Positions 1 to 38,813 of a stretch of DNA of 38,813 bases are shown in pieces. Within the stretch, counting starts at the first letter, position 1. The number at the start of each line of letters is the position of its first letter. The translations under genes were made by a program, and so were the position numbers. This DNA comes from a virus, in the IMG/VR virus record IMGVR_UViG_3300020469_000103, positions 1 to 38,813 of that record. One strand, written 5' to 3'. The notes beneath the pieces are model-generated. The model worked only from the letters and a program-made list of their open reading frames with translations. It had not been told where the DNA came from and did no database searches.

Positions 1-1009
1 GAGCGGCTTGAGTCCACTGCTCACCAACCTGCGGTTCAGTAGATGCGATGTAAGGAACTCCATACTTGTAGCACTGCCCTGCATGATGGGACACATGGTT
101 GCCGTTAGGGTGGAGGACAACAGAACCTTCGGGCATACCCGCACGAAGAGCATCCTCCATTTCGTTGAGTTGCTCGTCAGTGTTGTCGCTCACAAGATGA
201 ATGTGATTGATGGAGATGCGGTCAGCACCGTGGAAGGTACCGCTGATGTCCACACCCTTTGGTGGGGGTGCGATGGGTCGGTGGCCTTCGGAGCCACGCA
301 GTTGAACCATAGCCATCTTCTGTACCACACCATGGGTGTTGGATACTCGCAAAGATTTGCGGAGATTATCAGAAGTCAACTCGGACACGAACTCAATCTC
401 AATGTGGTTCGGGTCAAGGCCAAGCACTTGGAAGTCTCGGTTGAGGTTTGTGTCTTGAGTCATGGGGATGGCGACACGCAGACCGTCCTTGCCAGCAGTG
501 ATACCATCGTTGTCCCGACCCATGAGGATGTAGTTATTGGGTGCGACCACGGCTGATGCGTTGGCGTTGATGAATGGTTGAACCATGACGGTGCCGTGTG
601 GGTCGGTGAAGCCATGCTCATAATGGGGGTCGTCGGAAGTATCGGGAGACATCATGGTGGTGATGATGCGGTGAGCGATGACCTCAACATCAAGGAGGGT
701 GTCAGCACGACTGGACTCAAGCACACCGGGGCGGGGCACGAGTGGACATGCACGAACGAAGAGAGGGTAGGTTGTTTGGGAGAACCTTTCTTGAACTTCA
801 GCGATGAGTTGTACGACTTTCTCATCAACGAAAGCGTTGATGTCGTCGGGCAAGTCATCACCTGTGGGCACAAGGTGAACAGCACAAGAATGGAGAGTAG
901 GCCATTCGGTCTGCGAGTTGTACGAATCTTTCTGTTCGGTGTATGCTTGAAGGGCTTGGTATTTTTGACTCATGGTATTCACTTCCTTGGTTTGTGTTGC
1001 TTCTGTCAT
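1..1009 (-). CDS. Partial PEP-utilising-enzyme-like protein (runs off left edge)
   Basis: An open frame reads leftward from ATG 1009 with no stop before base 1, giving 336 residues of an incomplete protein. Near residues 295-325 it has a stretch resembling the swivelling phosphohistidine domain of PEP synthase and PPDK: a glycine-rich NGNHVSHHAG followed by YGVPYIAS, where the family has a G-x-x-S-H-A-A...G-I-P pattern around the phosphorylated His. Upstream, GTVMVQPFI loosely recalls the ATP-grasp part of the same enzymes. ATG 973 is an alternative start. Both ATGs are preceded by nearly the same AGGAAGTGAATAMC stretch, so the choice is open; 1009 lies closest to the TATA box at 1037-1045. 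The enzyme call is a motif-level inference. The reading frame is much more certain than the function. Confidence 0.5.
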   Translation of the reverse strand, partial: MTEATQTKEVNTMSQKYQALQAYTEQKDSYNSQTEWPTLHSCAVHLVPTGDDLPDDINAFVDEKVVQLIAEVQERFSQTTYPLFVRACPLVPRPGVLESSRADTLLDVEVIAHRIITTMMSPDTSDDPHYEHGFTDPHGTVMVQPFINANASAVVAPNNYILMGRDNDGITAGKDGLRVAIPMTQDTNLNRDFQVLGLDPNHIEIEFVSELTSDNLRKSLRVSNTHGVVQKMAMVQLRGSEGHRPIAPPPKGVDISGTFHGADRISINHIHLVSDNTDEQLNEMEDALRAGMPEGSVVLHPNGNHVSHHAGQCYKYGVPYIASTEPQVGEQWTQAA

Positions 1010-1028
1010 GTTATTCACTTCCTCATTT

Positions 1029-1070
1029 CTTTGCCGATTTATATACTGTTCAGCCTCAGTCCTCGTTTTT
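1029..1070 (-). promoter_or_regulatory. Leftward promoter P1, shared block
   Basis: Reading leftward, this block holds AAAACGAGGACTGA, then the TATA box TATATAAAT (1037-1045), then CGGCAAAG. The TATA centre is about 32 bases from ATG 1009. The same block occurs at 2108-2150 and 3706-3749, and the 12 bases TTTGCCGATTTA (plus strand) are identical in all three. It drives the partial gene at the left edge. Confidence 0.8.
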
Positions 1071-1328
1071 CTCCGTGATGGTCACGAGCCAACCTTCTGT
1101 GCCAACCACTTCCCGTGCCTCAATCTTGTAGCGGTCGGGACGCATGGCTAACTCCATCGCTTCCTCAACAGGGAAGGTTGGATAGACATTCATGATGCAG
1201 TAAAAACGCACGGCCTCATCCACGAAGGAGTCCACCATGCTGTTCCTGTCCCTACCCAACGCCGTGATGAGTGTGTCGGGGTAGTTCGTAAACCTGCTTT
1301 CTTTTCCGATGATTTGTTTCTCGCTCAT
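1056..1328 (-). CDS. Small protein of unknown function (90 aa)
   Basis: Last gene of a four-gene leftward operon. The start is ATG 1328, which shares bases with the TGA of the gene upstream (ATGA junction). A longer open frame extends upstream in this frame, but it crosses the neighbouring gene out of phase and looks artefactual. The protein is acidic at its C-terminus and soluble, with no membrane segment. I do not recognise a family. The gene ends only a few bases before the P1 promoter of the next unit. Confidence 0.75.
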   Translation of the reverse strand: MSEKQIIGKESRFTNYPDTLITALGRDRNSMVDSFVDEAVRFYCIMNVYPTFPVEEAMELAMRPDRYKIEAREVVGTEGWLVTITEKNED

Positions 1329-1558
1329 TCGCTCGCCTCCATGTACATGTTGATGACGCTCATGGTATCGTTCCATGTGCCGGTGTAGTAAGTGAAGCCG
1401 CCGTCTTTGTAGAACTTCTTCACCCATGTGAGTGCAGGTAGGTAGGCCATGCCCTTCTTGCCAATGGCATAGGCAATGACATACGCCGGTTGAGTGAAGG
1501 GTACCTTGTGTGTCAGTCGGTATCGGGTCATCAAGTTCTGTGCTTGTTGTGTGTTCAT
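1325..1558 (-). CDS. Small protein of unknown function (77 aa)
   Basis: Third gene of the leftward operon that starts at 2096. ATG 1558 overlaps the upstream stop as ATGA, and its own TGA overlaps the next ATG in the same way, so translation is probably coupled on both sides. The middle is rich in aromatic and small residues (around YVIAYAIGKKG and FTYYTGTW), suggesting a compact beta-containing fold. No cysteine pair, transmembrane segment or known motif is visible. Function unknown. Confidence 0.75.
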   Translation of the reverse strand: MNTQQAQNLMTRYRLTHKVPFTQPAYVIAYAIGKKGMAYLPALTWVKKFYKDGGFTYYTGTWNDTMSVINMYMEASE

Positions 1559-1776
1559 GCAATCACCTCCATGCTGTCGGCGTACTCACCGTCTCGGTCT
1601 TGCACATCCTCAATGGCATGATGCAAGAAGCCAGCGAACCCGTCAAAGAATCCGAGGTCTTCCCAATCGTACATGTACATGTACTCCTTGCCTTCGTAGT
1701 TGAGGAACAGGGCATGCCATGTCTTTGTGATGTGTGTTGCTTGAAACAGGTTCTCGTATGCTTGTGGCCCAATCAT
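1555..1776 (-). CDS. Small acidic protein of unknown function (73 aa)
   Basis: Second gene of the leftward operon. I chose ATG 1776 because it overlaps the stop of the preceding gene as ATGA, like its neighbours. The frame is open further upstream, but that part would overlap the previous gene by about 100 bases. The protein is rich in aromatic residues (YMYMYDWED) and strongly acidic toward the C-terminus. No family recognised. Small acidic proteins in early viral operons are often host-takeover factors, but nothing here proves that. Confidence 0.75.
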   Translation of the reverse strand: MIGPQAYENLFQATHITKTWHALFLNYEGKEYMYMYDWEDLGFFDGFAGFLHHAIEDVQDRDGEYADSMEVIA

Positions 1777-2096
1777 GCCATCACCTCCAAGGTGTTGTCT
1801 GCTTGCTGTCGCCAGCGAGTGAAGTACATGGCGTTCTCCTGTGCCCATTGGATGAGTCGCACTTCGGAAACCCATTTGGTGAAGTCGGCATGGACTTTGG
1901 TGCTGATGCGAGAGATGTCTTGTAAGGTAGGTGTCCCACTCACAGCGTAGTCTGAGACATACACTCGGTAGTTGTTGCTCTTGTCAAGTACGAAGTGGAC
2001 GGTGGCATCCCACCCATACCTCTTGTACTGTGCGGTGAAGGCACCCTGTTGAGGGAAGGGTGGTACGGCTTGAAGCGGATTGATTGTGTTTGACAT
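1773..2096 (-). CDS. Unknown protein, first gene of a leftward operon (107 aa)
   Basis: The start is set by the promoter. The TATA box at 2117-2125 is centred about 25 bases upstream of ATG 2096, so the transcript would begin at or next to the start codon (leaderless). The open frame continues upstream to 2144, but that part is the promoter itself. The protein has a proline-rich N-terminus (PPFPQQ) and a C-terminal half with several Trp and Arg residues (WVSEVRLIQW, FTRWRQQ). No family recognised. It is followed by three genes joined by ATGA overlaps. Confidence 0.75.
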   Translation of the reverse strand: MSNTINPLQAVPPFPQQGAFTAQYKRYGWDATVHFVLDKSNNYRVYVSDYAVSGTPTLQDISRISTKVHADFTKWVSEVRLIQWAQENAMYFTRWRQQADNTLEVMA

Positions 2097-2107
2097 CGGC
2101 TCTCTAT

Positions 2108-2150
2108 TCTTTGCCGATTTAAATACTGTTGGCTTCCAGTCCATCGTTTT
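2108..2150 (-). promoter_or_regulatory. Leftward promoter P2, shared block
   Basis: Second copy of the shared promoter block. Reading leftward: AAAACGATGGACTGG, then TATTTAAAT (2117-2125), then CGGCAAAG. The spacing to ATG 2096 predicts a leaderless transcript for the four-gene operon. Confidence 0.8.
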
Positions 2151-2178
2151 GTTTCACGCTTACAGGCCATGTCATGTG

Positions 2179-2397
2179 CCTCACTTTCCTCACTTTACTC
2201 ATTTCTTTACTCACCTGTTTTGACCCCCCATGAATACTCACTTTACTCATAGGTCTTACTCTCTATAATATATGTGTGTAGTAGTAGTGAATAATGAGGT
2301 AAGCGTGGCGGCTTTCCTTTCCATTGAGTGTAAGGGGTGTGAGTGATGTGGTGCTTTACTCAAATGAGTGAAGTGGATTTTGAGGTAAGTGAGGAAA
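2179..2397. repeat. Inverted-repeat element A (gene-free, AT-rich core)
   Basis: TTTCCTCACTTTACTCA (2185-2201) and TGAGGTAAGTGAGGAAA (2381-2397) form an imperfect inverted pair, 15 of 17 bases. Between them lie further ACTCA/TGAGT units, an AT-rich core around 2262-2275 (CTCTATAATATATG) and TAGTGAATAATGAGGTAA (2285-2302). A second element with the same parts lies at 10964-11135. Replication origin or regulatory hub are both possible. Confidence 0.75.
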
Positions 2398-2446
2398 CAG
2401 GCTTGCAGTGTTGCGTTTAGGATAGGTCAAGGGGTGAGGTAAGTGG

Positions 2447-2476
2447 AAGGGCGAACATGTAAGGGCGAACATGTTC
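2447..2476. repeat. 14-base tandem duplication ending in a palindrome
   Basis: AAGGGCGAACATGT occurs twice head to tail (2447-2460 and 2461-2474). The second copy runs into TCG to complete the 12-base perfect palindrome CGAACATGTTCG (2465-2476), a plausible dimeric-repressor site. Confidence 0.8.
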
Positions 2477-2637
2477 GTATTGTTGAGGCTGTCATGCCCC
2501 TACCCGAAGGGATGTCTCTTTCAATAGGAGTGAGCGGGGAATGGTCATAAGCGTATGATTTGCGAGCGTGCGTGCCTCGGAACCCAGATATTTTCTTTGG
2601 CCGTTGCGCTACACGAACACGATGCGTGAAGAGTCCA

Positions 2638-2649
2638 ACCCATATGGGT
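2638..2649. repeat. Palindrome ACCCATATGGGT, copy 1
   Basis: Perfect 12-base palindrome, repeated exactly at 3809-3820. The two copies flank the GC-rich gene at 2825-3688 together with its promoter and terminator. They may be regulator sites or the edges of an inserted cassette. Confidence 0.7.
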
Positions 2650-2740
2650 GCGTTGCTTTTACACGCAAGGCTGAACCTTATGTTCGGGCGTAGGCGTGGC
2701 AACAGCACCCCCAAAGCGTTGCGCTATGGGCGTGCGTGAC

Positions 2741-2774
2741 AAAAAAAAGGCCCCCACCCCCGGCGTACCGGGGG
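2741..2774 (-). terminator. Intrinsic terminator of the 2825-3688 gene
   Basis: Reading leftward, a stem of seven G-C pairs (2757-2763 with 2768-2774, tetraloop CGTA) is followed after a short C-rich stretch by T8 (2741-2748). It sits about 50 bases past the stop of the leftward gene. Poly-T termination is standard in archaea; the strong hairpin is an addition. Confidence 0.8.
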
Positions 2775-2824
2775 CAGGGGCGGTGTACTACTCGGAGAGC
2801 AGGGCAAGCGGGCCGGGGAACGGC

Positions 2825-3688
2825 TCACTGTGGGGTCATGACACCCTCAAGGCGGGTGATGTCGTCGCTGAACCACTGTCGGGAGCGAGCCGTGGCACCC
2901 TTGCCGGTGTGGGTGCGCTTTGGGGCACCGGCCTTCTTTGCGAGGGCACGGACAGCGGAGGGGCTGAGGTCGTCAAGGGAGGCGGCGGCGGCACGAGTGA
3001 CACGGCCTTGGTCAGCCTTGCCCACTGAGTCGGCTTGAGCATACACCTTGGCGGCGGCGAGGCGGTTGGCCTTGTCGGTGGTGAACCAGTCGTCGCCGTG
3101 GGTGAGGCGGCAGAAGGCTTTGCGAGCCTTCTTCTCGGAGGTGTAGGGGCGAGGCTCGCCCTTGTTGTCAAGGACACCGACAGCGAACCAGCCCTTGCCA
3201 GTCTTGAGGGTGGAGGCGAGTTTGTTGGCCTTGTTGAGCCGCTTGACATCACGGCGGAAGGCACCGACACAGTGGCCAGCGGCGTTGAGTTCAACGCCCT
3301 CGTTGTTGCCCTTGGACGGGGTGTAGGTGAGGGAGAGTGCCTTGACCAAATCTCGGACGGGAGCCTTGGGGCCGAGCCAGTACGAGGGCACAGCATCACG
3401 GACAGCGGCAGGAGATGGACGCTCGGACATGATGGACACGACCTCACGGGCAATGGCCACGACTTGGGCCTTCGTGAAGGTGGTGTGAGGGCGGTCGCCA
3501 GCCTTGTTGGGCGGGGCCAACTCAAGGGGCGACACCGTGGAGGTGGTGGACAGCGGCAGGGCGCATGTCTTGGCACGGGAGGAGAGGAACGCATGAATGC
3601 GCTCCACAACGGGGGCCACCTGCACAGCGAAGGCAGGGAGGGGTAGGCTGACGGCGGGCAACGGGTTGGTGTGGGTGTTTTGTACCAT
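2825..3688 (-). CDS. GC-rich basic protein of unknown function (287 aa)
   Basis: Leftward gene with its own P3 promoter and a strong terminator. ATG 3688 is chosen because the TATA centre (about 3719) lies roughly 31 bases upstream; a TTG at 3697 is in frame but unlikely. The protein is Ala-, Lys- and Arg-rich. The middle has a compact part (GHCVGAFRRDVKRLNKANK, then KGWFAVGVLDNKG) and a C-terminal tail with many Lys and Arg (KKAGAPKRTHTGKG), consistent with nucleic-acid binding. No family recognised. Base composition is clearly GC-richer than the rest of the window, with long open shadow frames on both strands, which suggests a different origin. Confidence 0.75.
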   Translation of the reverse strand: MVQNTHTNPLPAVSLPLPAFAVQVAPVVERIHAFLSSRAKTCALPLSTTSTVSPLELAPPNKAGDRPHTTFTKAQVVAIAREVVSIMSERPSPAAVRDAVPSYWLGPKAPVRDLVKALSLTYTPSKGNNEGVELNAAGHCVGAFRRDVKRLNKANKLASTLKTGKGWFAVGVLDNKGEPRPYTSEKKARKAFCRLTHGDDWFTTDKANRLAAAKVYAQADSVGKADQGRVTRAAAASLDDLSPSAVRALAKKAGAPKRTHTGKGATARSRQWFSDDITRLEGVMTPQ

Positions 3689-3705
3689 GTGAATCAACCC
3701 TTTAT

Positions 3706-3749
3706 TCTTTGCCGATTTATAACCTATTGACCTTCAGTACCTCGGTTTT
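3706..3749 (-). promoter_or_regulatory. Leftward promoter P3, shared block
   Basis: Third copy of the shared block. Reading leftward: AAAACCGAGGTACTGAAGG, then TTATAAAT (3715-3722), then CGGCAAAG. It drives the gene starting at 3688. Confidence 0.8.
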
Positions 3750-3765
3750 GCATTGCGTGTGCGTA

Positions 3766-4153
3766 CATAGCACATAGCGCAAAGCACCGTAAGGGAGGTG
3801 CATAACGCACCCATATGGGTTGGGGTCAAGGTGTCGCTATTCATGGGGGCTTGCGTCCTGTAGGCGTGTTAGGTTATGGGGTGTGGGGCGAAGGGGCCGG
3901 ATTCTATAGACCGACTCACACACAGGCGGGCGAGAGGGGTGGGGATTCTATAGACCCCGCCCCTGCGCCCCTGTCTATAGACACGCCCCCGCCCACGACG
4001 GGTGGAGATGGGGGCCATAGCCTGACGGCGTACAGCGGTCTATAGAACGGGGTACTGGGAGCCTGCACCCCATAGCACAGCCCCATAGCATGCCCCTTAG
4101 AAGGAGCCATAGCACAGTGCTATCCCATAGCACTTCTTTTGGGCACGCATAGC
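3766..4153. repeat. Gene-free stretch with CATAGC and TCTATAGA arrays
   Basis: No gene is evident. CATAGC occurs eight times (3766, 3773, 4016, 4071, 4084, 4108, 4126, 4148). The palindrome TCTATAGA occurs four times (3903, 3947, 3974, 4039), the first two within GATTCTATAGACC. An inverted CATAGC, GCTATG, covers the start codon of the next gene (4207-4212). Such clustering suggests binding sites for one or two DNA-binding proteins. Confidence 0.65.
3809..3820. repeat. Palindrome ACCCATATGGGT, copy 2
   Basis: Exact second copy of the palindrome at 2638-2649, on the other side of the GC-rich gene. Confidence 0.7.
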
Positions 4154-4181
4154 GTTCCCAAAAAAAATTACAGAATGGATT

Positions 4182-4209
4182 TTTTATACCAAAACCCCCT
4201 GTGCGTGCT
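4182..4209 (+). promoter_or_regulatory. Promoter of the 4210-6007 operon
   Basis: TTTTATAC at 4182-4189 lies about 24 bases before ATG 4210, so the transcript is probably leaderless. An A8 run lies just upstream (4160-4167). Confidence 0.6.
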
Positions 4210-4977
4210 ATGACCAGCCCGTTTGAGTTTGCTTGGACGATACTCAAAGAAGATGTAAATTATCTTCAAGACGCTATCTATTCAATACAACGAATGTTCG
4301 GTGTTGATTACGATGAAGCCGTGAAAATGGTTGACCAAATGCACCGCCATCAATTGAGTCAAGCGGGAATCCCTCAAGACAAAATTGATAGAGAATTTGC
4401 AGACAACTATGACCCGGCAAGCGATTACATCAATCAACAATTCGCTAAACCTATGGCGATGGAACTCAATGATGTGGCTACAAACATGGGTGATGTGACA
4501 AGTCATCAGCGACACAAGGATGACAACAGCCGCAAAATCGGTGAGCAAACCAGTAGAGCGGCAGTAACCAACCGACCAAGAAGTAACCCCCGTGTACCGC
4601 AGATGGATGAAGAGGCCAGTTATGCCAACATTTCAATTCCTCGTGAATCGCCTATCCACGGCTTAGAGCCATTCGGAGAGGATGGGCCGATGGGCGCAAG
4701 CCTACCTATGCCGATGGCTGATGATGTTCTTGAGCCAATCCGCCAACGCCATCGTGAACAGGAACCATTCAACCCGTTCACTGCAAAGCCATCTCCACCT
4801 CCAATGCGTGAAGAGCGAGGCCCGCCGATGGGAGGCTCCGAAGGTATGTCTCGTGGCCCAATGCGCTCTCGTAAGCGAGGCGACCCGGCCCGTGAACCAA
4901 GGTTTGTCCGACCGGGTTTCCGCTCCACCGAGAGTATGCCCATGGATGACGAATCAGCGGCACGCAGAATGCAGTGA
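4210..4977 (+). CDS. Virion-associated-like protein with N-terminal AW-LK motif (255 aa)
   Basis: ATG 4210 is preferred over GTG 4201 because of its distance from the TATA box. Residues 4-13 are PFEFAWTILK, one of the dispersed PMDxAWxLLK-like peptides of this genome. Residues to about 75 look helical (DEAVKMVDQMHRHQ); the rest is low complexity, rich in Pro, Met, Arg and Glu, and probably disordered. The gene ends in a GTGA overlap with a small membrane protein. No family recognised. The motif and composition match the large proteins around the terminase and portal, so a virion role is my inference. Confidence 0.75.
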   Translation: MTSPFEFAWTILKEDVNYLQDAIYSIQRMFGVDYDEAVKMVDQMHRHQLSQAGIPQDKIDREFADNYDPASDYINQQFAKPMAMELNDVATNMGDVTSHQRHKDDNSRKIGEQTSRAAVTNRPRSNPRVPQMDEEASYANISIPRESPIHGLEPFGEDGPMGASLPMPMADDVLEPIRQRHREQEPFNPFTAKPSPPPMREERGPPMGGSEGMSRGPMRSRKRGDPAREPRFVRPGFRSTESMPMDDESAARRMQ

Positions 4978-5171
4978 CCGACAAGTTTAATTTCTACACC
5001 GCACTCGGTCTGCACATGCTGTTGCCGATACTCTTCATCCTCTCATTTATCGCAGGGTTTGTGACCATTTGGCTGGCAACGCCCGACCCTATGGACACCG
5101 TGATTTACATTGAAGACGAGGAGGCTTTTCACCAAGCCTGCTTTAACGGTATGCGGAGAGGAATCCAGTGA
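4974..5171 (+). CDS. Small single-pass membrane protein (65 aa)
   Basis: Starts at GTG 4974, overlapping the previous stop (GTGA), and ends in the same way on the GTG of the lyase gene. Residues about 10-35 form one strongly hydrophobic segment (LHMLLPILFILSFIAGFV), followed by an acidic tail (IYIEDEEAF). It could be a membrane anchor, a holin-like protein or a partner of the lyase. Function unknown. Confidence 0.7.
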   Translation: MTDKFNFYTALGLHMLLPILFILSFIAGFVTIWLATPDPMDTVIYIEDEEAFHQACFNGMRRGIQ

Positions 5172-6007
5172 AAGTCTCCATCTACGAGGTTGGCCCTCGT
5201 GATGGACTTCAAGCCCTTAAACGCCCGGTAAATACACAGACAAAGGTAAAACTCATCAACGCTCTTTACAACGCTGGCCTCAAAAAAGTAGAAGAAACCA
5301 GTTTTGCACATCCCAAACTTGTGCCGCAAATGGCAGATGCAGAAGATGTATTTCGTAAAGGTAGCGTTCTCATCATGAACAAGCGTGGCTACGACAGGGC
5401 TTTGGCTGTTGGGGCCACAAAATTCAACATCGTGTTTTCACCCTGCGAGACTTTCAACATGAAGAACATGGGCAAGACTCGCAGTGAGATTGTGCTGATG
5501 TACAAGACCTTCATGGACAAAGTGCCCAAAAAGAATGTTCGGGTGTACATCAGTATGGCGTTTGGCTCTCCTTACAGCGGAACACCAAGCATGAATACTC
5601 TCATCTCATGTATTCGTGATGCAAAGATGTTTGGTCGTACTGTTGTATTTGCTGACACTGTTGGGGCTGGCACACGAAAAGAAGTTATCACAATGGCTGA
5701 ACTTGCAAAGAAGGAGCAAATGAAAGCCGCTTTGCATCTCCATCACCAAGGTGATGAAAGCACTGCACTGGAACTGGTTCGTGCAGGGTTGTTTAGTGGT
5801 ATCACTGAGTTTGACTCAAGCATCGGTGGACTGGGTGGTTGCCCATTCACTGATAACAGCGGCGCAAATATCTCAACAGAATCTCTTGTTCTTCACTTAT
5901 CCGCTTGGGGTTTTGACAGTGGAGTGGATAAAACAGCACTAAAACACGCGATTAAAATTGCTGAGAAAATAAAACTCAGTGAAAGGGAGAATGGAATAGC
6001 GGCATGA
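5168..6007 (+). CDS. HMG-CoA lyase-like enzyme (279 aa)
   Basis: The HMG-CoA lyase family cleaves 3-hydroxy-3-methylglutaryl-CoA to acetyl-CoA and acetoacetate in a TIM barrel. The key family pieces are visible in order: EVGPRDGLQ at residues 7-15 with the Arg and Asp used in catalysis and metal binding; EETSFAHP at 42-49; ADTVGAGT; the metal ligands HLH at 190-192; and GGLGGC at 220-225 with the active-site Cys. Length is close to the usual 300 residues. The start is GTG 5168, preceded by GGAGAGG (about 5154-5160) and overlapping the upstream stop. A related acyl-CoA lyase or aldolase activity cannot be excluded. It is an auxiliary metabolic gene; the 3' end overlaps a convergent gene by 32 bases. 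Confidence 0.85.
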   Translation: MKVSIYEVGPRDGLQALKRPVNTQTKVKLINALYNAGLKKVEETSFAHPKLVPQMADAEDVFRKGSVLIMNKRGYDRALAVGATKFNIVFSPCETFNMKNMGKTRSEIVLMYKTFMDKVPKKNVRVYISMAFGSPYSGTPSMNTLISCIRDAKMFGRTVVFADTVGAGTRKEVITMAELAKKEQMKAALHLHHQGDESTALELVRAGLFSGITEFDSSIGGLGGCPFTDNSGANISTESLVLHLSAWGFDSGVDKTALKHAIKIAEKIKLSERENGIAA

Positions 6008-7625
6008 CAGGTCGTTGCATCGTTGGGGATATGTCTCCCATGTGCTTCTCAGCCAGCAACTTGACTACATTCTCCATGTCGGGGTGAATACCCTCAATGA
6101 GCGTGCCTTCGTTGGTGTCGGTCATTTTGTGTGCTCGGTCAAGGGTGGTAAGGTCGCCTCGCAGTGCCTCGGTGATTTGGTGCGGCAACTGCAACTCGCC
6201 TTTGAGCATACGCCAAGCCATGTCCATCGGGAGGCTTTTCTTAAAGTGCCCTCGTTTAATCAACTGGTTGTAAACAGCCTGCTCAAACACACTCAGCATA
6301 TTCGTCGGGTTGGTTATCATTTGGTTATTAAAAGTGTGGACACCAGCACCGGGAATTGTGCCAAATCTACTTGCCATCATTTTTCCTTCATCTGTGTCAA
6401 GGAAACCTTCACGCTCTTGTTTTGTTTCCTCCGTTGAAAGTTTGATGTCTCGTATATTGGCCTCAACATTTTGTTGCTTCGTTTGTTCCCGTGTGGCCTG
6501 TGCTTTGTCTTTTGAAGTCTGTTTTTGAGCGGCTTTTGCATCATCGGCTTTTGTTCTTCCGGCGGCTCTTTCCTCTTTCTCTTTGGCTTCTCTTTCCGCT
6601 TCCAGTTGTTTTGCCCTTGCATTCTTTTGAGCCTGCTCTTTTTCTCGGCGTTCACGATTGACTTCTTGTGTACGGGCTAACATACTTTGTCCACGCTCAA
6701 GGTTAGGTTGCATGATTCCATGAGGTAAAACACGCCTTGCGCCACCTTTCGCTTCATTCATTTCATCTGTAAGTGTGGTAACCAAGGCAGGAGAAGCCAT
6801 TTCTTCTAACAACGGGGTGTAGCCGGTAAGTTGTCCACTATGCGAACCACCCCTTCTCCTCTCTATGAGATTTGGTAAAGCGGCTCTTACCGATGTTTGT
6901 CCTTTCCAATTTGGTAGATTACTGTAATCAACAAAACCACCCAAGGTATTCAACAATTGGTGCGCTGGAATGTTGTGCATACCGGGAAAACGCTTCGGGT
7001 CGCTATGCTCTTGGTCGTACATGTAATCGGGAGGAAAACGAACAGTGGATATATCGCCTCTACTGTCAGCATATTGCTTTTTACCCTGTATCTCGCCCCT
7101 GTAGTATTCTTCGGGTATGTCTTCTACCATACCTGCACCAATTTTTCCGTGCTGGTTGGGTTGTTTGAATGGGTCGTTTTGCATGTTTTCAATAGACGCA
7201 TCAATGATTTGCTGTCTTGCTTGTGCATATTGTGGGTTTTGGAACTCTTGACCAAAATAAACATCCTTCAGCAATCGCCACGACATATCCATGGCCTCAC
7301 CTGTGTTGATTTGCGAGCCAGCCTTGGCTTTGTCAGCCATCTGCTGGCTCCGCTGTTCCATGCTTTGTTGAGTCTGGTTATTTTGCTCAGCAATTTTTTC
7401 TTGAGAACGCTGAGCAATTTCTTTTGGGGCATTAGCGAGTTGTTTTCCTGCATGATGAGCGGCGGAGTCCTTTACTTTGTCAACAAAGGTTTGCTTCGCC
7501 GCTCCCTTTGCGGCCTCTTTAGCCGCTTTTCCTGCTACCATTCTTGTTGCCATACCAACCACAGGAGCGGCAACCGCAAGGGCGGCGGCAGGCGGGGCTT
7601 TGCGAATAGCAACACGCCTGCTCAT
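5976..7625 (-). CDS. Large coiled-coil protein with two AW-LK motifs (549 aa)
   Basis: Leftward single gene with a leaderless-type start at ATG 7625. The N-terminus MSRRVAIRKA matches the shared leader peptide, followed by an Ala-rich stretch to about residue 60. EAMDMSWRLLK (110-120) and LPMDMAWRMLK (about 465-475) are two copies of the dispersed motif. Residues about 315-410 form a highly charged Glu/Lys/Arg/Ala coiled coil. No enzyme motif seen. The surrounding genes and shared peptides suggest a virion component, possibly internal. It converges on the lyase gene with a 32-base overlap and diverges from the 7677 gene over one TATA box. Confidence 0.8.
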   Translation of the reverse strand: MSRRVAIRKAPPAAALAVAAPVVGMATRMVAGKAAKEAAKGAAKQTFVDKVKDSAAHHAGKQLANAPKEIAQRSQEKIAEQNNQTQQSMEQRSQQMADKAKAGSQINTGEAMDMSWRLLKDVYFGQEFQNPQYAQARQQIIDASIENMQNDPFKQPNQHGKIGAGMVEDIPEEYYRGEIQGKKQYADSRGDISTVRFPPDYMYDQEHSDPKRFPGMHNIPAHQLLNTLGGFVDYSNLPNWKGQTSVRAALPNLIERRRGGSHSGQLTGYTPLLEEMASPALVTTLTDEMNEAKGGARRVLPHGIMQPNLERGQSMLARTQEVNRERREKEQAQKNARAKQLEAEREAKEKEERAAGRTKADDAKAAQKQTSKDKAQATREQTKQQNVEANIRDIKLSTEETKQEREGFLDTDEGKMMASRFGTIPGAGVHTFNNQMITNPTNMLSVFEQAVYNQLIKRGHFKKSLPMDMAWRMLKGELQLPHQITEALRGDLTTLDRAHKMTDTNEGTLIEGIHPDMENVVKLLAEKHMGDISPTMQRPVMPLFHSPFH

Positions 7626-7649
7626 ATCTTTCGCATGAGGCGGTATGTC

Positions 7650-7655
7650 TTTAAA
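7650..7655. promoter_or_regulatory. Shared two-way TATA box (TTTAAA)
   Basis: The palindromic core TTTAAA lies 22-27 bases before ATG 7677 on the plus strand and 25-30 bases before ATG 7625 on the minus strand. Only about 50 bases separate the two start codons, so one TATA element apparently serves both transcripts, each leaderless. Confidence 0.7.
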
Positions 7656-7676
7656 TTATTTGACCATGAGATAACC

Positions 7677-9038
7677 ATGGCGAGGGTGCTGATAAGCAAG
7701 GCTACTCTCGCTGATTTTGGTGTGACCCCCCCATCCGAAGAGATGCAACACTACGCTGATATGCGAAACGAGTACAGGCGGAACCAACCAACAGCCGAAG
7801 ACATGGAGCGCATTGTGCGTGAAAGTGATATTGCATTGACACCAAAAGAGTTCGTCAACAAAGTTCCTCTTATTGACCGACAAGTAAGTGGAAGTGATGA
7901 GCGATTTGGAGGAGTGGGTGAGCAGTTTGGTCGTCAAATGGGGTTAGAAGGTGCACTTGCACAAGGATTGGTCGCCCGTGATTTTCCTTCTGTTTTAGAT
8001 GTTGATACGACTTTGCAGGCATCTGCAAGAAATCTTCCCTTTTTGCGTGATTACCACAGTCGTCAATCATCCTTGCCCGAATACGATTGGTCATACAAAA
8101 CCGAAGGGCCGTATTATGACGAGCAAGGCAACATCTTACCCGGCCAAGTACCACCCGTTGATGCGATAAAAATCATGGGAGAAGACGACATTGCCAGCAT
8201 GGGCACAAGAGAAGGCTACGGGCTAAAACCTGTACCATTTGCAAGAGTCAATATGGATTGGGAAGAAGGTATGCTAAATACTCGGCGTTTTCCTTCCGAA
8301 AACATTGGTTTTATAGGAAACTTGTCACGAGATGACATAAGAGCCAATGTAGCAGGAAATGTAGGGGGTAATAGAGATAAAGGTGCTGTTGGTATTCGTG
8401 GTTTTGGTCGTCCACAAGACAAAGCATTCGCTCGTGGGGCTATAAGTGAAGGAATTGAGGCAGGGATTACAGCACCCATTTCACCCGAAAGACTTGTTGG
8501 AGTAATGCCAAGCACACGCATGAGCGCAGAAGAAGCAGAAAATAATGCGCTAAAACATATCTATTCACCTAAACTTACATATGACCAAAAATTGTATCAA
8601 CTTGTAGATGAGGGTAAAATTTCACCAATTGACGCTATGTATGCTACAATTCGTATGAGAGCAAAACAAATAAAAGACCCCAATTTAAGAGATAGCCCGA
8701 TATTCGGAGACATTTATCCTCCATTCGCAAGGTTAGAAGGCACTGATGCTGGTAATTTTCAACATCGTGGGCATTTAAGAGAATACACAGGGGCGACATC
8801 GGCAGACAAACTTGTGGGAAGAGAATATAGTGATGCACTACCCTTAGCGTGGCAACAAGGTGTTTTTGGACTTGAAAATCCGTTGCTTACCGAAGCCGAA
8901 AAACTGGCTTACATTGAAGACATAAATAGACATGAAAAAAGACCTACCGGGTACAATTATGAAGCAGATGTAATGAATCAACCACCGGAAAAATTGCGAA
9001 CACTTTATCCAAAGAAAACGGGGGTGCGTTTCGCATGA
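7677..9038 (+). CDS. Unknown virion-associated-like protein (453 aa)
   Basis: The open frame extends far upstream, but that part is the shadow of the leftward gene. ATG 7677 is set by the TATA box at 7650. The N-terminus MARVLISKA is the shared leader peptide. The rest is hydrophilic, rich in Arg, Asp and Tyr, with no transmembrane segment, cysteine cluster or recognised catalytic motif. The gene overlaps the next by ATGA, so the two are coupled. I do not recognise a family. Confidence 0.75.
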   Translation: MARVLISKATLADFGVTPPSEEMQHYADMRNEYRRNQPTAEDMERIVRESDIALTPKEFVNKVPLIDRQVSGSDERFGGVGEQFGRQMGLEGALAQGLVARDFPSVLDVDTTLQASARNLPFLRDYHSRQSSLPEYDWSYKTEGPYYDEQGNILPGQVPPVDAIKIMGEDDIASMGTREGYGLKPVPFARVNMDWEEGMLNTRRFPSENIGFIGNLSRDDIRANVAGNVGGNRDKGAVGIRGFGRPQDKAFARGAISEGIEAGITAPISPERLVGVMPSTRMSAEEAENNALKHIYSPKLTYDQKLYQLVDEGKISPIDAMYATIRMRAKQIKDPNLRDSPIFGDIYPPFARLEGTDAGNFQHRGHLREYTGATSADKLVGREYSDALPLAWQQGVFGLENPLLTEAEKLAYIEDINRHEKRPTGYNYEADVMNQPPEKLRTLYPKKTGVRFA

Positions 9039-10960
9039 AGCCCGTGTTGGTCATCAAGGCTTTGCCTAAACACTGGTCAAATTATTTTGACACAGTAAAT
9101 CAACTTCATGACTTCCTTCGTGGTTCCGATGGTATGGTTCGTGTTTCTTCGCTTTCCGATTTGGAAAATTTGGAAACGCCACCAAGTAATAGAGATTCAG
9201 TCCAAGGTTGGGAGTTGCAACACACAGGAAATGGTATGCAAAGTCTCATTCCCGGCATCGCTCAAGGACAAGTTTTCAATCAAGACATGGTGGATGAAGG
9301 AGTGATATTTGGCTATCCACCAAATAGGTCACCTTTTGCAAAAAAAACATACTCCTTGGGAGACATACCCCCATCAGACCGTCCCGCAGGGCTTGCTTTT
9401 ATTGACCAAAAACCGGATTTTCACGGTACAACAAGGGAAGGTAGAGTACAAACCGAAGGAACAATTCACGGTGGAATAAGCCCCGACCAAGCAATTTTAC
9501 TTACAGACCCAACAAAACCAATCAACCGACAAGAATTAGCACATGCGGGTTTTGGTCGCAATCAAGGTCAAAATTGGTTAGCAAGTGTTGATGAGGAATT
9601 TCATGACGAGCCACGAGGTCGGGCTGAACAAGCACTTAACATGCTTCCAATGCCTACTACCGAGGCACCCTTCCCCAGTGCTTATGGGCCATACAGTAAA
9701 TGGGGTGAACCACGCACTGTAGATAGAGTTCTTCTCAGCGAACCAATGGATATTGCTATGCGGTTGCTCAAGATGCCCTTAATTCCCGAATCAATCAAGC
9801 GAGTATCGGATAATCGTGCAGAAGCACAATTCCAAGACCCTATAACAAATCAAGTTTACCCAATGGTAGCCGAAAAAGACCCTAAGTATGGGACTATGAA
9901 TGTAGGGATATATCCTAATCAACCCGGACAGAATCTTGGTGCGCCTTCGGCACTTGATGCTATGGATATGACCGATAAAGACATTGACAAAGATGTAAAA
10001 GAAATGTTAGGTCTTGGTTTATCTAATGCTGAATTAACCGAAACAATTGAAGATAACCCATATTACGAATCGGATATGACTTGGACTGACCCGGAGAAAA
10101 GAAGGAGAGGTTATGCTTCTGCTTTGTATGACCTTGTAAATCAATTAGATGAGCAAAAGGTAAGACCAAGTAATAATCAAAGTTATGAAGGAAAGCAATT
10201 ATGGTCAAAAAGAATGTTACCCAAAGGCGAACCAATGGACATCGCCTTCCAACTGCTCAAGGAGCGTGTAAGCCCCGAAGCCAAGCGGCACAAGTTAGAG
10301 TACGACAAGAAGTACGAATCCAGCCCGGAGCGGGTGAAGTATCGGGAAGAGTTGAACCGTGAACGCCGTCGCCGTGGTATCTACGGTAGCCACGACCATA
10401 AGGACATTAGCCACACCGAGGGCGGTAAATTGACCCTTGAAGGCGAGCATGAAAACAGGGCACGGCACTTCAAAGACAAGGGAACCCTACGCCAAGTGAA
10501 TAAAGCACAACAAACATTACCTTCATACGACGAAAAAATGGTTCAAAGTTTGACAAAACCCAACCAATCTACTATGTATATTTCATCAAGACCGGGAAGA
10601 GAAACAGTATCAGCAGAAGAACAAAGTGCAAAACATGATGAACTATTAGCGGCTATTGCTAAGTTGAATAAGAATGGGAAAATGAATTTGTTGACTGGTA
10701 CAGGTAAGGGAGAATGGGGTAATGAACACTCTATTGCTATACAAAATTACCCACCGGGAATAAAACAACAATTGTATGAATTAGCACGAAGATACGGACA
10801 AGATGCTGTAGCAGAATCTAATGCGAGAGAAAAGGGTATGCGGTTTGTAAATCCTGCAAGCGGTGAAGATACTTTTTCCTTTGGTGGTCGTGAAATACAG
10901 GAAAACCCCCGATACAGTACAGATTTTCCCACAGGGCAAAAGATTTCATTTACTGAGTAA
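9035..10960 (+). CDS. Large protein with GNAT-like segment and two AW-LK motifs (641 aa)
   Basis: Coupled to the previous gene by ATGA. The N-terminus MKPVLVIKA is the shared leader. EPMDIAMRLLK (236-246) and EPMDIAFQLLK (399-409) are two copies of the dispersed motif and appear to bracket a domain. That domain holds EKRRRGYASALYDLV and then a PSNNQSYEGKQLW stretch, which together resemble the acetyl-CoA-binding loop and C-terminal part of GNAT acetyltransferases. The last 120 residues (GEWGNEHS, then LARRYGQDAV) look like a separate small domain found in some phage proteins, resembling DUF3293; that match is weak. A multi-domain virion protein is my reading. Confidence 0.7.
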   Translation: MKPVLVIKALPKHWSNYFDTVNQLHDFLRGSDGMVRVSSLSDLENLETPPSNRDSVQGWELQHTGNGMQSLIPGIAQGQVFNQDMVDEGVIFGYPPNRSPFAKKTYSLGDIPPSDRPAGLAFIDQKPDFHGTTREGRVQTEGTIHGGISPDQAILLTDPTKPINRQELAHAGFGRNQGQNWLASVDEEFHDEPRGRAEQALNMLPMPTTEAPFPSAYGPYSKWGEPRTVDRVLLSEPMDIAMRLLKMPLIPESIKRVSDNRAEAQFQDPITNQVYPMVAEKDPKYGTMNVGIYPNQPGQNLGAPSALDAMDMTDKDIDKDVKEMLGLGLSNAELTETIEDNPYYESDMTWTDPEKRRRGYASALYDLVNQLDEQKVRPSNNQSYEGKQLWSKRMLPKGEPMDIAFQLLKERVSPEAKRHKLEYDKKYESSPERVKYREELNRERRRRGIYGSHDHKDISHTEGGKLTLEGEHENRARHFKDKGTLRQVNKAQQTLPSYDEKMVQSLTKPNQSTMYISSRPGRETVSAEEQSAKHDELLAAIAKLNKNGKMNLLTGTGKGEWGNEHSIAIQNYPPGIKQQLYELARRYGQDAVAESNAREKGMRFVNPASGEDTFSFGGREIQENPRYSTDFPTGQKISFTE

Positions 10961-10963
10961 GCA

Positions 10964-11135
10964 CTCACTTACCTCACTTTCCTCAAACTTCACTTCACCT
11001 AAAATGAGGTAATTGAAATAGTCATTTATTCAGTACCCCTACTCTCAATATAATAGTAGTATAGGGATAGTGAATAAATGAGGTAAACTTGGGGGGTCAA
11101 AAAAAGTGAGTGAAGTTTTGAGGTAAGTGAGGAAA
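10964..11135. repeat. Inverted-repeat element B (gene-free, AT-rich core)
   Basis: TCACTTACCTCA (10965-10976) is the exact inverse of TGAGGTAAGTGA (11119-11130). Nested inside, TCATTTATTCA (11022-11032) pairs exactly with TGAATAAATGA (11071-11081), extended by ACCCCTA/TAGGGAT, around the AT-rich centre TCAATATAATAGTAGTA. The part order matches element A at 2179-2397. There is no gene in this 220-base gap. Confidence 0.8.
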
Positions 11136-11144
11136 GCGAAACGC

Positions 11145-11177
11145 TTATATTGACCATTCAATTGACCAAAACCGAGG
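11145..11177 (+). promoter_or_regulatory. Promoter region of the membrane-GTPase operon
   Basis: TTATAT (11145-11150) lies about 33 bases before ATG 11181. AAAACCGAGG (11168-11177) is identical to the start of the upstream half of promoter P3; here it sits next to the start codon and GAGG could also serve as a ribosome site. Confidence 0.5.
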
Positions 11178-11180
11178 ACA

Positions 11181-11720
11181 ATGCAACAAGGTAGCAACAC
11201 ATCCGACGCTGAAATCCGACTTATGGGCCTAATTCTCGCTCAATCCGCACTCGTGGGTTTAGCAATTGGTCTGTTTGACGCAGACATGTGGTTAAACACC
11301 AATGACCCGATGGTAAACGGTTTCACTTACGCCATGGCCGCTTTCTTTGTGCAAGGAATAGCGTACTACTTCTTCAAAATGTTCTTTGAACAAAACATGC
11401 AAGAGCGTGTACGAGTTCAAAACATGGAGCGAGAGAGACAAGGCCGATACCGTTCTATGCAGTATCAGTTTGATAACCGCAGGTCGGAAATGGAACTTCG
11501 TATGCAAGAAGCACAACTTGAACAAGAATTGCGTTGGATGGAAAACAATCCCGGTAAAATGCCTCCATCATGGGGTGTACCGGGAGGTGCACCTTCGCTT
11601 GTACAACAACAAGAAAACAAACTCATTAGCAATCCACCTAAGCATTCCGCAGAAATCAAAACACCAGTCAATCTTGGTATCAAGCAAGATGAAGACTCTT
11701 CAAAGAAAAAAGATGACTGA
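11181..11720 (+). CDS. Two-pass membrane protein with coiled-coil tail (179 aa)
   Basis: First gene of an operon running to 14667. Two hydrophobic segments are visible, about residues 14-32 (LMGLILAQSALVGLAIGL) and 48-69 (MAAFFVQGIAYYFFKMFF). They are followed by a long charged helix about 75-125 rich in Glu, Gln, Arg and Met (MQERVRVQNMERERQ), and a flexible Lys/Asp-rich tail. The likely topology is a hairpin in the membrane with a cytoplasmic coiled coil, which could be the docking arm for the GTPase two genes downstream. No family recognised. Confidence 0.75.
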   Translation: MQQGSNTSDAEIRLMGLILAQSALVGLAIGLFDADMWLNTNDPMVNGFTYAMAAFFVQGIAYYFFKMFFEQNMQERVRVQNMERERQGRYRSMQYQFDNRRSEMELRMQEAQLEQELRWMENNPGKMPPSWGVPGGAPSLVQQQENKLISNPPKHSAEIKTPVNLGIKQDEDSSKKKDD

Positions 11721-11731
11721 GTGGTGATGTT

Positions 11732-11992
11732 TTGGGACGCATTTTCAAAACGCCTACGGACGATTCTACCGAGGCTACGCTTCGTGCGATGCACACCCAA
11801 AATACATTGGACAATTATTACGAAAGGGGTGTTGGGTGGCTACGAACCATCCTTTTTGTTGGATTAGCAATACTCATTACCAGTTATTGGGAACTACACA
11901 CAGGTGAATCAGCATGGGAAAACACAGTAGAATGGGCATGGGACAAGGCACAAGACTTCGCAGATTGGTTATGGGGGCTTGTCAATGGTTGA
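11732..11992 (+). CDS. Single-pass membrane protein (86 aa)
   Basis: The start appears to be TTG 11732, preceded by GGTGATG; no ATG or GTG in this frame lies between the upstream in-frame stop and the membrane segment. Residues about 35-52 (WLRTILFVGLAILITSYW) form one transmembrane helix, followed by a Trp-rich amphipathic stretch (WAWDKAQDFADWLWGL) that could lie on the membrane. The gene overlaps the GTPase start. Function unknown; a membrane partner of the GTPase is a reasonable guess. Confidence 0.65.
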   Translation: MGRIFKTPTDDSTEATLRAMHTQNTLDNYYERGVGWLRTILFVGLAILITSYWELHTGESAWENTVEWAWDKAQDFADWLWGLVNG

Positions 11993-12701
11993 GCCAGCGG
12001 GCACAGCAGTTGTTGGTGCGATGGTATGGGGTAAAGCCATATTCAATGCGTGGAGGCCACGCAAGGTCGGCATTTACGGAGCGGGATTGACAGGCAAGAC
12101 TACCCTTGACCGCTACATGACGACACCCGGTGAAATGGAAGAAATACCCGAAGAGGACAGAACGACACATTTCAAAATGCTCGGACGACACATGCTCCCT
12201 AAACCATCACGCAAGCGTGTTTCATGGAAGGGAGAAAAGCGTGTGGTGTTTTCTGCTGATGTAGGTGGACAAGAACGGTTTTGGAATTTGTGGATTGACG
12301 ACATGGTGGCTCGTCAAGTGGAGTGCGTTGTGTACTTGTTTGATGACCGAGCCATCAAAGGAGGTGATGAGGCTTTGCAACAGATTGCAGGCTTCAAGTA
12401 TCTCGTGGATGCCATTATCAATCGTCAATATCGCTACCGCAACTTCAAAAGCCGATGGAAAGGCAAGAAGTATGTACCTAAACTCATCATGCTCGTGGCT
12501 AACAAAGCCGACCGTTTCTTTGATGAAACTGCTGTTATGCTTTGGCAACAAGACCGTATCGGTGAACATAAAATTTTTGACGCATTCCGTGATGACCTTA
12601 TTCGCTTGCAGAAAGCAGGTGTACCCACTCGTCGCTCATTCATGGCAACACGAATTGGATGGAATGTGGATGCAACCATGGTAAATCTCTTAACATCGTA
12701 G
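11985..12701 (+). CDS. Arf/Ras-like small GTPase (238 aa)
   Basis: All main GTP-binding motifs are visible: P-loop GAGLTGKT (residues 32-39), DVGGQ (92-96) in the form typical of Arf-family proteins rather than DTxGQ, and NKAD (173-176) for guanine specificity. A threonine pair (60-61) could be the switch I Thr, and ATRIGWN may correspond to the last base-contacting loop. The N-terminus before the P-loop is partly hydrophobic. At 238 residues it is longer than a core GTPase; the extra length lies between DVGGQ and NKAD. ATG 11985 overlaps the membrane gene upstream. GTP binding is well supported. The role is unknown; membrane-linked switching fits the operon. Confidence 0.88.
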   Translation: MVEPAGTAVVGAMVWGKAIFNAWRPRKVGIYGAGLTGKTTLDRYMTTPGEMEEIPEEDRTTHFKMLGRHMLPKPSRKRVSWKGEKRVVFSADVGGQERFWNLWIDDMVARQVECVVYLFDDRAIKGGDEALQQIAGFKYLVDAIINRQYRYRNFKSRWKGKKYVPKLIMLVANKADRFFDETAVMLWQQDRIGEHKIFDAFRDDLIRLQKAGVPTRRSFMATRIGWNVDATMVNLLTS

Positions 12702-12709
12702 GTGGGAAA

Positions 12710-12877
12710 ATGACAAAAACAACAGTAGCATCGGTAGGACAAACAAGCAACAGTGTTCGCACGGTTATCCCCATGTGGATTGCAGAATTGATGGGGCTTG
12801 AAAAGGGTGCAAAAATAAAATGGGAACTGGTACGCACAGAAGAAGGATATGCCGCTCAATTTGTAGGTGAAGAATAA
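12710..12877 (+). CDS. AbrB/SpoVT-like DNA-binding protein (55 aa)
   Basis: ATG 12710 follows GGTGGG. The 55 residues fit a swapped-hairpin AbrB domain: SNSVRTVIPMWIAELMGLEKGAKI has the R-x-x-IP...LGL..G pattern of that family. Such proteins bind DNA as dimers and are common archaeal and viral regulators. Its place between the GTPase and a large unknown gene, sharing TAATG with the latter, suggests it may control its own operon. Longer upstream frames run into the GTPase gene and are not needed. Confidence 0.8.
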   Translation: MTKTTVASVGQTSNSVRTVIPMWIAELMGLEKGAKIKWELVRTEEGYAAQFVGEE

Positions 12878-13806
12878 TGATGAATTTTACGAGACAACAA
12901 CAACAAACGCTTGGTGATGCAAATAACGCACACTTGTATGCACTCGCTCAACAAGGTAATGCCGGTTTATCTCATGCGGCACTTACAGAACAAGCGACAG
13001 CACAACAGCAAATGCAGGCTGTAGCAGGTGAACAGAACTTGCAGGTACCAAAGGTCAACTTCTACCCTTCACGCCATCCCGACCCGCACAAGGCTCGGCG
13101 TAAAGACATCAAGCAAGCCTACAAACTTCTTATGCCTTCAAAGCGAAACATTCTCAATCCTGTTCGCTGGTTGTTTGGACGCAAACACCGATACGACAAG
13201 CAAACACATGTCTGTGTAGTTGATGGGTGTGATTGTGCAACTCTTATTCAATACGATAACTTGTATGCTAAAATTTGCGACGAGGACACTGGCCGAAGTC
13301 TTTGGGAAATGTATTGGCAGAACCCTGTCACTGGCGAGGCTGAGGCATTTATCGCTAAGGACAAGGTGACCAACGGACGCAAAATGCGTGGCACCTACTG
13401 TCCCGAACACCTTCATTTGTATCATTTGCTGTGCAAGTGGGAGACTGAAGAGGACAAGGTGCGTGAAAACAATCCACGCCGCCTTCGTGACCATGTGAAG
13501 CGTGGTGTAAGTGTGGTGACTGTTCCAGTGGCCAGTATTGCGAGGAAAGACCCAACGCCACCGATGCTTGAAAAATACGAGCCATTTTTTGATGAGTTGA
13601 TGAGGGACTCAAAGAAAACCAAAGGAATTAACATCATACACTACCAAAATCCCGTCAGCAAACAAAACGATGTCACCATGGTGGTGTTTGATTTGCGTAT
13701 TTTTGAGCATGAATTAGCAATGATGAATCAACCAACACAGGCTTTTCAAAATATGATGGGCAATCAAAACGCTCTTGAACAAGAAGGTCTTGGGGGAAAT
13801 GAGTGA
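12877..13806 (+). CDS. Unknown protein with Cys/His cluster (309 aa)
   Basis: Starts at ATG 12877 in a TAATG overlap. The first 50 residues are Gln- and Ala-rich. The middle has CVVDGCDC, later a single Cys, then YCPEHLHLYHLLC, which together could bind zinc. The C-terminal third (GINIIHYQNP, then DVTMVVFDLRIFEHE) looks like a folded beta-containing domain and ends in a flexible Gln/Asn/Met-rich tail. No family recognised. It is coupled to the next gene by an 8-base overlap, inside the membrane-GTPase operon. Confidence 0.75.
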   Translation: MMNFTRQQQQTLGDANNAHLYALAQQGNAGLSHAALTEQATAQQQMQAVAGEQNLQVPKVNFYPSRHPDPHKARRKDIKQAYKLLMPSKRNILNPVRWLFGRKHRYDKQTHVCVVDGCDCATLIQYDNLYAKICDEDTGRSLWEMYWQNPVTGEAEAFIAKDKVTNGRKMRGTYCPEHLHLYHLLCKWETEEDKVRENNPRRLRDHVKRGVSVVTVPVASIARKDPTPPMLEKYEPFFDELMRDSKKTKGINIIHYQNPVSKQNDVTMVVFDLRIFEHELAMMNQPTQAFQNMMGNQNALEQEGLGGNE

Positions 13807-14425
13807 CATGTTAGGACTCGGCGGAAACAATCAAGCACCGATGAACAATGGTGCACTCAATTTAGGAGTACAGGGCCATCAACAACCCTACCCTCAACAA
13901 CAAAATGCTTTCGGGCAAATGGCGCAAAATCCCTTCATGCAAGGCATGACCGGGGGCGCATCAGCACAATGGGGGCAACAACCTGTTGCACCACCGACTG
14001 AAATTGAAATGCAAATTATGTTGCTTCGTGGTATTGTTCCTTTGGACAGGTTCATGGCAAGTCAACAAATGGCTACTCTTATTCAGTTGTTGAACAACCT
14101 CGTTAGTTTCAGTGTTCTTGAAGTTATGAAAAATGCTGTTTTCGCAGAAGATGGAGATGGAAACCTCAAAATGGATATTACAAAACTCCCACCACATTTG
14201 CAAACAATGAGTGCGGAAAACATCAAGGCTGAGTTTAACACTCTTCAAAGCACAGCACAGCAAAACATCTCAGTGGCAGAACAAGGACAACAACAAATTG
14301 CGGCTTACTCACAACAAAATTTGATGAGCGGTGCACTTTCAGCGGCTTTGGCTGATGAAGGTATGATGGAAAAAGTCGGCGGTGGAGTGGGTAGTGTCGC
14401 ACGAGGACTAATGGGGTTGAGATAA
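13799..14425 (+). CDS. Gln/Met-rich protein of unknown function (208 aa)
   Basis: ATG 13799 is preceded by GGGGGAA and overlaps the upstream stop; ATG 13808 is an alternative. The first 70 residues are low complexity (Gln, Asn, Gly, Met, Pro). Residues about 70-125 form a helical core (IMLLRGIVPLDRFMASQQM, then LIQLLNNLVSF), followed by another Gln-rich helix and a glycine-rich C-terminus. No transmembrane segment is certain. The style resembles the low-complexity proteins around the terminase. Function unknown. Confidence 0.75.
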   Translation: MSDMLGLGGNNQAPMNNGALNLGVQGHQQPYPQQQNAFGQMAQNPFMQGMTGGASAQWGQQPVAPPTEIEMQIMLLRGIVPLDRFMASQQMATLIQLLNNLVSFSVLEVMKNAVFAEDGDGNLKMDITKLPPHLQTMSAENIKAEFNTLQSTAQQNISVAEQGQQQIAAYSQQNLMSGALSAALADEGMMEKVGGGVGSVARGLMGLR

Positions 14426-14667
14426 TGGATAAAAGTATGATGCTTGGACAATCTTTTGCGGCTACATCACTCAATGTGATGAACCCTAATCGTAGTGTAA
14501 TAGTTGACATGATTATGGTACAGATTCTTTCAGCCATTATCACACTGTCAATGTTGCTTTTGATGAAAGGTAATGAAATTGGCTCTACTAACGCTTCCTA
14601 CCTTTTGGTAGGACTGGCTGGTACACTTGTCTTTTTGACGGCTGTTTACTCACGAATCACGAGATGA
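14425..14667 (+). CDS. Two-pass small membrane protein (80 aa)
   Basis: TAATG overlap at 14425. Two hydrophobic helices, about residues 24-47 (VDMIMVQILSAIITLSMLLL) and 58-76 (SYLLVGLAGTLVFLTAVYS), are joined by a short polar loop. Size and topology fit a holin, but the operon position with the GTPase and other membrane proteins suits a structural membrane role equally well. The end overlaps the convergent zinc protein by 18 bases. Confidence 0.7.
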   Translation: MDKSMMLGQSFAATSLNVMNPNRSVIVDMIMVQILSAIITLSMLLLMKGNEIGSTNASYLLVGLAGTLVFLTAVYSRITR

Positions 14668-14907
14668 CGGCCACTTTCCAATCGGGCACTCCGAGGAAAG
14701 AAGAGCGACTTTTGTGTTGACAAAACAACCACACTGCGTACATCTTTTCCCTTGTTTGAAAGGACAAACACTGCATATGCGGGCACGCTCTTCACGGAGC
14801 ATTGGTAGAGCCTCACGACCCATGGCCTTGTCCTTTACAGCGTTGGTGAGACTACGGATTGTATCGTAGTTGAGAGGTACTTTTGCTACCCTCGGCATCC
14901 TTCGCAT
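14650..14907 (-). CDS. Small zinc-binding protein (85 aa)
   Basis: Leftward gene from ATG 14907; 14898 is a possible shorter start. The C-terminal half has CSVCPF, then CTQCGCF, then ECPIGKW. This CxxC...CxxCxC...CP..KW layout is seen in small phage-encoded zinc proteins of unknown function. The N-terminal half is basic and helical. The start lies 26 bases from the two-way TATA box at 14930, so the transcript is probably leaderless. Confidence 0.8.
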   Translation of the reverse strand: MRRMPRVAKVPLNYDTIRSLTNAVKDKAMGREALPMLREERARICSVCPFKQGKRCTQCGCFVNTKVALLSSECPIGKWPSSRDS

Positions 14908-14929
14908 AAATTTGTTTCATTCGCAATTG

Positions 14930-14936
14930 TTTTTAA
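14930..14936. promoter_or_regulatory. Second shared two-way TATA box (TTTTTAA)
   Basis: TTTTTAA is centred 25 bases before ATG 14958 (plus strand) and 26 bases before ATG 14907 (minus strand). This repeats the arrangement at 7650: one AT element between two leaderless divergent genes. It would open the long late operon. Confidence 0.65.
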
Positions 14937-14957
14937 CTCCTGCTTCTTAACACCGCC

Positions 14958-15635
14958 ATGGCGGGGGAGCGTGTCACGAAAAGGTCGTGTGCATTTTGCA
15001 CCCATGATGACCGTGATTCATTGGAGGAGCAGATGCTTCAAGGATTTATTTCGGCCCGCCAATTAGACAAAGACATGGGGTGGAGAAGCAACACCGCAGA
15101 CCGGCATTATCGCAATCACATGGGAGATTACCACATGGCGGCAAATACAGATTGTGCTCTTTGTACAACTCCCATGCGTAGCGAATATGAACGAGTGTAT
15201 TTTGAGGATGGAAGTGTAAGCCCGCAGATTGCCCAAGAACTGGGAATATCCGAGGACAATGTGTATCATCACATGCGACATCATTTTCAACCACTTGTAC
15301 AGAAGTCTGCCGCTATTGAAGTGGCTCTTACTGCTGGACATGAAATTTCACTTCTCCGCTCAAACGCTGAAAAATTAAATCACAAACTCGGTGAGTTGTT
15401 AGAAGAGGGTACTGTGCATGAAGATGGCTTCGTGCGAGATGCGGTGGCATTGCACAAAGAAGTGCGTGAGACAGTCAAAGACCTTCTGCGCTTCCAAGAC
15501 CAATGGGGTGCACAAAGCGACGGCCAGCAAGTCAATCAAACATTCAACATTTTGCAAGTGGAGTTAGGAAAGGAAAGTCCCGATACATGGATGCGAATCA
15601 AAAAGCAGTTGCAAGACAACATGGGGGTTGAATAA
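14958..15635 (+). CDS. Double zinc-finger/HTH protein, candidate small terminase (225 aa)
   Basis: The protein contains a duplicated unit: C11-x2-C14 ... H50-x3-H54 and C66-x2-C69 ... H104/H105-x3-H108/H109, each with a helix-turn-helix-like part between (the second reads SPQIAQELGISEDNVYHHM). Residues about 125-185 are a long helix (LRSNAEKLNHKLGELLEEG). DNA binding is well supported by the paired CxxC...HxxxH units. As the first gene of the late operon that contains the large terminase, it is the best candidate in the window for the small terminase subunit; this role is inference. The start is leaderless, and the end joins the next gene by TAATG. Confidence 0.7.
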   Translation: MAGERVTKRSCAFCTHDDRDSLEEQMLQGFISARQLDKDMGWRSNTADRHYRNHMGDYHMAANTDCALCTTPMRSEYERVYFEDGSVSPQIAQELGISEDNVYHHMRHHFQPLVQKSAAIEVALTAGHEISLLRSNAEKLNHKLGELLEEGTVHEDGFVRDAVALHKEVRETVKDLLRFQDQWGAQSDGQQVNQTFNILQVELGKESPDTWMRIKKQLQDNMGVE

Positions 15636-17371
15636 TGCCAATGGGTCGTGGTTCCGATACTCGCATGTACTCGCCTCGTAGCGAGTCGGACAAAATGTAT
15701 TCTTCTGCTAATGAAGATGGCGGTAAGTACAATCCCGCTGACCCGGAGTACAACGAGCAAAAGCGTGAGGATAAAAAGCGCAAGGCTGAGGAAAAGAAAG
15801 CCAAGCGTGCAAAAGTAAAGCACATCAAAATCCGTGCCTCACAAGGATTGAGTGGAGAAGAGTCTCCTTCGCCACTGGATGATGGCAACAAGCGTGATGA
15901 TGAGCGTGAAATAGGACTTCAAGGTGGCCCTGCCGGAAGTCGGGGTACACTTCTTGACCTCGCTACTGGGGCAAAGAGTGGAACAGGCTCAGCCATGAGT
16001 CCCGGCCTTCCAATCACCATGAGCGAGCCGATGGGTGATGCTTGGAGTACATTGTTGAAGGCTTCACTTGAGGATTTGGTTCAAGAGCGGGACAGACTTC
16101 TTCAATCGGGACTTAAACAGGAGGCAAAGCAGTTTGACCATGTTATTCAACAAATGATGCGCCCCGACCGCCAAGAACAACAGATGTTGCAAAACATCGG
16201 CGTTCCTACTGCAAAACTTGTCATGCCCGAACTTGAAGGTGAAGAGTTGGAGGACATTGGACGGGAAATCATGTATGACGGTAAGCAAAACCCCGACTAC
16301 ATTGAAATGCAACGCCGAATGGGTGGCTACGACCCACAAACAAGGCAAGAGTTCATGCGAAATGTTAGCCGCATGAATCGTCGTATGCCTAAAATTGATG
16401 AGGCTCGTGAGCAGGCACAACAAAGTTTGCAAAATTTACAAGCCGCAGACCCAAGCCGCTATTTTGCTGACCAAGAAGTGATGACTGGCGAGCCGATGGA
16501 GGATGCTTGGAGTACACTACTCAAGCGTGAAACAGCACGCTCAATTGCAGGGCGACGAAGGCGTGAGGCACGCCAGCAGTTTCGCCCATCCACAGGTCAA
16601 TTCAAAACGCCGCCGGGTGGTATGAGTGGCGGGGCTGGTGCTACAATGCGCCGCTTCAAAGCACAGATGCGTGGTATCAAGAGTGGCAAAAAGACGGGGT
16701 TGATGAAGCCACACCTATCGGTTGAGATGAGCCACCGTGGTATTCAAACCAAGCAACCACTGTCCAAAGACCCACAGAAGTACACACAGTACAAAGGACA
16801 ATCCGAGGCCCGTAAAATCTTGGGCAATGTTCGCACACCGTTCTCACCGCACGCACGGTACGGTGCCCGCTCCAACTACGCTGGCCCCACGGGTGGAGGA
16901 CGACTCGGTGGATTGATGGCTGGACAAAGTGGACAAATGGCTCGTCCGGCACTTCGTCGTATGCGTCGTCCTCGTATGCCTCGTATGCCTCGTATGCGTG
17001 CTCCTATGCCTCCTTCTCCTCCTATGATGCCACAAGCGCAATCCAGCGTGCCTGCTATGCCTTCTCCTTCTTCCAGCATTATGATGAGCGAAGAGCGATA
17101 CCGAAGTGAAATACTTAAGGCTCGCAACAGTCTTCATCGTATTGAGTTGCTTAATCTCATGCGGCGACTTATTCAAGCCAAAGAGCGTGAAGCGAAAATA
17201 AAGAAAAACTTGACAGCGACAGATGCCGCAGATTTACCCGGTCATCCTGCTGGTGTCAAACCGACTGATGACGAAGACCCACAAGGCCCAACCGAGAACC
17301 TTGAGACTGATGCCAAGACTTTCGGGCTTGACCCTGTTGGTATTATCAATAGCCGAAGGGGGCAAATGTGA
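15635..17371 (+). CDS. Basic low-complexity protein with two AW-LK motifs (578 aa)
   Basis: TAATG start. The N-terminal 75 residues are strongly charged (REDKKRKAEEKKAKRAKVK). EPMGDAWSTLLK (131-142) and EPMEDAWSTLLK (286-297) are near-identical copies of the dispersed motif and are also nearly identical in DNA, suggesting an internal duplication. After residue 300 the chain is Arg/Gly/Pro-rich, with an RRMRRPRMPRMPRMRAP tract, then a helical part (RSEILKARNSLHRIELLNL). High positive charge could mean contact with packaged DNA. No family recognised; virion-internal protein is my guess. Confidence 0.75.
   Translation: MPMGRGSDTRMYSPRSESDKMYSSANEDGGKYNPADPEYNEQKREDKKRKAEEKKAKRAKVKHIKIRASQGLSGEESPSPLDDGNKRDDEREIGLQGGPAGSRGTLLDLATGAKSGTGSAMSPGLPITMSEPMGDAWSTLLKASLEDLVQERDRLLQSGLKQEAKQFDHVIQQMMRPDRQEQQMLQNIGVPTAKLVMPELEGEELEDIGREIMYDGKQNPDYIEMQRRMGGYDPQTRQEFMRNVSRMNRRMPKIDEAREQAQQSLQNLQAADPSRYFADQEVMTGEPMEDAWSTLLKRETARSIAGRRRREARQQFRPSTGQFKTPPGGMSGGAGATMRRFKAQMRGIKSGKKTGLMKPHLSVEMSHRGIQTKQPLSKDPQKYTQYKGQSEARKILGNVRTPFSPHARYGARSNYAGPTGGGRLGGLMAGQSGQMARPALRRMRRPRMPRMPRMRAPMPPSPPMMPQAQSSVPAMPSPSSSIMMSEERYRSEILKARNSLHRIELLNLMRRLIQAKEREAKIKKNLTATDAADLPGHPAGVKPTDDEDPQGPTENLETDAKTFGLDPVGIINSRRGQM
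16967..16996 (+). repeat. Short coding repeat (CGTATGCCT units)
   Basis: Repeated CGTATGCCT-type 9-base units encode the Arg-Met-Pro tract of the 15635-17371 gene. Confidence 0.6.
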
Positions 17372-19329
17372 TGATGATTCGTGTGGGTCGTCCTCTCAAG
17401 AAGGCATGGAGCCTTGTGGGACACGGGCCAGCGGGAGCGCAGATTTTCCGCAATCCCCCACCACAGGCTTTCCGCCCCGAAGGAGAAGATGACCTTCCCG
17501 CACATGCTCACGATGGTGTGGGAAACCTTCTTCCCGGCCAGTGGGCTATCGGAGAACACGGTCAAAAGTCGTATCAAACCGAGATTGGTGCTTTCCATCA
17601 CCCCATTGACGCTGTAGCGCACCGACTTGGTGATTTTTTGCGTGCAAGAGGACTCAACATTCCAGCCTCCGAAGTCATCAACAACGCTATCAACGAGTTC
17701 AATGATACACATTCTCACGGTGATGCACACGCACTGGGAAGTTTTGACTCGGATGAATGGCGCAAAATCCGTGCCGCCGATGTACCACCGGGTGATTCTT
17801 CACGCCAAATGAGTAATCGCCCTACACGCACCAAAGGTGGTACCAAAATCACGATGCTCACCAATAAGAATCATCAACAAACCCCTGTGGGTAAATTTGT
17901 TGAAGGTGGCTACATTCCATTTCACCGTAATTTAATGCACCAGTTGGAAGACATGGGCATTTCTCATCAAGAAGTCAAGCAGGGACTTAGTTTCCTCAAA
18001 TATCCATGGATGCAACCTTCGTTGCTTGCTCCTCAAGGATTCCTCGTATCAAACCAAAAACAACACGGTGCCGATGTTGATGAGGCTATGATGAGTCGTG
18101 GCCCGGAAGGATTCTTTGGAGATACTGAAGCGGTACACACTTGGGAAGTCATGCACCACCTTCCCGATGCTTTCTTCTACCCCAATGTTAAACAAAACAT
18201 GCAAAAGAAAGGCAAACAACCTACAGGTCTGTATAAAGCCGCTCACGCTATGATTGACCAAGCCATGCAACAAGGCATGGAACACATTCCTAATGTGAAT
18301 GTCTCGGTCAATACAGGCACACTTGGTGCCCCGCAGATGATAAACCGACCACTTCATGAAATACTTCAAACGCCCGACCTCCGTGAATCATTAGTCAAAG
18401 ACATGGCACATGTTCCCGCTATGATGTTCCTGTTTGGTCGCAGTGGACAGGGTGATTTCAAGCGACTGTACGACCATATGATGGAAAAATATGGTGCATC
18501 CGAAGACATGCTTTCAGCAGGTGAACAAGCCAAGTACCTTTCAGCAGGTAGCAAGGGTGGTAAAGGAATGCACGAGTCGGCTAAGCGTATGTTTGCTCTT
18601 GCCCGTGCATCGGGTGAGGGTAGTGAAGATGGTCGTAGCCGATTTGGTGAACACGGCATCTCGGCTGACGAACTTCAAGCAATGGGTATGCACCACAGCG
18701 ATACACTGATGAATCAAGTAGATAGGTTTCGTGGTATTCTTGAGGCACTGGCTGACCACCAAGCCAGCGCACGAGGCCACGAAGTCAAGCGTGGTATTGG
18801 CGATGTACCTACCACGGCCCGTCCGGGGATGTCCATTGGTGGCTATCCCGAAATGAACACCGAGACAGGAGAATACTCCATGCCCCCTCTTGATGAACAC
18901 ATGGACGCTTATTTCCATCAAGTCCATGACTTTGCACCAACGGAGGCGTTTGACCCCTCCCTTTCACCGTCGCCCGAACCGCAGGTCATTTCTTCACCTG
19001 TTCAATCCGCTTCTCCTGTTGCGGTTCCATCTCCGGCTCCATCTCCGGTTCGGGCGGCACCTTCTTCTTTCCCGCATACTGCAAGACAGCAATATCAACA
19101 ATTGCGACCGCAAATTGGGCAACTTGACCCCATGCAGTTCCGACAACTGCTTGAACAATCGGGCCGTCGCAGACCCATGCCGATGAGTGATGCACCGCTT
19201 TCTCCCAAGGAAGCGGCGGCACAGCGACTCATGGCTGACCCACAGCAATCTCTTCTCAGCGAGTATTACAAGTCCATGGACAAAGCCATGGATGATGTCA
19301 TGCGAATTGTAAAAGGTGGACGACGATGA
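17371..19329 (+). CDS. Large His/Met-rich protein of unknown function (652 aa)
   Basis: GTG 17368 or either ATG at 17371 or 17374 could start it; I use 17371. The N-terminus reads IRVGRPLKKAWSLV, a weak relative of the shared leader and AW motif. Residues to about 490 appear folded and rich in His, Met and Gln. Residues about 520-570 are a Pro/Ser-rich linker (SPSPEPQVISSPVQS). The C-terminus holds a helical end, DKAMDDVMRIVKGGRR, a variant of the dispersed motif. No catalytic signature recognised. It is coupled to the next gene by ATGA. Confidence 0.75.
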   Translation: MMIRVGRPLKKAWSLVGHGPAGAQIFRNPPPQAFRPEGEDDLPAHAHDGVGNLLPGQWAIGEHGQKSYQTEIGAFHHPIDAVAHRLGDFLRARGLNIPASEVINNAINEFNDTHSHGDAHALGSFDSDEWRKIRAADVPPGDSSRQMSNRPTRTKGGTKITMLTNKNHQQTPVGKFVEGGYIPFHRNLMHQLEDMGISHQEVKQGLSFLKYPWMQPSLLAPQGFLVSNQKQHGADVDEAMMSRGPEGFFGDTEAVHTWEVMHHLPDAFFYPNVKQNMQKKGKQPTGLYKAAHAMIDQAMQQGMEHIPNVNVSVNTGTLGAPQMINRPLHEILQTPDLRESLVKDMAHVPAMMFLFGRSGQGDFKRLYDHMMEKYGASEDMLSAGEQAKYLSAGSKGGKGMHESAKRMFALARASGEGSEDGRSRFGEHGISADELQAMGMHHSDTLMNQVDRFRGILEALADHQASARGHEVKRGIGDVPTTARPGMSIGGYPEMNTETGEYSMPPLDEHMDAYFHQVHDFAPTEAFDPSLSPSPEPQVISSPVQSASPVAVPSPAPSPVRAAPSSFPHTARQQYQQLRPQIGQLDPMQFRQLLEQSGRRRPMPMSDAPLSPKEAAAQRLMADPQQSLLSEYYKSMDKAMDDVMRIVKGGRR

Positions 19330-20531
19330 GCAAGAAAGTATTGATTCGCAAACAGGCTGGCGGTGTTCAGCAATTCCAAACCATAGGTGGGGGAGGTGGC
19401 CCTTCTTTCATGGATTTGGCTCGCCGTACTCGTGACCCAACGGCGAGTGGGTGGCAAAAAATCATGGCTGGACTTGGTATGGCTGGTAAAACAGCCGCAG
19501 GTATAGGAGCCGCCAATCAAACTCTACAACAAATGCACGGAGGAAACGCATTTGCACCTCTCAATCTCGGCTACACATACCAAGGGCTTGACCCTACCAC
19601 GGGAATGCAAGCAACTGTGACTCCCGGTGAACAACAAGATGCGGATATTCGTGGTAGATTACAAGGGGGTGCAGAAGATGATGTTATTGCCGCCACCGAC
19701 ATGGGAATTGACTTGAGACAAGCGGCACGAGGAAATGCACGATTACCACCACCAGCAGGTTTACCCGCAGAAACTCCCGATTCACCTTCACCAACTACTT
19801 ACAACGCCGCACAATTGAGCGGCGCACCCGGTTCTGCTCAACGAGCATGGAGAGAAAGCGGAGGTAGAGGTATTGCTCCTCCGGGTTACAGACCACCAGT
19901 AGCACAACCACCAGTGGCACAACCACCAGTGGCACAACCACCACAGTTACATCCTCTTCACCCCTCATTATCACCGGGAGGTTCACAGGGGCCACCTGTA
20001 CCAGCGGCACCACTTAACAACGAATTGGTTCAAGTGACAGCAAATACAAGCGTTCCAACTGCCGCACCTGCAACTGCCGCAACTGCCGCACCCGCAACTG
20101 CAATACCGAATCCCGGTTATCCGGTGGACGGGGAAGACGCACAACAACAAGCCAGTCTCAACCAATACCCGTCCTTTGCACCCAATACTGGGCCGAATCC
20201 TCCGCCGCTTCCCTCCACTCCTGCACCGGGATATACACCACCAGTCGCCATTCAACCATACCAACACAGTGGGTTTGAAAACATTCCCGGTACACCCGGA
20301 AATGTCAACACTCAACCTCGGCAAGACCCCGGAGTTGACCATCAAAACTTGACAATTGACGGTATTCGCTTTGGTTCACAAACTGCGTTTGATATGGCTC
20401 TTCAAAGGAGAATGAACCGTTCTTTCGCCACGCAAGTGCTTGACCAGTTTGGCGACATGCTTCACAAGGCCGACCCACATGTAGCAGGTTTGCTCGCCTT
20501 CCGAGTGTACATGGACAAAGTGATGAGGTGA
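19326..20531 (+). CDS. Pro/Ala/Gln-rich protein with shared N-terminal leader (401 aa)
   Basis: ATGA start. The N-terminus MSKKVLIRKQ is the shared leader peptide. Residues about 130-330 are disordered and Pro-rich, with three perfect PPVAQ repeats (190-204) and Ala/Thr/Pro repeats. The last 70 residues look folded (FDMALQRRMNRSFATQVL, then HVAGLLAFRVYMDKVMR). It ends in TGA within GAGGTGA, which is also the ribosome site of the terminase gene. Function unknown; the layout of leader, long flexible linker and C-terminal domain suggests a tethered virion protein. Confidence 0.75.
   Translation: MSKKVLIRKQAGGVQQFQTIGGGGGPSFMDLARRTRDPTASGWQKIMAGLGMAGKTAAGIGAANQTLQQMHGGNAFAPLNLGYTYQGLDPTTGMQATVTPGEQQDADIRGRLQGGAEDDVIAATDMGIDLRQAARGNARLPPPAGLPAETPDSPSPTTYNAAQLSGAPGSAQRAWRESGGRGIAPPGYRPPVAQPPVAQPPVAQPPQLHPLHPSLSPGGSQGPPVPAAPLNNELVQVTANTSVPTAAPATAATAAPATAIPNPGYPVDGEDAQQQASLNQYPSFAPNTGPNPPPLPSTPAPGYTPPVAIQPYQHSGFENIPGTPGNVNTQPRQDPGVDHQNLTIDGIRFGSQTAFDMALQRRMNRSFATQVLDQFGDMLHKADPHVAGLLAFRVYMDKVMR
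19893..19937 (+). repeat. Three 15-base coding repeats (PPVAQ)
   Basis: Three tandem 15-base units encode PPVAQ three times in the disordered part of the 19326-20531 protein. Confidence 0.8.
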
Positions 20532-20535
20532 TACC

Positions 20536-22026
20536 ATGAGCGACATGGAGGCGTTTATTCACGACATGGACAGAAAGATGTCTGCAAAGTCGTTTGAATA
20601 CTTCTTCAAGGAGATTTTAGGGTTTGATTACTCCGGCCATCACAAGTCGTGGGACGAGGGGCTGGCTGACAACCGCTACTACTGCGTGAAAGCATCTCGT
20701 GACCACGGTAAGTCTGTTTTCTTCATGTCCTACGCCCTGTGGATTGCCGCTTTTCAACCCGGTAAACACATCATGATTTTCTCGCACTCATTGGAACAGA
20801 CGCTTGAGCACATGCGTTTCATTCGTCAAAACATTGAGAACACACCTTCCATTCGCTATCTTATCCCCGAAGGCCGACCATGGCGCAAGACCTACTTTGA
20901 GTTCAGCAACGGTAGCCGTATCATGGCCAAGTCGGTCGGCGGTGGAACTCGTGGTTTCCACCCGGATGTTGTGTTGTGTGACGATATTCTATGGGGTACG
21001 ACGGGTACTGAACTACAGCGTGCCGCAGACTGGTTCTACGGTGTCCTGCTCCCTGTTCTCCACCACACGGGTCGTCTTATGATGGTGGGTACACCATTTT
21101 CGTACAACGACTTGTACTCTCAGTTGGAGCAGACTGAGACATTCCAAGTAGAGACATACCCCGCCATCAACAAAGAAGGCGAAGCCCTGTGGCCGGAGCG
21201 GTGGGATTTAGATTCACTCGGTCAAAGGCGGTTAAGTATGCCCGCTATTCAATTTTCTCGTGAATACCTGTGTGAACCTATTCACGATGTTGCCAGTATG
21301 TTCCCTAACGATATATTGGAAAAGGCTCGCAACAAAGACCTCGTACTTCTTGACCGTGCTGATACAGAATATGATGCAGAAGGTGAACCAGCGGGGGTTT
21401 TCGGTCAACATTTCATTGGGTGGGATACTGCAATTGCATCGGACAAAAACGCTGACTTTACTGCCATGACGGTTATGCGTATGTTGCCAAATGAAAATGT
21501 CAAACAAATCGTTGGTATCGTCCACGAGCGTGGTATGTCGGGGCTGGCGCAGAAGAATCAAATCATGATGCTTAACAACCGCTTTCAGCCCGACCTCATT
21601 GAGTTGGAAGGGAACAACTTCCAGCGTATGTTTCAAGCCGAATTGCTTGAAATGCGTCAAGACATTCCAATCAAGACTTTCATGACAACACGCACACGCA
21701 AGGAAAGCCTGTTCATGTCATTGTTGATGGCCTTTGAACAAGGGCAAATTCAAACGCCGTATGGTGATAAGCGAAGTCGTGAGTTTACACACAAGTTAGA
21801 GACTGAACTCAACCGTTTCGGTATGCAAAAGAATGGTAAGTTGGAAAGCGTGGGTACACACGACGACTTAGCCATGTCTCTTGCATTAGCCAATTGGGGT
21901 ACAAAGGAGTTCAAAGGTTCAGTTGTTCTTCTTGATGATGTGCTACCCGGCTTTGATGAGTGGATTCGTGGTAAACCACACCGCTCACAAGATAATAATC
22001 CGGCTGACGGGTGGATGATACCATGA
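20536..22026 (+). CDS. terL: Terminase large subunit (496 aa)
   Basis: DNA-packaging motor: ATPase plus nuclease. The ATPase part has a variant P-loop SRDHGKS (residues 54-60) and Walker B VVLCDD (145-150). The C-terminal RNase-H-like nuclease has GWDTAIASD with D297, the acidic ELEGNN (E358) and HDDLAMSLAL (D443/D444). Length and motif order are typical of TerL. ATG 20536 follows GAGGTGA at 20525-20531. It lies between the low-complexity proteins and a run of tiny zinc genes, and the portal follows only after about 2.4 kb. Confidence 0.93.
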   Translation: MSDMEAFIHDMDRKMSAKSFEYFFKEILGFDYSGHHKSWDEGLADNRYYCVKASRDHGKSVFFMSYALWIAAFQPGKHIMIFSHSLEQTLEHMRFIRQNIENTPSIRYLIPEGRPWRKTYFEFSNGSRIMAKSVGGGTRGFHPDVVLCDDILWGTTGTELQRAADWFYGVLLPVLHHTGRLMMVGTPFSYNDLYSQLEQTETFQVETYPAINKEGEALWPERWDLDSLGQRRLSMPAIQFSREYLCEPIHDVASMFPNDILEKARNKDLVLLDRADTEYDAEGEPAGVFGQHFIGWDTAIASDKNADFTAMTVMRMLPNENVKQIVGIVHERGMSGLAQKNQIMMLNNRFQPDLIELEGNNFQRMFQAELLEMRQDIPIKTFMTTRTRKESLFMSLLMAFEQGQIQTPYGDKRSREFTHKLETELNRFGMQKNGKLESVGTHDDLAMSLALANWGTKEFKGSVVLLDDVLPGFDEWIRGKPHRSQDNNPADGWMIP

Positions 22027-22055
22027 TGTTTCCTTTTGATGAATGGGGTTTTTGA
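22023..22055 (+). CDS. Possible 10-residue coupling ORF
   Basis: ATG 22023 overlaps the terL stop as ATGA. The frame reads MMFPFDEWGF and stops exactly one base before ATG 22056. It fills the gap between terL and the next gene, as would be expected of a translational-coupling leader, and FPFDEW resembles the PFDESW motif start of the 22244 gene. It may equally be chance. Confidence 0.3.
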   Translation: MMFPFDEWGF

Positions 22056-22247
22056 ATGACTTGTGAATGTGGACATTGTGTAGGAATGGGAACTGCTTGG
22101 GACACTCTTGAAAAGAAATTGTGTCCCGAAGGCAAAGCCGCCGCTAAGCGGAAGTTCAAGGTATATCCGTCTGCATACGCTAACGGTTGGGCTGTTCAAT
22201 ACTGCCGAGGCAAGTTCCGCAAGAAAAAGGGAGGTAAGAAGAAGTGA
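22056..22247 (+). CDS. Small basic YPSAYAN-motif protein (63 aa)
   Basis: The N-terminus has CECGHC, then GMGTAWDTLEK, a degenerate copy of the dispersed motif. The core is a basic segment with VYPSAYAN followed by WAVQYCRGK, a signature I recognise from small basic proteins of phages and large viruses, and a Lys-rich tail. Nucleic-acid or capsid contact is plausible. It is the first of a run of five small genes between terL and the portal block and is coupled to the next by GTGA. Confidence 0.75.
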   Translation: MTCECGHCVGMGTAWDTLEKKLCPEGKAAAKRKFKVYPSAYANGWAVQYCRGKFRKKKGGKKK

Positions 22248-22471
22248 AACCTTTTGATGAAAGTTGGGATGTTTTGAAGTTTTATGCAGAAAATCCTGAC
22301 CCTTGGATTCGTGTAAAGCCCGAACAACCTTGTCCCAATTGTGGGAGAGGGTTGTACCGTAAGAAAAGTGGCGGTGATATGATGTGTGCGGGATGCTACA
22401 CCATGGTGCCCGAACAATCTTCGGTTGAATCTGCAAATCCATTTGCGGCGGTGAGAGACGATGGACTTTGA
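22244..22471 (+). CDS. Zinc-ribbon protein with N-terminal AW-LK-type motif (75 aa)
   Basis: Starts at GTG 22244 (GTGA overlap). Residues 3-12 are PFDESWDVLK, a clear relative of the dispersed motif, placed at the very N-terminus as in the 4210 gene. A zinc ribbon follows: CPNCGRGL and, after about 14 residues, CAGCYTM. The tail is acidic and flexible. The overlap with the next gene is 11 bases. A tag plus zinc ribbon suggests a small docked virion or packaging factor; function unknown. Confidence 0.75.
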   Translation: MKPFDESWDVLKFYAENPDPWIRVKPEQPCPNCGRGLYRKKSGGDMMCAGCYTMVPEQSSVESANPFAAVRDDGL

Positions 22472-22679
22472 TTATGTCATGGCTTTCCTCAAAGCAAAGC
22501 GTGATGCTCCCAACTACCGTGAGGCCACTGACAAGGAGATGAAAGCAAAGAAAAACTGTGGCACATGCAAAGCGTGGGATAGTTCTGCTACGAATGACCC
22601 AAAAACAGGGTACTGTAAATGGTACGATTTCAACTGCAATGCAGACCATATTTGTGATGCGTGGGTGAGGAAAGAATGA
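22461..22679 (+). CDS. Small Cys-rich zinc protein (72 aa)
   Basis: Residues 1-11 (MDFDYVMAFLK) are a weak member of the dispersed motif. The rest has CGTCKAW, then GYCKWYDFNC, then ICDAWV: five cysteines spaced like small zinc-binding phage proteins with C-x2-C...C...C...CD-x-W. ATGA coupling to the next gene. Specific role unknown. Confidence 0.75.
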   Translation: MDFDYVMAFLKAKRDAPNYREATDKEMKAKKNCGTCKAWDSSATNDPKTGYCKWYDFNCNADHICDAWVRKE

Positions 22680-23077
22680 GCGACCGATGTACCTGTCATG
22701 ATGTCCTCATCGTGAAGAACTTGAATCGTTGGTTCAAGGAGAAGTGGGTAGATGTGTCTCGTAAAGACAAGGATGGTAAGCACCCACCTTGCGGTAGGTC
22801 AAAAGCAAAGAAAGGAAGCAAAGGCTACCCCAAGTGTCGCCCTTCTGTTAAGGTTTCAAGTAAAACTCCTAAGACCAGTGGCTCTATGAGCGAGGGTCAA
22901 AAACAAGCCGCTACTAAACGCAAGCGTGCAAAAAAGCAGGGCGTTGGTGGCAAACCAACGGTGGTGAAAGCAATGAAAGACAAAAAGAAAGACATGAAAG
23001 GCAAAAAGGGTATGGTAATGGTGATTGCGGTCACAGCCAAACCAAAGAAAGTCGGTGTCAAAAAGAAGAAGGATTAA
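22676..23077 (+). CDS. Lys-rich small protein, DUF5872-like (133 aa)
   Basis: ATG 22676 overlaps the upstream stop (ATGA). The N-terminal half has FKEKWVDVSR, CGRSKAKK, YPKCRPS and SSKTPKT in order, which I recognise as the layout of a small phage and virus family, probably DUF5872; the name needs a profile search. The C-terminal half is almost all Lys, Ala and Gly, ending in KKKKD, and would bind nucleic acid non-specifically. Confidence 0.7.
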   Translation: MSDRCTCHDVLIVKNLNRWFKEKWVDVSRKDKDGKHPPCGRSKAKKGSKGYPKCRPSVKVSSKTPKTSGSMSEGQKQAATKRKRAKKQGVGGKPTVVKAMKDKKKDMKGKKGMVMVIAVTAKPKKVGVKKKKD

Positions 23078-23081
23078 ATGA

Positions 23082-24398
23082 ATGGTCAATCCAGTGGTCA
23101 ATATGTGGGGGAGTCTATTCATTGGTGACGAGTACGATGTACCGTTGCAAGTTGCTGATGAATTTTCCAACACTGTGTTGAAGAGTTTGGCTCAGCACCC
23201 TCATTTTCAGCCACAAGATGTACCTCTCAAGACTTTAAATACAGTCATCAAAGAAGACAATGCAGTATCACGGTTTGCTAAAAACGGCGATGGGTGGTTT
23301 GAGAGCAAATATGGTACTGATGCCAACACCATCATTCGTATGTGTCGCAAAATGCGCCGACATGACAAATCATTTCGGGATGAATATGACGACATCATCA
23401 AAGACATACGCCGTGTGAAAGCCATGGAAGTTGACTTGACCATCAAATCTCTTTCTTGGGCTGATGGTATGGAGAGCGTTATACGGAACATTGGACTTAA
23501 CGACCGCTCACTCAAAGCATTGCGTAAGTTTGGTGAATCTCGTGGTATTAGTTTGCAAAAATCATGTCAACAATACCTCAAAGCGATTACAGTTCTTCAA
23601 CACCTCAATGATAAATTAGACTGGGACACTGAAGACCAGCAAAATTGGGTTGATGCAAACGATATGAAAAAGGAAGCCCAAAAAATGTGGAAAAACACTT
23701 TACATCAAATTGATGGGTTGAAGAAAACAGATGTGGCGGCTCTTACCTTCGCATCCGACCTTTTGCAAAAAGAAGGTGCGCTTGGAAGCCGTGAAATTGT
23801 GCGTAGAGGATATGGCACCCTCAACAAATCCATGACAGCAGGGAAAATGAGTTCACTGCTCAAAATGTACGGCGAAGAAGTAGATGTGTACAAAGGAAGT
23901 ACCCGTCAAACATTCGTTAAGCAAGGCACAAACGGTTTCATCATCAAGGACATGTGGGCATACACGGCTGGTTTTGTTGATGCAGATGGAAGTATCTTTA
24001 TCTCCGAGCGTGGCGACCCTCGTGTGACAATTGTAGCAAGTGGGGCTAATGGTTTATCTCATTGTGAAGAGTTGCAAAAAGCGATTGGGTGTGGTCGGCT
24101 TGTGTCCGACCAAAAGTTGGCTAAAAACACCATCAAACCTGTGCATCGCCTCATTTTTTCATCAAAGAACGATATTCGTGAAATACTCAAAGGTGTGCTT
24201 CCTCATCTCAAACTTAAATCGCTACAAGCCAAAGCAGTGTTGAATTACATTGAAGAGAAGGACACCATGCGAAAGACTGAGTTGTACCAATTGGTCACCT
24301 ACAACAATTGGAAAGAACATAAAAACAAAGCCACCTCTCTTCTTGATAAGTGGGGCTTAAGTGCTGATACAATAGGTGGATATGCTGAGGGATTGTGA
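23082..24398 (+). CDS. Unknown protein with C-terminal LAGLIDADG domain (438 aa)
   Basis: Residues 1-280 are helical and charged with no recognised fold. Residues about 291-405 form one LAGLIDADG homing-endonuclease-like domain: YTAGFVDADGSI (294-305) holds the motif with both Asp residues, followed by CEELQKAIGCGRL, RLIFSSKNDIREIL and LKLKSLQAKAVLNYI, which fit the alpha-beta pattern of such domains. There is only one motif, so an active enzyme would have to dimerise. No splice-junction residues of an intein are seen (no Cys or Ser at the start of the domain, no HN at its end). It sits directly before the portal with an overlapping stop/start. Confidence 0.8.
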   Translation: MVNPVVNMWGSLFIGDEYDVPLQVADEFSNTVLKSLAQHPHFQPQDVPLKTLNTVIKEDNAVSRFAKNGDGWFESKYGTDANTIIRMCRKMRRHDKSFRDEYDDIIKDIRRVKAMEVDLTIKSLSWADGMESVIRNIGLNDRSLKALRKFGESRGISLQKSCQQYLKAITVLQHLNDKLDWDTEDQQNWVDANDMKKEAQKMWKNTLHQIDGLKKTDVAALTFASDLLQKEGALGSREIVRRGYGTLNKSMTAGKMSSLLKMYGEEVDVYKGSTRQTFVKQGTNGFIIKDMWAYTAGFVDADGSIFISERGDPRVTIVASGANGLSHCEELQKAIGCGRLVSDQKLAKNTIKPVHRLIFSSKNDIREILKGVLPHLKLKSLQAKAVLNYIEEKDTMRKTELYQLVTYNNWKEHKNKATSLLDKWGLSADTIGGYAEGL

Positions 24399-26170
24399 TG
24401 GCTGAAGAACAAGGTAGAATATCTCGCTTTCTTTCGGCGTTGGGTACGCCTTTCCGCCGCAAAGAATCTCCTACTCCAACCATGCCGCTATGGACAAGTG
24501 GTATTCAAGAACCTGTGATGGCACAGGGTATCACTATTCCTGCATTGTACGCTGTGAGCAATGAATCATTGATTCTTCGTACAGTGCTTGCAAAGTTGCG
24601 CCAAGAAATGTTTCGCCGTGGTTATTACTGGGAAAAGAAATTTGCACGCAAATGCACGGTGTGTGATGAAGAATATCAAAGCGAAGTTGAATCATGTAGT
24701 GAGTGCGGTGGGTCTGTAAGAAAACCCGATTTTGACGAATTGACTTATGCTAAATGGCTTCTTAAGCAAGAAAACAGCATGGAGCAATCATTCATCAATG
24801 TGCTCAATGAAATAGAGGCTGACCTTAACATCGTAGATGATGCCTTCTTAATTTTGGTTAAGGAGTATTTTATTGACCCTCAAAGCAAAGAAGTGGCTTT
24901 TTTCCGTGTCAAAGAGATGATTCGTGGCGACCCAATTTTCATGCGTATTGTTGCTGACAAGCGTGGTGTTCGTGGTGGACGCTACAAAACATGCTTAATT
25001 CACCGTGACCAAATCAAAACACACGCTGAGGATGATACTTGTGAAGTATGTGGTGCAGACCTCCATGATGTACACTATGTGAACATGGCGGGAAGTGGAA
25101 AAACACAATACTTTGTTGAAGGTGAAGTGTTGCATGTAAGCAAGTACAAATCATCTAAACTGTATGGTCGCTCTCCTGTCAATACAATGTGGCGACAAGC
25201 CATGACGCTCACGGCTATGGACAATTACATCTACACTGCCTATCAAAAACGCCGAATGCCCAAAGGTATCGTATCAGTCACCACAGATAACTTGGAGTCC
25301 ATGAAATCCTTTTGGAAGGCTGTGGATGAAAAAATGGAGCGTGACCCCCACTATGTACCTAAAGTTGGTATTGAATCATCCTCCGGTCGTGGTGGTGTAA
25401 ATTGGGTTAAGTTCATGGACACGCTGGAAGAGATGCAATATATTGCTGTGCGTGACGAAATTAGGAATCGCATAGCCGCCTTCTACGGTGTTTCTTCGGT
25501 GTTTATGATGGATGCCGGTAAAAAGGGTGGCCTTAACAATGAAGGTATGCAGATTCTTGTGACAAATCGTGCTGTTGAGTTTGGGCAAAAAGTGTACACA
25601 GAAGTTCTGTTCCCTCGTCTTCTCAAGCAAATGGACATCAATGACTGGAAACTTACACTCTACCCCAACGAAGAGGAAGATGAGATTACACGCCTACGCC
25701 GTGATTCGGAAGAACTCAATGTTGCACAACGCATGGCTCAACTTGGTTTCATGCCCGAACTTATTGAAGATACGGCGAACCGAGACATCCGGTTTACCTA
25801 CAAGCGTCCCGAACCTCAACCACCGCAACAGGGTGCTCCACCCGGCGGTGCTCCACCGATGGGTGGGGGTATGCCACCGGGTATGCCACCGGGTATGCCA
25901 CCGGGTATGCCGCCCGGTATGGGAATGCCCATGATGCAGGGAAGAGGGCCACAAATGCCACCACAACTCGCTCAACAGGTCATGCCACCTCCACAACCCG
26001 GAGGTCAAGGTGTGGGATTACGAAACCGAGGGCCAGCGACCCCACAGCGACGAGGGAGTATGGGTAGCGGTGCACCATTCTCCAATGTACAACAAAGAGG
26101 GCCAGCACCGTCTATGCAACAAAACTTGAGTAATGCGCTACTGGATGCTCGTCGCCCCCGTGGACAGTAA
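24398..26170 (+). CDS. Portal protein with zinc-binding insertions (590 aa)
   Basis: Portal of the capsid vertex. The evidence is position between TerL and protease, length, and the typical helical middle and C-terminal portal parts (VNTMWRQAMTLTAMDNYIYTAY region and FYGVSSVFMMDAGKKGGLNNEG, then a conserved-looking VLFPRLLKQ). Two cysteine clusters are unusual: CTVC...CSECGG (about residues 86-105) and CLIH...CEVCG (about 205-225), each able to hold zinc. The C-terminal 130 residues are Pro/Gly/Met-rich and disordered, with four MPPG repeats. GTG 24395 is an alternative start; ATG 24398 is preferred. Confidence 0.85.
   Translation: MAEEQGRISRFLSALGTPFRRKESPTPTMPLWTSGIQEPVMAQGITIPALYAVSNESLILRTVLAKLRQEMFRRGYYWEKKFARKCTVCDEEYQSEVESCSECGGSVRKPDFDELTYAKWLLKQENSMEQSFINVLNEIEADLNIVDDAFLILVKEYFIDPQSKEVAFFRVKEMIRGDPIFMRIVADKRGVRGGRYKTCLIHRDQIKTHAEDDTCEVCGADLHDVHYVNMAGSGKTQYFVEGEVLHVSKYKSSKLYGRSPVNTMWRQAMTLTAMDNYIYTAYQKRRMPKGIVSVTTDNLESMKSFWKAVDEKMERDPHYVPKVGIESSSGRGGVNWVKFMDTLEEMQYIAVRDEIRNRIAAFYGVSSVFMMDAGKKGGLNNEGMQILVTNRAVEFGQKVYTEVLFPRLLKQMDINDWKLTLYPNEEEDEITRLRRDSEELNVAQRMAQLGFMPELIEDTANRDIRFTYKRPEPQPPQQGAPPGGAPPMGGGMPPGMPPGMPPGMPPGMGMPMMQGRGPQMPPQLAQQVMPPPQPGGQGVGLRNRGPATPQRRGSMGSGAPFSNVQQRGPAPSMQQNLSNALLDARRPRGQ
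25871..25918 (+). repeat. Four 12-base coding repeats (MPPG)
   Basis: Four tandem ATGCCACCGGGT-type units encode MPPG four times in the portal tail. Such runs commonly change copy number between relatives. Confidence 0.85.
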
Positions 26171-26216
26171 TGCTCTTAAAGACGAAAGACATGAGGCGAA
26201 CATAGCAGGGATTAAC

Positions 26217-26567
26217 ATGGACTTATTGAAAATGCACCCGATGGCACGAAAAATGGAACAAGCGCAGAAATCATTCATTTCAGCACTTGAAAGTGGAGAT
26301 GGTCAAATGGCTAAGCAACACCTTAGCGAAGTGCAGAAACTTAGCGACTTTTTGGCTGATGATTTGCATCAAGAGATTGCAAAATCCGATGTAGTCACTC
26401 CGCAAGGCCCACGAGACATATTCGCTGGTGGTGTTCCAGTCATAAAAATGCAAGAGCAAACCCCAGTTAAACCTGCTATAGAAGGACAGCGACTTGGATT
26501 TATGTCCTCTTCTCGCCACAGTCCACAATACAAGCGAAGTGCTGGCTCATACGGTCGTCGTCTTTGA
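26217..26567 (+). CDS. Small helical protein after the portal (116 aa)
   Basis: ATG 26217 is the first ATG past the portal stop in this frame. GTG 26160, overlapping the portal by 11 bases, is an alternative that adds 19 residues. The protein has a helical N-terminal half (ARKMEQAQKSFISALESG, then HLSEVQKLSDFLADDLHQ) and an extended basic C-terminus. No family recognised. Its stop codon is part of a TGAGGTGA stop/ribosome-site fusion for the next gene. Confidence 0.7.
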   Translation: MDLLKMHPMARKMEQAQKSFISALESGDGQMAKQHLSEVQKLSDFLADDLHQEIAKSDVVTPQGPRDIFAGGVPVIKMQEQTPVKPAIEGQRLGFMSSSRHSPQYKRSAGSYGRRL

Positions 26568-26576
26568 GGTGATTAA

Positions 26577-26918
26577 ATGAGTGAAACATCCGGTGCTGAG
26601 CAACTGATTGGTGTACTTATCAACAAAATGGAGTCAATGGACTCCAACCTTTCAATACTTAAGGCTGAAAATGATGCTCTTAAGCGGCTCATCAACAATC
26701 CACAGCAACTTCTCCGTAAAATGGGACTTGTTAATGTTTCTACCCCTCTTACAAGTGATTTACAAATTGACCCATTCCGAGGCGATATGGCTCTTGAAGG
26801 TGGTGCTCTTCTCAAGAGTTCACCCGAAATCGGTACGATGAGCAATGAGGCAATTCACGCCATGTCTTGGGAAGATATTCACGAGATGGCAATGGGCGCA
26901 AAGGGGGCTATGGAATGA
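26577..26918 (+). CDS. Coiled-coil protein sharing the scaffold's C-terminal tail (113 aa)
   Basis: Starts after TGAGGTGATTAA. Residues about 10-45 form a coiled coil (LINKMESMDSNLSILKAE). The last 19 residues, AMSWEDIHEMAMGAKGAME, match the end of the protease-scaffold protein (NMGWDEVHALAHRTLRGE): both have M-(S/G)-W-(E/D)-(D/E)-(I/V)-H-x-(M/L)-A. In scaffolds the C-terminus usually binds the capsid protein, so this small protein may bind the same partner. Function otherwise unknown. Confidence 0.75.
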   Translation: MSETSGAEQLIGVLINKMESMDSNLSILKAENDALKRLINNPQQLLRKMGLVNVSTPLTSDLQIDPFRGDMALEGGALLKSSPEIGTMSNEAIHAMSWEDIHEMAMGAKGAME

Positions 26919-27343
26919 AACCAAGAGCAGTAGGAAATGGATATTTGGCAAAAGCCATTGAAATTGAACAGCGACTTGACCGATTGGAAAAAGCAAAGTG
27001 TGACTGTGGGAAGGGGCCTTGCGAGTGTAAAGACTGTCCTAAGTGTGGTTCAAAAATGAACAAGATGGGCTGTGTTAAAATGGGTTGCGGTGGCAAAATG
27101 GCAAAAGCCGAACCGGGCTTCAAGGCTGAGAAAATTACCGATGTGAACCCTTCTTTCCATGCTGAATCGGGTGGGCAAACCAAGAGCGGCTACTTTACGA
27201 CTAACGGGCGTACCATTGAAACAGAAGATGTTCCTAAGAAAAAGAAGCCAAAAGAAGCGACCAACATGCAACAACTCGGCTCCCGCATGAACCCGCATGA
27301 AGGTACGGGTGTTGAGCGAGAGGATTCGGCGGGTGGGCGTTGA
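26915..27343 (+). CDS. Cys-rich metal-binding protein (142 aa)
   Basis: ATG 26915 overlaps the upstream stop (ATGA). After a short helical N-terminus (residues about 12-27) comes a dense cysteine tract with eight cysteines in about 27 residues: CDCGKGPCECKDCPKCG, then CVKMGC. Spacing and density resemble metallothionein or a tight two-zinc cluster more than one ribbon. The rest is hydrophilic and probably disordered, ending in Gly/Arg. TGATG junction with the next gene. Confidence 0.75.
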   Translation: MKPRAVGNGYLAKAIEIEQRLDRLEKAKCDCGKGPCECKDCPKCGSKMNKMGCVKMGCGGKMAKAEPGFKAEKITDVNPSFHAESGGQTKSGYFTTNGRTIETEDVPKKKKPKEATNMQQLGSRMNPHEGTGVEREDSAGGR

Positions 27344-27480
27344 TGCCTAACCCAAAAGCGGCATTGAGAGAAAGCGGTGTCCCTTCAATTTGTGGACTTT
27401 GTGGTGCTACTGAGCGTACTGGATGTCTGCTACACAATGGTATAGACATTCACGCTTGCCCCCAATTCAAGCCGCTATGA
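27343..27480 (+). CDS. Tiny four-cysteine zinc protein (45 aa)
   Basis: ATG 27343 shares its A with the upstream TGA (TGATG). The 45-residue frame has CGLCGATERTGC and, after 9 residues, HAC, giving a CxxC...C...HxC arrangement able to hold one zinc. Its exact fit between two genes and the similarity in style to the tiny zinc genes after terL support it as real. Function unknown. Confidence 0.65.
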   Translation: MPNPKAALRESGVPSICGLCGATERTGCLLHNGIDIHACPQFKPL

Positions 27481-27493
27481 TGGCGGTGTTAAT

Positions 27494-30400
27494 GTGAACG
27501 ACCATTTCTATGTGTGTAGTAATCAACTACTCAAATCATTGGATGATGGTCTTGACCTTGTTTATTCGGCGGCTGAATACATTCTTGCCTACGAAGCACT
27601 TGACACTACTCCAAGCGAACCGCTGTTCAAATCACTCAAAGCCACGGCTGAGATGATTTACAAGAATAAAGAACAAGCAGAAAAAGATGCAGTAAAAGTC
27701 GGTGAAACTGATTACAAATATCCCGAAGGTATGGGCTACTTGTTTGCTCTTCAACACTCACACGGTGAACCAACCAATCATGTATGGAAAGACGGCCTTC
27801 AATCACCTGTAAACAAAAAACACGGCCATGCAATGTGGCCGTACTATCAACCAAAAGACGGTACTCATCCGTATCAGCGGCATCACTTCCCGTTTCACGA
27901 AGTCAACCACCCACTTCTTCGCACCAACGCAGTGTCGGGAATGCCTGCGTATGTGGAGATGCTACGCAATTGGGCACTGGGTGGACACGGTGAAACCGAA
28001 AAGGAAATGGAAAAGCAATTCTTTGATACTCTTGGTAAAGACCATCCTCTTGTTGGTGGGTTTCAGCAGAAAGGAGGAAAGAAAGTAAACATTCTTGGTG
28101 ATACCCGTCCTAACGGCACACTTCTTCATCACCAGCATGACATGTATGAACGAGACTACTTCCGTTGGTTGAAGCAAAATATCAATCGGCAAGACGAGTT
28201 GCAGGTTGAGGGCATGGACAATGCTGAAGTCAAAGAACAACTTCGCAAAGAACACTTTGCTGACCGAGCGGCTATGTGGGAAGCCGACGACGATAGTAAC
28301 ATGATGCTTAGCGATAAGTACGAAGAACACCCAACACGGCTTGGACACCTTGGCTACATGCTCGGTCTTGAATGGTTTGACCCCGAAGAGCGCACAGCCA
28401 TTATGGAACATATCGGTGAAAAGGGTCTTGACGACCATGATTTGATTTCTTTACCGAATGGACAAAAGTTTCCTGCCGCTCGCCTCAAGTACAACGCTCT
28501 CATGCGTATGACCCCCGAAATGAATTGGGCTATGCGCCCGATGACACACATGGGACGCAACGCACACTACCATCAAGAAGACAATGAAAACGACTACACT
28601 GCTGGTGAAAGCAACATGTTTTTGCAACAGTCCATGGGGAGATTTGCCCATGAACCCATGGATGAATTTGATGGCCATTCCCTTTCCGAAATTATTCTTG
28701 AACGCATCCGAGACAACTACGGCATATCGGGACATCACAAGTTTCTACCACGCCTCTATGTGGACAAGAATCCAATGAAGGAACTTGACCAAGACGAAAT
28801 GAAAGATGCAATGGCAAGTCACTTCAAAGTAAAGGGAAAAAAGCGAAGTCTTGACGATGTGCGAATGAGCAAGGCTGATTTGCTTTACTTGGCTGGCTAC
28901 GACCCCAAGACACGGGAGTTGATGACCGACCATCCAATTCACGGTAAATTGGAAGAACCAATTGTGAATGCTGATTTAATTGACGACATTGAATCCATGG
29001 CTAAAGCAAACTCTTCACTCCATGCTGGTATCAAGGATGTTCGCAACCATCGGGCCTTTTTCACTTCTCCGCACGGCCCTCATCCAAACGAGGAAAAACC
29101 GGATTACTGGCGAAACCACAGCGATGGTTTTACCTACGGCCCCGGTCGCTTTTGGGACTCAGCCTTTGCAAAGACAGGTGGGGCAGGTATGACACTTGCG
29201 ACTTATCATGACATCCTCCACGCTACACACGCCGATGAGGATGGCCTTTCACCTTTCACAGAACTAAGCGATGGTGGTGCAAATTACATCAATCCGAATC
29301 CCGATAACACGACGCTCGCTCACCATTTTATGCCATTGAAAACAAAATTGATTGGTGAGTTTGGCGAGAAAATGAAGAAGGTAAACACAAGTGAAAAACA
29401 ATTCGTTTCTACTGGTAAGGGCTTTTCATACTTTAACCAAAAAGAGTTGCTACAAAACATACTTTCTCCCGTAGGCCATTCTAAAAAACGAGCATACCGG
29501 GATGGCTCAACCAGCAAGAACAACTACACAGAACACAAGACAACGCTCAACCCCGATTACGAGTACACGATTCGTCAAATGACGGATAAGGAACGCAAAG
29601 ACAGGTTTGGTACCCATCTCAAACCTTTGACATTTCCACACACGGTTATTCCCACTTATCATGTTGGTGGCTTCACATCCTACGGCGCATCTCCTTCGGA
29701 CAGCAACATGCACAAGAACGCACAACTGGCTCACTTCCTTGAAACGCTTGGTGGGCGTATGAATCACCCTAATCAACCAGCGCAAAAATCACTTATGAAA
29801 GTTCAAAACTTCCTTCGTGGAGATGAAGCGTTTAGTGGTGGAGAAAGCAAAGAGCATTTCATTGATTTTATGCGATGGACTGGTGGTAGTGGTTTTTCGT
29901 TTAATGCGTTGAAGAATCAAGTGTTGACCAATCCCGATATGAATCATGCCATGACAGCCATTACTCAAGCGTCAAAAATACTGGGTACACAAGACCCAAA
30001 AGAGATTCTTGAGTACCTTATGCACGGTAGAAACACTCTTCCGATGGCACCCGGCGTTGCCGCAGAAAAACATCCCGAATTAAACACTGCTTTGTTAGGC
30101 CGAGGTCTTGGTGAGTTTGATGAAAAGAAGTTGCTTTCTTCTCTTCAAAGCATGACGGAAACCATGACTGAGGAACTGCAAGCGAAGAAAAAGACACAGA
30201 AAACAAAAACCACAATGGCGGCTGACGAAAAGGATGCCGTGTCTCGTTTGCTTCAATTCGGTGGTATGTTACCTGCTTCGCAACAAGAATCCGAACTTAC
30301 GACCAACCTTGAAGAGTTAAATCAAGAGTTGACTGAAAAGCAAATGACTGGCGCACCCATTGAAGAATTGCAACCGTTGATGATTGAAATCAACAATATG

Positions 30401-33280
30401 ACTCAACAATTAGAAAAGGTACAGCAAAGCACACAAAAGAAGAGCAAAAACACGATGTGGAAACTTGATGCTACTCGTATGGAGCAGTTGTTTGGTGGCC
30501 ACCGACAAACCATCACTGAGATAGCACGGGATGTTCTTCTTCCAAAATACCTTGAGCATGACCCCGATGCCTTCAATCCCGACGAGCCGGAAAAGTTCAT
30601 CGCTAACACACATCAACTGATGCGTGATGCTCAACGCTACATTGTGTCCGTTCCTCACAGTGTGCATGGTATCTCTTCAATCAACTACGGTTTGCAGGCT
30701 TCTGTACGAGACACCGACCCTGCGGCGCAAAATCCATTCCATGCTACCGTTGCCAATCATTTGTCCACAGACGGTATGATGGTTGAGGCTGACGAAAATG
30801 CTGACAAGTTGTTGGACAAACTTGGTATTCAACGAACTCCCGTTGCAAAGGAAAAGGCCGAAGAACTCATTGATATGGTGAAAGAAAGGGGTGCGCCGTT
30901 ACAAGTCTCTACAATCAAAAACATTCTTCTCAGTGGTAAAATCTCAAGCATTGACGGACTTGACCTCAATCATTTTACCGACGAAGAGATGATGAACAAG
31001 CCCGAAGAAGAGTTAGACGACCATCAATCATTCTATCGTCATGCACGAGAAAACGGGTATCACCAAGCCATGAATCACTTTTCACAGCAAACTGACAAGA
31101 AAGCGTGGGGTGGTCACCTTTCCCACGCTATTCCACGGGCAATGGGTATGAAACTCAATCCTCAAATGTTCAAGGATTCTTTGAAAGCCGCTGGTATCGG
31201 CACTGTTAAGGGCGATATTCACGGTGCAAAGAATTTCAAAAGTAAATCAAAGGCTCGTAAAACAAACGACACCAAGAATCACCTTGACACTATTGTTCAT
31301 TTTGACCCTCGTGTGCTTGAGGAAGAGGAAGGAGTGTTCACGCCCGACTTAGAAATTCCCGAAACGGCAGGCATGTCGCAGTATCCACTGGGCATTCCCT
31401 CGCCCGCACACGCAGGGTTGACGGACAACTTTGACAGTGGTGCATGGCATCATGGGTACGAAAAAACACCTACGCTTGGGGCTGAGTTTGGTGATGATGG
31501 TACAATTCACATCGGTTCAAATGTGGGCACAGGGCTATACCATTCTGTACCGCAAGACTTGGCCGCTATGATTCACGGAAAAGAAGTGGCACAGCAAGTG
31601 TATGCAAATGCTCCTCCTCCTCAGTACCCCGACAATCCTCATCAAAGTATGAACATGGAAACAGCAGAAACAGCGAGCACTATTCCAACAACGATTGCGG
31701 CGAGTGAAATGACTGAACTCATTACCTCACTACTTGACCCGGATGTGTTGCTGAGTAAGAGTGACGATGCAAAATGGAGTCCTGCTGTTCGGCCCATGCA
31801 CCGCATTTTTGATTTGGCTGACCTTGAACACCTTCGTGGCTTCAGCGGCTCGTGGGTTGTAAGTAAATGGTATGATGGAAAGCGAATCATCATTGTACGC
31901 AGTGATGACGAGATTACAGCGTATGATGAGAATGGTCGTAAGAAAGGACTACGCAAAGCCACCAAAGAAGCCCTTGAAAAGATGAACGACAAAAACTACA
32001 CGCTGGATGCTATTCTTGGTGAAGAAGAGTTGAACATCATTGACATCATCAATTACGACGATACGAATGTAGGTGAAATGCAGTTGTTTGAACGATTGAA
32101 AATACTTCGCTCACAATTTGACAGTCAAGAGCCTGTGATTGTACCCGGCCCACACGATACTCGCATGACGGACGATGATGGACTGGCTGACGCTGTGAAG
32201 AACCTCAAAGACGACCACGACAACATTTTGTTGCGGGACAACAAATCCACCTACATGCGTGGAGAGCGACGACATCCAAAGTGGATTGTGTACCGTGATA
32301 GCCGAGATTTCAACTTCATTATCCTTGACCGTCGTGGCAAAGGCCCGTACACCTATCAGTTGGGTGCTGGCCCAATCCTTGAGGTTGAAGGACTTGGGAA
32401 CCGAGCGATAGAGCATAAGGGAGAGCATTACATGGATGTGGGTACAGCACACAACCAACGCAAGGTGTTCAAAGTTGGCGACATTGTTCGTGCCTCCATC
32501 ACGGGCATATCCAAGAAAAATCGCAAGAATCGGCCTGTGTACAATGTACAAGTCAAAGAGTTGGAGGGTGAAGGTGAAGGAGAGGGTGCGGCCAGCACAG
32601 AATCCCTTGACCTCATGACCAAAGCATTCGCACCAATTCTTATTCCTCACGACATTCAAATCTTGGAATCACAGATTCAAATCGTTTTGAAGGGAGTTGA
32701 TACAGTAATGTACAACATGGAAGAAATAGGCGATGCTTGGTATGTACATTCTCCTAAGAGCACAATGGGCGATTTGACCAAGACTGATTATCCTGTGGTG
32801 TTGGCTGAAAGTCTCATGCCGTTTTGGTCGTCGGTTGCCCCACTGTTGGTAAAAGGAATACTCAGTAAAGAAACTGAAAGTGATGTTATGCCGAAACTTC
32901 CTTCAAAAGAACGCACTGAAGACCAAAGTGCAGGTGTTCTTGAAGAAGATGATGATAACCGATTACTCAAACCAAATCAAACCAAGAAGGCATTGGAACT
33001 TATCACACGGGCCTTGGACAAAATCAGTAAGGAAAAAATGACATGGACTGGCCCAAAAGGACTTGGAATTGATGTCGGTACACCTCAAGAATCACCTCGT
33101 GGCCCAACCCAACTCCGTCACGAATCCACTCTACCGGATTTTGACGGTGAAAAGAAAATTACTGATGAAAAGAAAGAGAAGAAAACCGAGCGACTGAATC
33201 ACATTCAAGTGGAAACAGATGAAGGTGAAAAACTCTCTATAGACTACGACAATGACCAGCCGTTGGTGTCTCACCAATAG
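27494..33280 (+). CDS. Giant virion-block protein with inactive-looking DNA-ligase domain (1928 aa)
   Basis: GTG 27494 opens a 1928-residue frame between the portal block and the protease. Residues 1-900 are His/Asp/Met-rich with no recognised fold; about 900-985 is a charged coiled coil. Residues about 1434-1700 match an ATP-dependent DNA-ligase-type nucleotidyltransferase plus OB fold: KWYDGKR (1458-1464) for motif I, LGEEEL for motif III, LFERLKILR, NILLRDNKSTYMRGERR for IV, KWIVYR for V and an OB-fold strand set (FKVGDIVRASITGI). The nucleotidyl Lys is not two residues before the Asp as usual but three, and both motif V lysines are replaced (V, R), so catalysis is doubtful. The tail is charged and disordered. 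The position suggests an internal head or ejected protein. Confidence 0.75.
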   Translation: MNDHFYVCSNQLLKSLDDGLDLVYSAAEYILAYEALDTTPSEPLFKSLKATAEMIYKNKEQAEKDAVKVGETDYKYPEGMGYLFALQHSHGEPTNHVWKDGLQSPVNKKHGHAMWPYYQPKDGTHPYQRHHFPFHEVNHPLLRTNAVSGMPAYVEMLRNWALGGHGETEKEMEKQFFDTLGKDHPLVGGFQQKGGKKVNILGDTRPNGTLLHHQHDMYERDYFRWLKQNINRQDELQVEGMDNAEVKEQLRKEHFADRAAMWEADDDSNMMLSDKYEEHPTRLGHLGYMLGLEWFDPEERTAIMEHIGEKGLDDHDLISLPNGQKFPAARLKYNALMRMTPEMNWAMRPMTHMGRNAHYHQEDNENDYTAGESNMFLQQSMGRFAHEPMDEFDGHSLSEIILERIRDNYGISGHHKFLPRLYVDKNPMKELDQDEMKDAMASHFKVKGKKRSLDDVRMSKADLLYLAGYDPKTRELMTDHPIHGKLEEPIVNADLIDDIESMAKANSSLHAGIKDVRNHRAFFTSPHGPHPNEEKPDYWRNHSDGFTYGPGRFWDSAFAKTGGAGMTLATYHDILHATHADEDGLSPFTELSDGGANYINPNPDNTTLAHHFMPLKTKLIGEFGEKMKKVNTSEKQFVSTGKGFSYFNQKELLQNILSPVGHSKKRAYRDGSTSKNNYTEHKTTLNPDYEYTIRQMTDKERKDRFGTHLKPLTFPHTVIPTYHVGGFTSYGASPSDSNMHKNAQLAHFLETLGGRMNHPNQPAQKSLMKVQNFLRGDEAFSGGESKEHFIDFMRWTGGSGFSFNALKNQVLTNPDMNHAMTAITQASKILGTQDPKEILEYLMHGRNTLPMAPGVAAEKHPELNTALLGRGLGEFDEKKLLSSLQSMTETMTEELQAKKKTQKTKTTMAADEKDAVSRLLQFGGMLPASQQESELTTNLEELNQELTEKQMTGAPIEELQPLMIEINNMTQQLEKVQQSTQKKSKNTMWKLDATRMEQLFGGHRQTITEIARDVLLPKYLEHDPDAFNPDEPEKFIANTHQLMRDAQRYIVSVPHSVHGISSINYGLQASVRDTDPAAQNPFHATVANHLSTDGMMVEADENADKLLDKLGIQRTPVAKEKAEELIDMVKERGAPLQVSTIKNILLSGKISSIDGLDLNHFTDEEMMNKPEEELDDHQSFYRHARENGYHQAMNHFSQQTDKKAWGGHLSHAIPRAMGMKLNPQMFKDSLKAAGIGTVKGDIHGAKNFKSKSKARKTNDTKNHLDTIVHFDPRVLEEEEGVFTPDLEIPETAGMSQYPLGIPSPAHAGLTDNFDSGAWHHGYEKTPTLGAEFGDDGTIHIGSNVGTGLYHSVPQDLAAMIHGKEVAQQVYANAPPPQYPDNPHQSMNMETAETASTIPTTIAASEMTELITSLLDPDVLLSKSDDAKWSPAVRPMHRIFDLADLEHLRGFSGSWVVSKWYDGKRIIIVRSDDEITAYDENGRKKGLRKATKEALEKMNDKNYTLDAILGEEELNIIDIINYDDTNVGEMQLFERLKILRSQFDSQEPVIVPGPHDTRMTDDDGLADAVKNLKDDHDNILLRDNKSTYMRGERRHPKWIVYRDSRDFNFIILDRRGKGPYTYQLGAGPILEVEGLGNRAIEHKGEHYMDVGTAHNQRKVFKVGDIVRASITGISKKNRKNRPVYNVQVKELEGEGEGEGAASTESLDLMTKAFAPILIPHDIQILESQIQIVLKGVDTVMYNMEEIGDAWYVHSPKSTMGDLTKTDYPVVLAESLMPFWSSVAPLLVKGILSKETESDVMPKLPSKERTEDQSAGVLEEDDDNRLLKPNQTKKALELITRALDKISKEKMTWTGPKGLGIDVGTPQESPRGPTQLRHESTLPDFDGEKKITDEKKEKKTERLNHIQVETDEGEKLSIDYDNDQPLVSHQ

Positions 33281-33286
33281 CGTGTG

Positions 33287-33319
33287 ATATAAATACCATA
33301 ACAGATAGTCGGATGGTCA
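33287..33319 (+). promoter_or_regulatory. Capsid-operon promoter
   Basis: ATATAAATA (33287-33295) is centred about 29 bases before ATG 33320, in one of the few real gaps of the late region (33281-33319). The expected start of transcription is within a few bases of the ATG. Confidence 0.75.
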
Positions 33320-34699
33320 ATGCTAAGCGTTCAACGACCGACTGACGGTATCACTCTCCTCAAGAGTGGTAACGATTTGGTTGTTGCTGGCTACGCATCA
33401 GTTGAACTTGTTGACAAGCAAGGCGACCTTATTACTCGCTCCGCCCTAAAAGATGCCTTTGATGGCTTCATGAAGGGTGAACAATACCGCAATGTGCAAT
33501 TGGCTCACTCCAACATTCAAGTTGGTGAAGTCATTGACTCGTACATTGATTCCAACGGACGCATGTGGAAATCCGAAACGGATGACACTGGACTGTTCGT
33601 TGTTGTTAAACTCCGCAACGATATAGAGAAGGCTCGTGAAGTAGCCGCTGAAATCCGCAAGGGCAACCTTCGTGGATTTTCTATTGGAGGGCAAGCATTC
33701 AAGCGAGTGCGAAAGTCCGACATGGAAAAAGGCGACTACCAAGAGATTTCAAAAATGGAGTTGCATGAGGTAACGATTTGTGAGAAGGGTATCAACCCCG
33801 AAGCACAATTCCGCATTTTAAAGGAGGACACCACTATGACAAACGAAAACAGTGATTTGACAGAAATTATGTCACGACTTGAAACCCGACTGGATGCCAT
33901 GGAAAAAGGAGAACTACCTCCTCAACTCCGTGAACACATGAAGGGTAAGGGCAGTGATGAAGAAAAGAAGCCCGAAAAAGAAGAAGGTGACGAAATGAAA
34001 GACGAAAAGAAAGACGACGACAAGATGTACATGGACAAAGGAGAATACTCCGATGTTATTTCCTCCGAATATCTATCTTGGATGGAAAACACCCTCAAGT
34101 CGGCTGGTGTTGACACTGATGGTGCTCGTTTCCACTTTGACCAACTTGAGAAAGCCCAACTTGGTGGCTTTGACAACCCCGACGCTGTTGACGGTGCTGA
34201 CTACTTTGCTGGTCAAGTCCGTGGCCGAGGACAAGAAAACGGTTCTCCTTCAACAAACGCTATCAGCGCAATTACCGCTTCCGGTGGTAAAACTCCTGCC
34301 GGTGCAATGGGGCCAGCCTCATTGTCCAAGGGATACCTCAACTCCGAGAATGTGAGTGAGGCTGACCTTGAAGCCGCTTACGAAGTGTACAAAGCCGCCG
34401 CTATGGAACAAACTTTCCGAAACAATCTTGAAGGAAACTTTGCTTCTCGCTTCAACAACGAAATGGAAGTTGCAAAATCACAGGCTGAAAAAGCCGCCTT
34501 TGACGCACGAGCACCACTTTCAGACATTGTGAAGTCAATTGAGGCTCTTTCCGAGCGCATTGACAACATCGGTACAGGAGCAGGCACGACCATTCAAAAG
34601 TCGGTTGCATCCATTGACATTCCCTCAACGCAAGACATGGCGAACATGGGGTGGGACGAAGTTCACGCCCTTGCACATCGCACCCTGCGTGGGGAATGA
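33320..34699 (+). CDS. HK97-type prohead protease fused to scaffold (459 aa)
   Basis: The N-terminal 170 residues are a prohead protease (serine family S78): catalytic His in VQLAHSN (H63), Ser in RGFSIGG (S121), and the conserved end MELHEVTICEKGINPEAQ with His149. The C-terminal 285 residues are scaffold-like: acidic/Lys linker (about 205-235), then helical and Ala/Gln/Glu-rich segments. The last 18 residues share the WxxxH tail of the 26577 gene. Fused protease-scaffolds are known in HK97-like heads. An internal start is probable (separate entry). The capsid gene follows after 27 bases. Confidence 0.9.
   Translation: MLSVQRPTDGITLLKSGNDLVVAGYASVELVDKQGDLITRSALKDAFDGFMKGEQYRNVQLAHSNIQVGEVIDSYIDSNGRMWKSETDDTGLFVVVKLRNDIEKAREVAAEIRKGNLRGFSIGGQAFKRVRKSDMEKGDYQEISKMELHEVTICEKGINPEAQFRILKEDTTMTNENSDLTEIMSRLETRLDAMEKGELPPQLREHMKGKGSDEEKKPEKEEGDEMKDEKKDDDKMYMDKGEYSDVISSEYLSWMENTLKSAGVDTDGARFHFDQLEKAQLGGFDNPDAVDGADYFAGQVRGRGQENGSPSTNAISAITASGGKTPAGAMGPASLSKGYLNSENVSEADLEAAYEVYKAAAMEQTFRNNLEGNFASRFNNEMEVAKSQAEKAAFDARAPLSDIVKSIEALSERIDNIGTGAGTTIQKSVASIDIPSTQDMANMGWDEVHALAHRTLRGE
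33836..34699 (+). CDS. Nested scaffold from internal start (287 aa)
   Basis: Inside the protease-scaffold gene, AAGGAGG (33821-33827) stands eight bases before ATG 33836, in frame, exactly where the protease domain ends. This is the strongest ribosome site in the window, although it lies inside a coding frame. It would give free scaffold in excess of the protease fusion, as lambda Nu3 does from within C. The evidence is sequence only. Confidence 0.7.
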   Translation: MTNENSDLTEIMSRLETRLDAMEKGELPPQLREHMKGKGSDEEKKPEKEEGDEMKDEKKDDDKMYMDKGEYSDVISSEYLSWMENTLKSAGVDTDGARFHFDQLEKAQLGGFDNPDAVDGADYFAGQVRGRGQENGSPSTNAISAITASGGKTPAGAMGPASLSKGYLNSENVSEADLEAAYEVYKAAAMEQTFRNNLEGNFASRFNNEMEVAKSQAEKAAFDARAPLSDIVKSIEALSERIDNIGTGAGTTIQKSVASIDIPSTQDMANMGWDEVHALAHRTLRGE

Positions 34700-34726
34700 A
34701 CACACAAATAAATGAGGTGAAATGAT

Positions 34727-35827
34727 ATGGCAAGAGACTACATCCGAAACATTACTGACATGGAACGATACTACTACGGCGCAGGCAACGCAATGGGATA
34801 CTCCTACTCCGGTAGCGAGTTGCTCAAGGCTGACGCTCCAATGCTGTCCACCACGGCTGGTACTTACCAAGCCATCTACGGACGCAAGGTTTGGAGCCAG
34901 TTGAACCAAGAGTTCAACGCCTTCTCCATCCTCCCCAAGCGACCTTGGGAACGCAGTGGTTGGCGAGTCATCACCGAGCGTCCTTCCTTTACGGTTGGCG
35001 GCGGTGTTGCAGAAAACGCTACGCTCCCTGACACCACCAAGCCTACCTTCCAACACATTGCCGCAAAGCCAAAGACTGTTGTACACACCTTTGACATGAG
35101 CGAAACCGCAATGTTCCTGTCCGACAAGGACGATGGATTGGGCGACATTCGTGCAATTCTCAAGGAAGAGATGGGTAAGCACCATGCAGAACACATCAAC
35201 AAGATGCTCACGACTGACAAAGCCACTGTTGCAGGGAACGACTTTGAATCCCTTGACCGTGTGACCGTTGGTGCATCTGCTGGTTCAACTGAAGATATGT
35301 ACTCCATTGACCGCAGTGCAAACTCGTGGTCGCTCGCTGAGCACAATGAAAACAGTGGTGCTGACCGCAACTTGTCCCTTGACCAGTTGGATGACCTGTT
35401 CCAAAAGATATGGACTCGTGGTGGAAACCCCAAGGTTATCCTTACCGGATACGACACTTTGATGCGCCTACAACAACTCCTCCAAAGCCAACAGCGGTTT
35501 ATGGAAGAGAAGCGTGTCACCCCTACCTACAACGGTGTGAAGGGTGTTCCCGGTATTGAAGCAGGTTTCATTGTGGCTACCTACAACGGTGTCCCAATCA
35601 TCCCATCCAAGGACATTCAAACGGACACTTTGAGCCGTATGTACTTCCTTGACACGGATTACCTGTACTTCAGCACTGCAATTCCAACCCAATACTTTGA
35701 GAGCGGTATTGAAACTGGCGACCCATTCGCTATCAACCGCCTCGGACAAGAAGGAATGTACCGCACCATGGGAGAACTATGGACGACTTTCTTCGGTGGA
35801 CACGGCTCAATCCGTGACCTCAAGTGA
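34727..35827 (+). CDS. Major capsid protein, HK97 fold (366 aa)
   Basis: Follows the protease after a GAGGTGA site (about 34714-34720) and is the expected length. Typical HK97-family content in order: an N-terminal helical arm (residues 1-35), an E-loop-like stretch (WRVITERPSFTVGGG), a spine helix part (ILKEEMGKHHAEHINKML) and a C-terminal A-domain with PKVILTGYDTLMRL and GVPIIPSKDI. Gene order with protease upstream and small beta proteins downstream supports it. The 1-35 arm could be removed by the protease. Confidence 0.88.
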   Translation: MARDYIRNITDMERYYYGAGNAMGYSYSGSELLKADAPMLSTTAGTYQAIYGRKVWSQLNQEFNAFSILPKRPWERSGWRVITERPSFTVGGGVAENATLPDTTKPTFQHIAAKPKTVVHTFDMSETAMFLSDKDDGLGDIRAILKEEMGKHHAEHINKMLTTDKATVAGNDFESLDRVTVGASAGSTEDMYSIDRSANSWSLAEHNENSGADRNLSLDQLDDLFQKIWTRGGNPKVILTGYDTLMRLQQLLQSQQRFMEEKRVTPTYNGVKGVPGIEAGFIVATYNGVPIIPSKDIQTDTLSRMYFLDTDYLYFSTAIPTQYFESGIETGDPFAINRLGQEGMYRTMGELWTTFFGGHGSIRDLK

Positions 35828-35860
35828 GGGTTGAAAACAAAAAACATGGATGTGTAAATT

Positions 35861-36325
35861 ATGACGACAGAAACGAAGACACAAAAAGGCTTGACCATTT
35901 CATTTGACGATGGCGATTTCTCCACTGGAACTGTATCAGTTCTTTTGGACTTGGATATGCGAACTGGTACCCCTGTTGATGAAACGGGTTGGTTGAACGG
36001 TAACGCTGGTGGTTCATACCCCGGCACCCTTACTGGTTTCACCGCTCAAAACACTGACGGAAACGCAGTGGGTAGTATGCGAATGGTGACCATCGGGTTT
36101 ACCTTGGCAGATGCCGATGAGCAAGTGCTGGTTATTACCGCAGGTGCATCAAAGATTATCGGTGTGCTCGGTACTACTTTCGCAGTAGCCGACAAGACTC
36201 TATCTGCAACTTTCACCAACACTGGTGCCGCACCTGCCGCTAAGACTGGTGCCGCTCTTCCAGCAATTGTCCTTCACGGCGAGGCTGGCGGTGCTGGAAC
36301 GGTGACCGTAGTGATGCTTAACTGA
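35861..36325 (+). CDS. Small beta-rich protein, likely capsid decoration (154 aa)
   Basis: Directly follows the capsid gene. The sequence is rich in Gly, Thr, Ala and Val with alternating hydrophobic residues (VLVITAGASKIIGVLGT), typical of beta-sandwich head proteins. No catalytic or metal residues. The decoration role comes from position and composition only. Confidence 0.65.
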   Translation: MTTETKTQKGLTISFDDGDFSTGTVSVLLDLDMRTGTPVDETGWLNGNAGGSYPGTLTGFTAQNTDGNAVGSMRMVTIGFTLADADEQVLVITAGASKIIGVLGTTFAVADKTLSATFTNTGAAPAAKTGAALPAIVLHGEAGGAGTVTVVMLN

Positions 36326-36335
36326 GTGTGATTGA

Positions 36336-36659
36336 ATGCCCACAGTGACCTACACCGGCCCATTTTATGAGCGAAGGCGACGGGATACTCCCGCCCCTTG
36401 GCTCCGTAGTGAGGTCGTAGAGGTCACGCAAGACTGGCTGAATGAGTGGCGACACACGCTACCCGCTAAGCATTTCTCCATTGAAGGAGATGAAGGAGCC
36501 ACCGTTGACGGTGGCAATGACGGCATCCCCGACAGCGGTTGGTCACGAAAGGACATCCTTAAGTGGTTGACCGACAACGGAGTTAGCAAGGGTAGCGGGT
36601 ATCTTACGAAAACCGCCGCTCTTGCTCTTGTAGAAGGGCATTTGAATCCCACAGAATGA
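36336..36659 (+). CDS. Small protein with C-terminal helical domain (107 aa)
   Basis: The N-terminal half is an extended basic and aromatic segment (PFYERRRRDTPAPWLRSE). The C-terminal 40 residues (WSRKDILKWLTDNG, then KTAALALVEGHL) resemble a small helix-extended-loop-helix domain of the HeH/SAP type, which in phages occurs at the end of head or neck proteins. The stop is fused to the next ribosome site (TGAGGTGA). Role uncertain. Confidence 0.65.
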   Translation: MPTVTYTGPFYERRRRDTPAPWLRSEVVEVTQDWLNEWRHTLPAKHFSIEGDEGATVDGGNDGIPDSGWSRKDILKWLTDNGVSKGSGYLTKTAALALVEGHLNPTE

Positions 36660-36670
36660 GGTGAAAAAAT

Positions 36671-37000
36671 ATGGCAATAACAATTGACCCACGAACATCA
36701 GTCTTTGGCGACCGCATGGTAGTCACTGGAACATACGAAGCCGCAGATGCGAGCATTGACCTAAGCAGTTTCCTTTCGGAAATTGACATGGCAGTTCTCA
36801 CACCAATCGCTGGTAGTCCTATCAATGTAGAAGTTGGCACAGCGGCAGACGGTAGTGATGCAGAAGCCACGCTTTTCCGAGAGTTTGCTACCGTGGCGGC
36901 TGGTACAACAACCGTCACCATCAACAAGCCGGGTGGGGCACACACTCCCGCTGTACCTGCCGCTGGTGGAAGTTTCATTGCAATTGGTCGTCGTGCTTGA
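36671..37000 (+). CDS. Small beta-rich head protein (109 aa)
   Basis: Follows TGAGGTGAAAAAAT. Ala-, Thr- and Val-rich with regular strands (MVVTGTYEAADASIDL, then TTTVTINKPGG) and no charged enzyme motifs. The style matches the 35861 gene, so it may be a second decoration or cement protein. The stop again forms TGAGGTGA for the next gene. Confidence 0.65.
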   Translation: MAITIDPRTSVFGDRMVVTGTYEAADASIDLSSFLSEIDMAVLTPIAGSPINVEVGTAADGSDAEATLFREFATVAAGTTTVTINKPGGAHTPAVPAAGGSFIAIGRRA

Positions 37001-37011
37001 GGTGATTCCTC

Positions 37012-37215
37012 GTGGCGGCATTGACCAAGATTGGCGTAAAAGTCTTTGGCCCGTTCTCCCCAAAGGAGTTCAGTGACCTTGGTACGCTTCAAACGGCAAT
37101 CCAAACGGACATCCAAGCAATAGCAGACTCAAGTAGCACCAGTTCAGTGGTTGACACTGAGGTGTTTCCTGTGTTGGGCAACTATTTCGTTATGGTGACC
37201 TATCAACTCGCATGA
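37012..37215 (+). CDS. Small protein of unknown function (67 aa)
   Basis: GTG 37012 is preceded by TGAGGTGATTCCTC. The protein is short and mixed helix/strand (TLQTAIQTDIQAIADSS, then VFPVLGNYFVMVTYQLA). No family recognised. It lies among head and neck genes. Confidence 0.6.
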   Translation: MAALTKIGVKVFGPFSPKEFSDLGTLQTAIQTDIQAIADSSSTSSVVDTEVFPVLGNYFVMVTYQLA

Positions 37216-37230
37216 TGTTGAGGGGTTAGC

Positions 37231-37530
37231 ATGGGGTTTGATGTCCGAAACATAGACTTGAGCGACATTACCCGTGCTGGTAAGCAAGGTCGCAAGGCTG
37301 ATTATCAGTACGGTAGTGAAGTGGTAGCCAAACCACAGCATCCTCTTGAGGGAGTGACACAGTCTCAACGAAACCGTAATCAAGAAATAGGAGACATCCT
37401 TAACATTGGTTCGGGTACACGCTGTAAGCACTGCGGGTTCCTTCACTTTTTGTGGAGAGCCACCTGTGGGGCTTGCGACAAACCAATGGACTACAACTTA
37501 GGACACCGTGATGAAAAGAAGAGGTTGTGA
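37231..37530 (+). CDS. Zinc-ribbon protein (99 aa)
   Basis: ATG 37231 follows GAGGGGTTAGC. CKHCGFLHF and CGACDKPM are two knuckles of a zinc ribbon near residues 65-82. The N-terminal part is hydrophilic. It ends with a GTGA junction toward the next gene. One of at least seven small zinc proteins in this window; function unknown. Confidence 0.7.
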   Translation: MGFDVRNIDLSDITRAGKQGRKADYQYGSEVVAKPQHPLEGVTQSQRNRNQEIGDILNIGSGTRCKHCGFLHFLWRATCGACDKPMDYNLGHRDEKKRL

Positions 37531-37532
37531 AT

Positions 37533-38267
37533 ATGAAGGTACTTATCAAAGCAATGCGACCGCACCGACAAAAGGTGTTGACAGAAGACGGGCAAGAGAT
37601 GCGCCTACAACAATGGGCAAACAAAAAAGCAGGTGCTACCCTTCGTAGTAGTAATGTGAGTGGCTTAAGGCCACATTATTCAACCGAACAATTCCAACAG
37701 GCTCGTGACGCTCTCATGCGTGAGGCTGTAGCCAATCCCGATGAACATGGCCTCAAGTTCATGGGCGAGCGTATGCCCTTTGAGGGTCAAACCTTGGAAG
37801 AGTCGCTGAGCGAACCCGATGTTGAGGGCGAGCGAGCGGCTGTTGACCAAGAGTTTGCCCCGGAAAAACCCGAAACGCCCGACATTTTTGATGAGCAGGG
37901 CAAACTTCGCCAAACGCTTCCGCAAGAAGAGGAGGAAGAGGAGTTTGACCCCGATGCTGAGGCTGAACACCTCCGCCGCATCATGACTTCTCGTGATGTT
38001 GCTATTCGTGATGCTTGGAGCGTGTTGAAAGAAATGCCACAGTGTAAAGTTTGTCAAGGAAAGTTGGAAGAAGTTCACCCCGGTGGAGGGGAAATGGTTT
38101 GTATGAATGCAAATTGTCCAGCAGTAATGAAGATACAAAGCGAAGGCCAACCACCAAGACTTCGTTTCCCGGCAGAAATGTTCCCAACTGGTAATTTTAA
38201 TTCTCTTGAAGAAATGACAGAACATGCTCGTAATAACCCCGACTATTCAAAGGACATGTATTCGTGA
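37533..38267 (+). CDS. Shared-leader protein with AW-LK motif and zinc ribbon (244 aa)
   Basis: ATG 37533 is preferred over GTG 37527 because it places the leader MKVLIKAM at the N-terminus, as in four other genes. Residues 157-166 are AIRDAWSVLK, the dispersed motif, immediately followed by a zinc ribbon CKVCQGKL...CMNANCP. Between leader and motif is a long acidic stretch (EEEEEEFDPDAEAE). This gene thus carries the leader, the motif and a zinc ribbon together. Function unknown. Confidence 0.75.
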   Translation: MKVLIKAMRPHRQKVLTEDGQEMRLQQWANKKAGATLRSSNVSGLRPHYSTEQFQQARDALMREAVANPDEHGLKFMGERMPFEGQTLEESLSEPDVEGERAAVDQEFAPEKPETPDIFDEQGKLRQTLPQEEEEEEFDPDAEAEHLRRIMTSRDVAIRDAWSVLKEMPQCKVCQGKLEEVHPGGGEMVCMNANCPAVMKIQSEGQPPRLRFPAEMFPTGNFNSLEEMTEHARNNPDYSKDMYS

Positions 38268-38280
38268 GGGGGTTTGATGT

Positions 38281-38813
38281 ATGCCAGTAGTGTTCAGTCC
38301 CGGTGAGCCGGAAACCCGGCCTCTTGACCCATCTGCTGTTGCATATTGCACCGCTCAACAAGTCGCTGACCTACTGGACATTGGCCCACAAGAAGCCATT
38401 CTCATGAGTGCTGATGCTGACACGGACGCAGTGTACATCACAGGCAACGAGTATCGTCAAGTAGGCTTTAGCGTAGGCGACAAAATTCGTGTGTACAGCG
38501 ATGCTGACCCACTGGGTGAAGAGGAGTTGACCATCACTGCCATCGGTAAAGGTACTGGTGGCAAATCGGGGCATGTCAAAATTACTTTTAGCGGAGCAAC
38601 GCTAACAGCATCGGACTATCAAGTGGCTGACAACGGGTATGTACAGAACAAAGCCTCGTTCACCAACGGGCGTGTTCGTGGCATGACCAAGGCAAAAGTG
38701 GAGCATGTTATTCTCAAAATGCAAGACCGCATTGACAACATGACACGCAACGCATGGCGACCGTATTTGGTGTCGGCTGAATACATCAACTTTGACACTT
38801 ACAAGCCATATCG
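38281..38813 (+). CDS. Head-tail connector-like protein (partial, runs off right edge)
   Basis: ATG 38281 follows GAGGGGGTTTG. 177 residues are visible. The N-terminus AYCTAQQVADLLDI is typical of head-tail connector or adaptor proteins, and the visible end (VEHVILKMQDRIDNMTRNAWR, then EYINFDTYKPY) recalls their helical core with ID..T..AW. Between them a beta-rich insertion (VGDKIRVYSDADP...) is present. Its position after the capsid genes fits. The 3' end is missing. Confidence 0.65.
   Translation, partial: MPVVFSPGEPETRPLDPSAVAYCTAQQVADLLDIGPQEAILMSADADTDAVYITGNEYRQVGFSVGDKIRVYSDADPLGEEELTITAIGKGTGGKSGHVKITFSGATLTASDYQVADNGYVQNKASFTNGRVRGMTKAKVEHVILKMQDRIDNMTRNAWRPYLVSAEYINFDTYKPY

Follow-up and report, generated by a model that had tools for sequence, protein, structure and literature searches.

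A conserved gene module encoding a divergent small GTPase and three small membrane proteins beside the packaging genes of magroviruses

Small GTPases acting at membranes are a hallmark of eukaryotic traffic. In Euryarchaeota, vesicle budding by a small GTPase was shown recently: in Haloferax volcanii it is driven by ArvA, which has an N-terminal amphipathic helix and acts with two operon partners, one of which is a Zn-ribbon protein (PMC10927574). Among described viruses, the portal closest to the one encoded in the DNA analysed here is that of the Druskaviridae haloviruses (HCTV-5 and HVTV-1), whose head gene order is also similar.

To our knowledge, no virus of the magrovirus group has been cultured; Poseidoniales are named in the literature as its putative hosts. 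The Magrovirales are characterized by an HK97 head module related to that of Druskaviridae, a PolB of their own, an HMG-CoA lyase-like gene and a genome of 90-110 kb (PMC10768690, PMC12999244), and the virions of the group are predicted to be tailed, of HK97 type and free of lipid (PMC10768690). The window (the whole stretch of viral DNA analysed, 38,813 nucleotides) is a fragment of a magrovirus, assigned by these features. The HK97 head module, the HMG-CoA lyase-like gene, the genome size and PolB were all found, the last two through relatives: PolB lies outside the 38.8 kb fragment, and all 17 of the long relatives (83-116 kb) carry it.

An initial sequence-only reading had drawn attention to an operon at positions 11181 to 14667, and all seven of its genes were confirmed at their coordinates. 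The first two code for membrane proteins, one spanning the membrane twice and bearing a coiled coil, the other spanning it once. The GTPase comes next, and after it an AbrB-like protein, a conserved Cys/His protein and a helical protein rich in Q and G; the seventh product is again a two-pass membrane protein. The features of this module and of the region downstream are as follows:

11181..11720, + strand: A179, a hairpin of two TM segments, then a charged coiled coil of about 60 residues, a putative cytosolic arm (hydropathy, alignment)
11732..11992, + strand: B86, single-TM protein (hydropathy, alignment)
11979..12701, + strand: divergent small GTPase with an N-terminal hydrophobic helix, likely start ATG 11985 (motifs, AF2 fold, dN/dS)
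12710..12877, + strand: AbrB/MazE-like small protein, SxSLRTTIPxWIV...L..GxKIxW (PF04014)
12877..13806, + strand: C309, protein with conserved Cys/His (alignment; 84/84 loci)
13775..14425, + strand: D216, Q/G-rich N-terminus and conserved helical region, start uncertain, 13775 to about 13808 (alignment; 84/84 loci)
14425..14667, + strand: E80, two-TM protein (hydropathy, alignment; 84/84 loci)
14650..14907, - strand: small Cys-rich DUF6171-like protein, accessory, on the opposite strand (PF19668, phrog_13558; 46/84 loci)
14958..15635, + strand: H225, CxxC/His and HTH protein, candidate small terminase (84/84 loci; weak HTH matches)
15635..19329, + strand: I578 and J653, large conserved genes (I578-related 84/84, J653 80/84 loci)
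20536..22026, + strand: large terminase subunit, TerL (phrog_38, E 2e-60)

The module, TerL, the portal, the protease and the major capsid protein (MCP) are encoded in one cluster on one strand. The operon had been proposed to close at 14667; the two-pass membrane protein E80 does lie there, but the conserved block continues to 19329 and the terminase. A gene-order survey in related viruses, which the sequence-only reading had suggested, revealed identical gene order in 83/83 relatives. Among contigs sampled by the MCP gene, the GTPase was found in 31/31 of those extending to the locus, and every contig without it stops short of the locus. The GTPase-membrane gene set is therefore a core feature of magroviruses, and a fixed set of the GTPase and three small membrane proteins, beside the packaging genes, appears to be present in all tailed Poseidoniales viruses. 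The dN/dS of the GTPase (0.02-0.03 against close relatives) indicates strong purifying selection.

Such a location, directly upstream of the candidate small terminase gene (14958-15635) and of TerL, would also suit a packaging or capsid-assembly checkpoint, in which the GTPase would set the timing of the terminase or the prohead and the membrane proteins would serve only to tether assembly, without reshaping the membrane. In its favour, the module precedes both terminase genes within the head gene cluster and the GTPase is as conserved as TerL (median identity 71% vs 72%). We nevertheless consider this explanation unlikely, given that 3/7 of the products are membrane proteins and that the module is missing from the surroundings of the terminase in haloviruses whose portal is related. 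In the terminase vicinity of HCTV-5 no module gene was detected, only a weak HTH match for H225. This absence, together with zero tblastn matches of the GTPase, C309 and H225 in 50,697 phage records, agrees with the earlier proposal that the module lies outside the standard tailed-virus set.

The fold of the GTPase, taken alone, would allow an ordinary host protein acquired by one virus. As stated, this explanation is refuted and retains a negligible probability, and recent acquisition of a host gene was likewise rejected: every sampled relative has the GTPase with fixed neighbours, and the nearest cellular proteins in our searches are only distantly similar (best E 5e-6). Instead of a member of an ordinary host family with no conserved neighbours, the situation that would speak against the sequence-only reading, we observed neighbours kept in 83/83 loci and no host homologue in the genome contigs searched. 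The only genome contig matches, labelled 'Asgard', 'Maricaulis' and 'Cytophagaceae', were rejected as cellular homologues; their gene order is the same as in the module, so they are contigs of magroviruses that were wrongly binned into three MAGs.

The GTPase is complete, as had been read from the motifs (G1 GAGLTGKTT, G3 DVGGQ, G4 NKAD and G5 MATRIGW), and G1, G4 and G5 are preserved in 84/84 homologous reading frames. The AlphaFold2 model shows a small-GTPase fold (pLDDT 81; residues 1-8 with low pLDDT), and its Foldseek matches are Ras/Rho/Rab proteins (E 4e-8 to 2e-7). With G1, G3, G4 and G5 in order on this fold, the protein is a divergent member of the Ras superfamily. Pfam and PHROGs searches with single proteins gave no match for the GTPase, and phmmer and profile searches against PDB gave no significant one; among these approaches, only the fold comparison placed it. 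Two residues are candidates for G2: T/S77 (40 T and 4 S of 44 members), which fits an Arf-like alignment, and the invariant T62 in IPEExRT, which fits ArvA. No TM segment was predicted by hydropathy. The N-terminal helix (model residues 7-25) is hydrophobic but not TM-like, and weakly amphipathic (moment 0.2-0.35). The Rab/Ras-like GTPases of giant eukaryotic viruses (BFVD matches) are also viral and share the small-GTPase fold, but they are of eukaryotic Rab/Ras/Ran type, belong to a different virus realm and are only 10-18% identical.

The designation 'Arf-type' stands in part. The viral family resembles Arf/Arl/Sar proteins (PF00025) in GKTT, DxGGQ, a conserved LW in switch II and an N-terminal helix. 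It differs in a longer switch I (by some 20-30 residues), in the lack of a W before DxGG and in the lack of a conserved Gly2: no N-myristoylated Gly2 is conserved, the N-terminus being MVEP, MSA or similar. DVGGQ, described earlier as the Arf-family form, does occur in the window, but its catalytic Gln is not conserved in the family (DxGG[Q/E/D] with Q in 20, E in 18 and D in 6 of 44 members). No member passes the PF00025 gathering score; the window's protein had no match, and 1/44 members matched at E 0.021. The best profile and tree neighbours came from a comparison set of 148 Asgard genomes: Asgard Arf-like GTPases (L384-L386, L392 and L393) that have in common with the viral protein the switch II pattern LPT...DxGGQxxFWxLW. 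These proteins, two of which were scanned and had PF00025 as their top Pfam match, are about 300 aa long and carry an N-terminal Cys-containing domain unlike the viral one. In the tree the viral GTPase groups with these FW-type proteins (97/97 and 98/96), which had been picked for matching the viral profile, and the viral branch is long (2.3). The AU test rejected none of the alternative clades (Ras p 0.098, Arf core 0.109, Rag 0.307, ArvA 0.089), so that the phylogeny called for by the sequence-only reading yields Arf-like Asgard neighbours and leaves Ras, Rag and ArvA as possible sisters. In hhalign comparisons, small family sets gave E 4e-11 for Ras, 1.6e-7 for Arf and 1.5e-6 for Rag, and later sets gave 2.8e-14 (prob 98) for the Asgard FW-type Arf-like proteins and 1.7e-5 for ArvA; this family order is a guide only, because set depth differs.

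The viral module shares with ArvABC (OapA; HVO_3014-3012; PMC10927574) an archaeal and membrane context, a GTPase with an N-terminal hydrophobic helix and a Cys/His protein, possibly zinc-binding, encoded in the same operon. The two GTPases are also alike over the stretch GIYG...GKTTL...IPxExRT (42% over 36 columns, at the hhalign E-value given above). However, the G3 of ArvA is DMPG, of MMR_HSR1 type, whereas the viral one is DxGG[QEDH], and the partners are small TM proteins instead of OapB (PF09846) and DUF2072. No Pfam match to ArvB (OapB, PF09846) or ArvC (DUF2072) was found in the module. Orthology with ArvA was not supported either: besides the different G3, the best score of an Asgard ArvA against the viral GTPase alignment was 10.8 bits, and the best tree separates the two. 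The viral module is not a member of ArvABC.

Another conceivable role is host takeover or superinfection exclusion: the viral GTPase would compete with a small GTPase of the host, and the membrane proteins would alter the envelope to keep out other viruses or redirect host membrane traffic. Genes for takeover or exclusion tend to be early genes and to vary, whereas the module is invariant and lies inside the late cluster, and we regard this explanation as quite improbable. It would draw on the control of vesicle budding by small GTPases in Euryarchaeota (PMC10927574) and on the related halovirus region being without the module.

The sequence-only reading had set the GTPase amid membrane proteins, and hydropathy bore out three: the genes at 11181 and 14425 each encode two TM segments, and the one at 11732 encodes a single segment. 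The neighbouring hairpin protein with a coiled coil is A179 (TM-like 10-36 and 51-69), present in 83/84 sequences, the exception being a contig that ends there; GLI, G26, W37, N46, TY, M52 and KM are invariant. Its net charge is -3 in the inter-TM loop and +1 in the first 30 residues past TM2. B86 (TM-like 31-58; 83/84 sequences) has a conserved N-terminus, RIFKTPxDD..EETLRAMH..N..D..YE, and an acidic, Trp-rich C-terminus, and in E80 VDM-M-Q at TM1 and Y-R-I at the C-terminus are conserved. Membrane proteins with a coiled-coil arm, encoded within a virion-morphogenesis cluster, could be virion components that enter the particle along with the GTPase and, like it, work on the host membrane while the genome is delivered. 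Set against this are the lipid-free, tailed HK97-type virions predicted for the group (PMC10768690) and the lesser aptness of a regulated GTPase for a particle, and we judge such an entry role to be improbable.

Among the soluble neighbours, the AbrB-like assignment held at family level: PF04014 was matched by 18/20 members (best E 1.9e-5), the window's copy falling below the cut-off. The gene occurs in 63/84 loci and is missing from one clade of relatives. C309 is the most conserved GTPase neighbour within 11181-14667; its residues C113, C175, H178, H180 and H183 are invariant, C118 nearly so, and they suggest a zinc site. Foldseek and PDB searches with C309 gave no match, and its model is of low confidence. 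The DUF6171-like protein matched PF19668 (E 9e-7) and phrog_13558 (E 7e-12). H225 (median identity 64%) is a candidate small terminase by its position.

We tentatively favour a membrane-bound GTP switch acting late, which would dock to the cytoplasmic membrane or reshape it in support of virion assembly or egress, with a mode of action that may be likened to that of ArvA. Expressed late, the GTPase would work with A179, B86 and E80 and the soluble C309 and D216, presumably as a physical complex, at the inner face of the host cytoplasmic membrane. Its GTP-bound form would insert or expose the N-terminal hydrophobic helix, bind the membrane proteins and recruit C309/D216; this recruitment may give virion assembly a docking site, or reshape the membrane so that virions can assemble or leave, and GTP hydrolysis would reset the switch. 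A doubtful variant is a GTPase-driven membrane-remodelling machine, a core set for membrane-associated assembly or non-lytic egress, in which a prokaryotic virus has evolved an Arf-like vesicle switch of its own, independently of ArvABC and ESCRT. The neighbours could instead be virion or packaging proteins without a link to membrane shape. The partner proteins had no match to known membrane-remodelling families.

We found no mention of the GTPase or the module in the literature consulted, and one may exist in Philosof 2017, Zhou 2023 or Prabhu 2025. Magroviruses are an abundant ocean virus group and Poseidoniales are abundant marine archaea, and the GTPase is a strong marker gene for these viruses. 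As far as we found, this would be the first core small GTPase in a fixed membrane-protein operon among prokaryotic viruses, and would offer a testable way into the assembly and cell exit of marine archaeal viruses.

The window carries genes for the large terminase (TerL), portal, head protease and major capsid protein, together with the following features:

5168-6007: HMGL-like lyase gene (PF00682, E 1.5e-21)
14650-14907, minus strand: DUF6171-like gene in a block whose other genes are on the plus strand
27494-33280: 1928-aa ORF between the portal and head protease genes

The database relatives of the portal are archaeal only (haloviruses HCTV-5/HVTV-1, at 28%, and methanogen viruses), an HMGL-type lyase is a listed feature of Aoguangviridae (PMC10768690), and a family B DNA polymerase is encoded by 17/17 long relatives, which reach 83-116 kb; the virus is therefore a magrovirus, of the order Magrovirales. 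The hosts of this order are thought to be Poseidoniales (PMC12999244), and the host of the window virus is taken from the literature. The lyase gene, possibly a metabolic gene, was seen in about one third of the loci, many contigs ending short of its position. The sole match of the 1928-aa ORF is weak and DNA-ligase-like (residues 1471-1598; PF01068, E 0.0003). The profiles of the large proteins encoded at 9035-10960 and 15635-17371 cross-match in many loci, and in the former, one segment matches phrog_6437 (E 7e-16) and a stretch reading RRRGYASALYD is GNAT-like.

All genes of the operon proposed by the sequence-only reading at 11181-14667 (a complete small GTPase lying between membrane proteins and an AbrB-like gene) are present, and the observation is not due to chance. 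That reading classed the GTPase as Arf-type and suggested a part in membrane remodelling, entry or egress. The GTPase contains, in order, GIYGAGLTGKTT, DVGGQERFWNLW, NKAD and MATRIGW. Across the 44 relatives aligned, the invariant residues are G, K, T and T of the P-loop, NKAD and MAT..GW, with D, the second G, W102, L104 and W105 in switch II; the P-loop, NKAD and MAT motif are kept in all 84 reading frames compared. An AlphaFold2 model built with this alignment has a small-GTPase fold (pLDDT 81, pTM 0.80) and gave 887 matches to solved chains at E < 0.001, the best being Sec4, RhoA, KRAS and Rheb. The gene at 11181 encodes two transmembrane-like stretches, that at 11732 one and that at 14425 two. 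The AbrB-like assignment is backed by family members. Against close relatives, dN/dS is 0.02-0.03 for the GTPase and < 0.2 for each neighbour tested.

In the 83 loci retrieved through the GTPase, the gene order is kept as far as the contigs extend: A179 and B86 (small membrane proteins), GTPase, (AbrB), C309 (conserved Cys/His protein), D216 (Q/G-rich helical protein), E80 (two-TM protein), (DUF6171, opposite strand), H225 (candidate small terminase), and the large genes I578 and J653, the last undetected in a few loci. The variable members are AbrB (63/84 loci) and the DUF6171 gene (46/84); the clade lacking AbrB does carry the latter. As this survey was anchored on the GTPase itself, contigs were then sampled afresh through the capsid gene. 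The GTPase was present in 31/55 capsid-bearing contigs, and each of the other 24 stops, by its coordinates, short of the expected position, which lies some 22-23 kb upstream of the capsid gene. The GTPase thus occurs in 31/31 contigs extending that far. At a median of 71%, its identity is on a par with the terminase stretch used for comparison (72%). The parts of the module and their constancy are direct observations.

In one locus (L377; IMGVR 3300009703_000017, contig G057), the GTPase frame is interrupted by a TGA at a codon that specifies Trp in the near-identical L376, reflecting either a nonsense mutation or a fault in the assembly. The two ends of another contig (G062; IMGVR 3300037961_002468, 110,196 bases) each hold part of the GTPase gene; this genome is therefore probably complete, and either circular or permuted.

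A tblastn search of 50,697 phage records gave no match to the GTPase, to C309 or to H225. Around the HCTV-5 terminase the module is missing, save for a weak helix-turn-helix match. The sole matches in the genome contig search were short contigs in three MAGs:

NZMJ01000140.1 (L081): labelled Maricaulis
JABLTJ010000060.1 (L082): labelled Asgard archaeon
PAUP01000076.1 (L083): labelled Cytophagaceae

Cellular homologues were rejected here, since the viral gene order on these contigs identifies them as misbinned magroviruses; L082 could be mistaken for the source of an Asgard GTPase. Small GTPases are known in giant eukaryotic viruses. A magrovirus GTPase was not found in the literature searched, which did not include the main magrovirus papers.

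The designation of the GTPase as Arf-type holds as a best guess for its origin and not as membership, because the partners in the trees were picked for matching and AU tests did not reject the four alternatives given below. The commonest Pfam match among the 44 members is Roc (weak, 22/44, best E 0.00075), and Arf was matched by one (E 0.021). The best cellular matches in 148 Asgard genomes are weak (E 5e-6 to 0.007); Arf is the top Pfam family of the five scanned. In five of the matches, switch II strikingly reads DxGGQxxFWxLW or close, as in the virus (DMGGQKDYWNGW in L393). Five Asgard proteins (L384, L385, L386, L392 and L393) of about 300 aa combine an N-terminal Cys-containing domain with an Arf-like GTPase domain bearing this switch II or a close variant, a group of which we know no description. 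Two trees place the viral clade, whose branch is long (about 2.3), with FW-type Asgard proteins chosen for their match to the virus (97/97 and 98/96); as alternative sisters, Ras (0.098), Arf core (0.109), Rag (0.307) and ArvA (0.089) were not rejected. Unlike Arf, the viral proteins have no conserved Gly2 and no conserved switch II Gln (Q/E/D in 20/18/6 of 44; His in a few others), and their switch I is some 20-30 residues longer, with an invariant TTPGEM..I....RT.H motif. Asgard ArvA contains a piece resembling IPxExRT, so that either T62 or T/S77 may be the G2 threonine.

The nearest experimentally examined precedent comes from Haloferax volcanii. Its small GTPase ArvA has an amphipathic helix at the N-terminus, and vesicle release falls when ArvA is lost and rises when it is overproduced; ArvA shares its operon with ArvB and with ArvC, a Zn-ribbon protein suspected of being a GAP (PMC10927574). 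The viral GTPase also has an N-terminal helix, its partner C309 has conserved Cys/His, and the module includes three small membrane proteins, of which one bears a coiled-coil arm. The G3 motif differs from that of ArvA, and no Pfam match to an OapB or DUF2072 partner was found in the module, which places it outside ArvABC; it may still work like ArvA. Since its parts are of the same kind as in this precedent, we prefer a reading in which the module proteins would assemble, late in infection, into a GTP-switched complex on the cytoplasmic side of the membrane and would act there in virion assembly or egress. The interest of the module lies in its being a core, invariant, membrane-linked gene set in a very abundant virus group.
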